Shown: positions 1 to 64,000 of the stretch, in pieces | Numbering within the stretch: position 1 is the stretch's first letter | Layout: every line of letters begins with the position of its first letter | NCBI GenBank assembly: GCA_028285755.1 | Contig: JANQOQ010000008.1 | Span: forward strand, 381,399-445,398 | Direction of reading: 5' to 3' | DNA length: 64,000 nucleotides | From: Puniceicoccaceae bacterium | GTDB lineage: Bacteria; Verrucomicrobiota; Verrucomicrobiia; Opitutales; JAFGAQ01 | The notes under the pieces: model-generated | What the model was told of the DNA's origin: nothing | Database searches by the model: none | The model's input: the letters and a program-made list of their open reading frames with translations, nothing else | Program-made: the position numbers and the translations under genes

Positions 1-446
1 GCAAAATTGCCTATGGCGTTGAAGACGCTATTAAAGAGGGTAATTTAACTCAGGATCAGGCCAGGAATGAGCTGCGGAAAATTTTATTGGGAGTCGCCAA
101 GCTTTTTGTGGAATCAGAAGAGCCGAAGGCTTGGGCACGTATCGTAACGCGAGAACAAGCGCGCCCTACAGAGGCTTTTGATATTCTCTATGAGGGTAAC
201 ATGAAGCGCAAACAATTCATATCCAGCCGTTTGGTAGGACTTAGCATCGGCATTGATCCTGACAGTATTGAGGCCAAAGTAAGAGCGCATGCACTTACTG
301 GCCAGATATTCAGTTTTTTGGTTTCCCGAGAGAGCCTCTTAAGAAACTTACAAACAGACAAATTTAAACCGGAACATATCGCAGTGATTCACCGGGTTAT
401 TGAGTCTCACATTGAAGCTTGCCTGCAATTACCACCTCTGGACTGA
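1..446 (+). CDS. TetR-family regulator, C-terminal part (5' end outside window)
   Basis: The reading frame is open from base 3, so the start lies upstream of the window; a TTG at 87 is only an internal codon. About 148 residues are visible. They resemble the ligand-binding C-terminal domain of CecR/YbiH-type TetR regulators (family knowledge): a W-x-R-I-V-T-R-E-Q-x-x-P-T-E-A-F-D stretch, followed by a helix where other members carry the dimer interface, and the A-H-A-L-T-G-Q-I-F-S-F motif. The N-terminal helix-turn-helix is not in the window, so the DNA-binding part cannot be checked. Such proteins usually repress a nearby efflux or detoxification operon, which would lie to the left. Subfamily assignment is tentative. 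Confidence 0.7.
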   Translation, partial: KIAYGVEDAIKEGNLTQDQARNELRKILLGVAKLFVESEEPKAWARIVTREQARPTEAFDILYEGNMKRKQFISSRLVGLSIGIDPDSIEAKVRAHALTGQIFSFLVSRESLLRNLQTDKFKPEHIAVIHRVIESHIEACLQLPPLD

Positions 447-540
447 TTTGCAATTCCCCCAAAAATACAAATTGGCTCAAGATTGGATTAAACAGAGCAT
501 CTTACCTGCTAGATATTATTCATAAGCCGTTGACCATCAA

Positions 541-616
<76 letters not shown>

Positions 617-634
617 GCTAGAAGGTAAAGAATG

Positions 635-658
635 ATTGCTAGCCTTCGAGGCTGCAAT
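635..658 (-). terminator. Inverted repeat between GNAT gene and tRNA, possible weak terminator
   Basis: ATTGC-T-AGCCT, loop TCG, AGGCT-GCAAT forms a 10-bp stem with a single bulged T and a 3-nt loop. It lies downstream of the minus-strand acetyltransferase gene and upstream of the tRNA. The sequence that follows on the minus strand is only moderately T-rich (CATTCTTT), so it is not a canonical intrinsic terminator. Confidence 0.4.
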
Positions 659-683
659 CGTCAAGGAAGATCGCCAGAATAGA

Positions 684-1220
684 TTACCAATAGTCTGGGT
701 TATTCAATGCTTCCACGCAGAAACTGGGTCCTTCAATGGCTTCGATTTCATTGCTGTTGAGTGATATTCCAAGCCAGGCTTCAGGTTGAGATAGTTTCAA
801 GGGAGCCGGTACAACCGCTTCTTTAGTTTCATGAAAACCGACTTTTGAGTAAAATGCGATATCCCCATAGGTAGTCACTAGTTCTACCTGTTTTTGTTTA
901 AGCACTTCCAGTCCATATTTGATTAGCGATTGTCCAATACCGCGCCCCTGATGTTCGAAATGAATGGCGACAGGAGCCAATATAAAAGCGTTTATGGCTT
1001 CTTTGAACCGTAGTCGGCTGAAGAATATGGATCCCACGATAATTTGCCCATCAACTGCGACAAAACCCAGAAGATCCTGTTCGGCAGTCTTATTCATCAA
1101 GTCCTTGGTAAGCTTTCCTACCAGTTGGCCTTCTTTTTCGTTCTCGGACTTTGAAAATACGTCAGTTACCAAGGAGACAATAGCTTGGGTATCGCGCCCT
1201 ATATAGTTTCTATACTCCAT
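684..1220 (-). CDS. GNAT-family N-acetyltransferase (YhbS-like)
   Basis: 178 residues, a single GNAT domain that transfers an acetyl group from acetyl-CoA to an unknown amine. The acetyl-CoA pyrophosphate-binding loop is visible as Q-G-R-G-I-G (about residues 91-96), preceded by the beta-strand L-A-P-V-A-I. The later Y-G-D-I-A-F-Y-S-K-V-G-F segment is the typical motif-B region, and the P-L-K-L-S-Q-P-E-A-W-L-G tail is characteristic of the YhbS group. It stands alone between the ATP synthase operon and the tRNA, 86 bp after atpC, on the same strand. No signal peptide, so cytoplasmic. The substrate cannot be read from sequence. Confidence 0.85.
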   Translation of the reverse strand: MEYRNYIGRDTQAIVSLVTDVFSKSENEKEGQLVGKLTKDLMNKTAEQDLLGFVAVDGQIIVGSIFFSRLRFKEAINAFILAPVAIHFEHQGRGIGQSLIKYGLEVLKQKQVELVTTYGDIAFYSKVGFHETKEAVVPAPLKLSQPEAWLGISLNSNEIEAIEGPSFCVEALNNPDYW

Positions 1221-1306
1221 ACCAGCGAAGTATAGTAGCGCTCCTTTAATGAAACGAGATTATAAGTAATCCCGAAGGGAAGAATTAAATTAGCTTAGGG
1301 GCTGGA

Positions 1307-1726
1307 TTAGTGCTTTTCCCCACCGCCTTTAACAAGCTCCTGCATGGTGAGGAACTGGAGCTTTTGGTCCAACTTAAGCAGCTCGTCCGGGTCGATTTCG
1401 TTGTCCTTGGCTTCTTCGTAAGCAGCTTGTGCACGTTTCTTAGCTTCTTCTACAGCCGAAAGGTCAATATCATCTACATCGATCGCATCCTCAGTAAGCA
1501 CCGCAATGTGATTCCCGATCACTTCCGCAAACCCGTCATCCACGGCAATCTGCTCTTCCTTACCATTGGTTTCGAGCACGAGCTGGCCCCGTTTCAGTTG
1601 CGTGATGAGCGGGATGTGCCCTTCCAGAATACCGGTATCTCCGTTGGCAGTCGGCAGCACGACGGTGTCTGCCTCTTTGTCGAGCAAAGTGCCTTCGGGA
1701 GTAACGATCTGTATGCGCAGTGCCAT
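1307..1726 (-). CDS. atpC: ATP synthase epsilon subunit
   Basis: 139 residues, usual for the F1 epsilon subunit, which sits on the central stalk with gamma and restrains ATP hydrolysis. The N-terminal beta-sandwich has the expected opening (I-V-T-P-E-G) and the G-I-L-E-G-H-I-P-L-I-T-Q-L motif that contacts the c-ring. The C-terminal half (about residues 85-135) is the two-helix hairpin, rich in A, K and E. It is the last gene of the operon, 4 bp after atpD. The start follows directly after the beta-subunit stop, which supports translational coupling. Confidence 0.96.
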   Translation of the reverse strand: MALRIQIVTPEGTLLDKEADTVVLPTANGDTGILEGHIPLITQLKRGQLVLETNGKEEQIAVDDGFAEVIGNHIAVLTEDAIDVDDIDLSAVEEAKKRAQAAYEEAKDNEIDPDELLKLDQKLQFLTMQELVKGGGEKH

Positions 1727-1730
1727 TGGA

Positions 1731-3155
<1,425 letters not shown>

Positions 3156-3176
3156 CTAAATAGGTGTTTGAGTATG

Positions 3177-4061
3177 TTATTGTTGGGTGCTTGCCGTAGC
3201 AGCTGCGATTTCAAGGATTTCCTGAGTGATTGCTGCCTGTCGGGCTTTGTTAAATTTGAGAGTTAAATCGTCCACGAGGTTATTGGCATTATCGGTCGCG
3301 CTTTTCATCGCAACCATACGCGCACTGTGCTCAGAGGCCTTGGCACTGAGAATAAACTGATAAATCTCCTGTTTGACATAGAGCTTGGGTAGCTCCTCGA
3401 TGATCGTTGCCACATCCGGTTCAAATTTGATCTCCCGCTCATCAATCTCCTCGTCGAGCGTGTTTTCCTCCCCCTTGAGTTTCAGTAGAGCGAGCGCTTC
3501 ATCCAGATTTACCAGGGGCAGAATCTTAATGATCATGGGATTCTGGATCATCGTATTGATGAATCGTGGAAATGCGATTTCCACGGTATCGATTTTACCC
3601 TCATTATAAGAGTTGAGCAACTCCTCGAGTATCGGGCGAATTTCATCAAACCGTACCTGATCACTCACTTCAAAATCTGCTACCAGGTTTTTACCAGAGC
3701 GTGTGAGGTACTGTTTGCCCTTGCGGCCGATCGAGTAGTAGTCGACATCGTCCTCAATGTCGGTGAGCATGCGAAAGAGGTTACTGTTGAGTGCTCCGCA
3801 GAGTCCCTTATCGGTGGATACGAGGAGGATGCCACGCTTCTTCACCTCACGATCCTCCATAAAGGGGTGGGTGATCTCATCCGTGCGCTTCACCGCAGCA
3901 TGCAGCATACGGGCAAGTAACAGCGCATAATCACGACCTGCCAGAGCGCGGTCCTGTGCGCGTTTCATTTTCGAAGCGGCTACTAATTGCATCGCACGCG
4001 TAATCTGCCGGGTGTTTTTAACCGACTTAATCCGCCGCTTGATGTGTGCAATCTTAGACAT
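3177..4061 (-). CDS. atpG: ATP synthase gamma subunit
   Basis: 294 residues, the rotating central-stalk subunit. The N-terminal coiled-coil helix starts with the typical [18 protein letters not shown] pattern. The middle Rossmann-like part has D-K-G-L-C-G-A-L-N. The C-terminal helix has the family signature, seen here as [11 protein letters not shown] and [11 protein letters not shown]. Compared with proteobacterial gamma there is a charged D/E-rich stretch near residues 198-215 in the variable foot region; such insertions vary between phyla. Sits between atpA and atpD as expected. Confidence 0.97.
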
Positions 4062-4084
4062 GATTTATGTTTATGGGCTCTCGA

Positions 4085-5623
4085 TTATTCGTTTACCCAA
4101 GTGGATTTCCATTCCTCGATGCTAGACTTCAGCGCATCGACAACCTCGCTGGTAAGCGCTTTCTCCTTCAAAATCTTTTCCATTACCGCACTGCCACGAT
4201 TTTCCAGGTGACTACGCAGGCTGGTTTTCGCATCGACGACCTTGTCTACGGGAATGTCATCAAAATAATCATTCTGCACTGCCCAGAGGATGCCTACCTG
4301 CACCTCCATGGAGAGCGGATCGAGAGCGGGCTGTTTGAAGAGTTCTACGATGCGGCTACCGCGGTCGAGTTGTGCCTTGGTCTTCGCATCTAGGTCTGAA
4401 CCAAACTGGGCAAACGCAGCCAGCTCGCGGAACTGCGCAAGCTCGAGCTTCATCTTACCGACCGCCTTTTTCAATGCCTTGGTCTGTGCGGAAGAACCTA
4501 CCCGTGATACGGAAAGACCTACTGAGATCGCCGGGCGAATGCCCTGATTGAACAGGTCGGTTTCCAGAAAGATTTGTCCATCAGTGATTGAGATCACATT
4601 CGTAGGAATGTATGCTGAAATATCACCGGCTTGAGTCTCAATGATCGGTAGGGCGGTTAACGAACCGTTACCGTTGTCCTCATTCAAACGAGCGGAGCGC
4701 TCGAGCAGGCGTGAGTGCAGATAGAAAACGTCACCCGGATAAGCCTCACGACCGGAAGGGCGCTTCAATACCAGTGATATCTGACGATAGGCAACCGCCT
4801 GCTTGGAAAGGTCATCATAAACGATCAGCGCGTCCTTACCGTTGGACATAAACCACTCGCCCATAGCCGCTCCGGCAAACGGTGCGATGTATTGGTTGGC
4901 GGGATTGTCCGCTGCGGGTGCTGTGACGATGATAGTATATTTCATCGCATCCGCATCTTCCAGCGCGCGGATCGTGCGGGCTACGTTGGAATTTTTCTGA
5001 CCCACTGCTACATAAATGGAATAAATCGGGCGGAAGTCCTCATCGCCGCTTGCAAGTCCTTTATCGTTGATACGTGCCTGATTGATGATCGTATCGATTG
5101 CGATGGTAGTCTTACCGGTAGAGCGGTCACCAATGATCAGCTCTCGTTGCCCACGGCCTACTGGGATCATCGCATCGATGGGCATGATGCCGGTCTGCAC
5201 AGGTTGATCCACTGACTTTCTTGGGATGATGCCCGGAGCAATCTTCTCAACCGGGTAAAATTCTTTGGCGTCCAGGTTGCCTTTACCGTCCACAGGATTA
5301 CCCAGTGCGTCCACCACACGTCCGAGTAGCTCCATTCCAACGGGCACTGAGAACAGACGACCGGTAGTCTTCACTTCGTCACCTTCTTTCAGCTCGCTCA
5401 CATCACCGAAGATCACACAGCCCACCTCATCTTCTTCGAGGTTGAGTGCCTGGCCAATCAAGCCGCCGGGAAATTCGATCATTTCATTGAACATTACCTT
5501 GGAAAGTCCCTGAATGCGTGCGACGCCGTCTGCGATCGCTACGATTTTGCCCACATTCTCTACCTGGCTGGCAGTCTCAAGGCTTTGGATTTCTTTTTCG
5601 ATTTCTTCTATGATGTTGCTCAT
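4085..5623 (-). CDS. atpA: ATP synthase alpha subunit
   Basis: 512 residues, full length. The non-catalytic nucleotide-binding F1 subunit that alternates with beta. The P-loop G-D-R-S-T-G-K-T-T is near residue 170, with [13 protein letters not shown] just ahead of it. The arginine-finger region appears as [12 protein letters not shown], near residue 370. The N-terminal segment ([11 protein letters not shown]) provides the contact for delta. Follows atpH by 14 bp in the operon. Confidence 0.98.
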
Positions 5624-5637
5624 GGGAAATTGCTAAA

Positions 5638-6030
5638 TTAATTTATGGAAAGTTGTTTGAGGAATCCTTGTACGCTGTAATCAAATACCATATCGCCGAC
5701 GCGTACTCGGGTTCCGGCGATCAGGGAGGGGTCGATGCTGGTTTCAATCGTTAGCTTACGGCCTACAGTCTCTTCGAGGCTTTGTTGAAGTTTGCTCAAT
5801 GATGCACTGTCCAGCTTGCTTGCGCTAAACACCTTGGCAGTCCCCGCATCGATTTCGATTTGGATGGCTCGTTTGTAAGCGCGGAGGATCGGCAGCTTTT
5901 GGGTGAGTTCTGCTTTGGAAACATATCCGAGCACTTGCTCAACGGCTCCTGCATCCACGGTGCCATCCTTCAAAGAGAGCTGGACCAGCTTCTTAACAAA
6001 TTGGGTAGTCTTCTTATCAAGTTTAGCCAT
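5638..6030 (-). CDS. atpH: ATP synthase delta subunit
   Basis: 130 residues, shorter than the roughly 175-180 residues of E. coli delta. The peripheral-stalk connector between F1 alpha and the b subunits. The C-terminal domain pattern is clear: R-K-L-T-I-E-T-S-I-D-P-S-L-I-A-G-T-R-V-R-V-G-D-M-V-F-D-Y-S is split here as T-S-I-D-P-S-L-I-A-G and R-V-R-V-G-D. The N-terminal six-helix bundle appears reduced, which is why the protein is short. It lies 5 bp after atpF and before atpA, the canonical place for delta, which supports the call despite the low sequence conservation of this subunit. Confidence 0.92.
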   Translation of the reverse strand: MAKLDKKTTQFVKKLVQLSLKDGTVDAGAVEQVLGYVSKAELTQKLPILRAYKRAIQIEIDAGTAKVFSASKLDSASLSKLQQSLEETVGRKLTIETSIDPSLIAGTRVRVGDMVFDYSVQGFLKQLSIN

Positions 6031-6035
6031 TGCTA

Positions 6036-6608
6036 TTACTTGGATGCCAGCTCTTCAGCGGCTTTTTCGGAGTATGCAGCCTTTTCGCTGTCACTCATTT
6101 GTTTGTCGAGCACCTTACCTGCAGTGGTCACTACGAGTCGGCTTACATGTTCTTTCACTTCAGTAAGCATCTGTTTGCGCTCAAGTTCCAAAGATTCACG
6201 GGTGCGCGCCACAAGCTCTTCGCTCTTTAGCTGTGCCTCACTCATGCTGCTTTCAATGGTTTCCTTGGCACTCTTCTGCGCTTCTTCTGTAATGCGCTTT
6301 GCTTCAAGAGCCGATTCACGAATGGTTTCCTGCTGCTGCTTCTCAGCATCGGCAAGCTTAGTGCGCATCTCTTCTGCGTATTGCAGGCCGTCCTCAATCT
6401 TCTGCTTGCGCTCATCGAGGAGCTTGAGAACCGGGTTCCAGGCAAATACGCGCAGGATGGTAAATACGACTAATATTGCCAGGAGTTGGGAGATCAGCTT
6501 GCCCGCATCGATGTGGAACTTGGTAGCAATCGCGTCTACGATACCGCCGGATTGGGCTTCGACGGCAGTTCCGGTTACTTCTGAAGCTATTTGAAAAAGT
6601 TCAATCAT
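6036..6608 (-). CDS. atpF: ATP synthase b subunit
   Basis: 190 residues. Peripheral-stalk subunit with one N-terminal membrane helix and a long cytoplasmic coiled coil. The membrane segment is about residues 38-57 ([16 protein letters not shown]), followed by the typical [12 protein letters not shown]. From about residue 70 on the sequence is a continuous charged, Ala-rich helix. About 35 residues precede the membrane helix, longer than in E. coli b, so a short periplasmic extension or a later start is possible. Only one b gene is present, so the stalk is presumably a homodimer. Confidence 0.95.
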
Positions 6609-6677
6609 AGTCTGGGTTTCTTAAAAAGTCATTCGCCTGAGAAGACTCTCGCGAATCTCCTCAGGGCTTTGTAAATC

Positions 6678-6914
6678 CTAGTATAGGAACAGGGTGAAGA
6701 AAGCAACACCCTCAGCGAGTGCCATACCGATGATGCTTTGAACAAGCACCTTACCGGAAGCGCCCGGATTGCGACCTACGGATTCTACTGCTTTAGAACC
6801 AATAAGCCCTACACCAATTGCAGCAGCGGCACAACCGAATGCAGCGGTCAGGCCACGTCCGATGTCACCAGAGATTTCTGCAAGTAATGGAAGATTTGCG
6901 ATGATTTCTGTCAT
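6678..6914 (-). CDS. atpE: ATP synthase c subunit (proteolipid)
   Basis: 78 residues, two membrane helices joined by the polar loop G-R-N-P (residues 47-50). The ion-carrying carboxylate is the Glu in A-L-A-E-G-V-A in helix 2. The Gln in helix 1 and the E-S/E-T pair seen in sodium-binding c-rings are absent, so proton coupling is likely. Helix 1 has A-x-A-x-G-x-G (Ala30, Ala32, Gly34, Gly36) where many homologues have four glycines and E. coli has G-x-A-x-G-x-G; this motif packs neighbouring c subunits and can influence ring size. Gene position between atpB and atpF is standard. Confidence 0.96.
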   Translation of the reverse strand: MTEIIANLPLLAEISGDIGRGLTAAFGCAAAAIGVGLIGSKAVESVGRNPGASGKVLVQSIIGMALAEGVAFFTLFLY

Positions 6915-6989
6915 GATATTTTATTGTTTAATGGTTTTGATGGCACTTGGGCTTCTCTCTTGTGGGAGCCCTCCCGCCGTTCAAAAAGT

Positions 6990-7880
6990 CTAATGCGCGT
7001 GGCCCTCCTCGGATTCGTGATTACAGATGAGGCCGATATACACAGCCACGAGAATAGTGAACACGAGCGCCTGAATTAGGCCAACAAGTAATTCAAGAAA
7101 GTAAAAAGGAACGCCCAGTATCCAGCCGAGCCAGTCGACCCCGGTAAGCCCCATCATATTAACCAAGAGGTTTTCACCCCCGAAGATATTACCAAACAGG
7201 CGGAAAGGCAGCGACACGGTGCGGAATGCAATGGAAACCACTTCGATAATGCCTACAAACGCAAAAATGGGCGTGAGCATGTAGAATACTCCCTTACCTA
7301 CATCTTTGATATCTGCCTTATTGCCAAATAGATCCATTAGCAGGGTTTTGAGTCCTGCAAATTTTAATACATAGAAAAGCCATGCGCTCTGTGCAATGAT
7401 GGCAAGGGCAAGTGTGGTATTAACATCTGCATTTGCCGGGCGGAACCAGTAGTCAAGGTGCTCTTTCCCGTCTGCGTAAGTTGTCTGTATACCGATCGTC
7501 CCAACACCAGGGAGCAGACCGCTCCAGTTATTGATTAGAATCACAAGGAAACAGCTCGCGAGCAGCCAGAATGTAGGTCTCGTCAGCTTTTTACCCACTA
7601 TCGGCTCAATCAAGCCTTCAACGCCCTCTACAATCATTTCAACGATCGATTGTCCTCTACCGGGCACCATTTCAGCCTTACGCACTGCGAGTCTTACCAT
7701 AAGCACGATGAACAGGCATACCAGCCACAACATGATCATTGAGTTGGTTACGGTGAGCTCAAAGCCGTCAAATACCGGAATGGTGAAAATTTCGTAGGCG
7801 TAAGGAGCAACGGCTCCGTCAGCCGCCATTAGATTACTTAAAGGGGTTAGCCCCAATAATCCCAGTAGGCGTTTTCTCAT
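6990..7880 (-). CDS. atpB: ATP synthase a subunit
   Basis: Membrane subunit that carries the proton half-channels. The chosen start (ATG at 7880) gives 296 residues beginning M-R-K-R-L-L-G-L-L-G; the frame is open a further 21 codons upstream, but that extension looks non-coding. The essential arginine is in L-P-F-R-L-F-G-N-I-F-G-G-E, and the last two helices end with the L-V-x-L-I-Q-A-L-V-F-T-I-L signature. A region of about 50 residues precedes the first membrane helix, and the C-terminus is His/Glu-rich (E-S-E-E-G-H-A-H). First gene of the operon; no atpI-like gene precedes it. Confidence 0.95.
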   Translation of the reverse strand: MRKRLLGLLGLTPLSNLMAADGAVAPYAYEIFTIPVFDGFELTVTNSMIMLWLVCLFIVLMVRLAVRKAEMVPGRGQSIVEMIVEGVEGLIEPIVGKKLTRPTFWLLASCFLVILINNWSGLLPGVGTIGIQTTYADGKEHLDYWFRPANADVNTTLALAIIAQSAWLFYVLKFAGLKTLLMDLFGNKADIKDVGKGVFYMLTPIFAFVGIIEVVSIAFRTVSLPFRLFGNIFGGENLLVNMMGLTGVDWLGWILGVPFYFLELLVGLIQALVFTILVAVYIGLICNHESEEGHAH

Positions 7881-8204
7881 AGATTCAGTAGAGTGATTGT
7901 AAACTATCTGTCGACAAAAGTGGACAAAACTTAAAAGAAGCAAAGCTAGACCAAATTCGTCAACTCGATAATAGCCTCCAAATGGTATTTATTACTTTTA
8001 TCAATACTCAGTCTCAACATTTAAAGAAATCATTAAGTTTAGAACAAAGCCTACTAATCTATATTAGAAAAACTTTAGCCACTGACTCTTGTTCTATGAC
8101 TTAATAGAAATTGTGGCTTGAATTATCAGAGAGCGAGTACTAGCTTCTGCGGTTGCTGAGAATTGGAATGAACATTTTTCAGCACATCATTTCTAATACA
8201 ACGA
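7881..8204. other. Intergenic region upstream of the ATP synthase operon
   Basis: 324 bp of AT-rich sequence between the divergently read atpB and a methyltransferase gene. It must hold the promoters of both. No open frame of credible length and no RNA family was recognised. A TTGAGA with a 17-bp spacer and a poor TAATAA on the minus strand is the best promoter-like pair seen, but it is too weak to call. Confidence 0.5.
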
Positions 8205-8879
8205 GTGAAAAATCCGAAAAAAAAGATGAACCTTCAGGAGCGATTTTTGGCGCACATGGTAAAGAAGATCTCTACCCAATACCCTGAAGAACTCCCCAGT
8301 CGCTTTCAGCTTTTGTGCCTGCATTTCGCCTGGGGTAACTACGGTTTTATGGCCGGCCTGAATTATCTGAAGCAAATAGCGCGAGCGACGGATGAGACCA
8401 AGGGCCCAATCCTTGAATGCGGCAGCGGCCTCACGACTTTACTCATGGCGATGCTTACCAAAGGCCGTAATATTCACATCTATTCACTCGAGCACCATCC
8501 CATCTGGCAGGAGAAAATGACAAAGACTTGCCAAAAACTGGGCTTTGACCACGTAAGCATCATTAATGCACCGCTCAAGAATTTTGGCGATTATGATTGG
8601 TATGACGTCGATAAGGCCAATCTACCGATGGACTTTAACCTCGTGATTTGCGATGGCCCACCGGGCAAAATCAAAGGCAGTCGTTATGGACTCATCCCCG
8701 AGATGGATAAGCACCTGACGGAGAGCTGCACCATCCTCCTGGATGATGCGGGCCGCAAAAACGAGAAGCAGGTCATCGAGCATTGGGAGCGCCGCCACGG
8801 CTTTGCCTATCGCATGAAAGGCGTGTTCCCTAAGTTTGCGATGGTCAACCGGGCACCCGCCTACGCCAAAGGCCAGTAG
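8205..8879 (+). CDS. Class I SAM-dependent methyltransferase-like protein
   Basis: 224 residues from a GTG start; an ATG seven codons in (8226, M-N-L-Q-E-R-F) is an equally good candidate. The Rossmann-type SAM-binding motif I is visible as I-L-E-C-G-S-G-L-T-T near residues 70-79, followed by an acidic end of strand 2 (Y-S-L-E-H-H). Motif IV-like D-F-N-L-V-I-C-D-G-P-P-G near 145-156 and a late L-L-D-D-A strand follow. This set resembles the class I/FkbM-adjacent methyltransferases whose substrate is unknown. No signal peptide, so cytoplasmic. Its stop is 3 bp from the stop of the convergent GH2 gene. Substrate not identifiable. Confidence 0.7.
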   Translation: MKNPKKKMNLQERFLAHMVKKISTQYPEELPSRFQLLCLHFAWGNYGFMAGLNYLKQIARATDETKGPILECGSGLTTLLMAMLTKGRNIHIYSLEHHPIWQEKMTKTCQKLGFDHVSIINAPLKNFGDYDWYDVDKANLPMDFNLVICDGPPGKIKGSRYGLIPEMDKHLTESCTILLDDAGRKNEKQVIEHWERRHGFAYRMKGVFPKFAMVNRAPAYAKGQ

Positions 8880-8882
8880 GAT

Positions 8883-11147
8883 TTACAGATTCGTCGTGTC
8901 CGAGGTCTCACGTTCTCTAAGTGGGGCGTGGTAGTGTAAGTGGTATTCGGAGTCGTATTCCGGTCTGTTGGCTACTTTGAGTTGTATCTGAAATAAGGTT
9001 TTGTCACGCATTTCCGGTATCGGGTATCGCAGGATGGGTCCCGTAAAATTGGTATCGGTTGATAATTTCGGATATGCCCAGTTGCCGATCTTTTGCTGGT
9101 TACCATTTATCTGAATAAACACTTCGACTTCGCCTGAATCCACAACAGTTTGAGAGTCATTCAGCAGGTAGCATGAAATTTCGAGTAGTTCCTCGGTCGT
9201 CCATGAGAATTTTGCAAAGGACGCACAGGCCAGCACCGGCCGGCAGGATTCGACGACCTGATAGTAGGCCGGTTTGGGTTTTGCCGGGTAACTGATCAGG
9301 CTGTTATTCGCAGCAGTGGGCCACGGTTCGTTGAAGCACCAGTTCAGCACCATGGAGCAATACGGCTGCTTGATGCGGCTGCTCTCATACCAGCATTGAT
9401 AGCCGACTGCCTGGAGTAACTGACTGTGCTTGATCACAGTTTCAAGATCATGCGCTTTGCCGAAATACTTTTCGACCGTCTTCAGCTCCAGCCACGAATC
9501 CGACTGCCACGCCTCGTAGGCGTGGTGCGCGATCCAAGCATCACTTGCACGCGGTGGATATAGTTCATCCTCAGGAATAATGCTTTCCAATGTTTCGCGA
9601 TCTGCAATGCCGGGCACTCCAAACTCCGGGTAGGCGGTGTTGTGCGCTCTACGGCAAAGCTGAAATACATCTTCGCCACTCTCCTCATCGTAAAAGAGAT
9701 AATGCCCGTGTCCGACACCCATGAGTGGTGAGGTATTGATGTAGGGAATCTCAGGGGCGAGCTGGTAACAGAGACTATTAAGCAGCCGTAAGACATGAGA
9801 TTGGTCATCCATGCCTGACCAGTTGTTAAAGAGCTCATTGCCGCCACAAAGTGTGGACATGCACGCATGTCTGCGCATCCGGGGGATGATCGATCGCGCC
9901 TCCTGCTCCAGTACCTTCAAATATTCCGGATCATCCGGGTAGGCGTTGCAGGCCAGTGGGAACTCCTGCCACAGCAGTATACCCAGCTCATCGCAAATCT
10001 CATAGAAGCTCTTCTTGTTAATGATTCCACCGCCCCAGACACGTAACAAATTGAAATGAGCACTCTTAAAGAGTTCCAGTAGTTCTCGATAGCGTGCTTC
10101 ATCAATCTTCCCATAAAACACTTCAGGTGGTACCCAGTTGCTGCCTTTTGTGAAAATCCGTTTGCCATTGAGCTCCAGTTGAAAGGGTGCGCTGCTTCGG
10201 GACTTGGGGAATGCTCTCACTTCATCCCAGGTTCCCTCATTCATGACGAGCTTAACAGTCCTGAAACCCACCTGCTCAACGATTGAATCGATAACCTTCC
10301 CCGAATCATCGATCAACTGTAGCTCGAGCCTGTAAAGATAGGGTTCACCCAGATCATGACTCCACCATCGATTCACGTGATCTAACTCAACCTTAAAGCT
10401 ATGAGTGGGTCCGTTGATTTTGCCAGTGCGTTGTGCAGTTGCAAGCCCTTCCCGATCCAACAACTTCCATTTGTAGTTCAACGATTGATTTCTGGTCGTT
10501 TCAAAGCGATACTCCAATTGTGCTGTATCATCGGAATTTAAGACATATCTCAATTCAGTATCCTTTATCTTGGTTTTCGGCATTATCACCAATTCAGTTT
10601 CATCCCAGATCCCCAGCGGGACTAAGCGGGGGTGAAAGTCCCAGCCATAACTCACTGCAGGCTTAACAGCTGTATCCGCCTCTCGTCTGCCTACCTCAGC
10701 ACCCGGAGTTTTCGGCACAGGGAAGATGGTGACTTCCAGTTGGTTTTCATCTTTTAAATGGGAGCTTAAGGTCAGATCAACGGGTGAAAACATTCCAGTC
10801 TGGTCGTGCAGTAGCTCACCATTCAGGCAAACTTCGAATGCGTAATCGATGCCCTCTGATCGAAAAATAAGTTCATAGTCGTCCGGAATATTGGGCCTGC
10901 CGAACTTAGCCTGATAGTGCCAATATTTGTCCTCAAAAGGCAGATATTGTTTGAAGCGATCGCTGAACTGCCAATCCGGATGACCCTCCGCTTGCATGAA
11001 ATCCAGCTGCACGGCACCCGGAATATTTGCCGGATAATAGGCTTCCGGCTGCTCATTTTTTGTATTTGAGCAACCAACCTCCCATTTTAAAGGAATAATT
11101 TGGGGGAATCTGGGGTTTTCTGGGTCTTCCTTGATAGTAGTATCCAT
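8883..11147 (-). CDS. GH2 beta-mannosidase-like glycoside hydrolase
   Basis: 754 residues without a signal peptide, so probably cytoplasmic and acting on imported oligosaccharides. The order is that of GH2 beta-mannosidases: an N-terminal jelly-roll (about residues 15-190), an immunoglobulin-like domain (about 195-300) and a TIM barrel from about 320. The acid/base is Glu438 in C-G-G-N-E-L-F and the likely nucleophile is Glu508 in Y-P-E-F-G-V-P. The barrel start R-V-W-G-G-G and the W-Q-E-F-P-L-A-C motif are typical of the mannosidase branch (family knowledge). It is somewhat shorter than the usual 800-850 residues at the C-terminus. Divergent from the FN3 lipoprotein gene, only 44 bp apart. 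Specificity for beta-mannose is inferred. Confidence 0.88.
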   Translation of the reverse strand: MDTTIKEDPENPRFPQIIPLKWEVGCSNTKNEQPEAYYPANIPGAVQLDFMQAEGHPDWQFSDRFKQYLPFEDKYWHYQAKFGRPNIPDDYELIFRSEGIDYAFEVCLNGELLHDQTGMFSPVDLTLSSHLKDENQLEVTIFPVPKTPGAEVGRREADTAVKPAVSYGWDFHPRLVPLGIWDETELVIMPKTKIKDTELRYVLNSDDTAQLEYRFETTRNQSLNYKWKLLDREGLATAQRTGKINGPTHSFKVELDHVNRWWSHDLGEPYLYRLELQLIDDSGKVIDSIVEQVGFRTVKLVMNEGTWDEVRAFPKSRSSAPFQLELNGKRIFTKGSNWVPPEVFYGKIDEARYRELLELFKSAHFNLLRVWGGGIINKKSFYEICDELGILLWQEFPLACNAYPDDPEYLKVLEQEARSIIPRMRRHACMSTLCGGNELFNNWSGMDDQSHVLRLLNSLCYQLAPEIPYINTSPLMGVGHGHYLFYDEESGEDVFQLCRRAHNTAYPEFGVPGIADRETLESIIPEDELYPPRASDAWIAHHAYEAWQSDSWLELKTVEKYFGKAHDLETVIKHSQLLQAVGYQCWYESSRIKQPYCSMVLNWCFNEPWPTAANNSLISYPAKPKPAYYQVVESCRPVLACASFAKFSWTTEELLEISCYLLNDSQTVVDSGEVEVFIQINGNQQKIGNWAYPKLSTDTNFTGPILRYPIPEMRDKTLFQIQLKVANRPEYDSEYHLHYHAPLRERETSDTTNL

Positions 11148-11151
11148 GGGC

Positions 11152-11167
11152 TATAGTATATTCTATA
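11152..11167. promoter_or_regulatory. Short palindrome in a 44-bp divergent intergenic region
   Basis: TATAG, six bases, CTATA lies midway between the start codons of the GH2 gene and the FN3 lipoprotein gene. With only 44 bp between the two starts, promoters must overlap each other or the coding sequences. The palindrome could be an operator, or simply AT-rich -10 sequence. No second copy was noticed elsewhere in the window. Confidence 0.25.
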
Positions 11168-11191
11168 TCCCATCATCACTGAGCCCTGACA

Positions 11192-14100
11192 ATGCAAACC
11201 TCAAATTTCTTCCTAATGGCAAAACTTATACAACCCATACTTATATCTCTGCTTCTACTGACAGGTTGCAATGGTCAGTCTTCGCTGCCGGTAGTTAACG
11301 ACCTTTCCGTTCAAAATGTGACCAGCAGCACTATCCAGCTCAATTGGTCAAGTGCCACTCAATCTCACCTCGGCTATCGCGTTTATCGTTCTGCTGATGC
11401 TGGTCAGAGTTGGACCTTGATTGACCAACTTCCTGCCTCCACACAGCAATATATCGCCTACAATCTCGCGCCTGCAACTGGATTCAGTTTCAAGCTCAAT
11501 GCGTTTTCGCGCGATCAGGAAGCCGCCGATTCCAATATTGTCAGTGCTACCACTGAGGCTCAAGGTGAGCAGGGCGCAAATTGGTTTTGGTGGGAGGGTG
11601 AGTCTTTTTCCAGTAATACTGCACCCCGAGCCGAGGGCACATTGAGCCCCGGTAATAATCAATCCCTGCAAGCGATACTCTCCAATGGTGATGGATTTGG
11701 CCTCACCCTTACGGATTCAGATGTCTCGAGCGGCTTTCGATACGTATTGAGTTACGAAGTTGTTGCTCCAGTGGATGGCACTTACTTCCTTTATGTGCGC
11801 AAGCCCTGGAACTACAGTTGGTTTGGTTGGGCTTTTAATACTACAGACAATGATTCGCTGACTATTGTGGACGATTCCCGCAACCGCCTGGAGGATATCT
11901 CCTACATCCAGCATTTCCCAATGAGTTGGGTGGAAATCGGTAGCGCCGAACTTACAGCGGGTCCCCACACATTCAATGTAGTGCTCGATCCCCGCCTGTT
12001 CAAGGAACCCGGCAATCTCGCTTCCATCAATCAATATTTTTACGATGCCTTTTTGGCATCTACGAGTCCCGAGAATCCGTCGTCTACACTCAAACCGGGT
12101 GCAAAATACGCCAAGGTGGAAAACGGTAAATGGGCATTTGAGCCGGATCCGGACACTTTCTCTGCGGAAGCCCTGTGGGACTTACGTTCTCTCAATGAGG
12201 AGACTGCCGGGCAAAGTGGTTTTGTTTCGCAGCAAGGCGATCAATTCCTGCTGGGTGATGGCGAGCCCGTGCGCTTCTTTGGATTCGTAAAGGCAAACAC
12301 CAGCGCCAGCTATGAGGCCATGCGCAGACAGGCTGAATTTTATGCGAAGCGAGGGGTGAATCTTGTCCGTTTTCATAAGAGTTTTTATGACAATAGCGCG
12401 GATAGTATGAGCTTTGTAAACCCGAAGCAGGTAGACGACTTGCAGCGCACAGTCGCCGCTTACAAGGAATCGGGTATTTACACGAAGTCTTCCCACTACT
12501 TTGTACTGGGTCTGCGAATTAACCCGGACTGGGGCATTGATGGTTACACCGAGGAATGGACGCAAAACCATAACCGGGCTCCCTTTGGGGTCATGTTTTG
12601 GGATGAAAAAATGACCGAAGCCTTCCGGGACTGGATGCTCGCCATTTATGGCAGCGTAAACCCCTACACCGGAATCACACTTGCGGAGGATCCCGCGCTG
12701 GCGATCATTGAGTTGGTTAATGAGGATAATGTATTCTTTTGGACGCATAACCTGGGTGAACTCCCGCCCGAGCAACTCGCCAAGCTCCAGGGCAGATTCT
12801 TTGATTGGGTGATCAATAAGCACGGCTCTCTACAAAATGCTTACGCCGCCTGGGGTGAAGGCTCGGTTAATGCCAATGACGATGAGGCAGCCCGCCAGCT
12901 TGTGGTCGCCGGGGCAGGGGATATGGCATTCGGAACGAAAGAGGGAGGCGCGGGCAAACGCATGGAGGATATGATCGCCTTCTACACAGAGCTTCAATAT
13001 GGTTGGTATGCAGGTATAAAGGCCTGGATGCAGGAAGAACTCGGAGTACAGTGCACTTTTGTAGCGGGTAATTGGCGCACCAGTAACGACTCGCTATTGC
13101 TCGATATTGAGCGCTATACCTATACGGCAGCTGGCGTCATCGACCTCCATAACTATGTGGCGGCTGAGTATGATGAATCCGTAAGCAACCGTAGCTGGGA
13201 AGTAAACCGATTGGACCGCTTCCAGACCAAATACACCGTTCACAAGCCTGATGAGATTTCAGCCGCTTATGAGCAGGTAGCCGGGCACCCCAGCTTCATT
13301 TCCGAATTTACCTGGGTGAATCCATCGGACGCGGCAGCTGAGGGTCCCATGATGATATCATCCGTTGCGGCGATGAATGACATTGACGGCTTTACATGGT
13401 TTGCCACTCGCCATCTGGATTGGGCTTCAGGGCTTGATAAGTGGCCGATCGCTAGCCCCAGTATACTCGGCCAGTTTCCCGGCACTGCGTTGATGTATCG
13501 CCGGGGGGATCTGCAATTAGCGCCGGTGGTTGTTAATGAAGGACGCACCCTGCAGTCTATGTATGCACGCGAGCCTTCGATTATTACGCAAAGTGTCGGT
13601 TTTGACCCGACGCGCGACAGCGGTAGCGATAATACAGGAAGTGTTGACTCCTACTCATTCCTGGTGGGCAAAGTAGAAGTCAGCTTCGGAACGGATGAAG
13701 ATGTGATCGACCAGGCAACGCTCGATGCTTCGATTGACCGGGACAACGGCACAATCTCAAGTGCCACCGGAGAACTTCAATTCAATATTCAGCAAGGTCT
13801 TTTCACGCTGAACACGCCACGCAGCCAGGGGGCAACCGGAAAGCTGGCGGACGTAGGAGCGATAGATCTTTCGGATATCGTCATCAACAGCAGTAACGAA
13901 TTTGGTGCAATCCTGGTCATTTCTCTTCAGGATGCTCCACTTGGAAGCAGCAGTGAAATTCTTATCCAGAGTGCTACCCAGGATAAACCGTTTGGGTGGA
14001 CGACAAGTTTCCTAGACATCACGGATTCCAATGATCAGCTCCGCACGGTTGAGCAAATCGACTCTATGGGCGAGTTGCCCTTTAACGTCGTCACTACGCA

Positions 14101-14269
14101 GGCTACTGTCCTGCTGAAAGGAATTACGACAGATCATGCTCCGGTGGTCACCGTGTTGGACGAAAATGGAATGCCCAGAAATGCAGCCATTACTCAGTTT
14201 ACTGAAGAAGGCCTATTGATTACACTACCGATCAACGCGCTATATACGCATATCCAACTTGGTCGGTAG
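11192..14269 (+). CDS. Large lipoprotein: FN3 + carbohydrate-binding-like domain + GH-A-clan (GH5-like) hydrolase
   Basis: 1025 residues. A lipoprotein signal ends in L-L-L-L-T-G-C (Cys26), so the protein is probably membrane-anchored; an alternative start at 11216 (M-A-K-L-I) gives a shorter signal. Residues about 33-122 form a fibronectin-III domain. Residues about 128-290 look like a beta-sandwich carbohydrate-binding module (W-W-E-G-E-S at its start). From about 330 a TIM-barrel pattern begins: F-F-G-F-V-K-A-N, then R-G-V-N-L-V-R-F-H. The presumed acid/base is Glu511 in E-L-V-N-E-D-N and the nucleophile Glu705 in F-I-S-E-F-T. A beta-rich C-terminal region follows. The order resembles GH5-like enzymes, but I cannot place it in a known subfamily. 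Neighbours suggest a mannan-type substrate. Confidence 0.72.
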   Translation: MQTSNFFLMAKLIQPILISLLLLTGCNGQSSLPVVNDLSVQNVTSSTIQLNWSSATQSHLGYRVYRSADAGQSWTLIDQLPASTQQYIAYNLAPATGFSFKLNAFSRDQEAADSNIVSATTEAQGEQGANWFWWEGESFSSNTAPRAEGTLSPGNNQSLQAILSNGDGFGLTLTDSDVSSGFRYVLSYEVVAPVDGTYFLYVRKPWNYSWFGWAFNTTDNDSLTIVDDSRNRLEDISYIQHFPMSWVEIGSAELTAGPHTFNVVLDPRLFKEPGNLASINQYFYDAFLASTSPENPSSTLKPGAKYAKVENGKWAFEPDPDTFSAEALWDLRSLNEETAGQSGFVSQQGDQFLLGDGEPVRFFGFVKANTSASYEAMRRQAEFYAKRGVNLVRFHKSFYDNSADSMSFVNPKQVDDLQRTVAAYKESGIYTKSSHYFVLGLRINPDWGIDGYTEEWTQNHNRAPFGVMFWDEKMTEAFRDWMLAIYGSVNPYTGITLAEDPALAIIELVNEDNVFFWTHNLGELPPEQLAKLQGRFFDWVINKHGSLQNAYAAWGEGSVNANDDEAARQLVVAGAGDMAFGTKEGGAGKRMEDMIAFYTELQYGWYAGIKAWMQEELGVQCTFVAGNWRTSNDSLLLDIERYTYTAAGVIDLHNYVAAEYDESVSNRSWEVNRLDRFQTKYTVHKPDEISAAYEQVAGHPSFISEFTWVNPSDAAAEGPMMISSVAAMNDIDGFTWFATRHLDWASGLDKWPIASPSILGQFPGTALMYRRGDLQLAPVVVNEGRTLQSMYAREPSIITQSVGFDPTRDSGSDNTGSVDSYSFLVGKVEVSFGTDEDVIDQATLDASIDRDNGTISSATGELQFNIQQGLFTLNTPRSQGATGKLADVGAIDLSDIVINSSNEFGAILVISLQDAPLGSSSEILIQSATQDKPFGWTTSFLDITDSNDQLRTVEQIDSMGELPFNVVTTQATVLLKGITTDHAPVVTVLDENGMPRNAAITQFTEEGLLITLPINALYTHIQLGR

Positions 14270-14307
14270 GCTTCTAGGGATGCGATATCGCCTATATTTT
14301 TAGTCGG

Positions 14308-14664
14308 CTACTTCGCCTTACGCACATCAATAAAGTATTTCACACAAAGAAACAAAAATACTCCGCAGATTCCGATCATGAGCAATTGGGAAATGGTTGC
14401 AAGATTCAGTACGAATTCTCCCTGGATACTGACCGGTATTAAGCGCCCGAGGGGGGCAATAAAGCCTAGTAATCCAAAAACGGCTGCAATATGCATTCCC
14501 AGTTTTAAATTTTTAATGGCGATGAGGCTACTGATCAAAATCGGTAGCCCAAAAAATGCCGGTATGAGTGCAGTAACACTGGCTGCACCCCCCATAATGT
14601 AGCCGCCAATTCCCACCAGTATTAAAAGAATGCCCGTAATAATGCCTACTCGTATCATATTCAT
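14308..14664 (-). CDS. Small four-helix membrane protein, function unknown
   Basis: 118 residues with four hydrophobic segments (about 5-25, 29-49, 55-77 and 88-110), joined by very short loops, and a basic C-terminus (D-V-R-K-A-K). Gly/Ala/Ile-rich helices and a compact layout resemble small integral membrane proteins of unknown function such as the TMEM14/UPF0136 group, but no diagnostic motif was seen. It follows the sulfatase gene by 72 bp on the same strand and ends 38 bp from the convergent lipoprotein gene. No function is proposed. Confidence 0.6.
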   Translation of the reverse strand: MNMIRVGIITGILLILVGIGGYIMGGAASVTALIPAFFGLPILISSLIAIKNLKLGMHIAAVFGLLGFIAPLGRLIPVSIQGEFVLNLATISQLLMIGICGVFLFLCVKYFIDVRKAK

Positions 14665-14736
14665 AGCGTTGAATCTTACGCAATTGGGCTCGCTGACAAG
14701 TCATCAGCTCACTTTTATGCCTGAGCCTCAAGTTGG

Positions 14737-16284
14737 CTAGTGAGTATTTGTCTGAGTCTCTATCTGTAGATACTTTGCCTTTTTCGCTTCAGCAATACGC
14801 GCATCCAATCGCGTTTCCAGTTCCTTGAGAATATCCGCGTATTCAGGCTTATCTGCCAGATTTGTGAATTGCTGGGGGTCCTTCTCCATATCGTAGAGCA
14901 TGTATTCATTAGGCCCGTCTTCGTTCACATAACGCATGAGTGCCCATCGCTCTGTTCGCAGGCTGAAATGCGAATGCACTTGGGTAATGGCATCATTACG
15001 CTTACTGGCTGCTTCCGGATTATCCAGTAGATGAGCAAAACTCTTGCCCTGGATTGCGTCCGGTGCTTTAAGGCCGGCCAGTTCAGCAATGGTTGGGTAA
15101 ATGTCCACAAACTCGATTAATGCGTCACTCTTGCGGTTCGATTGCTTCTGCCCGGGCGCACTGATGATTAATGGAGCGCGAGCGCTCTCTTCCATGAGGC
15201 TATGCTTCTGCCACATCGTGTGCTCACCCAAGTGATAACCATGGTCAGACATGAACACAATGATAGTATCATCCGCCAAATCCAGTTTCTCCAGGGTGTC
15301 CAAAAGCCGACCGACTTGCTCATCCATATAATGGATGGAGGCATAATAGCCACGCAGGCCTTTTCGTTGTGCTTCGAGTGTAAGCTTATAATTGGCTGCA
15401 TTGGTATGACGTTGTGCTACGATGGGTATATCCTCAAGATCGCCTTCCGGTACTTCAGGCAGGAGCATTTCGTCCGCCACAAAGGGTTTAAACGAACGCT
15501 TGGGTGCTACAAAGGGTGCATGCGGTCTTACAAAACCAACACCGAGAAAAAATGGGGTATCGTTGTTCGCTCGTTCTTTTAAAAGCTTAATCGCCTTATG
15601 GGTGGCAGCACCATCTGCAAGCTCTTCATCCTCTACATCCGTTTCAATAATCACAAAATCATTACCCTGGTGGTTGCCATGATGGATGTAAAAACGGCCT
15701 CCCTGATGCCGTTGCGCATACCACTTTTCCCGGTATTCTTCAAACACCGGTGTGCTGTCCACAAGCATCACGTCCTCCACGATGCCGGGTGTCAGCGATT
15801 CCATTACGCTGACATTGTAGCGTTCATGCCATGAATCAGCATGGTCGGAGCCATTGTCCCCACTAAAAATGTGCCCGGGCACCCCCATATGATAAATTTT
15901 GCTAACGCGACCACTCCAATAACCGGAGTTTTTGAATAGTTCGGGCAATGTCGGAGTTTTTACATTAAGCATATCCCGATTGCCAACTACTCCATTGGTT
16001 AATGGATAGAGCCCCGTCATTATAGAAGCGCGGGAGGGTCCGCAGAGCGGAAACTGGGAATACGCACGGGTGAATGAGGTGCCGCGTTGAGCGAGTCTGT
16101 CGAGGTTCGGAGTTAGGGACTGGGGATGCCCGAAGCCGCTCAGCGCACTACTCAGGTCATCCGCGATTATAAAAAGGACATTCGGGGCTTTTTCGGAATC
16201 ACCTGCCTGAATAAAACCCGGCACAGCAAAGACGATCAAAGTAAGTCTGAGTAAATGAGTAAAAAGGGGCTTTCGTATATTCAC
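14737..16284 (-). CDS. Sulfatase, iduronate-2-sulfatase-like, secreted
   Basis: 515 residues with a signal peptide (about 1-27, ending I-Q-A). A formylglycine-dependent sulfatase that removes sulfate esters from sugars. Cys81 in L-C-G-P-S-R-A-S is the residue converted to formylglycine. Metal ligands are visible in F-I-I-A-D-D-L (residues about 38-44) and M-S-D-H-G-Y-H-L-G-E. The Q-F-P-L-C-G-P-S-R pattern and G-Y-H-L-G-E are those of the iduronate-2-sulfatase-like S1 group (family knowledge). It needs a maturation enzyme, which is not in this window. It starts 11 bp after the SbtB-like gene, so it may be cotranscribed with sbtA-sbtB. The true substrate is not readable; marine relatives act on algal polysaccharides. 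Confidence 0.92.
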   Translation of the reverse strand: MNIRKPLFTHLLRLTLIVFAVPGFIQAGDSEKAPNVLFIIADDLSSALSGFGHPQSLTPNLDRLAQRGTSFTRAYSQFPLCGPSRASIMTGLYPLTNGVVGNRDMLNVKTPTLPELFKNSGYWSGRVSKIYHMGVPGHIFSGDNGSDHADSWHERYNVSVMESLTPGIVEDVMLVDSTPVFEEYREKWYAQRHQGGRFYIHHGNHQGNDFVIIETDVEDEELADGAATHKAIKLLKERANNDTPFFLGVGFVRPHAPFVAPKRSFKPFVADEMLLPEVPEGDLEDIPIVAQRHTNAANYKLTLEAQRKGLRGYYASIHYMDEQVGRLLDTLEKLDLADDTIIVFMSDHGYHLGEHTMWQKHSLMEESARAPLIISAPGQKQSNRKSDALIEFVDIYPTIAELAGLKAPDAIQGKSFAHLLDNPEAASKRNDAITQVHSHFSLRTERWALMRYVNEDGPNEYMLYDMEKDPQQFTNLADKPEYADILKELETRLDARIAEAKKAKYLQIETQTNTH

Positions 16285-16295
16285 AATATAGGGGT

Positions 16296-16616
16296 CTAGA
16301 ATTTTTTCGGACGCAGGATTTCCACATCTTCAACATAGGTTATGCCCGGGTAGTTTTGAAAGAATTGGTCAGCTACCTCATTCATGATTTTCTCGGCAAT
16401 TTCCTTGCCGTTAACAATCACCTCAATCTTAACGTTTGCAAAATCATCGATCACCGATGCTCGGGACGAGGTAGGTCGTATATTGCGATTTCCTTTTCCT
16501 CCGGCAGGGACAATCGTGTAACCGGTAGCCCCACAAGCTTCAATGATGTCGCACACGCCTTTGGAAATCAATTTTTCGGTAATGATGATGACTTTTTCTG
16601 CTCTGTGAAGGGTCAT
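16296..16616 (-). CDS. sbtB: PII-like regulatory protein, SbtB type
   Basis: 106 residues with a PII fold pattern: an opening beta-strand K-V-I-I-I-T-E-K, helix with G-V-C-D-I-I-E-A-C-G-A-T-G-Y-T, then the T-loop region G-G-K-G-N-R-N-I-R. In cyanobacteria SbtB binds adenine nucleotides (cAMP, ATP/ADP, c-di-AMP) and gates SbtA. The canonical PII uridylylation tyrosine is absent. The Cys-containing C-terminal extension of many cyanobacterial SbtB proteins is missing; the protein ends E-I-L-R-P-K-K-F. It lies 17 bp downstream of the sbtA-like gene, the arrangement seen in cyanobacteria, which is the main reason for the name. Confidence 0.85.
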   Translation of the reverse strand: MTLHRAEKVIIITEKLISKGVCDIIEACGATGYTIVPAGGKGNRNIRPTSSRASVIDDFANVKIEVIVNGKEIAEKIMNEVADQFFQNYPGITYVEDVEILRPKKF

Positions 16617-16633
16617 TTTAATTTTCTCCTGAT

Positions 16634-17641
16634 TTAAAGATTAAAGACGATTTGCCCCAATGCAATATACAGGGGGATACAAATGGCGATTGCCACTGGG
16701 GTTCCCACACTGGTGGACGCACCGATGTAGGCTGAGGGGTTTGCCGTGGGGATACCTCCCCGCAAGGTAGGTGGGCCCGAAATGTCCGAGTTCGAGGATG
16801 CCAGAATGGCAAGTAAGATTACACCTCCCGGGCTGAATCCCACTAGCTCATGGGCAACATAACCGAGTCCGAAAGCCATCAGTCCGTGCAGGATGGGTGC
16901 AAAAAACGCATAGATCGCATACCAGTGAGCAACGGACCGCAGCTCACTTAGTCGGGTATAGGCTTCCATACCCATGATCAGTAGCAAAATGGACAAAAAA
17001 CCTCGGAAGAGCGGATCGTAAAAGCTCTCAAAAATACGCTCCGGCTGAGTTACAAAGCCAAGCGCAAGCCCCAAAATCAACGCCGACAACGCCGAACCTT
17101 GCAGACTATCCTTCACGATGCCCCATACATTAACTTTGGCATTACCGCCTTCTTTTTTCTTCTTCTGGTAGATATTTGCGAGCACGACTGCGAGAATCAG
17201 TGCTGGAATATCCATAAATGGATATAGCGCAGGTACCCAGGCTTCAAAAGTGATGGTCTCCTCTTCAAGAACTACGATTGCCGCCGCCAGAGTAGACGCA
17301 CTGACTGCCCCAAACAAACCCGCAGTCGCAATACCGTCCTCTTTCCTGATCCCCGGTAGCCAGGAGAAAAACAAAATACCCGCCAATACAATCACCACAC
17401 CAATCAGCACCGAAATAATGGCGGGCAAAAACATATCGGTAAGATTTGCGTCCCGGATTTCCATGCCTCCCTGAATACCGATCTTCATTAACAACATGAA
17501 TACCACAAATTGGTAGATAGCACTGGGTATCTGCAGTTTACTGCCTAAAGCGGCAAGCAACATCCCACCGATAAGAAAACCCAAGGTCGGGGATTGAAAC
17601 TGCACCAGCAGGCGCATCAGAAAATCGATCAAAAAATCCAT
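16634..17641 (-). CDS. sbtA: Sodium-dependent bicarbonate transporter family protein (SbtA, DUF897)
   Basis: 335 residues, about ten membrane helices in two inverted halves. Cyanobacterial SbtA imports bicarbonate with sodium. The first-half binding signature is visible as G-A-V-S-A-S-T (near residue 108), matching the Ser-rich substrate site of SbtA. The second half has A-S-S-N-S-D-I-S-G-P-P-T-L-R-G-G-I-P-T-A-N-P-S, the expected counterpart. It is upstream of the SbtB-like gene by 17 bp. In a heterotroph the role may be to supply bicarbonate for carboxylases, or another anion; the substrate has not been shown for such homologues. A roughly 650-bp gap lies upstream. Confidence 0.85.
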   Translation of the reverse strand: MDFLIDFLMRLLVQFQSPTLGFLIGGMLLAALGSKLQIPSAIYQFVVFMLLMKIGIQGGMEIRDANLTDMFLPAIISVLIGVVIVLAGILFFSWLPGIRKEDGIATAGLFGAVSASTLAAAIVVLEEETITFEAWVPALYPFMDIPALILAVVLANIYQKKKKEGGNAKVNVWGIVKDSLQGSALSALILGLALGFVTQPERIFESFYDPLFRGFLSILLLIMGMEAYTRLSELRSVAHWYAIYAFFAPILHGLMAFGLGYVAHELVGFSPGGVILLAILASSNSDISGPPTLRGGIPTANPSAYIGASTSVGTPVAIAICIPLYIALGQIVFNL

Positions 17642-18298
17642 CTGCTCAATATCATATACCGCGGATGAACCCTGATACTACATTAAGTCCGGTACACCCG
17701 CTTACTACTATAACAACCCACCACTTTTCCAAACACCCTCGCAAAAGCAACAATATTCATGAAAAGTGGATTTGCCATGCCAATAGACTTCCAAAGAACT
17801 GCACCTTCGTTGACTAAATGTTATAAAGACAAGACTGAAATGTCCAAAATTTGCAGTTTTCATGGAATTTGAAATGGTAATTCAAAAAAGTTTCAAACAG
17901 TATTAAATCGATATAACTTGGGGAGTCAGATCGATTACTATTTTGAGAAAAATGCCGAAGGATTGAGATTTTGGGGCATAATATCCGGTTCATATGGCAA
18001 GCTAGGGGGAGGGCAGGGCGTTTCGGTGTTTAGTCATATGTGAGCTTACTTGTCTCTTGAAAAAATAGAGGGGTCAAAAGCTGAGAAGCTCACCAATGCA
18101 CATAAAACCTAAATGAGCCGACATCCGCCTTGCTTATGATTGACCCATAGGTTCATTCATTCCAAACCCTAACGCCCACAAGACCAAGATCCGCAGATTG
18201 TTCCAGTTGAGAATAGGTCTTATCCAGATCATGCAGATCGATAGATTACAGAGATCAGCGACTGAGAATATCGGCTACTAAAAGGATGATCGTTTAAT
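17642..18298. other. Long intergenic region without a recognised gene
   Basis: 657 bp between the DUF5060/DUF4038 gene and sbtA. All frames are interrupted. It is AT-rich on the sbtA side. Near 18105-18250 the minus strand has a short stretch reading about 30 residues (including L-D-K-T-Y-S-Q-L-E-Q-S) before a stop, which could be a decayed gene end but is too short to assign. No RNA family, terminal inverted repeats or CRISPR-like repeats were seen. It presumably carries the sbtA promoter. Confidence 0.5.
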
Positions 18299-19954
18299 CT
18301 AGATACGCTTCAGCACGAGTAGGTAATCATTCTGAGACGGGGCTTCCAGTTCTAAAATGGGTGCACAATGGGTGCCGGGCACTGATTCCCATTCGTTGTT
18401 ACGCGGGTCAAACCACCTGACTTCATATTGCCATCCGAGAGCGTTTCGTATCTGTATTATATCCCCTCGTGGGATGTAGGCGATGATCGTGCTTCGATCG
18501 ACACTTTCGGATACGCTTACAAAGTGATTGTATACTTTATCGCCCGGCTGCTTAAGCAACAGATGGGACGCTGGTCTGAAGTCCCACCAGGCAAAGGTTT
18601 CGAAAAATCCAATAAGATAACCCATTTGTTTGCCTCCTGCAAATTGCAGGCATTGCCTCCAGGTGCTGGTACCAGGAGGATGGCGGTGGTTTAAAATGCG
18701 CTCTCCGGGCTGCTGTAACCAGGGCCATATGCCATTAGCACCATAGCTGATACCCGCAACCGGGGTTGCCAGGATACTCCAGTAAGCGGCATTGCGAACA
18801 TCCTCGGCATCGATGTTAAAGTAAATTTCCTCGTAATTCGGCTCGACGTTAATAAAGGGGCGAGGCGCGATCTGGCTCCACTTTGTGGCATGGGGACCTT
18901 TGTTAATCCAGTTCACTACTTCTTCACCAGAGTTGTGGCTCGATTGATAGCCAACAATCTGATACCATTCTTCTTTATCGTAGATATCGCCCAACCACGC
19001 CCGGGTGGGGTGTGTGGAGGTTACCCCCTGAATCCCCCTAGAGAATACGCGATGCGCGATTTCCAGCCAGCGATCTTCGTTATATTCATCATATTTGCCA
19101 TCTCCCCCAAGCATCCAGACGACGTGGTTACCATTTAACCGCGCGGCAATGTATTTGGCAAGCAGGGCGGCTTCCCGTACCGGCAGGTAATAGCCCGGAC
19201 TCAGATGCGTAGCATCCCCGAAGGGCAACGCCCACAGCAATATCGGCACTGCCACCAGGCCATGTTGGTTAATCGCGTCTGCCCGGGCATCAATATCTTT
19301 AAAAAAATCCGGATTGAGCTTGATGTGACCGCTCCCAGTAAATGCGACTCTGCCTTTGCGGTCCTTATCCAGACCACGCCATTGAGTGGTTACAAACTGG
19401 ATCGCGGTAAAGTTCTGCTCTGCACGGAATGCCAGGTATTCCTGCCACTCTTCATCCGTTGCCTTCATCGCTCCGTTCCAGGTAGTATCCGCCAGCCAGA
19501 AAAAGGGAGTGCCATCTTGGTGACTCAGGTGATAAGTGCCCCGGGTTTGCACAATGGGTCCATGCTGATGCAAACTGAGCTGACTATTTCCAACAACACA
19601 TTTGAATGTACCACCGATACCGTGGAGACCCGCATTCTCAGTATCTGAGCACACGGTACGATAGCTCCATTCACCTGGTTCGCGCGGCATAAAACGGATT
19701 TTCCATTCCCTACCGCCATTCCAAAATCCGTTAACCCTGATTTCCTTACCGGAAGGGGCGGTGAACAAGGCGTAAAAATCCTCCACATCATAGAGTGGGT
19801 TTTCATACTGAGATGTGCTTTCAAGCGTTAGTTCATACTTTGACCAGAGTATGGCCTGTTCATCTGCGGCGTCGGTATCCGCCTTACAAAATACCGTCGT
19901 TATTAAAAGGAATTTACCGACGATAATCAAAATCAAGTGAAAGTTTGTTTTCAT
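18299..19954 (-). CDS. DUF5060/DUF4038 glycoside-hydrolase-like protein, secreted
   Basis: 551 residues with a signal peptide (about 1-25). An N-terminal beta-sandwich of the DUF5060 type (about 35-115) contains the F-T-A-P-S-G-K-E-I-R-V-N-G-F pattern and W-K-I-R-F-M-P-R-E-P-G-E-W. A DUF4038-type TIM barrel follows (about 130-460): F-F-W-L-A-D-T-T-W, then V-W-M-L-G-G-D-G-K, and N-V-E-P-N-Y-E as a candidate catalytic acid region. A short C-terminal beta domain of the putative collagen-binding type follows (about 475-551). Related proteins include apiosidase-like and other GH140-like enzymes (family knowledge). It sits 78 bp after a sulfatase in the same orientation. The exact activity is unknown. 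Confidence 0.82.
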   Translation of the reverse strand: MKTNFHLILIIVGKFLLITTVFCKADTDAADEQAILWSKYELTLESTSQYENPLYDVEDFYALFTAPSGKEIRVNGFWNGGREWKIRFMPREPGEWSYRTVCSDTENAGLHGIGGTFKCVVGNSQLSLHQHGPIVQTRGTYHLSHQDGTPFFWLADTTWNGAMKATDEEWQEYLAFRAEQNFTAIQFVTTQWRGLDKDRKGRVAFTGSGHIKLNPDFFKDIDARADAINQHGLVAVPILLWALPFGDATHLSPGYYLPVREAALLAKYIAARLNGNHVVWMLGGDGKYDEYNEDRWLEIAHRVFSRGIQGVTSTHPTRAWLGDIYDKEEWYQIVGYQSSHNSGEEVVNWINKGPHATKWSQIAPRPFINVEPNYEEIYFNIDAEDVRNAAYWSILATPVAGISYGANGIWPWLQQPGERILNHRHPPGTSTWRQCLQFAGGKQMGYLIGFFETFAWWDFRPASHLLLKQPGDKVYNHFVSVSESVDRSTIIAYIPRGDIIQIRNALGWQYEVRWFDPRNNEWESVPGTHCAPILELEAPSQNDYLLVLKRI

Positions 19955-20032
19955 AGTATCCTGCCCGTCTTTATTTCAGTTTGTTGTTCAGATAAATGGG
20001 TTGTTGAAGTTATTAATAATGGGTGGGGTTCA

Positions 20033-21382
20033 TCACTTAAGAACCTGTAATCTCTTGTTCAACACGGAGCGCATGTCCTCCAGTGCTTTGGAATGCTCTA
20101 CAACCTTGATAAGGTTATCGTGTTCATGAGGGTCCTCCTTAAGATGGTAGAGTTCCTCAGCATTATCTTTGTATCGGATATAGTGATAATCCTGTGTGAT
20201 GATCGAATAGTTGCCTTCATAGCAAACCGAGAATCCGTAAGAATTGGATTTGTTGCTTTCGGGACTGAATAAGGAAGTACCGTCCAATTGGGCAACCGGT
20301 TTGAGATCCGCTAAATCAATGAGCGTAGGGTAAATATCCACAAGCTCGGATACATCTTCTCGTGTATGTGCTTTTGTAATACCTGGCCCGGCAAATATCA
20401 AAGGCACATGCAGGGATCTTTCCCAGAGTGTAACTTTCTTGAAGAGTCCTTTTTCACCCAAATGATAGCCATGGTCCGACCATAACACAATAATCGTATT
20501 TTCCGCATAGGACGATTCCTTGAGTGCATCCAGGACCAAACCTACACAATAATCCACGAAGCTGACCGATGCGTGGTAGGCCTGCACGATATCTCGCCAC
20601 TGGTTGTTTCGAATCGCCCACTCGGTCGTTGGGTAATTGGGGTAATTCGGGTCAATAGGGATCGCTGTCTTTGGTATATCGTTCAGGTCGTTAGGGTCAT
20701 ACGGTGGCAGGTTCTGGTCAGTTAGCTCACTGTGCAAATCAAACCATTCCTGTGGCGCATACCAGGGGACATGCGGACGCAAAAACCCCACCATCAACAT
20801 GAATGGACGGTCATGCTCTTCCGAGAGTCTGTCTATTGCCCACTTTGCACTGCGGTAGTCTGCGGTTTCTTCGTTGCTTTCAGGATGCGCGCCCCAGTCG
20901 GTACTGGTTCCGATCTGATGCCATTTAAACTTTAACCGCGGACCGAACGGTTCGCGCCCGCCGGATTGATCGACAGACCCTTCCGTCACGTGATGGTGCA
21001 TGAGTTTACCAACGGCCATGGTTTTATAACCATGATCCGTAAAGTATTCATGCATCAGTCTGATACCTTTGGAAGCTGCCATATCACTGACCACCTCATC
21101 GCGTATGTGGCCATAGATGCCGTTGTTGGTCGGGTATAAACCACTGAAGACGGAAGCTCTGGACGGTCCACAAAGTGGAAACTGGTTATAGGTTCGGGTA
21201 AATAAGGTTCCCTGGTTTGCTAAGCGATCGATATTCGGGGTAAAGGCATTATCATTGCCCATACACCCTATCCAGTCATTCAGATCATCAATTGAGATCA
21301 TCAGGATATTTGGCTGATTTTCTTTGGCCCAGGCTGTAAGCAAGGAAATGACGAAGAGCAGGCTTAGTTTCAGGACTTTCAT
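20033..21382 (-). CDS. Sulfatase, iduronate-2-sulfatase-like, secreted
   Basis: 449 residues with a signal peptide (about 1-20). Cys71 in L-C-G-P-S-R-A-S is the predicted formylglycine residue. Metal-binding motifs I-S-I-D-D-L-N-D and W-S-D-H-G-Y-H-L-G-E are intact. It shares the Y-N/S-Q-F-P-L-C-G-P-S-R-A-S core with the sulfatase at 14737-16284, so both belong to the same S1 branch and may be paralogues, but the rest differs enough to suggest different sulfate positions. It starts 52 bp after the TonB-receptor gene, so it is probably part of the sigma/FecR/receptor transcription unit. The substrate is inferred to be a sulfated polysaccharide fragment. Confidence 0.92.
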   Translation of the reverse strand: MKVLKLSLLFVISLLTAWAKENQPNILMISIDDLNDWIGCMGNDNAFTPNIDRLANQGTLFTRTYNQFPLCGPSRASVFSGLYPTNNGIYGHIRDEVVSDMAASKGIRLMHEYFTDHGYKTMAVGKLMHHHVTEGSVDQSGGREPFGPRLKFKWHQIGTSTDWGAHPESNEETADYRSAKWAIDRLSEEHDRPFMLMVGFLRPHVPWYAPQEWFDLHSELTDQNLPPYDPNDLNDIPKTAIPIDPNYPNYPTTEWAIRNNQWRDIVQAYHASVSFVDYCVGLVLDALKESSYAENTIIVLWSDHGYHLGEKGLFKKVTLWERSLHVPLIFAGPGITKAHTREDVSELVDIYPTLIDLADLKPVAQLDGTSLFSPESNKSNSYGFSVCYEGNYSIITQDYHYIRYKDNAEELYHLKEDPHEHDNLIKVVEHSKALEDMRSVLNKRLQVLK

Positions 21383-21434
21383 AAATACTAAGGCAGCCTC
21401 CTAGTGAGACTGCCTTTGATAAGGTTAGTTAAGA

Positions 21435-24400
21435 TTAAAAACGGAAGGTGTTGGTGAGATAAAAGGTGCGCGGGTTAGGTATTCTTACCACTGCCACCTG
21501 TCCGTCTGGATTCGTCCTGACCGGGATATCATCACTTTCGCCGATTGCATTGCGGATGTTCAGTTGGATTTTCCAATCCACTTTGCCATCGAACAGTGGG
21601 CGCTCATACCCTATCCAGAGATCCCCGCTGAGCAATCCGTCATCGAAAAACGGTTGATCCACCAGCGGCACGGGTACTCCGGACTCCTCCTCAAGTGCAA
21701 AGACATACCCCGTGGCAGCCTCACTTTCCCAGCGAACAGCACCCCCGACAGAGGTCCCCCGGATTTTGCCTTCCTTAAATTCGTAGTTGGTGACCCCTAC
21801 CACACGCCATTCACGCTGCTCATTGGATACAGTACCATCCAATGCTGCAACCTGGCGAACGGGAGCAAGAAAACTGGTTAACCAACGATCAGATATGGGG
21901 CGTAACTGCCCTTCTCCGGTAGGATCGCTGACGAGTTCGTTCAAACGGCTGGCAAACAAATCGCGATTATACTGCTCCGCAACGGAAGCCATTGTTCCCG
22001 CAGTGTTGCTATTCGTAGTTTCCTGCTTACTTATGTTGAGCAGAATACGCCAGTTGTCTTTCGGATTGGCTACCGCTTCGACTTCAAAACCCTTTGCGAC
22101 ACGATCCCGCGTGGAGCGTAGGTTCTGTATCGGATCCTGCTGACTCCACTCATCCACAATACCGTTGCCGTCAGTATCAGAGAAGACCGGATTCGTTGCC
22201 GCCAGGACCTCTGCCGGGATTATGCCGGTAAGTGCATCAAAGAACTGCTCATAGCTTTGGATCGGGTGGCCCGCGGGATTATCCACCAAAGCCAGCGCAT
22301 TTGAAAAAGGGATTCCCTCATTGAAAGCAGCCAGATAGCTTCCAAAGGATTCGCCGGCGCTGCTGAGCACATTGACTCTCACTCCGGCATCGATGCCTTC
22401 CAATGCAGTTTCAAACCAATTGAACTTTATGGAATATTTCCCCTCATCCAAAGACAGCAGGAAGCCATACTCCTTGGTAGTACCCGTGGGTTGATCAATG
22501 GGCCTACCCAATACATCACTTCTCAGGCCTACCGGATTGAAATTTTCAGACTCCGCATAATGGAACTGAAGATCCGCACCCCAGGGGAGATCCCCCAAAA
22601 GCACTTCAGGATATCTCGCCACGATGCTCCAGGTAACGGTTTCGCCGGATTGATCCAGGAAAGGCTCACTAGCAAGTTGTGTAAAATCAGGATTGTAGCT
22701 GCCATCCTCATTATCTCTACCAAACCCAACTTCAGCTGTTGTGGCCTGGCCAAACGACTCGGTGGAGTCTTCGCGCCAGCCCAAGAGACCTACAATATGC
22801 TCGTCGAACAGATAACTCTGCCAGGCAAATGCCGTTGCATCGATAGTGGTGCGTCCGATACCTTCACTGTTCAGATAGCGTTCGACCTGTACGGGCCCCG
22901 TCATCACTGCCCGGTCCGCAGGAGCGGATTTTCCGGCATCTCCAAAGATCACGTTAAAGCTGTCTCCGGGTTGCGGACGGCGGATGTTGATCTGATTAAT
23001 TCTCACATCGTCAATAGAGTTTAAGCCCAGGAGCGAATCACTGACATAAACTCCGATGTTTACCGGGCGGCGGAAGTGATCAATCGTTGAGCCGGCAACG
23101 ATACTTGCGATATCAATAGAGTTACTGTTCCAGGCCTCCATATGGCGACGCGAAAAAGTATCCCGCGTATGGGAGTTGTAGAGTGCTGTAAAGCGATGCC
23201 TGCCCAGGTGCCTCAAGAAGTTATCATTATCACTGAAATCCAGTTCCCCAAAAGCGGTGATCCGGAAGGTCTCACGATCTGTTTCGTCATATCTGATTTC
23301 GGGTCGTGCCACCCGGGAATAGGCTCTTCCGAGGTTTGGGTTCACCTGCCCATTGGGCAAATACTCTGCAATATCGACGTAGATATCATAGGGACCCGTA
23401 CGGCTTGTACCATTTCCACCTGCAAAAAAGAAGTCACGGGTGGATTCGTAATGCTGTTTATCATAGCTGATCTCGATACCCGCTCGATTATCAAAAAAAC
23501 CTTGTTCGAGGCTGAAGTTGATAGCATCGAATTCACGTTCGGCAATGTCGATACCCCCCGAATAGATATTATTGTGGTAGTCAAACACACGACGGTCCTG
23601 AAGCGTGGGAACGGCAAACCCAATCGCATATGGCTCACCATAGGGACTGTTGGCATGATACCAAACCAGGCGATTTAGGCCAGTGCTGCCAGGCAGTCCC
23701 GCAACACCCGGGGTGCCGGTAAGGCCCGCACTGTCCAAACTGTCTCTGCCTGCATTCCAGGGGATCAGGCCCAGAAACCCTTCCCCGTTATTATTACCGA
23801 TGCCCGGCTGATTATTGCCATATATACCCATTACGTGCCTGAATACTGCAGGGCGTACGGTCGTATTGATAAATCTATCCGAGTTAATTTCAAAAGGATT
23901 GTAGGTTGCCTGATACTCCCATCGGCCCCCATCTGCAGGAGCGATCGCCTGAGGGAATGGGGCACTGCCCGTAAATTGCTCAATATTGGGTGAGATGGGC
24001 TCAAACCAGTTGTGGTAGGCCACTGACGGAGGTATGACCTCCGGCGGGGAACCCTTGGATACACCAGTCTCCCCGTTCACTCTTAAGACCGTCCTGTCCA
24101 GAAAGTTGCTACCTTCATTCTCGAAGATAACCCATTCTGCGGTTCCGTAAAATCGCTCATCCCGATTCCAGGCAGGGTCCTGCTTAAATTCAGTATCGTC
24201 ATAAAGTCCGGCAATACGAATCGTAAAACGATCTTCGATTATACTTCGATTTACATCGAGCTCGGTGCGAAAACTTCCAAAATTATCCAGGCGCACTTTT
24301 ATCTCGGCAAAATCAGAATTCATAATCGCTCGCTTCACGGTATTATTAATCACCCCTCCCGGGCTTCCAATACCAAACAGCAAGGAATTCGGCCCACGGT

Positions 24401-25403
24401 TAATCGTAACGCGCTCCGTATTGTAACTGTCCAAAGGAATATCCGTTAGAAAGAAACTGCGGGTGAGCGCCGCGTTGCCCAAGCCCCGTATCCTCTGATT
24501 GAACTGTGGATTGGTCCTGGCACCGTTCTGGATAAAGCGCCCGTCGTCCACATCTTCAGCGCCCGAAAAGTTACCCATAACTCCACCGACTTCAGCATTG
24601 CCTACATAGGACAGCAGCGTTCCCATACCGGTGGCAGCCGTATCCTCCAGGAATTCGGTCGTTACGACACTGATTGAGGAGCCCAGGTCTTTCAGGTTCG
24701 TTCGGATGCGCGTCCCGGCAAGCGTAGAAGTCGCCTGGTAGCCGACATCTTCTGTAGTCGTTACGATAAAGGGAGACATCTCGAAGATATTCTCCCGGTC
24801 ATCAGCGTCTGACTCCTGACCGTGCGTCGAGCTGGCCAACAGTATGCCGACGATACCCGCAAAAATTGTGCGGAAATTAGAACTTTCTTTCTTCATGGTT
24901 TCAGTGTTTGTACTTTTTTTGGGTTTAACAGGCTCCGATTGAGGAGCTTGAGGATACAAACCTGCATCCGAAACAATGATGGCATAAGTTTTGGACTGCG
25001 AATCCTCGAATAATTCGAGGCCCGTGTTTGCCAGCAACTTTTGAAAAGCATGCTCGACGGTGAATTCTCCCTCTAATGAGGCCGTAATCACGGAGTCCAC
25101 GGTCTGGGGCTGAAACATCAGGTCGATGTCTCCCTGCTTTGCAGCTATTTTCAAGGTTTTGATGGCCTGACCTCCAGGAACGGAGAATTGAAAACTCTCC
25201 TTCGCCTTGAGGGCAAAACTTACTACCAACACTGCCAGACAACTGCCCCAAAGAACCACAGAACGAAAGCTGACCGGAGCCAACTGGGATATCTGTATAA
25301 ATAAGTCGGGGCATGTCTTTGCAGGTTTGTATGTCTGCCTGACTGCACTTTTAAACCAACTCACTAAAAAGTTTTTATTGAAAAAGTGTATGAGTATTTC
25401 CAC
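21435..25403 (-). CDS. TonB-dependent receptor with N-terminal STN domain and internal signal-like segment
   Basis: 1322 residues from a GTG start. A membrane/signal segment lies at about 47-66, followed by an STN domain (about 70-145: F-S-V-P-G-G-Q-A, then A-F-Q-K-L-L-A-N-T-G-L), which in FecA-type receptors contacts FecR. A Lys/Thr linker leads to Met170 (ATG at 24894-24896). From there M-K-K-E-S-S-N-F-R-T-I-F-A-G reads like a second signal peptide ending H-G-Q near residue 197. The plug follows (T-L-A-G-T-R-I-R-T-N; N-R-G-P-N-S-L-L-F-G-I-G-S-P-G-G), then the barrel, ending T-N-T-F-R-F. It is 20 bp after the fecR-like gene. Substrate inferred from neighbours: an oligosaccharide. The join lies beside a run of seven A on the coding strand, so a frameshift or fusion should be considered. 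Confidence 0.9.
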   Translation of the reverse strand: MEILIHFFNKNFLVSWFKSAVRQTYKPAKTCPDLFIQISQLAPVSFRSVVLWGSCLAVLVVSFALKAKESFQFSVPGGQAIKTLKIAAKQGDIDLMFQPQTVDSVITASLEGEFTVEHAFQKLLANTGLELFEDSQSKTYAIIVSDAGLYPQAPQSEPVKPKKSTNTETMKKESSNFRTIFAGIVGILLASSTHGQESDADDRENIFEMSPFIVTTTEDVGYQATSTLAGTRIRTNLKDLGSSISVVTTEFLEDTAATGMGTLLSYVGNAEVGGVMGNFSGAEDVDDGRFIQNGARTNPQFNQRIRGLGNAALTRSFFLTDIPLDSYNTERVTINRGPNSLLFGIGSPGGVINNTVKRAIMNSDFAEIKVRLDNFGSFRTELDVNRSIIEDRFTIRIAGLYDDTEFKQDPAWNRDERFYGTAEWVIFENEGSNFLDRTVLRVNGETGVSKGSPPEVIPPSVAYHNWFEPISPNIEQFTGSAPFPQAIAPADGGRWEYQATYNPFEINSDRFINTTVRPAVFRHVMGIYGNNQPGIGNNNGEGFLGLIPWNAGRDSLDSAGLTGTPGVAGLPGSTGLNRLVWYHANSPYGEPYAIGFAVPTLQDRRVFDYHNNIYSGGIDIAEREFDAINFSLEQGFFDNRAGIEISYDKQHYESTRDFFFAGGNGTSRTGPYDIYVDIAEYLPNGQVNPNLGRAYSRVARPEIRYDETDRETFRITAFGELDFSDNDNFLRHLGRHRFTALYNSHTRDTFSRRHMEAWNSNSIDIASIVAGSTIDHFRRPVNIGVYVSDSLLGLNSIDDVRINQINIRRPQPGDSFNVIFGDAGKSAPADRAVMTGPVQVERYLNSEGIGRTTIDATAFAWQSYLFDEHIVGLLGWREDSTESFGQATTAEVGFGRDNEDGSYNPDFTQLASEPFLDQSGETVTWSIVARYPEVLLGDLPWGADLQFHYAESENFNPVGLRSDVLGRPIDQPTGTTKEYGFLLSLDEGKYSIKFNWFETALEGIDAGVRVNVLSSAGESFGSYLAAFNEGIPFSNALALVDNPAGHPIQSYEQFFDALTGIIPAEVLAATNPVFSDTDGNGIVDEWSQQDPIQNLRSTRDRVAKGFEVEAVANPKDNWRILLNISKQETTNSNTAGTMASVAEQYNRDLFASRLNELVSDPTGEGQLRPISDRWLTSFLAPVRQVAALDGTVSNEQREWRVVGVTNYEFKEGKIRGTSVGGAVRWESEAATGYVFALEEESGVPVPLVDQPFFDDGLLSGDLWIGYERPLFDGKVDWKIQLNIRNAIGESDDIPVRTNPDGQVAVVRIPNPRTFYLTNTFRF

Positions 25404-25423
25404 TCAACCTTGGGTCTCGGATA

Positions 25424-26458
25424 TTATTGCTCATTGGCGGTAAGCCAGATTTCGTCTCCGTTGCGAACGGCATTTATCCCGGCTGTAGCCTCTAGCAAGC
25501 GCACAAAACCTTCCCACTTATTTGATCTAAATGTTGCTACAACCACGAGCGATTCGATGCTCTCATCCTTGATAACCAGTTTGGTTTCATTATACTGATT
25601 GAATGTGTCAACTACCTCACGTAGTTGAGTCGATTCAAATTCCAGAGTGACCGGTTTCCAGGCAATTGCATTGACGATTTCGATTTCATTCAGACGGTCT
25701 ATGACATAGCCGGAGCCATTCTCATGATTCCGACTTAATATCACTTTTTGATTGGCCACTAAATTTTCTACACGCCCACTTCCCAACGATTTGGAAGAAA
25801 CCTCCTTGTTTGCAGTATTGATGCTGAACTGGACTTTGCCCTCGGTCACCATCACTTCGACTTTTTCATTCGAATACTTTATATTAAATTGAGTTCCAAT
25901 TGCCCGAGTGACCGTCTCACCAGCATAGACGATAAATGCTCGATCCGGGTCTTTTGAGACGGTGAAGAATGCCTCACCTGATTTTAACCAGAATTCACGC
26001 AACTCTGCTGAATATCGATAATCCACGACCGATTCCGCATTCAGCTCGATGGTTGAATCATCTTCCAGAACTACATAATCCTCAATAACAGATGATGCGG
26101 TAATCAAACCATTCTGCCGAGCTGAATCAGTTAGGGAATTATTATAGAGCAATGCGATTGATAAACTCAATATGAGTGTGGCTGCTATACCCATACCTGC
26201 CTTGAGATACCAGTTGCTATATCGATGCCTATGGATGGTGTCCTCTTCCAAAAGCTCATCTACAAAATCACTGTCAACCAGCGGTTCCAGGCGATTCCAG
26301 CTTGCCTGATATTTTTGAATCATATCATGGGAGCCTTCATTATTGGTTAACCATTTTTCAAATGCTTCGGCTTCAGAATCACTCAGACCTTCATTTAAGC
26401 GATTGACCCATTCGGCTGCCTTATCAGATAAATCTTTATTTGCTTTGAAACTTTTCAT
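25424..26458 (-). CDS. FecR-type anti-sigma/signal transducer
   Basis: 344 residues from the ATG at 26458; the frame is open 16 codons further, but that region overlaps the sigma gene more and lacks similarity. An N-terminal cytoplasmic domain (DUF4880-like; A-A-E-W-V-N-R-L, then A-F-E-K-W-L) precedes one membrane helix (about 88-107). The periplasmic FecR domain follows (V-V-L-E-D-D-S-T-I-E-L-N-A-E-S and F-F-T-V-S-K-D). A C-terminal STN/DUF4974-like region (V-V-D-T-F-N-Q-Y-N) ends the protein. It would sense receptor occupancy through the STN domain of the adjacent TonB receptor and control the sigma factor. The start overlaps the sigma stop by 23 bp, which suggests coupling. Confidence 0.92.
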   Translation of the reverse strand: MKSFKANKDLSDKAAEWVNRLNEGLSDSEAEAFEKWLTNNEGSHDMIQKYQASWNRLEPLVDSDFVDELLEEDTIHRHRYSNWYLKAGMGIAATLILSLSIALLYNNSLTDSARQNGLITASSVIEDYVVLEDDSTIELNAESVVDYRYSAELREFWLKSGEAFFTVSKDPDRAFIVYAGETVTRAIGTQFNIKYSNEKVEVMVTEGKVQFSINTANKEVSSKSLGSGRVENLVANQKVILSRNHENGSGYVIDRLNEIEIVNAIAWKPVTLEFESTQLREVVDTFNQYNETKLVIKDESIESLVVVATFRSNKWEGFVRLLEATAGINAVRNGDEIWLTANEQ

Positions 26459-27095
26459 TTCTGATTTCTGAATGATTACGATTTGCTCTCTCGAAAAACT
26501 CCTCACACTTTTTTAAACCTATTGTGAGTTGAGCAGATACTGTATGCGTTGAGATCCCCATACGCTTCGCGATATCTGCACTGGGTAAGCCTTTGAATCT
26601 CCGCAGCACAAATATTTTTCTACACTTGGGAGGGAGCTCCATAACCGCCTTTTTGAGTAAGTCCACTTCTTCCTCATAACGAACCCACTCTTGAGAGGTT
26701 TTATGAGTATCTATGGAAACGAATTTACTTTCATCCTCCTCGAGTGATTCCGTTTTAAACTTATTGCCCAACTTGATCACATCTATGGCTACGTTTCTTG
26801 CTGTTGTGAACAAATATGCCCGGGGTGTTTCGATCTTACGAATATCATAGGCCTTCAATACCCGCATGTACGACTCCTGGACTATATCGTCCAAATGATC
26901 CGTCATCCGGAAATTACCATTCAACCACGCCCGTAGAGCTTGTTCGTGCGGCAAAATCTCGGTTTTAAACCATTGGTCTTTATCCGATTGAATCATATCC
27001 TGGGGTAACTGCTCAGCGATATCATCAGAGCATTCTAGCAGGCTATTTATCGATACATTGCCCTTCAAAGTCAATCGGATAGAGATATCACTCAT
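26436..27095 (-). CDS. ECF RNA polymerase sigma factor, FecI-like
   Basis: 219 residues. Region 2 is seen as D-I-V-Q-E-S-Y-M-R-V (about 69-78) and P-R-A-Y-L-F-T-T-A-R-N-V-A-I-D; region 4 as L-P-P-K-C-R-K-I-F-V-L-R-R-F-K-G-L with the helix-turn-helix I-A-K-R-M-G-I-S-T-H-T-V. The N-terminus carries about 33 extra residues before Met34, which is a possible alternative start (26996). It is the first gene of the sigma-FecR-receptor unit and would activate it, and perhaps the nearby hydrolase genes, on a glycan signal. A sigma-70-like promoter is seen about 100 bp upstream. Confidence 0.92.
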   Translation of the reverse strand: MSDISIRLTLKGNVSINSLLECSDDIAEQLPQDMIQSDKDQWFKTEILPHEQALRAWLNGNFRMTDHLDDIVQESYMRVLKAYDIRKIETPRAYLFTTARNVAIDVIKLGNKFKTESLEEDESKFVSIDTHKTSQEWVRYEEEVDLLKKAVMELPPKCRKIFVLRRFKGLPSADIAKRMGISTHTVSAQLTIGLKKCEEFFERANRNHSEIRNEKFQSK

Positions 27096-27197
27096 AAACC
27101 CAATGACTAAGTTTATGAGTCAACTCACTAAAAATTGTATTAACCTGAGTATTTATTGACGGGAATAGCTATTTAGTTTTGTGACTACTAATTTGTT

Positions 27198-27226
27198 GTA
27201 ATATGCCAGAATGCAGTTTCTGCCAA
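27198..27226 (-). promoter_or_regulatory. Predicted sigma-70-type promoter of the ECF sigma operon
   Basis: On the minus strand TTGGCA (27221-27226) and TATTAC (27198-27203) are separated by exactly 17 bp. This is five of six and four of six matches to the consensus. It lies about 100 bp upstream of the sigma gene start, with no gene between. Read by eye only. Confidence 0.4.
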
Positions 27227-27254
27227 ATTTTTTGAGTTACTAATTATTTATGGC

Positions 27255-27330
27255 TGGTGCCCCCGCCGGGACTCGAACCCGGATTAACGGTTTAGGAAAC
27301 CGCGGTTCTATCCTATTGAACTACGGGGAC
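27255..27330 (-). tRNA. tRNA-Arg (CCU)
   Basis: The reverse complement folds as a 76-nt cloverleaf: acceptor GUCCCCG/CGGGGGC with a U-G pair, D arm AGUUCAAUAGGAUAGAAC, anticodon stem CGGUU/AACCG around UCCUAAA region, T arm CCGGGUUCGAGUCCCGG, and an encoded CCA (27255-27257). Anticodon CCU (27294-27296) reads AGG. It separates the minus-strand receptor operon from the plus-strand mannanase operon. tRNA genes are frequent integration sites, but no att repeat or integrase is visible here. Confidence 0.95.
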
Positions 27331-27500
27331 GTTTCTGTAGTGGAGGTGAGCTGGATCACTCATTTAGTACCTATCTCTTCTATGAAGCATTCATGATTCA
27401 GTTGAAAGTTCAATTCGATTCTTGCTCAGTTAATGGGGTTTCCGGATAAGCGAATCATTGGAATGCGAGTTTTTTTTTCATTAGTGCTTATGGGAATTTA

Positions 27501-28709
27501 ATGCGTCGTCTGGATGCAATCCCCATGAATAAATTGAATAGAGTTATCCCGTTTTTAACATGGATTAAGTTCCTGCTGATACTGGCAATTGTCTTTTTTG
27601 TTTGGAACGATGATTTAAGATCTACTCCTATAAGGTTGGTTGATACTGACGCGACTGAGGAGACTCAGCGTCTTTATCGAAATTTGATGGAGCTTTCGCC
27701 TAAGTATACGCTTTTTGGGCATCAGAATACCAATTTATACGGAGTCAATTGGGTGGAGGATGATGATAATTCGGATGTGTATGAAGTGACGGGTGCATTT
27801 CCGGCAGTTTATGGATATGACTTTCTGAGTATTGGGATAGCGGAGTATTTTAAGGCAGAGCGCACAGCCACTTATGATGATTTTATTCGTTATGCCAAGT
27901 GGGCAGCAGAAAAGGGTTCGGTGGTTACCTTTGGCTGGCACCAGCCCAATCCGGTTACGCGTGGAAGTTTTTATGATAAGACTCCCGCACTGCACACATT
28001 ATTGCCGGGCGGCGATAATCATGAAGAGTATAAGGGGCAGCTCGATAAAATTGCTCATTTCTTCAAACAGGTTGCTCCCAGTCCCATTATCTTCCGCCCT
28101 TTTCATGAGCATAATGGAGATTGGTTCTGGTGGGGTAAGGGTTTTTGCACCGAGGAGGATTATAGAGCGCTTTGGCAGTTTATGGTGCGTTACTTACGGG
28201 ATGAGCAGGGGGTGAATAATGTGCTTTATGCGTTTTCTCCGGATCGTAGCCGCATCAACCTGGATCACTTTGAAACGGAATACCTTTATGCGTATCCGGG
28301 GGATGATTACGTGGATATCCTGGGTCTGGATAATTATTGGGATCTTGGGCATGAAGCGAATAAGAGAAGTAAGGCCGAGCGGCTGGAAGACCTAACTCGT
28401 AGCCTGGAATTGTTAAATGCACTCGGGGAGTCCAAGGGAAAGTTAACCGCCTTGACAGAGACGGGGCTTGAAGCCATTCCGGAACCCAAATGGTGGACTG
28501 AAACCCTGCTTGCAGGTATTAATGCGACTGAGCAAAGTCGAAAAATTGCCTATTTGATGGTTTGGCGGAATGCGAATCGTGAGCGTGAAAACATGGAGCA
28601 TTTCTATGCGCCCTACAAAGGGCATTCGAGTGCGGCAGACTTCATTGAATTTAAAAACGACGAAAGCATTTTATTTGAGGATGAGCTTCCGGACTTATAC
28701 TCGAACTAG
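27501..28709 (+). CDS. GH26 endo-beta-mannanase-like hydrolase
   Basis: 402 residues. A hydrophobic N-terminal segment (about 17-34) serves as membrane anchor or signal; the ATG at 27525 (M-N-K-L-N-R) is an alternative start. The GH26 TIM barrel has its acid/base Glu203 in R-P-F-H-E-H-N-G-D-W-F-W-W-G and its nucleophile Glu320 in A-L-T-E-T-G. F-G-H-Q-N-T near 72 and F-G-W-H-Q-P-N near 144 are further family signatures. It lacks extra carbohydrate-binding modules. The GH130 phosphorylase gene follows by 74 bp, matching the pairing seen in mannan-utilisation loci where endo-mannanase products are phosphorolysed (family knowledge). Confidence 0.93.
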   Translation: MRRLDAIPMNKLNRVIPFLTWIKFLLILAIVFFVWNDDLRSTPIRLVDTDATEETQRLYRNLMELSPKYTLFGHQNTNLYGVNWVEDDDNSDVYEVTGAFPAVYGYDFLSIGIAEYFKAERTATYDDFIRYAKWAAEKGSVVTFGWHQPNPVTRGSFYDKTPALHTLLPGGDNHEEYKGQLDKIAHFFKQVAPSPIIFRPFHEHNGDWFWWGKGFCTEEDYRALWQFMVRYLRDEQGVNNVLYAFSPDRSRINLDHFETEYLYAYPGDDYVDILGLDNYWDLGHEANKRSKAERLEDLTRSLELLNALGESKGKLTALTETGLEAIPEPKWWTETLLAGINATEQSRKIAYLMVWRNANRERENMEHFYAPYKGHSSAADFIEFKNDESILFEDELPDLYSN

Positions 28710-28783
28710 GGTATTTTATTTAATTATGCGTCTTCGTTTTATAACCTCTTTGGTTGGGGTTAATCTCAATATTAGTGAAGACG

Positions 28784-29956
28784 ATGAGCAATGAATTTCA
28801 TGAACGCCTGGCAGTATTGCGGTCACAGCATGCTGCCCTAATTAGTAAAACGAACCACGTGGTTCCTCAGACACATGGTTTGTTTGACCGTTATGAAAAT
28901 CCTGTGGTCACTGCCGATCATGTGCCCCTCGAGTGGCGTTTTGATTTTAATCCGGAGACGAACCCCCATTTACTGGAGCGCATAGGTGTGAATGCTGCCT
29001 TTAATGCGGGAGCGATCAAATGGGGCTATAAATACCTGGTGGTCGTTCGAGTTGAGGGTTACGACCGCAAGTCTTTCTTTGCGATAGCCGAGAGTCCCAA
29101 TGGGGTTGATCATTTTAAATTCTGGGAACGCCCGATCACGATGCCGGAAACAGACAATCCGGATATCAACGTCTATGATATGCGCCTCGTGGCTCATGAA
29201 GATGGTTGGATCTACGGTGTTTTCTGTTCCGAGCGGAAAGATCCCGCTGCTCCAGTAGGAGATACCAGCAGTGCAACTGCGGATGCGGGGATTGCCCGTA
29301 CTCGTGATCTGGTAAGCTGGGAGCGCCTTCCGGATTTGAAGACACAGAGCAGTCAGCAGCGCAATGTCGTGCTGCACCCGGATTTTGTAGATGGGAAATA
29401 TGCATTCTACACACGCCCGCAGGATGGGTTCATTGAGACGGGTTCTGGTGGGGGAATTGCATTCGGACTGACGGACGATATACTGAATCCTGAAGTAGCA
29501 AATGAACAGATCATTGATCCCAAAGAATACCATACCATCTATGAGGTGAAAAATGGTCAGGGGCCTGCACCCATTAAAACTGACGAAGGCTGGTTGCACC
29601 TCGCGCATGGCGTACGTAATACGGCGGCAGGATTGCGCTATGTGCTCTATTTATTCGTGACTGATTTACAGGACATTACGAAGGTAATCTACAAACCTGC
29701 AGGATACTTTATCGCGCCTATGGGGGATGAGCGTGTGGGAGATGTCTCAAATGTGGCCTTCAGCAATGGGTGGATCTGCGATGAGGATGGTAAAGTGTTT
29801 ATTTACTATGCCTCAGCGGATACACGCTTGCATGTGGCTACGACCACCCTCGATAAGCTCCTCGACTACGCAAAAAACACACCGGCTGATGGGTTGCGCT
29901 CTGCAAAATCGGTTGAAGCGATCAATGCGCTCATCGATCGAAATCTTTCACTGTAG
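28784..29956 (+). CDS. GH130 mannosyl-glucose phosphorylase-like enzyme
   Basis: 390 residues from the ATG at 28784; the frame extends ten codons upstream (28754), but M-S-N-E-F-H-E-R-L is the usual type of start. A five-bladed beta-propeller of GH130. The catalytic Asp is Asp132 in N-V-Y-D-M-R, and the [19 protein letters not shown] and [16 protein letters not shown] blocks are those of 4-O-beta-D-mannosyl-D-glucose phosphorylases (subfamily 1). The phosphate-pocket motif L-A-H-G-V-R-N is present. No signal peptide, so cytoplasmic. It would turn mannosyl-glucose into mannose-1-phosphate and glucose. Exact subfamily is by recognition of conserved blocks only. Confidence 0.9.
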
Positions 29957-29971
29957 TTAGAATTTCTGAAT

Positions 29972-29988
29972 AGAGGTTTTGCCTCTTT
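29972..29988 (+). terminator. Possible weak terminator after the GH130 gene
   Basis: AGAGG, loop TTTTG, CCTCT forms a 5-bp stem followed by only two more T. It lies 16 bp after the stop of the GH130 gene and 28 bp before the next start. A short stem and short T-run make it doubtful; the next gene may still be read through. Confidence 0.3.
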
Positions 29989-30015
29989 GGGAAGACATCA
30001 TAATATAACCGAATT

Positions 30016-31308
30016 ATGATGCTTAGAATATCCCCATGTCTAATCCTAGTGCTGAGCGTTCTATGGACATCCTGCAGTGAGCAGAAGACAGAGACTTATA
30101 CCCCTCGTTTTGCCAAAGAGCAAACCGCTGTGATGGAGGATCTGAGTCGGTTCAAATCCAGGCACATTGGGAAGGAGGTTGGTGACAAGCCATGGATCGC
30201 GCACGTCAACCCCATCGATCTCAATCAGGATGGCCTTATGGACATCGTTGCCTGCGATGCGAAGCTTAATGAGGTGGTTTGGATCAAGCAGTTTGCGGAC
30301 GGGCGCTTTGAGGAAATCGTGATTGGTGAAAATATGCGTGCTCCCGTGCGTGTAGAGCCGAGCGATATCGATCAGGATGGAGATACTGATCTCATTATTT
30401 CGAGTATGAGCGTTGTCTTTCCCAATAACGATAAGATTGGCGCTATCTTCGTAATTGAAAATCTTGGGAATGAGACTTTTGAGCGCAGACTGATCATTGA
30501 GGGTATTGAGCGTGTCGTCGATACGCGTGCGGCTGATTTTGATGGGGATGGTCTGCTGGACCTCGCGGTAGGTCAGTTTGGGTACGATCAGGGGGAGGTG
30601 CGCTGGATGCGGCAGACGGCTCCTTGGGAGTTTGAGAGCGAGATATTGTTGAGTCTCTCGGGAACGGTGAATGTTTGCATCGATGATTATGATGGGGACG
30701 GTAGCCTGGATTTTGCGGCAATTGTATCCCAGCAATGGGAGGAAATTCACCTGTTCCTGAACGACGGTAAGGGTAATTTTCGCAGTCAGGTGATCTGGGG
30801 TTCCACGAATGAGGATTACTCGAGCAGCGGTATGAGCTCCGCAGATGTGAATCAAGACGGGATGCCGGACCTTGTATTTACCAATGGGGATGGTTTCGGA
30901 CCTAACCCAGAACCGGGGCCAAAGCCCTGGCATGGAGTGCAGTGGTTGGAGAACCGGGGTCGCGGCTTTTTTAAGTTTCATCGTATTGGGGACCTCGGGG
31001 GTGCTTACAGCCCTATCTCGGTAGATATCGATGAAGACGGGGATATGGATATTGTGGCACTCAGCAGCTTTAATAACTGGAATGAGCCCAAGGCAGTATC
31101 CATGGCGTGGTTTGAAAATGACGGTGCGCAACGCTTTTCGAAAAAAATACTCACCTACACACCTACACACCTGCTTACACTCGCGAGTGCGCGCATGCAG
31201 GGACCGGACAGTCCATTAACGCTTATAACAGGCGGCTTTCACGCGTATCCGCCCTACATTGAGGATAAGACCAGCCGCATACTTATCTGGGAGAAACCGG
31301 CTGAATAA
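30016..31308 (+). CDS. FG-GAP/VCBS-repeat lipoprotein
   Basis: 430 residues. A lipoprotein signal ends S-V-L-W-T-S-C (Cys about 20). The rest is a beta-propeller of about six FG-GAP-type repeats, each with a calcium-binding loop: D-L-N-Q-D-G-L-M-D, D-I-D-Q-D-G-D-T-D, D-F-D-G-D-G-L-L-D, D-Y-D-G-D-G-S-L-D, D-V-N-Q-D-G-M-P-D and D-I-D-E-D-G-D-M-D. No catalytic domain is evident. It follows the GH26-GH130 pair on the same strand. A role in binding substrate or holding enzymes at the cell surface is inferred, not shown. Its stop is 1 bp from the stop of the convergent sulfatase. Confidence 0.85.
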   Translation: MMLRISPCLILVLSVLWTSCSEQKTETYTPRFAKEQTAVMEDLSRFKSRHIGKEVGDKPWIAHVNPIDLNQDGLMDIVACDAKLNEVVWIKQFADGRFEEIVIGENMRAPVRVEPSDIDQDGDTDLIISSMSVVFPNNDKIGAIFVIENLGNETFERRLIIEGIERVVDTRAADFDGDGLLDLAVGQFGYDQGEVRWMRQTAPWEFESEILLSLSGTVNVCIDDYDGDGSLDFAAIVSQQWEEIHLFLNDGKGNFRSQVIWGSTNEDYSSSGMSSADVNQDGMPDLVFTNGDGFGPNPEPGPKPWHGVQWLENRGRGFFKFHRIGDLGGAYSPISVDIDEDGDMDIVALSSFNNWNEPKAVSMAWFENDGAQRFSKKILTYTPTHLLTLASARMQGPDSPLTLITGGFHAYPPYIEDKTSRILIWEKPAE

Positions 31309-31309
31309 A

Positions 31310-32740
31310 TTAGAAATCGAGTGGAACCGGAGGGAAGAATTCGCTGGGCGTGTGCTCCCGGATCATGATTTCCTTTATTTGCTGAACAATCTCAGGATAT
31401 CTAGTGGCTAAGTCGTTTTGCTCCCCCGGATCTTCATCAAGATTATAGAGTTCTATCGGTGCGGTTGGGTTATTAAGCAAATCCACGCGCACGCCCTTCC
31501 ATTTGCCCATACGCACGCCCGTCTGAAATCCAAAGCCATTGCCGGGCCAGCCAATGGGAAACTCCCAGTAGAGGAATTCGTGTTCCTTCTGTTCTTCACC
31601 CAGGAGTGTCGGTAGGTAAGAGATGCCGTCCGTTTCAATCGGGTTTTCGATACCTGCGATATCCGTAAGGGTAGCAAAGAAATCGTAGAAAGTACTGAGA
31701 TGATCGGTCGCCCCTCCGGCTTCTATGGTTCCGGGCCAGGTTGCAATGAGGGGCACACGGATGCCACCTTCGTAGACATCCCGTTTAAATCCGTGCAGCC
31801 CGCCCGCACTATCGAACGGTGCGGTATAGCCTGCGCTGTCACTCACCGGTCCATTATCGCTGGAGAACATGATGAGCGTGTTTTCTGCAATACCCAGCTC
31901 TTCCAGTTTTTTGCGGATCAGCCCAATATCGCGATCCATACGGGTAATGGTAGCTGCGTAGGACTTGGAGTCTCCCTCCCAGCTGGTAGCGGTGTAGATT
32001 CCATCGTCGGGAATTTCCATCCTCTGCCCGAGGGGAGCTTCCCCGTTATCGTGTGGAATAATCCAGGGCAGATAAAGAAAGAACGGTTGGTTCTGATTGG
32101 CTTCGATAAATTTCAGGCTTTCCTCAATGAAAAAGTCCTGTGAGTAATCTACTTTCTTAGTTGAGTAGCTGCCGAGGCCCTGGTGCCAGGCTTCCGGATC
32201 GATGTATTTAACCTCATTATCGAGGTAGATTTTTTCGTCATTTTTAAGCAGATACTCAGGAAATGCATTGTGTGCGAGTACCTGGTCCAGGTAGCCGAAG
32301 TATTCATCAAAACCGCGTTTTAAAGGATTGCCGATGGTATCTGCATTGCCGAGGCCCCATTTGCCGATCATGGCGGTGCGATAGCCGTTTTCCTGAAGTA
32401 CTTGGGCAATGGTTGTTTCCGATAGCGGCAACGGCAATTGGCCAATGCCCCTATCGTGTTGGCGATTGCCGCGCACGGGTGTATTTCCACTATGTTTGCC
32501 GGTCATGAGGATCGCACGTGAAGGGGCACAAACGGGGGAACCTACATAGTGTTGAGTGAAACGTATGCCCTCATTGGCCATTTTATCCAATTCGGGGGTC
32601 TGGATTAGTTTTTGACCATAGCTGCCGAGATCTCCATAGCCGAGATCATCGGCTAAAATAAATATGATATTGGGTTTATTCGCTTTGGCACTCGCACACG
32701 AAATAATTAAAAGTGAGATAAACAAGGTAAGGAATTTCAT
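31310..32740 (-). CDS. Arylsulfatase-type sulfatase, secreted
   Basis: 476 residues from the ATG at 32740; the frame is open 28 codons further, but M-K-F-L-T-L-F-I-S-L starts a proper signal peptide (about 1-18). Cys71 in V-C-A-P-S-R-A-I is the formylglycine site. F-I-L-A-D-D-L-G-Y-G-D-L-G near 27-38 and S-S-D-N-G-P are metal-site motifs of arylsulfatase A-like enzymes. It therefore belongs to a different S1 branch from the two C-G-P-S-R sulfatases in this window. It follows the two PEP-CTERM genes (87 bp gap). Substrate unknown; removal of sulfate from a polysaccharide is inferred. Confidence 0.92.
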   Translation of the reverse strand: MKFLTLFISLLIISCASAKANKPNIIFILADDLGYGDLGSYGQKLIQTPELDKMANEGIRFTQHYVGSPVCAPSRAILMTGKHSGNTPVRGNRQHDRGIGQLPLPLSETTIAQVLQENGYRTAMIGKWGLGNADTIGNPLKRGFDEYFGYLDQVLAHNAFPEYLLKNDEKIYLDNEVKYIDPEAWHQGLGSYSTKKVDYSQDFFIEESLKFIEANQNQPFFLYLPWIIPHDNGEAPLGQRMEIPDDGIYTATSWEGDSKSYAATITRMDRDIGLIRKKLEELGIAENTLIMFSSDNGPVSDSAGYTAPFDSAGGLHGFKRDVYEGGIRVPLIATWPGTIEAGGATDHLSTFYDFFATLTDIAGIENPIETDGISYLPTLLGEEQKEHEFLYWEFPIGWPGNGFGFQTGVRMGKWKGVRVDLLNNPTAPIELYNLDEDPGEQNDLATRYPEIVQQIKEIMIREHTPSEFFPPVPLDF

Positions 32741-32827
32741 AGTCTGGCTTGGGTAAAGGTCCACTACCAGATTTGTATGAAAAGGGGCTTTTGTAAAGCT
32801 CAGCGACCCGATATATGGCAGCAACGC

Positions 32828-33652
32828 CTACTTCTTAAGGATCGTTCTAAAATTCACCTTGCGTCTGCGTAGCTCAATAACAATCAGAGCCAGTAGTCCA
32901 AAAGCACCTGCCGCGTAGGTTCCGGGTTCGGGAACCGGAGTAAAGGCGACATTCCCGATTCCAAAATTTTGATCATTGGGGTTACTTTTACCCCCCGGTC
33001 CACTCGAAAAGCGAAATGTGATGGTATCGACCGGTTCGGTCCACGCGATGTTGAGCGTGGATTTGTCTTCCCAGCTGGTTTTAGTATTTCCCCGATAAAG
33101 GGTATTCCCCGGATCAGTTGATGTATCCATAGTAATACCGCTGCCATATGTGATTACCAAACCGCCCGTTGGTGAACCATTGGAAGTAGCGGTGATCATT
33201 TCCACGATGTCTTCCCACTTGTTGTTCTGAAAATCAATATCCATGATATCCACATTACCGGTAGTGTGCTGACTGAAGCTGATCGTGATGTCCACGTAGT
33301 CCGTTAAGCGGTTATCATCATTAAAGTCGGGCTCAATGATCAATGCGCTTTTACTGTTACTATCATCGATATCATCCTCATAGTCATCACCGGCACTGAT
33401 GGAAGCTGAAATGGTAATATCTACGCCCGAATCGTCTACATTTTCAAAAGTGCCTTCCGTCTGATGGCTATCATCGTCATCGTCGTCGTCATCATCATCG
33501 TCGTCATCATCATCTCCTCCGCCGCTGTCGGTCTTACCGTCATCCCAATCTACATTTTTCCAGTCCAATTCAAAATCGGCAGCCTGCACTTGCTGCATAC
33601 TATAAAAAGCAAGCAATGCGATAAAAATGAGCCTATAAAGTCTGCGGGTCAT
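32828..33652 (-). CDS. PEP-CTERM protein with poly-aspartate tract
   Basis: 274 residues from the ATG at 33652 (a TTG at 33667 is less likely). Signal peptide about 1-24, ending V-Q-A. The mature start F-E-L-D-W-K-N-V-D-W is followed by Gly-rich residues, then 15 consecutive Asp, then a beta-rich domain (G-V-D-I-T-I-S-A-S-I). The C-terminal sorting signal is V-P-E-P-G, a membrane helix, then R-R-R-K. Exosortase would cleave at P-E-P and release or anchor the protein; no exosortase is in this window. It is a tandem paralogue of the next gene, which lacks the Asp tract. The poly-Asp could bind calcium or metal (inference). Confidence 0.88.
   Translation of the reverse strand: MTRRLYRLIFIALLAFYSMQQVQAADFELDWKNVDWDDGKTDSGGGDDDDDDDDDDDDDDDSHQTEGTFENVDDSGVDITISASISAGDDYEDDIDDSNSKSALIIEPDFNDDNRLTDYVDITISFSQHTTGNVDIMDIDFQNNKWEDIVEMITATSNGSPTGGLVITYGSGITMDTSTDPGNTLYRGNTKTSWEDKSTLNIAWTEPVDTITFRFSSGPGGKSNPNDQNFGIGNVAFTPVPEPGTYAAGAFGLLALIVIELRRRKVNFRTILKK
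33470..33514 (-). repeat. Codon repeat encoding 15 consecutive Asp
   Basis: Forty-five bases of mixed GAT and GAC codons encode 15 Asp in a row inside the PEP-CTERM protein. The mixture of codons makes pure trinucleotide slippage less likely to expand further, though related sizes could occur. The paralogue at 33725-34477 has no such tract. Confidence 0.95.
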
Positions 33653-33724
33653 GAAGAATACAATCAACTTAATCCTAAAATCGGTAATTTAACAAAAACC
33701 TAGGATTTGAATCTCAGACATTTA

Positions 33725-34477
33725 CTAAAATTTAATAAATTTCTTTTTACTTTTACGTTTTTTATACTCGCGCCATCCCAATAGGGCCAAAGCACACAGT
33801 CCTGTAACGTATGCGCCCGGTTCCGGGACGGGTGTAAAGGTAATATTGCTTAAACCAATGACTTGGGCGACTGGATTACTGATTGCGCGGCTCCCGCTGG
33901 AATAACGAAAAGAGATATTATCCACTGGTGCGGCCCATGCAATTTGCAGGGTAGAGGCATCGTTCCAGTTCTGGTTGGATCGTCCGCGATATTCGGTTTC
34001 GCCGCTGTTGGTTACGGTCCGTATTTCAGATCCGGCTGTAATGGTGAGATCATCAGTGGTGTTACCCTCATTACTTGCCTGTATATCTTCAATGATATCT
34101 TCCCAATAAGATATGTTGCCTGAGCGACCCCGATCCACATCGAGTAGCGAAAAATCTGCACTATAAACCGTACTGCTGAAGGAAATATTAACATCTATGA
34201 AGCTTGTAGAGGGATTGTCCGTACTGAAATCCGGGAAAATGACGAGAGAACTGCTGCTATTGGAATCATCCAGAGGTGAGTAATAGAATCCGCCATTGAT
34301 GGTGAGTGAAATCGTGATGTCTATTCCGCTGCCATCAACGTCATTGAAAGTTTGCGAAGTATTACCTGAGTTCCAGTTTACCTGAGTCCAGTCCAACTCT
34401 GAAGACTGGGCATGTGTGATGAATACCACCATACAGGTAGCCCAAGCAAAACATCCTAATTTCCATAAGATTGCCAC
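33725..34477 (-). CDS. PEP-CTERM protein, paralogue of the poly-Asp protein
   Basis: 250 residues from a GTG start. Signal peptide about 1-23. The mature protein starts S-S-E-L-D-W-T-Q-V-N-W, then T-F-N-D-V-D-G-S-G-I-D-I-T-I-S, parallel to the downstream neighbour, and continues in step with it to W-N-D-A-S-T-L-Q-I-A-W and the C-terminal V-P-E-P-G, helix, and K-K-R-K tail. The only large difference is the missing Gly/Asp insert. A secreted, exosortase-sorted surface or exopolysaccharide-associated protein of unknown function. It lies 72 bp upstream of its paralogue, on the same strand. Confidence 0.87.
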   Translation of the reverse strand: MAILWKLGCFAWATCMVVFITHAQSSELDWTQVNWNSGNTSQTFNDVDGSGIDITISLTINGGFYYSPLDDSNSSSSLVIFPDFSTDNPSTSFIDVNISFSSTVYSADFSLLDVDRGRSGNISYWEDIIEDIQASNEGNTTDDLTITAGSEIRTVTNSGETEYRGRSNQNWNDASTLQIAWAAPVDNISFRYSSGSRAISNPVAQVIGLSNITFTPVPEPGAYVTGLCALALLGWREYKKRKSKKKFIKF

Positions 34478-34625
34478 GACTGAAAGACTGCCCTCGCGGG
34501 CGTTTATTTATATTAGACTCAAGAAAAAGCACCTTTATTTATGAGAATTTTACAAATTGGGTCAATCTATGTTTTACAAAATAATGAAAAATGATGTTAT
34601 ATTGTTAACAAGTTGTGGATAAAGC

Positions 34626-36332
34626 GTGTATCTAAGTCTCAGATCTAAACTATTATTTATCTATTTGCCGATTGCGCTTGTGGTGGTTGGTCTGGTGTTT
34701 AGTGCACGCCCGGTTTATCGCTATTTTAAGGAGATTCGGGCTTCGGTAATTTCCGAGAACGCTCTGAATCGCTACCTTGAAAATCCTACGGATTTGGAAG
34801 CGGTTAACGAAGTTTCACTTCAGCTGCGTTCTGCCCTTGCGCTCGACCCGGATGGTTATGCGCCTAACCGGGGTCTGGCGATTGTTTTGAATTTCACATC
34901 TCCTGCCGTTGCACGCCAGTATTGGGAACAGGCTATCGAATACACAGGAGACCAAATCACCATACAGGACCGCATGGCGTATGTTCAGTGCCTCATCGTT
35001 AACAATGATTTTTTGGCAGCTGAGCAGGAGTTATTAAAGGTGCTCGAGCAGGACCCAAACAATGTGGATGCCCAATATAATTTGTCAAAAATATATGTAC
35101 TAATCGGGCAGGAAACCCGGGCATTGGAATACGCACGCGACTTTATCCAATCAGCGGATACCCCAATTGAGCGTCATCTTTTCTATATAGGGATGTGCCT
35201 GAATTCCGATGATCCCTCAATCATCGCCGAGGGCGATGCGCATATCGAATTTTTGCTGGATAATTCTGATCTCATAAACGATCAGGTGATGTGGCAGATG
35301 ACTGAGATTGATGCCCTGAATATTGAAATCAAACGCCGCCTGCAGGATCAACTCCAGCTGCGGGTGGATGAGTTTGAAGATGAAATCCGACTGGTTAACC
35401 ACCGTATCCAAACGGGCGTAATTACCCGCAATGAAGGGTTTGAATACCTTATGGGCAAAACCCGTGAAGCGGATAATCGCTATGTAACCCGACTTGCAGA
35501 GTGGTGCAGCGATGTAGGGCTCGCTGAGCAGGTGCCCGTTCTCCTGTCTGTGCCGCTAGCCCTGCAACGCAAAGACTGGTTTCTGATCCTGATTCGTAAT
35601 CTGGGTCGCCTGGAGCGTTGGGATGCTGTCGTGCGTATTCTGGAGGAGGAGCAATGCCCCATCGAGCGTTTTTGGCTCTATATCCTAAAAGTGGAGGCTT
35701 ATCGTGCCATGGATAGCGATGCCGAGATGGTCAATGCCTGGTATCGTGCCAAACTGGAGGCATTGCCACTGCCGCTTCACTTTTGGACGCTTATCGAAAT
35801 GGGTAATGAAGCTGGGTTGAATTACGAAGCGGATGCTTTGCTGGACCGACTGGTGATCCTGGGAGTGCCCGCTGAGGAAATATTGGGGTATGGCGCACGA
35901 TTGGCCCATGAAAGCAGAAATTTTGACAGGCTCTACACCACACTGACCTCATTTTACGATAAATATGGGGGCAATCCAGACATCGCAAACGATTGGGCCT
36001 ACTATTCCATTCTGATGGATCAAAACGGGGGTGAAGCCCGTGAGGTAGTTGAAACGCTTTCAAAACAGTATCCCAATCGGCTGCGTTACCATATGACTTG
36101 GGCGTTGGGAAGAATCAAGGATAGTCGTTATTCCGAGGTTTTAGCACGCTTTCAAACCATTGATGTGGAGTGGGAAACGCTGCATCCCAAGTGGCGTTTG
36201 ATACTTGCATTTGCACTGGCGGGGGTGGATGAGTTTCAGCAGGCACAATACTATCTCGAAGGTGTTGATATGGAGCAGTTTAATGAGTATGAGCGTGCCA
36301 TTTACGAACGCTTGTTTTATAATCGTACATAA
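34626..36332 (+). CDS. Membrane-anchored TPR-repeat protein
   Basis: 568 residues from a GTG start. One N-terminal membrane helix (about 8-26), so anchored in the inner membrane with a large soluble part. Helical repeats of the tetratricopeptide kind are visible: A-A-E-Q-E-L-L-K-V-L-E-Q-D-P-N-N-V-D-A split here as L-L-K-V-L-E-Q-D-P-N and Q-Y-N-L-S-K-I-Y near 140-160. The rest is repeat-like but degenerate. No enzyme motif. It probably acts as a scaffold, but partners are unknown. A TGTGGATAA sequence just before the start resembles a single DnaA box, considered chance. Confidence 0.75.
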   Translation: MYLSLRSKLLFIYLPIALVVVGLVFSARPVYRYFKEIRASVISENALNRYLENPTDLEAVNEVSLQLRSALALDPDGYAPNRGLAIVLNFTSPAVARQYWEQAIEYTGDQITIQDRMAYVQCLIVNNDFLAAEQELLKVLEQDPNNVDAQYNLSKIYVLIGQETRALEYARDFIQSADTPIERHLFYIGMCLNSDDPSIIAEGDAHIEFLLDNSDLINDQVMWQMTEIDALNIEIKRRLQDQLQLRVDEFEDEIRLVNHRIQTGVITRNEGFEYLMGKTREADNRYVTRLAEWCSDVGLAEQVPVLLSVPLALQRKDWFLILIRNLGRLERWDAVVRILEEEQCPIERFWLYILKVEAYRAMDSDAEMVNAWYRAKLEALPLPLHFWTLIEMGNEAGLNYEADALLDRLVILGVPAEEILGYGARLAHESRNFDRLYTTLTSFYDKYGGNPDIANDWAYYSILMDQNGGEAREVVETLSKQYPNRLRYHMTWALGRIKDSRYSEVLARFQTIDVEWETLHPKWRLILAFALAGVDEFQQAQYYLEGVDMEQFNEYERAIYERLFYNRT

Positions 36333-36432
36333 TTCGCCGAACCCACAATTTCAGGTTTGAAACTTCGTAGGGGATGTGTTGCGGTGTTTGCGAAAACACG
36401 AAAACGCTGAATCCTGACTGCAACCTCAGATT

Positions 36433-37809
36433 ATGGATGCTGATACCTTAGATGATCGTTCAACCTGGACTGAACTGCGCGAGTTGCTCGAGCAGGGGGA
36501 TTCTGCTGCACTGATTCAATGGATTGATGCGCTTCCTCCAGGGGAAATGGCCCGCACTTTATCGCGCCTTACGGATGATGAGCGCAGCCAGATCATGGAA
36601 ATCGTGGGACCGGAGGAGGCGGCAGAGCTGCTTAATCAGGTATCTGAGGCCCAGGCAGTGGATATCATCGAAGAGCTTGATGCCAAATCGGCGGCGGCGA
36701 TCGTTGAGGAGCTGGACAGTGATGAGCAGGCGGATATTCTCGCAGAGCTGGATGACCAGGATGCGGAGGCCATCCTGCAGGAGATGGACCCGGAGGAGGC
36801 TTCGGATGCCCGTAAGTTGATCAGCTACGATTGGTCGACCGCCGGGGGTGTGATGATCACCGAGTATCTGTCGTTTACATCCAACACTACCACCTCACAG
36901 GTATTGGATAATCTGCGTGCAAACAAGGAAACCTATGCGGACTATGATGTACAGTACATCTATATTACTTCTGAGCAGGGATACCTGAAAGGTGTGCTGA
37001 AATTGCGAGATCTGCTACTTGCCAAAGATGACCGGCGGGTGGGCTCGCTCATGCTCAAGGACCCAGACCGGGTTAAAACCAGCGAGCCCGTGAATGCGTT
37101 GAGGGAACTTTTTGAGGAGCATAACTACCTGGGCATACCCGTCGTGGATGATGAGGATAAGCTCGTGGGCGTTGTTCGCCGTGCAGCGGTGGAAGAGGCT
37201 GTCGGTGAAATGGCGACTGAGGATTTTCTGAAGTTAAGCGGACTGAGCGGTGAAGAAGAGTTGCGCACTATGCCGCTTTGGGAGCGAACGTGGCGGCGGT
37301 TATCCTGGTTGCTCGTGGGTTTATTGCTCAGTGTGACCGCTGCCAGTGTGATTGCAGCCTATGAGCACATACTTCAGGAAGTCATCGTGCTCGCTGCTTT
37401 TTTACCCGTGGTTGCGAATTTGAGTGGAGCTTCCGGAAATCAGGCCGTGGCCGTGAGTATACGGGAGCTTACCTTGGGAATAGTAAAACCGTGGGAGGTC
37501 ATCCGCGTGGTTTTTCAGGAAATGCTCGTAGGACTCTTGATCGGATTATGCCTGGGGATTGTTTTAGGCACCATCGTTGGTTTTTGGAAAGGAGAGATGA
37601 ACTGGCACCTGGGCCTGGTTGTAGGCGGAGCCATGTTTGCCAATGGGCTGATCTCCGTGGTTATCGGTGGTAGTGTGCCCCTGATGCTTAAGCAGATGCG
37701 GCTGGATCCCGCGCTGGCATCCGGTCCTTTAGTGATGACCATTGCGGATGCATGCGGGTTTTTTATAACCCTCATGCTCGCTTCGCTGATGTTACCCTAC
37801 ATCAATTAG
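36433..37809 (+). CDS. mgtE: Magnesium transporter MgtE
   Basis: 458 residues, usual length. Cytoplasmic N-domain of short acidic helical repeats (about 15-130: E-L-D-A-K-S-A-A-A-I-V-E-E-L and D-I-L-A-E-L-D-D-Q-D), two CBS domains (about 135-260, including the G-V-V-R-R-A-A-V-E-E end), a connecting helix, and five membrane helices (about 285-455). The pore-region pattern N-L-S-G-A-S-G-N-Q-A is intact. The acidic N and CBS domains sense cytoplasmic magnesium and close the channel. Its stop overlaps the convergent DUF4340 stop by 8 bp. Confidence 0.95.
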   Translation: MDADTLDDRSTWTELRELLEQGDSAALIQWIDALPPGEMARTLSRLTDDERSQIMEIVGPEEAAELLNQVSEAQAVDIIEELDAKSAAAIVEELDSDEQADILAELDDQDAEAILQEMDPEEASDARKLISYDWSTAGGVMITEYLSFTSNTTTSQVLDNLRANKETYADYDVQYIYITSEQGYLKGVLKLRDLLLAKDDRRVGSLMLKDPDRVKTSEPVNALRELFEEHNYLGIPVVDDEDKLVGVVRRAAVEEAVGEMATEDFLKLSGLSGEEELRTMPLWERTWRRLSWLLVGLLLSVTAASVIAAYEHILQEVIVLAAFLPVVANLSGASGNQAVAVSIRELTLGIVKPWEVIRVVFQEMLVGLLIGLCLGIVLGTIVGFWKGEMNWHLGLVVGGAMFANGLISVVIGGSVPLMLKQMRLDPALASGPLVMTIADACGFFITLMLASLMLPYIN

Positions 37810-38884
37810 GGCTGATTTCTAGAACAGCCGGGGTGTCGGTTTCTTCGGCAGCTTCCTCCTCTTCCGGTTGTGGAAGGGTCAACCAATCTGCAATCGTATC
37901 GGGCTGAGAGTTGAAAGTATATTCTGATACCTCAAATGCCAAACTATCCATAAAAGGGTTTAATATATCCTCACCTGAAGACTTTGCCATCATGTAGACG
38001 GGGCGTTCTTCGCCAAAGTTGATTTCAGCACCGTCGGCGATCTCCGGTTCCGGGGCTTGCCCTACATATATATCCCAGCTGGTTTCGTCAAATAAGGTGA
38101 GTGCAAAGTGGTAGGCATGTGCGAATGCATCCTCGTATTTGGTAGCTTCACTGGCATCAAAGACATCGGTAAATCGGGCATTGGTGAGGTTGCGCATGCT
38201 GGACAAGATATTTGAGGGGTAAAGGGTCGCACCTTCGGGGAGATCCGCCATCGCAAATTCGTCCGCCTGGGTCTCACGACTCACGGTGATGACGCCCGCT
38301 TCCTCAGTAGGCCAATGCAGGGTGATTGCCTTCACATCATTGGCTGTAAAGGGGATCAGATCGGTTTCAACCCAGTCATTGTTGGCCGTGTCGATAGATA
38401 GGTTATTGTCTGTCAAGTATACCTCAGTTTCATCATTCCGTGCAATGATTCTGCCTCCGTTTTTGCCGGTCTTGCCAATGTAAATGCGGCCGAGTTCATC
38501 GCCGCTTTCATCATAGAAGGCAATCAGGGATTGGTCGTCGATTTGTAGATCGTCGCGTTTTTCCGGATTTTTGGTGACCAGGCGTGCAAGGCTTGCCTCC
38601 CGGAGGTCGGTGATCAATTGCCCCATTTTACTGATATCCAGAGGAAGATTGTGGTAACTCCCTATTACCCAAAGTCCGGCATCGCGCCTTTCGATACTGA
38701 TGTTGTCTCGCCCCGTGATCTGAATCTGTGCGGTATTGCGCAGAGCCTCTTCCGAAATCAATGAAGTGTCTTCAGGGAGGTTCCAGCTGGCCTGCTTTTG
38801 TTGATTGATTTGCTCATTAATAATCAGCGCGGTAGCGATGACACCGAGAATGAGTGTTAAGATTAAAAGAGAACGAATATTCAT
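37802..38884 (-). CDS. DUF4340 protein, last gene of a Gld-type ABC operon
   Basis: 360 residues. One N-terminal membrane segment (about 5-22), then an extracytoplasmic beta-rich repeat region of the DUF4340 kind: S-G-D-E-L-G-R-I-Y-I-G-K and N-D-E-T-E-V-Y-L-T-D are typical repeat units. The C-terminus is acidic (E-E-E-E-A-A-E-E). It lies 15 bp after the GldG-like gene, in the order ATPase, permease, GldG-like, DUF4340. DUF4340 proteins are commonly encoded with this transporter, but their role is not established. Overlaps mgtE at the 3' end. Confidence 0.85.
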   Translation of the reverse strand: MNIRSLLILTLILGVIATALIINEQINQQKQASWNLPEDTSLISEEALRNTAQIQITGRDNISIERRDAGLWVIGSYHNLPLDISKMGQLITDLREASLARLVTKNPEKRDDLQIDDQSLIAFYDESGDELGRIYIGKTGKNGGRIIARNDETEVYLTDNNLSIDTANNDWVETDLIPFTANDVKAITLHWPTEEAGVITVSRETQADEFAMADLPEGATLYPSNILSSMRNLTNARFTDVFDASEATKYEDAFAHAYHFALTLFDETSWDIYVGQAPEPEIADGAEINFGEERPVYMMAKSSGEDILNPFMDSLAFEVSEYTFNSQPDTIADWLTLPQPEEEEAAEETDTPAVLEISPN

Positions 38885-38899
38885 GGCTTCGTTAAAAAG

Positions 38900-40819
38900 T
38901 TATCGGGTTTTGCGGCTGCGCACATAGAAGTATGCGATACCACTGATCACCAGAATGACGGGGATAAACAGCAGGTTAAACATGGCGAGATTGCGATCAA
39001 GCAGCTCAATATCCTCACGGAGCTTTTTGCGGATTTCCCGGCGTTGGGCTACTGCGCTGGCTTCCTCCTCACGAAAGCGCTCTATGGCATCTTCGAGCTC
39101 GCCGGATGCGATGAGCACACCCTGTTCATTTTGCTGGACTTGGATTTGTGAGAGCTCTGTCTGAATTTCAGAGATACGGGCATTGATCTCATCCAGCTGA
39201 GATTGAAAACGTGCTTGGGCGACGGCTTCGAGTTCGCGTACTTTCTCGAACTCGCGGTTTTGGGTGCCTCGCCCCCGTAAAGAGATCAATTCCTCGCTGC
39301 CATTGATAAACTCCGTAACGTTGAGTACCAGGTTCAGGTTATCGTTGAGCGGCTGCAGGATGGTCGTTCCGAGCATATTCATACGCTGCACGGAGAAACC
39401 ATCGTTCAGGAAGTCGACATCAGTAAAGAGCACGATGCGGGCATCTCCCGATTTGAGTGAATCATCTTCAGTCGGAGTTGCCAGATTTGAATCTGCATCA
39501 TCAGACGGATCAATATCGTCTTCCTCCGTAACCTCTTCTACAGGGCGGCCTGCGGGAAACGCAGTCGGGAAAGTGCCTTCGATGATGCCGGCTACTGTCA
39601 TGGCTTCACCGGGTTCATTCTCAAGGTTGCTTTGCATCTGGCTCATGATCTGGGCCGGTTGGCTAAACATGAGCATTTGTGCAAAGGTGGTAGATGAATT
39701 TGCAGAAGTCTGGATAAGCGGGGTCAGTGTATGTTCACTATCCTCCGAGAGTGAAAAATGGCCGGCCTCGACAAATAGTACCTCATTCAAGGCAGAAACG
39801 GGGGGCATCGCATCATCAAATTCCCGAATTTGCATCCATACCGGAAAGGGAACGGGCTGGCCTGCACCGGCGTTTACCCGTGCCGCAAAGTCCAGATCGC
39901 CCACGACGCTCATGGGATCATAGTCGATGCCCCATCCACTGAAAAGTGCATCCAGGCTACTGCTGACATTGCCCCCACCCATCATCATTGCCTGCTGTCC
40001 CATGCTTTGGCGTTGAGTGAAATTGGAGGGATCCACTGCAATAATCACTGGTTTGCCGCTGAGCACAAATTGATCGAGCTCAAACTGCATGACTTCACTC
40101 AATTCCTGCGGATGAATCACCATGAGCGCATCCAGTGCGGGATCAATACTCTCCCCCCGGAAATCTACGGAGACGAGCTCGAATTGCTCATTGAGTTGAT
40201 TATAAAAGACCCACTCCGGCTGTCCCTGCTGCTGGGGCATTGGCATACCGGGGATTTGCTGCGGGCTCATGCCTTGAACCGGTAAAGTGGAGAGGATGCC
40301 GATGCGCGTCTGGCTAAGTTGCTGTACCTGGGAGATGAGTTTGGAAATGTCATACTCCAGGTAGGCTTCCCGTTGAATAGTGATTAATGGGATACTCTCT
40401 TCGGTATCTGCCTGGGTAGCAACGAGGCCAAAAAAGAAACGATCGCCGGTGGGCGTGGGCTGACCATTGATGCCTGCGCGAATTGCGGCTTCCTCTTCTT
40501 TGGTGTCCGGTTTCGGGTCAATTTTGCGGACTTGAAGCATACCGTTGGAGTGGCGCTTATATTGGTTCAGAAATACTGCGACCCTATCTCCAAAATTCGT
40601 AAGCTGATTGGGGATACCTTCGGCACTCTGACTGAAGTAGAAGTCTAATGTTATCGGCTCCTCGATTTCCTTTAATAGTTCCTTACTTCCCTGCGAGAGC
40701 GTGTAATTGCCCTGGGCACTCAGATCAAACTGCAGCGGGATGTAGTTTACTATGATTAAGAAGAAGAGGGTTGAAAGGAGTATGAGTAAACTGGCAATAC
40801 TCTTGTTTTTTTTGTCCAT
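38900..40819 (-). CDS. GldG-like ABC transporter-associated protein
   Basis: 639 residues. N-terminal membrane helix (about 7-27), a large extracytoplasmic domain, and a C-terminal membrane helix (about 612-632) followed by R-S-R-K-T-R. The opening after the first helix (L-S-A-Q-G-N-Y-T-L-S) and the later I-D-P-K-P-D pattern match the GldG/DUF7088 family. A coiled coil is likely at about 545-600. Unusual Met/Gln/Pro-rich stretches are near 185-205 and Met/Gly-rich near 275-285. In Bacteroidota GldG works with GldA and GldF in gliding; outside that group the function is unclear. Confidence 0.87.
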   Translation of the reverse strand: MDKKNKSIASLLILLSTLFFLIIVNYIPLQFDLSAQGNYTLSQGSKELLKEIEEPITLDFYFSQSAEGIPNQLTNFGDRVAVFLNQYKRHSNGMLQVRKIDPKPDTKEEEAAIRAGINGQPTPTGDRFFFGLVATQADTEESIPLITIQREAYLEYDISKLISQVQQLSQTRIGILSTLPVQGMSPQQIPGMPMPQQQGQPEWVFYNQLNEQFELVSVDFRGESIDPALDALMVIHPQELSEVMQFELDQFVLSGKPVIIAVDPSNFTQRQSMGQQAMMMGGGNVSSSLDALFSGWGIDYDPMSVVGDLDFAARVNAGAGQPVPFPVWMQIREFDDAMPPVSALNEVLFVEAGHFSLSEDSEHTLTPLIQTSANSSTTFAQMLMFSQPAQIMSQMQSNLENEPGEAMTVAGIIEGTFPTAFPAGRPVEEVTEEDDIDPSDDADSNLATPTEDDSLKSGDARIVLFTDVDFLNDGFSVQRMNMLGTTILQPLNDNLNLVLNVTEFINGSEELISLRGRGTQNREFEKVRELEAVAQARFQSQLDEINARISEIQTELSQIQVQQNEQGVLIASGELEDAIERFREEEASAVAQRREIRKKLREDIELLDRNLAMFNLLFIPVILVISGIAYFYVRSRKTR

Positions 40820-40833
40820 GGTAAGCAGAAAAA

Positions 40834-41559
40834 TTAGCGTTTGAGTGCGACCACATTCAGCGACAGGGATGCAACAATAACTGCTGCGAAGAATGCAATG
40901 TTCTGTATACGAATAAGCCCGAGCGTCATGGGCTCAAAGTGAGAAATGAAACTGAAATTGGCGATGGCCATGGCTACGGTGTTGGGAAGGTGGATCGAAA
41001 GCAGGAAGTTATTAAATACGCTCCACCCAAGGAACACCATTACCAGACATACGACCAGGCTGATTACAAAGCTGATCACCTGGCTGCGTGTAAACGCAGA
41101 GGTAAGTGAACATATACCCAGGTAAGCGCCTGCCATAAGGATCGCTCCGAAATAGCCGGTAAAGATGATGTTCCAGTCCGGGTCTCCGAGGTAACTGATC
41201 GTCAATGGCAATGTCAGAGTGGAAAGAATCGCCAGCGTCAGGAACAGCCAGCCTGCAAGAAACTTACCAATTACTGCTTCGGTGACACTGATCGGTAGTG
41301 TAAAAAGTAATTCCCAGGTGCCCGAGCGCTTTTCCTCTGCCCAAAGGCGCATGCCTACTGCCGGAACCAGAAATAAAAAGACCCAGGGGATAAACATGAA
41401 AAAGCGGGCTAAGCTTGCCTCGTTGGAGTCAAAAATACGCCCCAGGAACCAAGTGAGCCCTACAGAAGCGATTAAGAATACAATGAGGAAAACATAGGCT
41501 ACCGGTGTTCTGAAGTAGCCCAGGAATTCGCGTTTAAAGATACTTTTGATATTTTGCAT
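40834..41559 (-). CDS. ABC transporter permease, GldF-like
   Basis: 241 residues with six membrane helices, the ABC-2 type permease fold. The conserved early pattern F-K-R-E-F-L-G-Y-F-R-T-P-V-A-Y is the family hallmark, and the next loop carries R-L-W-A-E-E-K-R-S-G-T-W-E-L-L-F. It starts 2 bp after the ATPase stop and ends 14 bp before the GldG-like gene, so the three are one unit. The substrate is unknown. Confidence 0.92.
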   Translation of the reverse strand: MQNIKSIFKREFLGYFRTPVAYVFLIVFLIASVGLTWFLGRIFDSNEASLARFFMFIPWVFLFLVPAVGMRLWAEEKRSGTWELLFTLPISVTEAVIGKFLAGWLFLTLAILSTLTLPLTISYLGDPDWNIIFTGYFGAILMAGAYLGICSLTSAFTRSQVISFVISLVVCLVMVFLGWSVFNNFLLSIHLPNTVAMAIANFSFISHFEPMTLGLIRIQNIAFFAAVIVASLSLNVVALKR

Positions 41560-41561
41560 CG

Positions 41562-42491
41562 TTATTCAGGATCAAGGGTTAGAGTGCGGAATACATCGTC
41601 CAGAGGGGTAGCCATCGGTCGGATGCTTTCGATTTTCCAGGAATTTTCGTGGATGTAATTAAATATCTTGGCCTGGATGGATTCTTTACTGGCAGGAAGG
41701 ATCTCGATGACGTTATCCCGCGACTCAATGCCCAATTCAGGAAAGCTGTCACGCAGTTGTCGTTCGATTCCTTCTATATCCGCACCGCTTAAGTGAAGCT
41801 CTACACCATTGTAATGGGGGTGCTTTTGTTTGAGACTCTCGGGCGTTTCATCGACAAGAATCTTTCCGTCGGAAATAACGATTACGCGATTACACATGGC
41901 TTCGACCTCCTCAAGAATGTGCGTGGATAGAATGATTGCCTTGCTCTCTGCCATGCGGCGAATGAGCTGGCGGACCTCATTCTTCTGGTTTGGATCGAGG
42001 CCATCGGTTGGCTCATCCAGTATTAAATACTTGGGGTCGTGGATAATCGCCTGAGCAACCCCTACCCGTTGGTGAAAGCCTTTACTCAGTGTATCAATAG
42101 TCTGGTGGCGCACGCCTTCCAGATGGGTGATTTTGATCACGTCTTCAACAGCGGACAATTGCTCCTCAGTATCTCTGGTACTGTTTCGAATGCTGGAGAC
42201 AAAACGCAAAAACTCCTCAACGGTCATTTCCTCATAGAGTGGACCGTTCTCGGGCAGATATCCGAGGTTTTTGCGGGCATTTATCGGATCTTTAACGACG
42301 TCGACTCCATCGATGCGGGCGCTTCCGTTGGTGGGGTTGAGGAAGCCGGTGATCATTTTCATGGTTGTGGATTTACCGGCTCCATTAGGGCCAAGAAACC
42401 CTAAAACCTCACCGGGCTTCACCTGAAAACTCACCTGATCTACCACGCATTTGGGGCCGTAGTATTTGGTTAAACTCAGAGATTCAATCAT
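41562..42491 (-). CDS. ABC transporter ATP-binding protein, GldA-like
   Basis: 309 residues from the ATG at 42491 (M-I-E-S-L-S-L-T-K-Y-Y-G); the frame extends ten codons upstream, but this start matches the family. Walker A is G-P-N-G-A-G-K-S-T, the signature is L-S-K-G-F-H-Q-R-V-G (a G-F-H variant in place of S-G-G-Q), Walker B is L-I-L-D-E-P-T-D-G-L-D, and the switch His is in S-T-H-I-L. The C-terminal extension beyond about 215 is typical of GldA-like proteins. It energises the permease at 40834-41559. Confidence 0.95.
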   Translation of the reverse strand: MIESLSLTKYYGPKCVVDQVSFQVKPGEVLGFLGPNGAGKSTTMKMITGFLNPTNGSARIDGVDVVKDPINARKNLGYLPENGPLYEEMTVEEFLRFVSSIRNSTRDTEEQLSAVEDVIKITHLEGVRHQTIDTLSKGFHQRVGVAQAIIHDPKYLILDEPTDGLDPNQKNEVRQLIRRMAESKAIILSTHILEEVEAMCNRVIVISDGKILVDETPESLKQKHPHYNGVELHLSGADIEGIERQLRDSFPELGIESRDNVIEILPASKESIQAKIFNYIHENSWKIESIRPMATPLDDVFRTLTLDPE

Positions 42492-42851
42492 AGTGTTAAC
42501 TGGAACCTGTCTCAGATTCAATAAAAGGGTATGCTAATTTTGGAAATTGAGAGAGGTTCTGAAACACTTAACTTAGCACTCTGCCCGAAATTTCAAGGAA
42601 AAAAGTGCGACTTGTTTGCTTGCATTCGAACTATTAATACTAAGTTTCAGGCGGACTCATACTGCTAATTACTTATGTTACAAAACTGCTATAAATGACT
42701 CCTAGCATTGACAGGTTATAAATGTTGGATTCAGACCTAGAATGCAGATTGGGGAAATCTGATTTGTTAGTCTCTTAACCGAGCAAATTCTAACTACTAT
42801 CTAACAAACGGCTCTATCCTGCTGAGACGAGCCAACAGACTGTATATTGCT
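42492..42851. other. Intergenic region upstream of the Oar-like receptor
   Basis: 360 bp between the ATPase gene (minus) and the Oar-like gene (plus). AT-rich, no coding frame. An exact TTGACA is at 42708-42713, but no acceptable -10 lies at the right distance. A weak hairpin (GGCTC at 42810-42814 with GAGCC at 42829-42833) sits about 20 bp before the start codon. A long leader is possible. Confidence 0.4.
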
Positions 42852-45800
42852 ATGAATATTAAGCTTCTTAAGCCTATAATTATTGCGCTTGGGTTTATAA
42901 CCCTGAGTGCATCGTCGCTCTTTGGTCAGAGTAACACGACTTCTGCCTTGAGTGGTATTGTAAGTGGTTCTTCAGGAATCGCTGTTTCGGGTACTACCAT
43001 TACGGCAACCCACACTCCAACTGGCACAGTATACCGCGCGATCTCTCGTAGTGGAGGTGTTTATGGTATCACGGGTATGCGTCCGGGTGGTCCATATGTT
43101 GTATCAGTGCGCGGAGCCGGAATCCAGGCGACAACGGTGAATGATGTATTTTTGCAACTTGCGGTAACGCGTCCACTTAACATACAAGCACAAGCGAATG
43201 TTGTAGAGCTCGAAGCATTCGTAGTAGCGGCTTCTGAGGTAAGCAGCCTTGCTCCGGATCAAATCGGTGCTCGCTCGGTGCTGGACAATGTAAGCGTAAA
43301 CTCACTTCCACAGAACCAATCATCGTTGAATGACTTCGCGCGTTTTAACCCTTTCTTCACCGTTAATGAAGGGGATCGTAACGAGCTTACAGTTGCAGGT
43401 CAAAACAGTCGTTTTAATACAATCGTTATTGATGGTATCCGTGTGAATGACCAATTCGGTCTAGACTCTGCAGGTTCCGTGTCTCTGGTATCTCCGGTTC
43501 CGCTCGATGCCATTGAGCAGGTGAGCGTTGAAGTTTCTCCTTACGATTTGCGTCAAGCGGGTTTCACAGGGGGTGCGATCAATGTTGTTACTAAGAGTGG
43601 CACTAATGATTTGAGTGGTAGTATCTACACTCGTTACACTGATGATCAGTATCGTGGTAGTGACGTAAGAAATGGCAGAAACGGTCTTTTCCGCGAATTT
43701 ACAATGGGTTACAGCTTGGGGGGCGCGATTATTCAAGATAAGCTGTTCTTCTTCGTAAACTATGAAGAATTTACACGTACCCAAGCACCTTCAGAACCCG
43801 GAATCGATCCCGACCTGGGTGCAGTCCAACAGGTGATCGATTATGGTAATAACGTACTTGGTGTTGATTTCGGTGCATATGCACCTCCTACAACCACCAA
43901 GTTTGAAACGGAAGCCCTTTTGATCAACATCGACTGGAATATCACTGACATGCACCGTGCACGTTTCAGCTATCGTGGCCAAGATGGAACAGGTCCCAAC
44001 TTTGGTAACTTCGATGACTTTCTTGAAACTGCGCTAGACAGTAATTTCTACACTCAAGTGCGTGATGAGGATTATTATGTCGTGCAGTTTTTCAGTGATT
44101 GGACAGATCGTTTCTCTACTGAGTTCAAGGTAGCGATCGGTGAATATCGTCAACCTACTACTTTTGACTCTGCACTCCCGCAGATTGAGATTGATCGGTT
44201 CCCTGGAGCAGATGGGTCCGCAGACGCGGGTGAGCTCTTTTTCGGAACTGAGCGTTTCCGTCATGCGAACAATCTTGAGTACGACATTTTCCAAATCTTT
44301 GGAACCGGCACATACTACGCGGGTGATCATGAAATCTCATTTGGTTTCGACTATGAAGTCACTGAATTTCGTAACCTATTCCTTTCGGATTCATTCGGTA
44401 ACTTTACGTTCCGCACTTTGGATGACTTTTTGAATGATCGTCCTCAGTTTAATGGTTTCCGTAATACTGGTATTAATGGTCAAAACCCAGTAGCTGAGCC
44501 TGAAATTGGTGTTTTAGGTATTTTCATCCAGGATCGCTGGCAGGTAAATGAGGACTTGTTGATTACCGGTGGTTTGCGTATGGATACTACACTCTCTGAT
44601 ACACAACCACCTGCTGCACTTGGTTTTGAAGAAGCATTCGGATTCCCGAACAATGGTTCTATCGATGGTGAATCACTCATTTCTCCTCGCGTGGGTTTCA
44701 AGTATAATGTTAAGCAAGACTGGATTCCTGAGGATCATAATGTAGTGCTTCGTGGGGGTGTAGGTCTGTTCCAAGGTCGTACACCTGCCGTATGGTTCTC
44801 CAATGCATTTACCAACAATGGTGAAACATCCGGTCAAGTTTCACTTGGAAGTAGCCTGAGAGATTACCTTGCGAACGATTTCGATCCCAACGACTCTCCA
44901 ATTTTTGTAGATCGCCAGGAAAGTATTCCTTCCGTGGACGTTTTGACAGATGGAGTTAAGCTTCCTTCCGTTTGGCGTGGAAATATCGCAGTTGACTGGG
45001 AAGTTCCTGCCTGGGATTTGATCTTTACTGCTGAAATTCTCGTCACTGAGACAAACGAAGCGCTTTATGTATTCGATGCGAATCAGCGAGTAATCGGTCA
45101 GGCTCCAGATGGACGTGATATCTATGAGGATCGTGGTGTGACTGACCAATATCAAGAGGTATATGTTTTGGATAATACCAGCGAAGGCAGTGCCATGAAC
45201 TATGTATTATCGGTTACTAAGCCAGACGATGGTGATGGCTTCTTCGGATCTCTTTCTGTTAATTTTGGTGAAGCTGAAGATGTGAATCCGTTCACATCCA
45301 GTCGTGCGGTATCCAACTGGGGTAACCGTGCAGGTTTCAATTTCAACCAGCCTGAGCTTTCAACTTCAAATTCTGAGGTGCAGGAACGTTGGTTAATGCT
45401 ACTGGGTTATACACATAATTGGGGTGGCGGATGGCTCTCTCGCATCAACTTGGTATACGAAGGCCGCACCGGTCGTCCATTCAGCTATGTTTTCGCAAAT
45501 GACGTAAATGGTGACACACGCGACGGCAATGATCTGCTCTACATTCCTACAGGTCCAGACGATGCTATAGTAGACTTTGATCCAGGTTTCGATACAGGTG
45601 CTTTTTTTGATTTCCTGGATCGCACAGGGCTTTCACAGCATGCGGGTGGCATTGCTCCCCGTAATAGTCATGATAATCCTTGGGTTCATCGTTGGGACCT
45701 TAAGTTAACTCAGGATGTTCCATTGAAGTTTATGGGCTCCAATCTTGAGCTCTTCGTTACTATCCGTAATCTGGGTAATATGCTCAATGAGGATTGGGGC

Positions 45801-45965
45801 TTAACTGAGGAAGTTGGATTCCCATTCACAGCTGACGTTGTTACTCTGGATGTTGTTAATGGAGTTCCTACATATAAAGACTTCGATCCTGATGAGCCTA
45901 GCGTTCGTGTAGGACGTATCCGCTCTCGATGGAATGTTCTCTTCGGTGCGAAGATCGAATTCTAA
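42852..45965 (+). CDS. Oar-like TonB-dependent receptor
   Basis: 1037 residues with a signal peptide (about 1-25, ending L-F-G-Q). An N-terminal carboxypeptidase-regulatory-like beta domain (about 30-115; S-G-I-V-S-G-S-S-G-I-A-V-S-G-T-T) is followed by a plug (R-F-N-T-I-V-I-D-G-I-R-V-N-D; G-G-A-I-N-V-V-T-K-S-G-T-N) and a large barrel ending G-A-K-I-E-F. This architecture matches Oar proteins, which import or export at the outer membrane (family knowledge). No FecR partner is adjacent. The long leader, strong terminator and many preferred-looking codons suggest a highly expressed single-gene unit. Substrate unknown. Confidence 0.93.
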   Translation: MNIKLLKPIIIALGFITLSASSLFGQSNTTSALSGIVSGSSGIAVSGTTITATHTPTGTVYRAISRSGGVYGITGMRPGGPYVVSVRGAGIQATTVNDVFLQLAVTRPLNIQAQANVVELEAFVVAASEVSSLAPDQIGARSVLDNVSVNSLPQNQSSLNDFARFNPFFTVNEGDRNELTVAGQNSRFNTIVIDGIRVNDQFGLDSAGSVSLVSPVPLDAIEQVSVEVSPYDLRQAGFTGGAINVVTKSGTNDLSGSIYTRYTDDQYRGSDVRNGRNGLFREFTMGYSLGGAIIQDKLFFFVNYEEFTRTQAPSEPGIDPDLGAVQQVIDYGNNVLGVDFGAYAPPTTTKFETEALLINIDWNITDMHRARFSYRGQDGTGPNFGNFDDFLETALDSNFYTQVRDEDYYVVQFFSDWTDRFSTEFKVAIGEYRQPTTFDSALPQIEIDRFPGADGSADAGELFFGTERFRHANNLEYDIFQIFGTGTYYAGDHEISFGFDYEVTEFRNLFLSDSFGNFTFRTLDDFLNDRPQFNGFRNTGINGQNPVAEPEIGVLGIFIQDRWQVNEDLLITGGLRMDTTLSDTQPPAALGFEEAFGFPNNGSIDGESLISPRVGFKYNVKQDWIPEDHNVVLRGGVGLFQGRTPAVWFSNAFTNNGETSGQVSLGSSLRDYLANDFDPNDSPIFVDRQESIPSVDVLTDGVKLPSVWRGNIAVDWEVPAWDLIFTAEILVTETNEALYVFDANQRVIGQAPDGRDIYEDRGVTDQYQEVYVLDNTSEGSAMNYVLSVTKPDDGDGFFGSLSVNFGEAEDVNPFTSSRAVSNWGNRAGFNFNQPELSTSNSEVQERWLMLLGYTHNWGGGWLSRINLVYEGRTGRPFSYVFANDVNGDTRDGNDLLYIPTGPDDAIVDFDPGFDTGAFFDFLDRTGLSQHAGGIAPRNSHDNPWVHRWDLKLTQDVPLKFMGSNLELFVTIRNLGNMLNEDWGLTEEVGFPFTADVVTLDVVNGVPTYKDFDPDEPSVRVGRIRSRWNVLFGAKIEF

Positions 45966-45995
45966 GGCTTTAAGTCAGTTTTTATCTAAACCAAG

Positions 45996-46026
45996 AAAGG
46001 CGACTCTGCGGGGTCGCCTTTTTTTT
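45996..46026 (+). terminator. Strong intrinsic terminator of the Oar-like gene
   Basis: AAAGGCGAC (45996-46004) pairs perfectly with GTCGCCTTT (46013-46021) around an 8-nt loop, followed directly by a T-run to 46026. It is 30 bp after the stop codon. Confidence 0.93.
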
Positions 46027-46056
46027 GTTATTGGATAAATCAGATAGTCGAGTTTC

Positions 46057-47622
46057 TTAAGTTACGGGCGTTTCTGCGATCAGCGTCAGCAGCTCCTGTG
46101 AATCCGGGATGTCCGTAAGGATTTCGTGCTGCTCCGGGCCAACACCTACAAAGCGTATATTGGGGATCGGCAAGGATTGGGTATTCCCATGGTTTGCGCA
46201 GTCGTAGGTCGCTTTGAGCATCCATGCGACATATTTTCGTGCATTTATGGGCAAATCATGGAAGGAGCGCGCTTGTGTGATATCCTCATGCCAGCCTTCC
46301 AGCTCAATATAGATGGGTTTCAGGGTATTGCGGAGGGAGTCCTTACGAGGAACCCGGTAATACCGCTCGCCTGCGTCATCTTCATAGGCAATACAGAGTT
46401 TGATCGGCCCCTGCCAGTCAGGCCCGAGTGTCAGGGCATCAATCTTATTGATCACCAGGTCTTCATACCCGCCGTATCTGAGTGCCGAGCCTTTTTCGAC
46501 AGCGTCGAACCAACCGACCATGCGTTGCCTCCCCGTGGATGTGCCAAACTCGAGCTCCTTCAAGCGTGTCCACACGGGGTCGCTCTCGTCCATTTCGGTA
46601 ATGAAAAGATGGGTACCTACTTTTGTGTCATAGGCCTTGCAGACGCCCACGGTATGCACTCTGCGGAGTGGAATGTTAGCCGATTGGAAAAATTCAGGTG
46701 TATATGCGTGGGAGGCGGTCACGTTTGGTGAGAACCCATGTCGTTTATCCAGCCAGTAGGATTGCCCAAACTCGCTGATGACGTATTCACCCTTATCCAT
46801 TGCGTCGAGCACAAGCTCACGCACATCACAGATGTTTTTCGCAAGACTAACGCCGGCTTGCCAGTAGGTTTCTCCGAGGTAATCCCAATTCAGAGAGAAA
46901 GGCGTCCTTCCCTTGAAACGTTTAAAGTCAAACTCGCTTGCAGGATAGCGCCCGGAGTCCACCGTATCCTTGTTTGCGCGCAATTCAGCCTCGGTGAGTT
47001 TATCAAAGAAGGCGTCCCAGGTATCAATATCGACGTGACAGGTATACTGGATTATATCCAGGGCCCGCTTGGCCCGCTTAAAGAGTTTTTCGATAAAATC
47101 GTCCTTTTCCCCGAGATACTCTTCGAAGAATATTTGCCATTGATTGACCTCGTCGCTGAATGCCGGGGTGATGCCCCGTCCCGTTGTTCCCCGGGATTCT
47201 TCATGGAGTATTTTAAAGCGGTAATACTCCCAGGCCAGGTCGAGGAGGCGGTGGCAGAGGTCGCTTACCTGGGTATGCTCATCGATCCGCAGTCGGTCGA
47301 GAATGGTGTAACCATGGCCTTCGAGTGAATTGATTTCCCACCAGATTTTACGGGGATCGGCTACTACCCCTGCGCCGAGCGATAGATGCCGGATGCGCGG
47401 ATCTACAATACCACAGGGCAATAGGTTGTGTTTGAGGCCCCCTGCGGTGTGGCCCGAGTTGGCGCCACCATTGGTTTTAAGCACCATGGCTACCTGATTA
47501 TTGGGTTCGGGGAGGTTACAGATTTCATCTGCGATTTCGTAAACGACGCGGCCTTTGCCTTCATCGCCGAATGAGATGCCAACATCTGCTATGATTTGAC
47601 TGGAATAGGGTGTGAGTGCCAT
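46057..47622 (-). CDS. purA: Adenylosuccinate synthetase, long divergent form
   Basis: 521 residues, against about 430 for usual PurA. It joins IMP and aspartate using GTP in AMP synthesis. Catalytic Asp20 is in F-G-D-E-G-K-G-R and His58 in N-S-G-H-T, both as expected. Further matches are G-T-T-G-R-G-I, K-A-Y-D-T-K-V-G-T, E-F-G-T-S-T-G-R-Q-R, N-K-I-D-A-L and V-G-P-E-Q. The usual G-A-Q-G-T-L-L-D is here F-G-Q-S-Y-W-L-D, and there is extra sequence of about 80-90 residues around positions 150-235. The Asp excludes the PurZ type, in which it is Ser. It follows purB by 4 bp. Function as PurA is likely; the insert is unexplained. Confidence 0.85.
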   Translation of the reverse strand: MALTPYSSQIIADVGISFGDEGKGRVVYEIADEICNLPEPNNQVAMVLKTNGGANSGHTAGGLKHNLLPCGIVDPRIRHLSLGAGVVADPRKIWWEINSLEGHGYTILDRLRIDEHTQVSDLCHRLLDLAWEYYRFKILHEESRGTTGRGITPAFSDEVNQWQIFFEEYLGEKDDFIEKLFKRAKRALDIIQYTCHVDIDTWDAFFDKLTEAELRANKDTVDSGRYPASEFDFKRFKGRTPFSLNWDYLGETYWQAGVSLAKNICDVRELVLDAMDKGEYVISEFGQSYWLDKRHGFSPNVTASHAYTPEFFQSANIPLRRVHTVGVCKAYDTKVGTHLFITEMDESDPVWTRLKELEFGTSTGRQRMVGWFDAVEKGSALRYGGYEDLVINKIDALTLGPDWQGPIKLCIAYEDDAGERYYRVPRKDSLRNTLKPIYIELEGWHEDITQARSFHDLPINARKYVAWMLKATYDCANHGNTQSLPIPNIRFVGVGPEQHEILTDIPDSQELLTLIAETPVT

Positions 47623-47626
47623 GAAA

Positions 47627-49054
47627 TTATAAAATCGAAACGGTTTCGATATTTTGAGAGTCCGGGTATTTTTTTACCCAGTTTTGCATATCATGAAGAA
47701 ATGCATCGATCTGGGTCTGTGAATTACCCAGGTGGTTTTGAATATTATTGAAGATGGATTCCAGTTCGTCTGAGTTGAGTCTAAGATCTGGGTCGGATGC
47801 GAGTCTCTCAGCTAGTTGATTGCTGAGTATGCCTTCGCTGCGGCGGGTGTTAATTTCTTCGATCGCATGTTTCTTGATGATGTGGTGAGCGGTTTCGCGG
47901 CCTACGCCTTTTTTAACCGCTTCCATAAGTACAGTGGTGCTCAGCAGGAAGGGGGTGAATTGTTCCAGCTCCTGCTGAATCATGGCAGGATAAACGGTCA
48001 GCTGATTGAGCACCGTTAACCAGGTATTGAGCAGGCCATCAATAGCGAAGAATGCATCCGGTAGAAGCACCCTACGGACGACTGAGCAGGAGACGTCGCC
48101 TTCATGCCATTGATCACCCGCTAAATTCGAGGCCATGGTAACATAGCCTGAGAGCAACGTGCGAAAGCCCTGGATGCGCTCGCAGCTACGGCTGTTCATC
48201 TTATGCGGCATTGCAGATGATCCTGTCTGTCCTTTAGCGAACCCTTCACTAGCCGTTTCATGTCCGGCCATTAAACGGATGGTGCGCGCAAAATTAGTCG
48301 GCGCGGCACTGAGCTGATAAAGTCGCGATACAAGCTCGAAGTCCAGGCTGCGCGGATAAACCTGCCCCGTGGCCTGCAGCGTATGGGGGATGCCCAGGAA
48401 TCCTCGCAGTTCCTGGTCGAGTGCTTCGGCTTTTTGGCTGTCCCCATCAAAGAGCGTTAGCTGATCCGTTTGCGTGCCGACGGCACCTTTGAGACCGCGA
48501 ACGGAGAAGTTTTTATAAAATGAATCGATGGAGGTAATGGATGTGAGGAATTCCTCCCCGAACATAGCGAACCTTCTGCCGAGACTTGTGGGCTGTGCCG
48601 GCACATTATGCGTGCGTGCAGGCATCGCCAGGTTGCGACAGTTTTCAGCCTGGTTTGCAAGCGCCTGTGCAGCGTTTACGGCTTTATTCAGGATTACAGA
48701 AAGGGAGCGATAAATCTGAAGCTGCTCCACGTTTTCAGTTAGATCCCGGCTGGTCATGCCTTTGTGAATCTCCTGATATCCGGCCAGCTCACAGAACTCG
48801 TCGATGCGTGCCTTCACATCGTGCTTGGTAACGAGCTCTCGTTTACGAATACTCTCTAGATTAATATTCTCTATTTGAGATTCATAGGCCCGAATCGCAT
48901 CCTGTGGGATGGAGATACCGAGCTTCTTTTGGGCTTTGAGAACGGCTACCCAGAGTTGTCTTTCTATGCGGATCTTGCCTGCTTCAGACCAGATGGCTTT
49001 AACACTCTCTGAAGCATACCGGTCTGCCAAAACGTTCTTAACCAGACTATCCAT
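47627..49054 (-). CDS. purB: Adenylosuccinate lyase
   Basis: 475 residues from the ATG at 49054 (a GTG two codons upstream is also in frame). A fumarase/aspartase-superfamily enzyme that cleaves adenylosuccinate to AMP and SAICAR to AICAR. The signature loop G-S-S-A-M-P-H-K-M-N is intact, with catalytic His regions A-R-T-H-N-V-P-A-Q and T-S-R-D-L-T-E-N. It directly precedes purA, so the two AMP-forming steps are encoded together. The start codon lies only 6 bp beyond the end of the intrinsic terminator of the SUF operon, leaving little room for a separate promoter. Confidence 0.94.
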   Translation of the reverse strand: MDSLVKNVLADRYASESVKAIWSEAGKIRIERQLWVAVLKAQKKLGISIPQDAIRAYESQIENINLESIRKRELVTKHDVKARIDEFCELAGYQEIHKGMTSRDLTENVEQLQIYRSLSVILNKAVNAAQALANQAENCRNLAMPARTHNVPAQPTSLGRRFAMFGEEFLTSITSIDSFYKNFSVRGLKGAVGTQTDQLTLFDGDSQKAEALDQELRGFLGIPHTLQATGQVYPRSLDFELVSRLYQLSAAPTNFARTIRLMAGHETASEGFAKGQTGSSAMPHKMNSRSCERIQGFRTLLSGYVTMASNLAGDQWHEGDVSCSVVRRVLLPDAFFAIDGLLNTWLTVLNQLTVYPAMIQQELEQFTPFLLSTTVLMEAVKKGVGRETAHHIIKKHAIEEINTRRSEGILSNQLAERLASDPDLRLNSDELESIFNNIQNHLGNSQTQIDAFLHDMQNWVKKYPDSQNIETVSIL

Positions 49055-49060
49055 ATGCAC

Positions 49061-49091
49061 AAAAAAACCCGAAGATTAAAACTCCGGGTTT
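49061..49091 (-). terminator. Intrinsic terminator between SUF operon and purB
   Basis: On the minus strand AAACCCG pairs with CGGGTTT around a 13-nt loop, followed by a T-run that ends next to the purB start. It lies 48 bp after the sufT stop. Confidence 0.8.
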
Positions 49092-49139
49092 GCGGATTAT
49101 CAATCCTAATTCTATAAATATACCCATTTTATCTGATTT

Positions 49140-49682
49140 TTAAATCAGACCGAGTTGCATTTTACCCTCTTCAGAAATCATATCCTGGTGCCAGGGGGGA
49201 TCCCATACGATTTCTACGTTGGCAGTCTCTACGGCTTCTATGGACAGGATGCGCCCTTCGGCATCTTCCGCAATGACCGGCCCCATGCCACAACCTGGTG
49301 CGGTGAGCGTCATTGCCACCTGAACATGTGGGTCGCCCGATGAATCGGTGATTTCCACGTTATATACAAGCCCGAGATCGACGATATTTACCGGAATTTC
49401 CGGATCGTATACCTGGCGGAGAGCTTCCCATACCTGGTCGATTTCTACATCTCCTTTGGGTGCATCCGAATCCTTGGATGAAGACGATGTTTCAACCTCG
49501 TAGCCGAGGGCATCCGCATTTTCACGACTGATGCGAAACATACCGTTATGTGTGGTTACCGTGAAGTTACCACCCAGCTTATGGGTGATCACAACCGGTG
49601 TGCCTTCGTTCAACGTGAAAGGCTCACCCTGGGGAATCAGGGTGGCTTCAACATCGCGTAAAAGTGTAGTGGTATCGTCCAT
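49140..49682 (-). CDS. sufT: SufT-type iron-sulphur assembly protein (DUF59/MIP18)
   Basis: 180 residues. An N-terminal domain of about 75 residues ([13 protein letters not shown], with a beta-strand pattern) precedes a DUF59 domain: [25 protein letters not shown] and a W-D-P-P-W end. SufT helps deliver or mature iron-sulphur clusters in organisms without the ISC pathway (family knowledge). It ends the suf operon, 5 bp after sufD. Its cysteine in A-P-G-C-G is conserved. Confidence 0.93.
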
Positions 49683-49687
49683 AGGGA

Positions 49688-51031
49688 TTACTGATGAAAT
49701 TTCGACTGAACCAGGTTGCGGATATTGTCGCGCACTTCGTCAGTGTCAAATTTTTCAAGAATCTCTTCGAAGAATCCAAAGACCATCAGCTGCTGGGCAA
49801 CCCGCTTGGGGATGCCACGCTGCATCATATAGAAGAGTTCTTCGGATTCGAGCTGACCGGTGGTTGCTCCGTGGCTGCACTTGACATCGTTTGCCTGAAT
49901 CTCGAGACCCGGCAGCGAGTTTGCATCTGCCTTCGGGTTCAGTAACAGGTTGCGATTGGTCTGATAAGCATCGGTGCGTTGAGCATCTTTTTTCACATTG
50001 ATGATGCCTGAGAAGATCGTGCGGCTCTCATCCAGAAGTGCGTTCTTGTAAAGCAGGTCAGATACTGCATCCGGTGCTTCATGGGATTGGAAGGTGCGTT
50101 GGTCGAACTCCTGCTCTCCCTGCGAAACTGTAAGCGAATGCATGGTGACGTGCGCTCCCGGCTCCGTGATGCGGAGTTGATTTTCGAAGCGTGCGCGTTT
50201 ACCTCCGAGATTGATCGCAATGGTTTTCACCTGTGAGTCACGGGCGGCGATAGTCGCATCTGATTGGAAGGACGCGGTTTCATAGCTCCAATTCTGGATA
50301 ACCTTACGGGTGACATGAGCACCCGCGCCTGCATAGATGTTTCCGGATGCCGAGCAGAATGCAGGCAGTTGGAGATCGCTGGTATTAAATACATCGATCA
50401 CGTTCACAGTTGAGTTTGCCTCGGCGATTACCAATGTGTGCGGGAATACGGCTGTCTGCTCCTGAGTCGTCCAGTGGTAGATAAACAAAGGATCCTTGAG
50501 CTCTACTCCCTTTGGTACATAAATGACTGCTCCCGCATGGGTGAGTGCATTGTGCAGGGCAATGAACTTTTCTGAGCCCAAATGTGCTTCTTCGCCAAAC
50601 AAGTAGTTTTCGATTAGTGACGGGTGGTTTTGAATGCCATCGGTCAAGGATTCGAAGATAACTCCCTTTTCCTTTAATTCGTCTGCAATGGGTGAGGTGG
50701 CAACCAGGTGGTTATCCACGAAAACCAGTTTGGCAAGTGGGTTTTTTACCAGCTCAGACTGATCGATGCATGCTTCCACCGCGTCAGGGTCTGGTGTTCC
50801 GGCGAGGCGATACTCGTTGAAATCCATACTCAGCCGTGTGGAGAAGCGCCAACGTTCGTCTTTACGACCGGGTAGGGGAAGTTCCTGAAATTGATCCCAG
50901 CATTCCTGTCTTTTGTTTTTCAACCATGCACTTTCGTGTGTAAGTGTCGATGCAAGGTTATTGAAGGTGGCACTGTCTCCGATGGTTCCAACCGGTGTGG
51001 GAGCAGGTGCTTCTGAAATAGTAGTACTCAT
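49688..51031 (-). CDS. sufD: Fe-S cluster assembly protein SufD
   Basis: 447 residues, part of the SufBCD scaffold for building iron-sulphur clusters. The beta-helix core and the C-terminal helical region S-H-G-A-T-T-G-Q-L are recognisable, as is Y-M-M-Q-R-G-I-P-K. It lies 23 bp after sufB. Length and order are ordinary. SufS and SufE/SufU are not next to it, so the cysteine desulfurase must be elsewhere in the genome. Confidence 0.95.
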
Positions 51032-51054
51032 TATTTAATCTTTCTATTTTGGAT

Positions 51055-52461
51055 TTACCCTACGGAACCTTCCATCTCGAGCTCGATGAGCCGCTTTAGC
51101 TCAACGCTATACTCCATGGGGAAAAACTTGGTCAGGTCGTTTACAAATCCGTTCACACTCAGGCTCATGGCTTCGCCTTCACTGAGTCCGCGTTGCATCA
51201 TGTAGAATATCTGCTCGGCGCTGACTTTGGATACACTCGCTTCGTGCTGCACTGAGTTGTCATCGCCTCGTACGGTGATGGCAGGGAAGGTATCGGTGCG
51301 ACTGTTGGTATTGATGAGTAGTGCGTCACATTCGGTGTTATTCTTACAGCCTTTGAGATGCTCAGGGATGTGAACCTGCCCGCGATAGGTCGCACAACCT
51401 TCCCCTACGGAAATACTCTTTGAGATGATGTTGCTGGTGGTTTCATCCGCACGGTGGATCATCTTGGCGCCGGTGTCCTGGTGCTGACCGTTGTTTGCCA
51501 GTGCAATGGATAGTACCTCGCCGCGTGCGCGGCGGCCATTCAGGATGACCCCCGGATACTTCATGGTCAGGCGTGAGCCGATATTGCAGTCGATCCACTT
51601 GATTTCAGCATCTTCCTCGGCCAAACCGCGTTTAGTCACCAGGTTGAAGACATTGTTGGACCAGTTTTGCACGGTGATGTATTGAATCTTCGCGCCTTTG
51701 AGTGCTACGAGCTCAACCACAGCGCTGTGCAGGGTGCTGGTTTCAAATTTGGGAGCGGTGCAACCTTCCATGTAGGTAACCTCCGCGCCTTCATCTGCGA
51801 TAATTAAGGTGCGTTCGAACTGGCCAAAGTTTTCCGCGTTAATACGGAAGTAAGCCTGCAGTGGCTGGGATACCTTAACGCCCGGAGGCACATAAATGAA
51901 GCTGCCTCCGCTGAAAACTGCTGAATTCAGCGCTGCAAACTTGTTGTCACCGGTAGGAATGACCTTGCCGAAGAACTTGCGGAAAATTTCCGGGTATTCC
52001 TTAAGGCCTTCAGTTGAACCCACGAAGATGACCCCTTCTTTCTCGAGGTTATCCTTCATGCGGGAGTAGGCGGCCTCACTGTCGAATTGTGCCTCAACGC
52101 CTGCGAGGAACTTGCGCTCCTGCTCGGGGATTCCTAGACGCTCGAAAGTCTCCTTTACCTCATCGGGCACTTCTTCCCAGGTACGGCTGGGTTTTTGCCC
52201 TTTTGCCAGATAGTAGCGGATTTTTTCAAAGTGGATATTTTCCAGGTCCTTGCTGGCCCAGTGAGTTGGCATGGGCAGGCGGTTAAAAACATTAAGCGCC
52301 TTCAGGCGGAAGTCGGTGATCCATTCATCTTCGCCTTTTACCTGCGAGATGTATTTCACGACTTCTTCATTGAGGCCGACTCCGGCATCAAACTCGTAAT
52401 CGGTCTCGTAGCTGAAGTTGCCTTTGTCTCTATCGATTTCTATGGGTGATGGATTGATCAT
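51055..52461 (-). CDS. sufB: Fe-S cluster assembly protein SufB
   Basis: 468 residues, full length. SufB is the main scaffold of the SufBCD complex. Conserved blocks: [23 protein letters not shown] and C-E/D-A-L-L. The E-C-D-A-L-L-I-N near the C-terminus includes the cysteine thought to carry the nascent cluster. It lies 11 bp after sufC, in the common order sufC-sufB-sufD. Confidence 0.97.
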
Positions 52462-52472
52462 GATTTCCTTTC

Positions 52473-53237
52473 TTATGCGCCTGCAGTGGCAAGTTCATTT
52501 TTTACCCACTCGTAGCCTTTGGCTTCGAGTTCGATGGCAAGCTCCTTATCTCCGGATTGGACAATGGCACCATCCCACATGACATGCACCTGATCGGGCA
52601 CAATGTATTCGAGCAGGCGCTGGTAGTGGGTGATCACCAGGATGCCACGGTCTTCACCCCGCATCAGGTTAACTCCGTTGGAAACGACTTTGAGAGCGTC
52701 GATATCCAGCCCACTGTCAGTCTCATCCATGATACAGTAAGTGGGTTCGAGCATGGACATTTGCAGTATTTCGCAGCGTTTCTTCTCCCCTCCGGAGAAA
52801 CCTTCGTTCAAAGAGCGCGAGGTGAACTTGCGGTCCATTTGCAGGAGGTCCATCTTTTCGTAAAGTTCGCGGTAATAGGCGGGTGCGTCAAAGGTTTCGC
52901 CCTCTTCCATTCTGGCCTGGAGTGCCGCGCGGATGAAGTTGGCGATCGAAACTCCCGGGATTTCCATAGGATACTGGAATGCAAGAAATACTCCGGCATG
53001 ACTAATTTCATCGGGCTCCATGCCGAGGATGTTTTCGCCGTCCACCAGGATTTCACCGGAGGTTACTTCGTAGTCTTCGTGACCTGCGATCACTTTGGCG
53101 AGGGTGCTTTTACCGGTACCATTGGGTCCCATGAGTGCATGCACTTCACCTTTGGGTATGGTCAGATTGAAGTCTTTTAGGATGGGCTTATCGCCAATAT
53201 TTGCTGTTAGGTTTTTGATTTCGAGTTGGTTAGACAT
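52473..53237 (-). CDS. sufC: Fe-S cluster assembly ATPase SufC
   Basis: 254 residues from the ATG at 53237 ([10 protein letters not shown]); the frame continues 15 codons upstream into the regulator gene, but that part does not match the family. Walker A is G-P-N-G-T-G-K-S-T, signature S-G-G-E-K-K-R, Walker [15 protein letters not shown]. The E-T-D-S-G-L-D variant is characteristic of SufC. It powers the SufB-SufD scaffold. Thirteen bases separate it from the regulator stop. Confidence 0.97.
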
Positions 53238-53250
53238 AATTAAAATGGTA

Positions 53251-53694
53251 TTAGTTTTTTTGTGAAAGGGATTGTTTGCCACTGAGACAGAGGTCGACTT
53301 TTTCGAGCTGAAAGTCAGCGGGCAGATATTTGTTTAACTCATCAAAGAATTGAGCGGGTAGAACGACATCGAAGACTTTACCTGTGTTCTTACAATGGGC
53401 GTGGGCATGGTGGGCGCTTTGAGCCGTTGCCAGGCAGAAGCGGGAAGGTTGACGTTCAAAGTTCACCTGCCGAATCAGTCCGCAATCCGTGAGGGTTTCC
53501 AAACAGTTGTATACGGTGGCCAGTGAGATACCCGGCATATCCTCTTTCACGCGGGAGTAGATGAGATCGGCCGAGGGGTGATCCTCTGAATTAAGAACTG
53601 CTTCGTAAATGATTTCTCTTTGTTTTGTTGAGCGCAGGCCTTTGACAAAAAGCGCATCTTCCAAAGATTGTTTAGCTGTGGAGTTCAGACTCAT
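53251..53694 (-). CDS. Fur-family metalloregulator of the suf operon
   Basis: 147 residues. An N-terminal winged helix ([18 protein letters not shown]) and a C-terminal dimer/metal domain. Candidate sensing ligands are His39 in E-D-H-P-S-A-D and His95, His96, His98, His100 in A-H-H-A-H-A-H-C. The second cysteine of the usual C-x-x-C is absent (C-K-N-T), and the late C-x-x-C is also lost (D-L-C-L-S-G-K), so the structural zinc site of typical Fur/PerR is missing. This recalls Irr-like members, though it is not clearly Irr. It heads the operon; the upstream palindrome suggests autoregulation by iron, haem or peroxide. Confidence 0.88.
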
Positions 53695-53713
53695 ATCAAT
53701 AATTAGTAATTGT

Positions 53714-53732
53714 AATTAGAATGATTCCAATT
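53714..53732. promoter_or_regulatory. PerR/Fur-box-like palindrome upstream of the suf regulator
   Basis: AATTAGAAT, one central G, ATTCCAATT: a 9-1-9 inverted repeat with a single mismatch. Its inner 7-1-7 core (53716-53730) follows the spacing of PerR/Fur boxes. On the minus strand a good -10 (TACAAT, 53709-53714) abuts it, so bound protein would block the regulator/suf promoter. It lies 20 bp upstream of the regulator start and 25 bp from the divergent phosphatase gene, so it might control both. Confidence 0.65.
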
Positions 53733-53757
53733 AAAAATAAACTTTAAGAAAAATCAA

Positions 53758-54186
53758 ATGAAAGAATTACTTTTTATTTGCACGGGCAATTATTACCGGA
53801 GTCGGTTTGCGGAAGCGTGGTTCAATTTTCGCATCCAGGGTCGTTTGGATGGTTGGCGGGCGATATCCCGAGGGCTGGATATTGGTTGGGCGCCTCCCGG
53901 TATGTCAGCGGATACGCGGGATGCGATCAAGCGCTTTAGTATTCCTGAGGAATGCTACACTCATCAGAAAACTGCACTCACAGAAGCATGCCTGAAAAAT
54001 GCTGAGCTTGTATACGCCCTCAAGGAAACTGAGCATAAGCCTATGATAATGAGGCAGTTCCCGCAGTGGGAGAGTAAAGTGCATTACTGGGAGATTCACG
54101 ATCTCGACGTGGCAGGACCGGAAGTTACCATCCCTGAAATTTGCTTAAAAGTGGATCAATTGATAAGTTCACTTGAGATTGATTGA
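53758..54186 (+). CDS. Low-molecular-weight protein tyrosine phosphatase-like protein
   Basis: 142 residues. The phosphate loop C-x5-R is present as Cys8 to Arg14 (C-T-G-N-Y-Y-R-S-R) directly after the first beta-strand, as in LMW-PTP and arsenate reductases of that fold. The usual late D-P is less clear; E-I-H-D-L-D near residue 114 is the best candidate for the general acid. No signal peptide. It is divergent from the Fur-like gene with the palindrome between them. Whether it removes phosphate from proteins or reduces arsenate cannot be decided; a second redox cysteine pair typical of ArsC is not evident. Confidence 0.8.
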   Translation: MKELLFICTGNYYRSRFAEAWFNFRIQGRLDGWRAISRGLDIGWAPPGMSADTRDAIKRFSIPEECYTHQKTALTEACLKNAELVYALKETEHKPMIMRQFPQWESKVHYWEIHDLDVAGPEVTIPEICLKVDQLISSLEID

Positions 54187-54219
54187 GATCTATTCACAAT
54201 AAGTAACGCTTTACTTGCA

Positions 54220-54247
54220 TTGATTTTCACAGGGATATTAGTAAAAT
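54220..54247 (+). promoter_or_regulatory. Candidate promoter of the phosphorelay genes
   Basis: TTGATT (54220-54225), a 16-bp spacer and TAAAAT (54242-54247), about 50 bp before the receiver-kinase start. Only a moderate match by eye. Confidence 0.3.
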
Positions 54248-54300
54248 TAATGTTAATTATTTCTAAATAGCAAAATTTTTATACCGTATATGAATGTGGG

Positions 54301-55575
54301 ATGCTTCAGATTAACACTCAAAGCACTAACAAGCAGTCAAAGAATGGTGACCGGTTATATGATCGTAATAACGGGAGCGCTTTGGATATGAAAAGAAGTG
54401 CACAGCTCAAAGAAGTGTCCGGTAATACGGTGGAAACGATTAAGATACTCCTCATTGAGGACAGTCACTCAGACGCTCACATCATTCAGATTTACCTGAA
54501 TAAATCTAAAACCGGAAACTTCGAATGCAGTCATATAAGTCGTCTTGGAGATGCAGTCGAACACCTTAAAATGAATCACTACGATATCATTCTATTGGAC
54601 TTAGGCTTACCGGATTCCTTCGGGATTGCTACTTTTGAAGCATTATCCAGGAGCTCGGATTGTCCGATAATCATATTAAGTGGTATGGATGATGAGAAGG
54701 TTGCGACGCAGGCGGTGCAATCCGGTGCCCAGGATTACCTGATGAAGGACGGGCTGAATAACCATCAGCTGGAACGGGCCATCAAATACGCCATTGAAAG
54801 AGACAGTCTTTTTAAGCAGCTGGAAATTGAGAAGATCAAGGCTGAGAGTGCCAGCCGGGCCAAGAGCGAATTTCTAGCGGTGATGAGCCATGAATTTAGA
54901 ACGCCCATGAATGGAATTCTAAGTTCGCTTGATCTCATGAAGGAAGAAGAGCTGAGTGAAGAGCTTGATGAATTACATGCTATCATGAGTGAGTGTGCTG
55001 AAAACCAATTGGCACTCATCAATGATCTGCTGGATATCAGCAAATTTGAAGCGGGCAAATTTGATATACGTTTTGAAGATTTTCGGGTGCAGGATTTGAT
55101 GGACTCTGTTTCATTGGCACTGGCTTCGAAGATTAAAGCCAAGCAACTCAAATTTGAAGTGAAACTGTGTGATGAACTTCCCGACAGTGTAATCTCCGAT
55201 CATCAGCGGATCCGCCAGGTGCTTTTCAACCTATTGGGTAATGCGATTAAATTTACCGACAAGGGTACGATTACACTGAGCGTTTGTTATACCAATGACA
55301 GTCAACTGACCTTTAAAGTGAAGGATTCCGGAATTGGTATTGAACAGTCCAAATTAGATGAAATTTTCGAACCCTTTACTCAGGTGGATTCATCGTTCAA
55401 CCGTCGCTTTCAGGGAACGGGTTTGGGGCTTTCGATTTGCAGACGCATTGTGCATCTATTGGGTGGGGAGATTCGTGTTTCAAGCGAGATCGATAAAGGA
55501 TCTGAATTTGAATTTACAATATTTTGCCAACGTGAAGCCGGCGTTATCGAGAATGGTGAAATGCAATTGCAATAA
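54301..55575 (+). CDS. Hybrid receiver-histidine kinase
   Basis: 424 residues. An N-terminal receiver domain (about 46-165) with phosphoacceptor Asp100 in I-I-L-L-D-L-G-L-P and acidic pocket I-E-D-S. A HisKA domain follows with His197 in V-M-S-H-E-F-R-T-P, then a HATPase with N-A-I-K-F-T-D, D-S-G-I-G-I and G-T-G-L-G-L-S. There is no membrane helix or PAS domain, so it is a soluble kinase controlled by its own receiver. An alternative start is Met30. It is followed 36 bp later by the triple-PAS kinase and then a single receiver, so the three may form one relay. Confidence 0.92.
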   Translation: MLQINTQSTNKQSKNGDRLYDRNNGSALDMKRSAQLKEVSGNTVETIKILLIEDSHSDAHIIQIYLNKSKTGNFECSHISRLGDAVEHLKMNHYDIILLDLGLPDSFGIATFEALSRSSDCPIIILSGMDDEKVATQAVQSGAQDYLMKDGLNNHQLERAIKYAIERDSLFKQLEIEKIKAESASRAKSEFLAVMSHEFRTPMNGILSSLDLMKEEELSEELDELHAIMSECAENQLALINDLLDISKFEAGKFDIRFEDFRVQDLMDSVSLALASKIKAKQLKFEVKLCDELPDSVISDHQRIRQVLFNLLGNAIKFTDKGTITLSVCYTNDSQLTFKVKDSGIGIEQSKLDEIFEPFTQVDSSFNRRFQGTGLGLSICRRIVHLLGGEIRVSSEIDKGSEFEFTIFCQREAGVIENGEMQLQ

Positions 55576-55611
55576 ACTATCCTATCTCCTACATAAACTG
55601 ATTACTACCCT

Positions 55612-57555
55612 ATGAGCGCTCACTACCTTAAGAATGAGTTGTATGCCCTTATACGCGAAGATGAATCCATCTTTGAATTTATTCAAAAAGGCTTTTTGGA
55701 CGGCATTTGGTATTGGGATTTGCTTAAGCCTGAAAACGAGTGGATGAGTCCCCGCTTTTGGGAGATATTTGGTTATGACCCTGAAGAGATGCCCCATAGC
55801 CCGGATGCCTGGCAGGATATCATCAACCAAGACGATCTGAAAGTCGCGATTGAGAATTTCAATAAACATTGTGAGGACCCCAACCACCCTTATGACCAGA
55901 TCGTGCGTTATCGCCATAAAGATGGCTCTATAGTATGGATACGCTGCCGCGGCATTGCGATCCGGGATGATTCGGGAAAACCCTTACGCATGCTGGGTGC
56001 ACATACGGATATTACGAAAAGTATGGAGCAGAAAACAGCTCTTGCTGAGAGTGAGGAGCGCTTTAAGCTAGCGACCGAGGGTGCGAGTGTGGGGATTTGG
56101 GATTGGTTGGATGTTAATAAGGATGAGGAGTGGTGGTCTCCCAAGTTTTATGAATTGCTGGGTTATAAACCGGGTGAAATTAAATCGAGTTTAGAAACGT
56201 TTCGCAACCTACTCCATCCGGATGATATGGAAAAGACCTTTGAAGCTGTGCAAGAGTGTTTTGAGGGGGATGAGCCCTTCCAAGTGGAATATAGGTTAAA
56301 AACTAAAAGCGGTTCATACCGCTGGTTTTTTGGGCATGGCACTGTAACCCGGGATGCTCAGGGTAATCCGATTCGGATGGTAGGTTCTATTCAGGATATT
56401 GATAAGCGTAAATTAACAGAATTAAACTTAGCTGAGAGTGAAGAGCGCTTTAAACTCGCTGCTGAAGGTTCCAGTGTAGGTATTTGGGATTGGTTTGACT
56501 TAAATCGGGAAGTTAACTGGTGGTCCCCTAAGATTTATGAGCTGCTGGGTTATGAAGAAGGTGAGATTCCTTCTACATTCGATCAGTTTAAGTTAATGCT
56601 GCATCCCGATGATGCGGATAGGGTCCTTGCGAGCCTGACTGCCTGCCTTGAAACGGATGAGCCGTATAACTTGGATTTTAGAATCCAGAATAAAGGCGGG
56701 CTCTATCGCTGGTATCATGCAACAGGGAAAGTGCTCAGAGATGAAAACGGCAACGCCATTCGAATGATAGGGTCTATGCAGGATATCCATCTTCGAAAAA
56801 TGGGTGAAGAGGAGATCAAAAATACTAACAATCAGCTGACTCAGGTAAATAGTGAGCTATCGAATTTTGCCTACATCACTTCGCATGATCTGCGTGAACC
56901 GCTAAGATCCATTGCCAGCTTTTTGCAGCTCCTGAAGCAGGATTATGCGGATAAACTGGATGATACTGCCAATGAATACATCAATTTTGCAGTTGATGGG
57001 AGTCTTCGACTGCAATCCATGATTGCCGGGTTACTACAATTTAGCCGGGCTGAAAGGCACCAGATTGCTCTGGATTCGGTTACCTTGGGCGATCTTATGG
57101 ACCAGGTATTGCGAAAGCTGGTAATCCTCATTGCCGAGTCTGATGCAGTGATCGATATTAATGATGCAGAGGTCATTCTGAATGTAGATCAGAATCACAT
57201 CATGCTGGTATTCCAGAATATCATTGAGAATGCCATTAAGTTTAGAGGTGAAGAACAGCCGAAGATGGTTGTTAGTCATAAGTTGTTATATGGCGAGGAT
57301 ATCGGGAATCCTCTGTTGGTCGCTGAAAGGCAGTATGATGTGATTTCGGTTCAGGATAATGGAATAGGGATCAATCCGGAATACTTTGACCGCATCTTTT
57401 CCATCTTTCAGCGTCTGCATACCACTGAGGAGTATGAGGGCAGCGGCATTGGGCTGGCCATATGCCAAAAAATCGTTTCGCAGCACAATGGTTTAATTTG
57501 GGTGGAATCTGAGGAAGGCAAAGGAAGCTGTTTTTACGTTGCACTTCCGGCGTAA
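55612..57555 (+). CDS. Triple-PAS sensor histidine kinase
   Basis: 647 residues, soluble. Three PAS/PAC (PAS_3-type) units: about 18-140, 145-270 and 274-400, each with a G-I-W-x-W start and R-M-L/V/I-G ending. The second and third are closely similar (A-E-S-E-E-R-F-K-L-A in both), so a recent internal duplication is likely. The HisKA domain has His425 in I-T-S-H-D-L-R-E-P, the phytochrome-type H-box, and the HATPase ends G-S-G-I-G-L-A-I. No GAF/PHY chromophore domain, so it is not a phytochrome itself. A small-molecule or redox signal is possible but not readable. Confidence 0.93.
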   Translation: MSAHYLKNELYALIREDESIFEFIQKGFLDGIWYWDLLKPENEWMSPRFWEIFGYDPEEMPHSPDAWQDIINQDDLKVAIENFNKHCEDPNHPYDQIVRYRHKDGSIVWIRCRGIAIRDDSGKPLRMLGAHTDITKSMEQKTALAESEERFKLATEGASVGIWDWLDVNKDEEWWSPKFYELLGYKPGEIKSSLETFRNLLHPDDMEKTFEAVQECFEGDEPFQVEYRLKTKSGSYRWFFGHGTVTRDAQGNPIRMVGSIQDIDKRKLTELNLAESEERFKLAAEGSSVGIWDWFDLNREVNWWSPKIYELLGYEEGEIPSTFDQFKLMLHPDDADRVLASLTACLETDEPYNLDFRIQNKGGLYRWYHATGKVLRDENGNAIRMIGSMQDIHLRKMGEEEIKNTNNQLTQVNSELSNFAYITSHDLREPLRSIASFLQLLKQDYADKLDDTANEYINFAVDGSLRLQSMIAGLLQFSRAERHQIALDSVTLGDLMDQVLRKLVILIAESDAVIDINDAEVILNVDQNHIMLVFQNIIENAIKFRGEEQPKMVVSHKLLYGEDIGNPLLVAERQYDVISVQDNGIGINPEYFDRIFSIFQRLHTTEEYEGSGIGLAICQKIVSQHNGLIWVESEEGKGSCFYVALPA

Positions 57556-57576
57556 TTAATCATACTAATATGGTGT

Positions 57577-58014
57577 ATGACCAATGCACCTATTGAGATC
57601 CTTATGATTGAGGATAGTCAAAGCGATGTTCGCCTTACACAGATCGCCCTGAAGCAGGGTAAGTTAATTAACAATTTGCATGTTGAACGGGATGGTCGTG
57701 CGGGGTTGGATTATCTCAAAAAATCCGAAGGGTTTGAAGATGCCATTCGTCCAGATCTTATTCTGCTTGATTTGAATTTGCCAAAAATGAATGGGCATGA
57801 AGTGTTGGAAGCGATAAGAGAGGATGATGATTTAAGGACGATACCGGTTGTCATGCTTACGACATCTGATTCAGATCAGGATGTACTCAAAAGCTACGAA
57901 CTCCAGGCGAACTGTTACATCACCAAGCCGGTGAATTTCGAAAAATTCATCGATGTGGTTCAGCAAATCGAGCAGTTCTGGGTGAATGTGGTGAAGCTAC
58001 CCGCTGTGAGTTAA
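57577..58014 (+). CDS. Single-domain response regulator (Rcp1-like)
   Basis: 145 residues, only a receiver domain. Phosphoacceptor Asp65 in I-L-L-D-L-N-L-P-K, acidic pocket I-E-D-S, switch Thr in M-L-T-T-S and Lys in I-T-K-P-V-N-F. The end (I-E-Q-F-W) matches the Rcp1 type that partners phytochrome-like kinases. It has no output domain and must act by protein contact or as a relay shuttle. It follows the kinase by 21 bp, and its stop overlaps the convergent ArsC-like gene by 4 bp. Confidence 0.94.
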   Translation: MTNAPIEILMIEDSQSDVRLTQIALKQGKLINNLHVERDGRAGLDYLKKSEGFEDAIRPDLILLDLNLPKMNGHEVLEAIREDDDLRTIPVVMLTTSDSDQDVLKSYELQANCYITKPVNFEKFIDVVQQIEQFWVNVVKLPAVS

Positions 58015-58364
58015 AGCAGGTTGGTTTCCCAGTCCTGTTGCCGAAAACCGACTGCGTTGTAGCTGCCACCCAGCAGGAATGGGCGTTTAACGAGCATGCC
58101 GTTGGAGCGTAACAGCTTATAGGCTTCTTCCTTGCTCATGCCGGGTAATTTATCCTTTAAGCCCATGTTGCGATAATCCATACCGGAAGTGTTGAAGAGT
58201 CTTCGGATTTCGCCGTTATAGGCGTCGAGCATTGTGTCGAGCTCAGCTTCGGTAGGGCGAGTTTCCTTAATCGGATGTTCCTCAAAGGCGATACCGTTAT
58301 CCGTGAGCCAATTGGTGGCGTTTCTACAGGTGCTGCACTTTTGGTAGGTGTATATTTTAATCAT
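58011..58364 (-). CDS. ArsC/Spx-family thioredoxin-fold protein
   Basis: 117 residues. C-S-T-C (Cys10, Cys13) follows the first strand, as in Spx/ArsC/YffB-type proteins, and the late K-R-P-F-L-L-G-G is the family's R-P motif. With two cysteines it resembles the Spx/MgsR or YffB branch rather than classical one-cysteine ArsC, so a regulator or reductase role is possible. It starts within the end of the MFS gene (8-bp overlap) and probably depends on it for translation. Confidence 0.85.
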   Translation of the reverse strand: MIKIYTYQKCSTCRNATNWLTDNGIAFEEHPIKETRPTEAELDTMLDAYNGEIRRLFNTSGMDYRNMGLKDKLPGMSKEEAYKLLRSNGMLVKRPFLLGGSYNAVGFRQQDWETNLL

Positions 58365-59721
58365 GATTCTGAAGTTCCTTTGCGGTTTGATTCAGTTTCG
58401 GACATCTAAAATAGCTGAAAATGATGACCAGAACCGCCCCGATTACGTAATACCAGGTAAACCACTCAGAGGCTTCCATAAAGAGTGTATCCTTATCAAG
58501 CTCTGTTTCGCCCCGATTGCGCAGGTAACTTAGTAGTTGTGCGTAAAGCACACCGATGAAACCATAACCCAGGTTGAGCGCCATTCCCTTGAAGCTCAGT
58601 ACGGTGGCGCGGAGCTTTTTGTCGGTTGCATTATTCAGGTAGAAGGATACGCCGAATGTGAGCATCGTGAACGCTGCAAACAGCAGGGCGGCAAATATCA
58701 GCCCGAAATAGGGAATAAACAACGATACTCCATAAAAGCCAATGATGGCCAGAGCACTGATTATCAGGAAGTTGGTACTGGGTGAGAGATTATCGAACAT
58801 GCGCCGGGAGATCGGTGCAGTGATCATGCCGAGCCCTGCGCTGAATAATCCAATAAAACCCAGCATGTAGGGCTCAAAGTTAATGAGCCGGTAATATTCA
58901 CTGGTCATGGTGACAAGCATGCGGATCACACTATCGACAAACGCTGCGCCGACGATGATTGTCAAAGCGAAGGGTGTGTGTGCGATCCACTTGGCTGCTT
59001 TCCAGGTTTGCTTGAAGGCCTCACCAATGCTGGGGGTTTCGAGATCACCCTCTTCATGGGCGCTTTCCTTGAGTGGCTCTTTAAGGCCCAGGACAATGAC
59101 CAGGGTGATGATGCCATTGATCAGAGTCAAAAGGATGGGCAGTTTGAGGACGGATTCCTTCGTTATGTTGGACTCAATGCCCAAGAGGCCAGCTGCATTG
59201 TTTAGCAGGTTCGGGTCGTAAACCACTCCGCCGATTAAGAGGGCCATCATGAAGGCAAATGATTGCCAGCGGCCCACCCGCGCAAGCACGTGTGACCACT
59301 CCTTCTTGCGCCCTGCCTGTTCGAGAGAATCGTAGGCGATTGCCTCATCCGAGCCACTGGCGGAGGCTTCACCCAAGCCGCTGAGAATCCGGTTGATGGC
59401 CATGAGCCAGAAAAGCAGCATCCCGCTATCGGGCGGCGTGAGTATCCATACCACCATTTCCAAAACCATCAGGGAGGCCGTCATAATCAGAAGTTTCTTT
59501 CGGCCCAGCAGATCGGAGAATGCGCCAGAAGGTACTTCTGCCAAAATGATCGTTGCTGCCCAAATGGCGTTGAGGATCGCGAATTGATCCAGAGTCAGTC
59601 CGAAATCCAGGAATATGATCGCAAAGATCGGATAGTAGTAACGGGCATTGAAGAACACGCGAAACGCAATGAAGCGCCAGATATTGTTATCGGCGATTTT
59701 TTGGGGAGTCCATTCGGTCAT
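58357..59721 (-). CDS. Major facilitator superfamily transporter
   Basis: 454 residues with about 12 membrane helices. The loop 2-3 signature is visible as G-A-F-S-D-L-L-G-R-K-K, and A-E-V-P-S-G just before it is typical of drug/small-molecule MFS exporters. Loop 6-7 is charged (K-E-S-A-H-E-E-G-D-L-E). Its start overlaps the NhaC-like stop by 4 bp (ATGA), and its end overlaps the ArsC-like start. Substrate unknown. Confidence 0.9.
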   Translation of the reverse strand: MTEWTPQKIADNNIWRFIAFRVFFNARYYYPIFAIIFLDFGLTLDQFAILNAIWAATIILAEVPSGAFSDLLGRKKLLIMTASLMVLEMVVWILTPPDSGMLLFWLMAINRILSGLGEASASGSDEAIAYDSLEQAGRKKEWSHVLARVGRWQSFAFMMALLIGGVVYDPNLLNNAAGLLGIESNITKESVLKLPILLTLINGIITLVIVLGLKEPLKESAHEEGDLETPSIGEAFKQTWKAAKWIAHTPFALTIIVGAAFVDSVIRMLVTMTSEYYRLINFEPYMLGFIGLFSAGLGMITAPISRRMFDNLSPSTNFLIISALAIIGFYGVSLFIPYFGLIFAALLFAAFTMLTFGVSFYLNNATDKKLRATVLSFKGMALNLGYGFIGVLYAQLLSYLRNRGETELDKDTLFMEASEWFTWYYVIGAVLVIIFSYFRCPKLNQTAKELQNHD

Positions 59722-61337
59722 GATGTGGTTTTTTGCTTAAATAGGATGGGCAGCGTTACGAGAATAGCTGCGCCTAAAATGAGTGATATCCATGGGCTCA
59801 TGCCAAAGCCTGTCGGCAGGAAACCCACGAGTGCAGCGGTGACTGCTGCGATGAGCGCATAGGGGATTTGCGTGCGCACGTGGTCCAGGGGATCGATCTC
59901 ACAGGCCATGGATGATACGATGGTCGTATCACTGAGCGGTGAGCAGTGATCCCCGAATACAGCACCACTGAATACGGCTGCAACGATAAATGAATCTAGA
60001 GGAAGTCCGCCTGCACTTTCAAGTGCCATGTATTCGATGGCGACGGGTAGCGCCAGTGGCATCAGCACACCCATGGTGCCCCATGAGGTGCCCGTCGTAA
60101 ATGAAATGAGAGTACCCGCAATGAAGACCAGCACGGGAAAAGCAGTCGGGCTAAGGTGTTGGGTGAGCAGGCTGCCGAGCATGTCAGCCGTTCCTAAAGT
60201 TTTCAGAGTTGAGCTGAGTGTCCATGCCGCAACGAGGATAAGCGTTGGGATAAAGAGCTTTAAAGCACCTTCCTGAAAAACGCTTACCGGAGCAGTACCG
60301 CTTTGTTGGACGGGTTTATAGTTGAGCAGAAAAGCGACGAGTGCACTCACTATACTTGAAAGCACCATGATCTTCGCCGCATCGGCATTTCCAAATGCCT
60401 GAGCGATGCTGTCTAACGAGAGGGGCCCCGTTTCGGCTCCATCGAAATAGAGACCCAGCAGCAACGAGGCTATTAATACGAGTAAGGGGATAAATGTGCG
60501 CCAGAGATTGGCCGCTGCGGGGAGTTGTGCTGATGAATCTTGGGTCCTTGTGTCTCCGGTAAATGCCCTGGCTTCGGTTTCTGCAGTTTTCATGGGGCCG
60601 ATGTTCCAATTGCGGGCGATCACAACGACCAAGAGTATAAGGGTAAACCAGCAATAGAAATTGAGGGGTATGGACTGGATAAAGATTGTGAATGGTTGTG
60701 CATCCGGAATGCCTGCCTGGGCATAGCCTTCACGGATCATGGAAAGCTGATAGGCTATCCAGGTTGAGATAATGGCTATGCAGGCAATACAGGCGCCGGT
60801 AGAGTCTACGATGTAGGAGAGTTTTTGGCGGGAAACCCCTGCCTGTTTTGCCATGGGTGTAATGCTGCGTCCGACCAGCATTGCATTGGCAAGCCCGTCA
60901 AAAAAGCAAATGATACCCAGTAGAAATGCAGACCATTGAACTTTTTTCTTAATCCCTGTTGAGTTACGCATCCACAGGCTAAAGAGTGCCTGAAATCCTC
61001 CCCCGCGTTCGAGTAGGGCTACAAAACCCCCGAGCACGAGCGTAAAGATGACTACACTTACATTCCATTTGCTTTGCAGACTTGGGATCAGGTGTTCTGT
61101 AAAAAGGGATTCAAATGCAAGAAAAGGATTCCCGCCCGCGATTAATATGGCGCCTGCAAAGGCCCCTAACAGCAGGCCGGAGATGACGCGGTGTGTCAGT
61201 AATACGGCTGTAATTGCCAATAGGCTAGGCCAGAGTGCGCCGATAATGGTATCTTCCCAAATCAGAAATAACCAGGTGATTTGGAAAATACCGAGCAATA
61301 TCCAGTTGCGCGTGCTGCGGTTCGAAGACAGGATCAT
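59718..61337 (-). CDS. Na+/H+ antiporter, NhaC family
   Basis: 539 residues, about 12-13 membrane helices. Conserved blocks: G-T-S-W-G-T-M-G-V-L-M-P-L-A-L-P (late half) and F-G-D-H-C-S-P-L-S-D-T-T, the family hallmark. An L-D-S-I-A-Q-A-F-G-N-A-D segment lies between. NhaC-family proteins exchange sodium (or amino acids/malate-lactate) for protons; the exact solute cannot be told. It is first in a three-gene unit (NhaC-like, MFS, ArsC-like) and divergent from the pseudouridine synthase gene. Confidence 0.92.
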   Translation of the reverse strand: MILSSNRSTRNWILLGIFQITWLFLIWEDTIIGALWPSLLAITAVLLTHRVISGLLLGAFAGAILIAGGNPFLAFESLFTEHLIPSLQSKWNVSVVIFTLVLGGFVALLERGGGFQALFSLWMRNSTGIKKKVQWSAFLLGIICFFDGLANAMLVGRSITPMAKQAGVSRQKLSYIVDSTGACIACIAIISTWIAYQLSMIREGYAQAGIPDAQPFTIFIQSIPLNFYCWFTLILLVVVIARNWNIGPMKTAETEARAFTGDTRTQDSSAQLPAAANLWRTFIPLLVLIASLLLGLYFDGAETGPLSLDSIAQAFGNADAAKIMVLSSIVSALVAFLLNYKPVQQSGTAPVSVFQEGALKLFIPTLILVAAWTLSSTLKTLGTADMLGSLLTQHLSPTAFPVLVFIAGTLISFTTGTSWGTMGVLMPLALPVAIEYMALESAGGLPLDSFIVAAVFSGAVFGDHCSPLSDTTIVSSMACEIDPLDHVRTQIPYALIAAVTAALVGFLPTGFGMSPWISLILGAAILVTLPILFKQKTTS

Positions 61338-61416
61338 GAATTGTGGTAGTCAGTTGCAGGCATTCTTATGGCTTTTATAAGCAAGTCAAATCCTCAAAAG
61401 TCCAAGAGATCGAATT

Positions 61417-62157
61417 ATGACAACCTCATTTAAAGGTGAAATTCCCGTTCTTTACGAATGTGAAGACTTCCTGATTGTTTATAAAACTGCGGGGCTCCTG
61501 GTGCATCGTACTGCCATGGATGCTCTGGAAACCCGCTTTTTAGTACAGATACTTCGGGATCAATGCGGGCAGCCTGTATATCCGGTTCACCGTTTGGATA
61601 AACCGACTGCGGGTTTACTGCTAGTGGCCTTAAATAAAGCTACCTTGGCACGTCTGTCGCGGTTGTTTGAAACCGGTGCAGTCAATAAGCACTATGAAGC
61701 GGTAGTCAGGGGATTTGTGGAGCCGCGATCGGGCACTATCGATTATGCTTTGAAAGTTGAGCAGGATACTGCGGGAATCTCTGTAAAACGCGAGGCGCAA
61801 ACGGCTGTGACTCATTACGAGGTTCAGGCGCAGATCGAGCTACCTTTTGCGGTAGGTAGATATGAAACCGTGAGATACAGTCGTGTTCTATTGAACCCCC
61901 AAACGGGTAGACGGCATCAGCTGCGTAGACATATGGCACATACTCGCCATCCAATCCTGGGAGATACCCGGCATGGCGATGGCATGCACAATCGGTTTAT
62001 CCGCTCTCAATATGGTTGCCATCGGTTATTGCTGATTGCCAAGGGGCTTCAATTTACAGATCCGCAGAACCAGAAAAGGGTGAATGTAGAAACTGATGGA
62101 GATGAAGAATATCGGGGTGTGCTTGCTAAGCTAGGACTTGGCTATGCACATCCTTAA
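61417..62157 (+). CDS. RNA pseudouridine synthase, TruC/RluA family
   Basis: 246 residues. The RluA-type catalytic motif H-R-L-D-K-P-T-A-G has the nucleophile Asp61. No S4 domain precedes it, and the length matches TruC (tRNA U65) more than RluD. P-Q-T-G-R-R-H-Q-L-R-R-H near 168-179 is the second conserved block, followed by H-P-I-L-G-D. It is cytoplasmic. Its 3' end overlaps the convergent kinase gene by 32 bp. The precise uridine target is inferred. Confidence 0.9.
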   Translation: MTTSFKGEIPVLYECEDFLIVYKTAGLLVHRTAMDALETRFLVQILRDQCGQPVYPVHRLDKPTAGLLLVALNKATLARLSRLFETGAVNKHYEAVVRGFVEPRSGTIDYALKVEQDTAGISVKREAQTAVTHYEVQAQIELPFAVGRYETVRYSRVLLNPQTGRRHQLRRHMAHTRHPILGDTRHGDGMHNRFIRSQYGCHRLLLIAKGLQFTDPQNQKRVNVETDGDEEYRGVLAKLGLGYAHP

Positions 62158-62878
62158 ATCGGCAGGCTGCACCGATGATGCCTGCATTGTTTTGCATAGT
62201 TGCCGCTTGAACGGGAGTCCTTACCTTAATGCAGTCCATGAATTTTTCCGTTTTACGGCTAACGCCCCCTCCAATAACGAAGAGTGAAGGTGAGAGGATG
62301 CGTTCCAGGTGTTTGAGGTACTGATTCACGCGATCTCCCCATTCCTCCCAGGAAAGGTCTTTTTCTTTGCGAATGCGTGCAGCTGCATATTTTTCAGCAT
62401 TTTTCCCCCCGAGAATTTCGACGTGTCCAAATTCCATATTAGGTATTAACACCCCGTTATAAAAAAATGCACTGCCGATACCAGTGCCGAAAGTCAGCAT
62501 AACGACTAAGCCGCCGGTATCATGGCCCCCAAAGCGAATTTCAGCCAGACCTGCTGAATCAGCATCGTTGAGAAATGTGTTATCCAGCCCGGTTTTCTCT
62601 TTCACATGGGTTTCGATATTCATGTCATCCCATTCTGGGCTGAGATTTACGGCGAGCCGTGTGACTCCCTCTTTTACTATGGATGGGAAGCCAGCACCGA
62701 GGGGACCTTTCCAGTTGAAGTGATCAATAATTTGTTGGATGACGCCGGTTACGGCTTTGGGGGTAGCCGGTTGAGGGGTTTCGATCTTGTGGCGCTCGGT
62801 GATCAATTCGCCCTTTTCGGTATTAACAATGGCACCTTTCATACCTGAACCGCCTATATCTATACCTAGGATTTCCAT
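62126..62878 (-). CDS. ROK-family kinase, polyphosphate-glucokinase-like
   Basis: 250 residues. The phosphate-binding start G-I-D-I-G-G-S-G-M-K-G and the second motif F-G-T-G-I-G-S-A are those of polyphosphate/ATP glucokinases. L-N-D-A-D-S-A-G gives the catalytic Asp, and E-F-G-H-V-E a conserved His. ROK zinc motif C-x-C-G-x-x-G-C-x-E is absent, as in PPGK. It would phosphorylate glucose, for example that released by the mannosyl-glucose phosphorylase elsewhere in this window (inference). Confidence 0.88.
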   Translation of the reverse strand: MEILGIDIGGSGMKGAIVNTEKGELITERHKIETPQPATPKAVTGVIQQIIDHFNWKGPLGAGFPSIVKEGVTRLAVNLSPEWDDMNIETHVKEKTGLDNTFLNDADSAGLAEIRFGGHDTGGLVVMLTFGTGIGSAFFYNGVLIPNMEFGHVEILGGKNAEKYAAARIRKEKDLSWEEWGDRVNQYLKHLERILSPSLFVIGGGVSRKTEKFMDCIKVRTPVQAATMQNNAGIIGAACRFKDVHSQVLA

Positions 62879-63082
62879 GAATTGTTAACCAATAAAGGGT
62901 ATGGTGCATACGTCAATGATGGATTTTCTCGACCCATCCTAATTGCATTTATTAACTCTATAGGAATCTGCTGATCCGTTAAAATAGTATTGATGTTAAT
63001 AGAAATGGTATTTTCGCTTAGATATGCAGTTTGACTATGGGTTTTTGCTTTAATCTATCCTTTTTAAACCGAATAAGGAGTG

Positions 63083-64000
63083 ATGCGTAGCTCACTACTT
63101 AGAATGCGATACCGGCAGCAATGGTTAATACTACTTCCGGGAGTTATTCTAATAACACTGATCCTATGCTTAAGCTACCTTTGGGTAAGGCCTGCTGTTA
63201 TTGGCCATCTATTGGAGGTAAAGAAAATAGCTTTGAAGGATTTAGTGACTTCGGTATGGTCGATAAGTGAACAGTATCACAAAAAAGTTGAAGCCGGGAT
63301 AATCAGCGAGCAACAAGCTAAGGATATTTTGATCGCGCATATCAATGGTCTTCGCTATGGGCCGGAGTTAAAGGATTATGTGTGGCTGCATAATTTGGAT
63401 GAGCAGATTGTAGTTCACCCTTTTTCAAATATGAAGGATATGGCCCGGTTTAAGGACCTGGACGGCAAGCTGGTGGTGCCGTCTATGAACGAAATCGTTC
63501 GGGAGAGTGGTTCTGGATTTGTAGAGTATTACTGGCAATTGAAAGACAACCCCAATATCCATGAAAAAAAGATATCCTATGTAATGCTTTTTGAGCCCTG
63601 GGGCTGGGTCATAGGTTCAGGTTTTTATGAGAAAGAAACCTACGCATCGTTAGATAAACTCACGCGACAGTTTAACCAATGGGTGGCGTTCGCCATAGCG
63701 ATCATAAGCATAATCATCATTTTTAAAATGAGGATGCTTATGAGAACCTATTCAAAATCTGTCCGGCAGGAGGAGGAGATTGCCATAAGGGAGCAAAGGT
63801 TTCAGGATATGATGGGTTGTGTGGAAATGGGTGTGTGCATACTTAAGGATGATGAATTGGTATTTCATAATCAGAGTGCAGACGAAATTTTGAAGGATGT
63901 TATCGTCAACCCCAATGACCATGATGCAACTATCGAATCAAAACTGAAATATTTGTTGCATTTTGTGCACTATCGAGCCAAACGCCTCTTGGATGAATCG
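63083..64000 (+). CDS. Membrane sensor with Cache domain, N-terminal part (3' end outside window)
   Basis: 306 codons are open to the window edge. A TAAGGAG sequence precedes the ATG at 63083 by only a few bases; a GTG at 63080 is also in frame. A first membrane helix lies at about residues 14-36, followed by an extracytoplasmic single Cache domain (about 40-190) containing Y-G-P-E-L-K-D-Y-V-W-L-H, H-P-F-S-N-M, and E-P-W-G-W-V-I-G-S-G-F-Y, typical of sCache_2. A second helix (about 200-217) and a PAS-like start (F-Q-D-M-M-G-C-V-E-M-G) follow. Output domain (kinase, cyclase or chemoreceptor) lies outside the window. Confidence 0.85.
   Translation, partial: MRSSLLRMRYRQQWLILLPGVILITLILCLSYLWVRPAVIGHLLEVKKIALKDLVTSVWSISEQYHKKVEAGIISEQQAKDILIAHINGLRYGPELKDYVWLHNLDEQIVVHPFSNMKDMARFKDLDGKLVVPSMNEIVRESGSGFVEYYWQLKDNPNIHEKKISYVMLFEPWGWVIGSGFYEKETYASLDKLTRQFNQWVAFAIAIISIIIIFKMRMLMRTYSKSVRQEEEIAIREQRFQDMMGCVEMGVCILKDDELVFHNQSADEILKDVIVNPNDHDATIESKLKYLLHFVHYRAKRLLDES

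Follow-up and report, generated by a model that had tools for sequence, protein, structure and literature searches.

A Tandem Pair of Predicted PEP-CTERM-Type Surface Proteins Differing by a Poly-Aspartate Insert in a Puniceicoccaceae Bacterium

Two adjacent genes of a Puniceicoccaceae bacterium, denoted pep1 and pep2, encode homologous proteins with hydrophobic N-termini and borderline PEP-CTERM sorting tails, and pep2 is set apart by an insert containing fifteen consecutive aspartates. The genes lie within the window, which is the whole 64,000-nucleotide stretch of DNA that was analyzed. With confidence that is about even, we favor the reading that the pair are exosortase-processed matrix adhesins derived from a tandem duplication, and that the acidic loop of pep2 is a late add-on. 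To our knowledge, a fold or ligand has been assigned to few of the numerous PEP-CTERM proteins. A domain that lacks a model, is joined to various anchors in several phyla, and possibly resembles polymer adhesins offers a concrete ligand hypothesis, and paired copies with and without a poly-Asp loop form a natural experiment on the effect of such a loop.

The gene pair and its sorting signals

The two genes and their C-terminal signals are arranged as follows.

33725-34477, minus strand: pep1, 250 aa with a GTG start, a PEP-CTERM-type surface protein without the insert
33725-33829, minus strand: sorting tail of pep1, VPEPG followed by a hydrophobic helix and a Lys/Arg-rich end
32828-33667, minus strand: pep2, 279 aa from TTG or 274 aa from the ATG at 33652, carrying the poly-Asp insert
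32828-32935, minus strand: sorting tail of pep2, VPEPG followed by a hydrophobic helix and an Arg/Lys-rich end

The genes share the minus strand and are separated by 57 nt. Compared end to end in a local comparison, the proteins have 102 identities in 264 positions (39%, E 2e-48), and a global alignment gives 45% identity. Each has a hydrophobic N-terminus, and the mature part of each opens with ELDW. An earlier note, made from the sequence alone, had described tandem PEP-CTERM paralogs that are collinear from ELDW to the tail apart from one insert of roughly 25 residues, and had offered a lack of homology upon alignment as grounds for giving up this view. The comparison bears the description out, with homology over the whole length, one insert of 24 residues that separates the two, and sorting tails that are borderline by score. 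In a scan for promoters and terminators, sites were no commoner than in shuffled sequence (3 versus 7.0; 3 versus 3.2).

Both tails have the PEP-CTERM form, composed of a Pro-Glu-Pro motif, a hydrophobic helix, and a basic end, and their fit to existing models is borderline. In a search of the whole genome with PF07589, the two tails score 23.6 and 21.1 bits and pass the cut-off of 20.7, while in a protein scan they score 20.2 and 17.4 bits, just below it; weak matches to this model occur in 13 of 14 control genomes, none of the 14 over the cut-off. The genome search with TIGR02595 listed neither tail. Its one match over the cut-off in this genome is a 62-aa frame elsewhere, and it matches 12 of the 14 control genomes, with two over the cut-off. 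In the predicted structures, C-terminal helices span residues 220-245 of pep1 and 243-273 of pep2.

Exosortase-type sorting of the pair, as the earlier note had proposed, gains a candidate enzyme. The genome carries an exosortase gene (G000:C11:559571-560347) that scores 135.9 bits, over the cut-off, and processing of the pair is predicted. A second match of 14.5 bits in the same genome is below the cut-off, and one of the 14 control genomes has a match over it. The best NCBIfam match of the exosortase is XrtD, at 119.1 bits and under the cut-off of 400, and the protein bears an EpsI-like end (PF11984, 27.8 bits against a cut-off of 26.1). The gene has polysaccharide export, tyrosine autokinase, and Wzy-type neighbors within ~6 kb, which mark an exopolysaccharide locus.

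The known system closest to this arrangement in its sorting signals is the PEP-CTERM/exosortase (EpsH) system, which, in the text available to us from Haft et al. 2006 (PMC1569441), shares with the pair a hydrophobic N-terminus, VPEPG, a hydrophobic helix, and a basic tail. Its exosortase likewise lies within an exopolysaccharide locus, and a TPR protein belongs to its proteobacterial version, as a TPR gene adjoins pep1 here (same source, same extent). The differences are that the Pfam tail model fits only at its cut-off here, that TIGR02595 recognizes neither tail, that the domain is modelless, and that the PF07589 and TIGR02595 searches yield few PEP-CTERM-like tails in this genome. In addition, the portion of PMC1569441 seen describes mostly single-gene operons, whereas pep1 and pep2 are a tandem pair, and its table has no PrsT, PrsK, or PrsR for Verrucomicrobium spinosum.

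Elsewhere in the same genome (L033, G000:C7:1-12000), a second tandem pair of PEP-CTERM-like proteins at 2-508 and 680-1750 on the plus strand has PVPEAS tails and is 69% identical over 167 residues, its first member being cut by the contig end. A TPR gene on the minus strand (1770-3455) is convergent to this pair and weakly resembles PrsT (TIGR02917, 47.4 bits; cut-off 312.2).

The poly-Asp insert and the history of the pair

The insert is placed between the motifs ELDWxxVxWxxGxT and TFxxVDxSG in the pairwise alignment.

33452-33523, minus strand: 24-residue insert GGG-D15-SHQTEG, present in pep2 only
33470-33514, minus strand: run of 15 Asp codons, nine GAT and six GAC, inside the insert

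The Asp run of pep2 exceeds chance composition. A pattern of ten Asp codons matches the 4.25-Mb genome just once, at the pep2 run, and a control pattern does not match it at all. Twelve Asp codons are found in 5 of the 273 genomes of the order, and a control pattern read backwards in 3 of the 273 (G050, G069, and G255). Among the remaining four genomes with a twelve-Asp run, the frames of G090, G221, and G255 looked eukaryote-like when read and are perhaps contamination, and that of G025 resembled a large protein of a secreted or pilus-assembly type.

The insert is absent from the 11 other rows of a first family alignment (12 rows, with a 91-aa fragment from G004:C32 left out) and from the 17 other rows of a second (18 rows, with L059 and L060 of 16 named loci left out). 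In the model of pep2, the run corresponds to residues 47-61 of the 274-aa form, has no secondary structure, with block pLDDT values of 46 and 58, and is flanked by strands at 35-37 and 63-69, so that the insert is modeled as a disordered, flexible loop. Aspartate and glutamate make up 24.5% of mature pep2, 13.2% of mature pep1, and 6.5-16.8% of ten other members. With the insert subtracted, the value for pep2 is 19.4%, and the acidic excess outside the insert relative to pep1 is not significant (37/191 versus 25/192, Fisher p 0.10).

One explanation invokes an expansion that is neutral or nearly so, produced by codon-repeat slippage in a loop that tolerates inserts and serving no specific task; we rate it as a serious contender at somewhat under even chance. 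An imperfect tandem repeat with periods of 12, 15, and 18 is recognized in the DNA of the run, the tract occupies a single row in each alignment and an unstructured part of the model, and other family members bear unrelated inserts, which sit in another loop in the first alignment. The codons are nevertheless a mixture of GAT and GAC, so the run is no fresh pure repeat, and the sole run of ten or more Asp residues in the genome is located in a protein that is predicted to be secreted and is also acidic outside the run. As to the role of the loop, charge tuning and neutral expansion compete closely. Since the run is missing from all aligned relatives, the present evidence makes dedicated binding of calcium or mineral less likely. 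No literature joining PEP-CTERM with poly-aspartate was found, and articles on polyaspartate and calcium, judged by their titles and the starts of their abstracts, held nothing of use.

Relatives of the pair are few within the order and scattered beyond it. A search of whole genomes with pep1 found the family in all five genomes of the taxonomic family, this one included, and in 7 of the 273 genomes of the order, the same five among them; a profile search found it in 4 of 387 genomes across the phylum. In a collection of named genomes, a first scan with pep1 alone as the query returned no relative. A query built from the alignment identified 16 relatives among 68 pattern matches, with E-values that are relative to those 68 candidates only. 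Six of the 16 loci belong to two Opitutales MAGs and two Cerasicoccus species. The other ten come from Sedimenticola, Nitratifractor, Methyloprofundus, Campylobacteraceae, Algibacter, Aquimarina (two), a deltaproteobacterial MAG, Saprospiraceae, and Verrucomicrobiales, and some of these match over just ~100 residues or at an E as weak as 3e-4. The search for the domain in other genomes that the earlier note had called for thus shows the domain recurring in several phyla.

In a tree of 12 members calculated with the insert excluded, pep1 and pep2 are sisters (92/91), and the copies nearest to them are the TPR-adjoining ones of G001 and G002 (84/92), two other genomes of the taxonomic family. 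The tree program warned of long branches and of the odd letter make-up of pep2, for which reason the support is moderate, and at that strength the duplication looks lineage-specific. The branch of pep2 measures 0.97 and that of pep1 0.42; pep2 has changed more than pep1 and is more acidic. Adjacent pairs occur more than once in the family, because G001 and G002 each have another (L036 3590-5340; L038 1441-3188). The second copy of that pair contains an insert with Gly and Asp in another loop, and the tree does not join the two as sisters, so the pair need not be a recent duplication.

Predicted fold and possible adhesin likeness

AlphaFold2 predicts beta-rich structures for both proteins, with a pLDDT of 83.1 and a pTM of 0.76 for pep1 and of 80.8 and 0.75 for pep2. 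These models are not independent, because both rest on one set of sequences. When Foldseek was run with pep1, its top rows were Sgo0707, with a TM on the query of 0.38-0.39; among the 50 matches listed, carbohydrate-binding modules and lectins are frequent, and none is SspB, Pas, SpaP, GbpC, or PrgB. A second look with VIA-align, which compared only the top 1000 chains of Foldseek and so leaves room for families outside them, places streptococcal and enterococcal surface adhesin domains in all of the top 13 rows for pep1 and the top 12 for pep2. Six proteins account for these rows, namely Sgo0707, SspB, Pas, SpaP, GbpC, and PrgB. Their Z values are 8.3-10.4 for pep1 and 9.2-11.5 for pep2, with the next other fold at 8.1 and 8.5, respectively; the weakest adhesin row of pep1, at 8.3, is tied with the unrelated fold at 8.1. 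The aligned span in most rows covers residues 25-212 of pep1 and 25-235 of pep2.

From these comparisons of models, pep1 and pep2 may resemble the polymer adhesin domains of Gram-positive bacteria. Such adhesins are anchored through an LPXTG sorting signal. The polymer adhesin domains (GbpC, antigen I/II, PrgB) provide the top VIA-align rows for both predicted structures and, like the pair, have a C-terminal sorting signal for surface anchoring. The pep domain differs in having no sequence similarity found, a low Foldseek TM, a smaller size, and a PEP-CTERM-type tail. At E values up to 1, Pfam gave no polymer adhesin family in pep1, pep2, or ten relatives, and a sequence search of the PDB had no polymer adhesin among its 8 weak hits.

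The available part of PMC7726212 describes polymer adhesin domains as a beta-sandwich whose ridge keeps a cation site, and as binding DNA, lipoteichoic acid, and glucans. If the adhesin likeness is real, a cation dependence could stem from the fold itself, whether the Asp run is there or not. This bears on the possibility, along the lines of the earlier note, that the poly-Asp loop is devoted to binding calcium or directing mineral in the matrix, which we judge quite unlikely. Fifteen consecutive carboxylates on a predicted loop, the cation site that the top-ranked folds keep in their ridge (PMC7726212, as far as seen), and the gene for an MgtE divalent-cation transporter two genes away from pep1 are in its favor. 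Such a cation site in the pep fold, if present, would not depend on the run, the run is missing from every aligned relative, and we recognize none of the annotated neighbors, from general knowledge, as tied to mineral formation.

A bolder and improbable extension would make the family the exosortase-sorted equivalent, in Gram-negative bacteria, of the polymer adhesin domains that are anchored by LPXTG. The polyanionic loop of pep2 would then lie beside a polymer-binding face, the pair would be matrix adhesins that differ in their response to divalent cations, and the ratio of pep1 to pep2 could set the stiffness of the matrix.

No model of Pfam or NCBIfam covers the domain above its cut-off in pep1, pep2, or ten relatives. 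The tails found with the domain are PEP-CTERM-like in Opitutales and a deltaproteobacterial MAG and of the T9SS type A kind in Algibacter and Saprospiraceae. Among the known systems closest to this pattern are the "choice-of-anchor" domains of NCBIfam. As in those domains, a single domain is joined here to PEP-CTERM or T9SS type A tails, with the difference that the pep domain is above the cut-off of no listed NCBIfam model. No literature joining "choice-of-anchor" with PEP-CTERM was found. At loci L051-L060, the domain is shared by secreted-type proteins from several phyla, some of them large, with GEVED, DUF11-type, or T9SS parts, and it deserves a family model of its own.

Neighboring genes and the proposed role of the pair

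The pair is flanked by the following two genes.

31310-32740 (from the first in-frame ATG), minus strand: sulfatase, PF00884, E 1.3e-57, 87 nt after pep2
34626-36332, plus strand: divergent TPR gene, N-terminal hydrophobic segment (by reading), conserved neighbor of the PEP-CTERM family

The earlier note had observed that the pair precedes a sulfatase in the same orientation. The orientation and the proximity hold, but the link was not seen in the relatives' stretches L035-L043, whereas the TPR gene is conserved beside the family member. Sulfatase partnership was rejected as the main reading for this reason. Its specific form, in which pep1 and pep2 would be substrate-binding partners of the downstream sulfatase on a sulfated polysaccharide, seems very improbable to us. 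The shared orientation, the gap of 87 nt, and the three sulfatases and the GH26 and GH130 enzymes of the wider window speak for it; yet no ORF matches the window sulfatase at E 1e-4 in the stretches L035-L043 around the relatives, three of which are cut by contig ends (G002 on two contigs and G004 at C59), and the conserved neighbor is the TPR gene.

Genes for polysaccharide degradation are gathered at 8883-32740 of the window. These are sulfatases at 14737-16284, 20033-21382, and 31310-32740, a GH2 gene at 8883-11147, an apiosidase-like gene at 18299-19954, GH26 (27501), GH130 (28754), and a TonB-plug protein at 21435-25403. Their content suggests the use of a sulfated mannan-like glycan, the substrate being deduced from the enzymes.

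The TPR gene adjoins a member of the family in four of the five genomes of the taxonomic family (G000, which is this genome, G001, G002, and G004); in G003, both are present on different contigs. Across the order, the TPR family is found in 30 of 273 genomes, comprising all 7 with the PEP family and 23 without a match to it. The co-occurrence in seven of seven does not represent seven independent cases, because five belong to one family. Compared with the PrsT model TIGR02917, the TPR protein of the window scores 24.7 bits (E 5e-6), under the cut-off of 312.2.

The Aquincola PepA-PrsT system is the nearest experimental parallel to the pep pair and its TPR gene. In the part of PMC9850573 that was available, pepA is located upstream of the TPR gene prsT, on which floc formation depends, and disruption of prsT abolishes flocs. 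In an rpoN1 mutant, extra PepA restored flocs, with less soluble and more bound polymer, and pepA is described there as having no involvement in biofilm formation. A PEP-CTERM gene next to a TPR gene is common to both systems, as far as that source goes, while here the TPR gene is divergent and its similarity to PrsT weak. With the floc_PepA model NF033554, pep1 scores 18.6 bits (E 0.0013, residues 31-242) and pep2 15.5 bits; both fall far short of the cut-off of 80 bits. We therefore assign neither pep protein to PepA nor the TPR protein to PrsT.

The favored reading, matrix adhesins from a tandem duplication, can be set out as a sequence of putative steps. Signal peptides would export pep1 and pep2, and the PEP-CTERM helix would retain them until the exosortase processes them into the outer surface or the exopolysaccharide layer. 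There, the compact acidic beta-sandwich probably binds matrix polymers in an adhesin- or lectin-like manner, as in PEP-CTERM floc formation. A tandem duplication within this lineage would have given rise to the two genes, after which pep2 would have diverged more, turned more acidic, and acquired the flexible poly-Asp loop. The loop most likely shifts the charge and the cation-dependent interaction of pep2 alone and would not be the working part of the family. Computation shows the homology, the insert and its absence from the aligned relatives, tails at the cut-off, the exosortase gene, and a predicted beta-sandwich; export, processing, polymer binding, and the effect of the loop are what we infer.

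Several other features were observed around the TPR loci. Among those listed, the TPR gene of L099 and L101 lies among polysaccharide-like genes, as judged from the frames read. In two other genomes of the order (L097 1176-1958 and L105 7810-8391), a protein with a PEPG tail is encoded 2-4 ORFs away from the TPR gene. G001 and G002 encode, downstream of their PEP-CTERM gene (L035 8395-8724; L037 1432-1698), a small second protein with an LVLPEPA tail, and the one of G001 has no match in Pfam or NCBIfam at E 0.01. An MgtE-like gene comes after the TPR gene in the window and in G003 (L088). In L041 (G004:C32), a 91-aa frame at ~9640-9897 that encodes a C-terminal piece of a family member adjoins an MgtE-like gene (8107-9480, minus strand), and the TPR-linked family copy of G004 is located on another contig. 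The ancestral gene order was possibly PEP-TPR-MgtE and has since been broken up.
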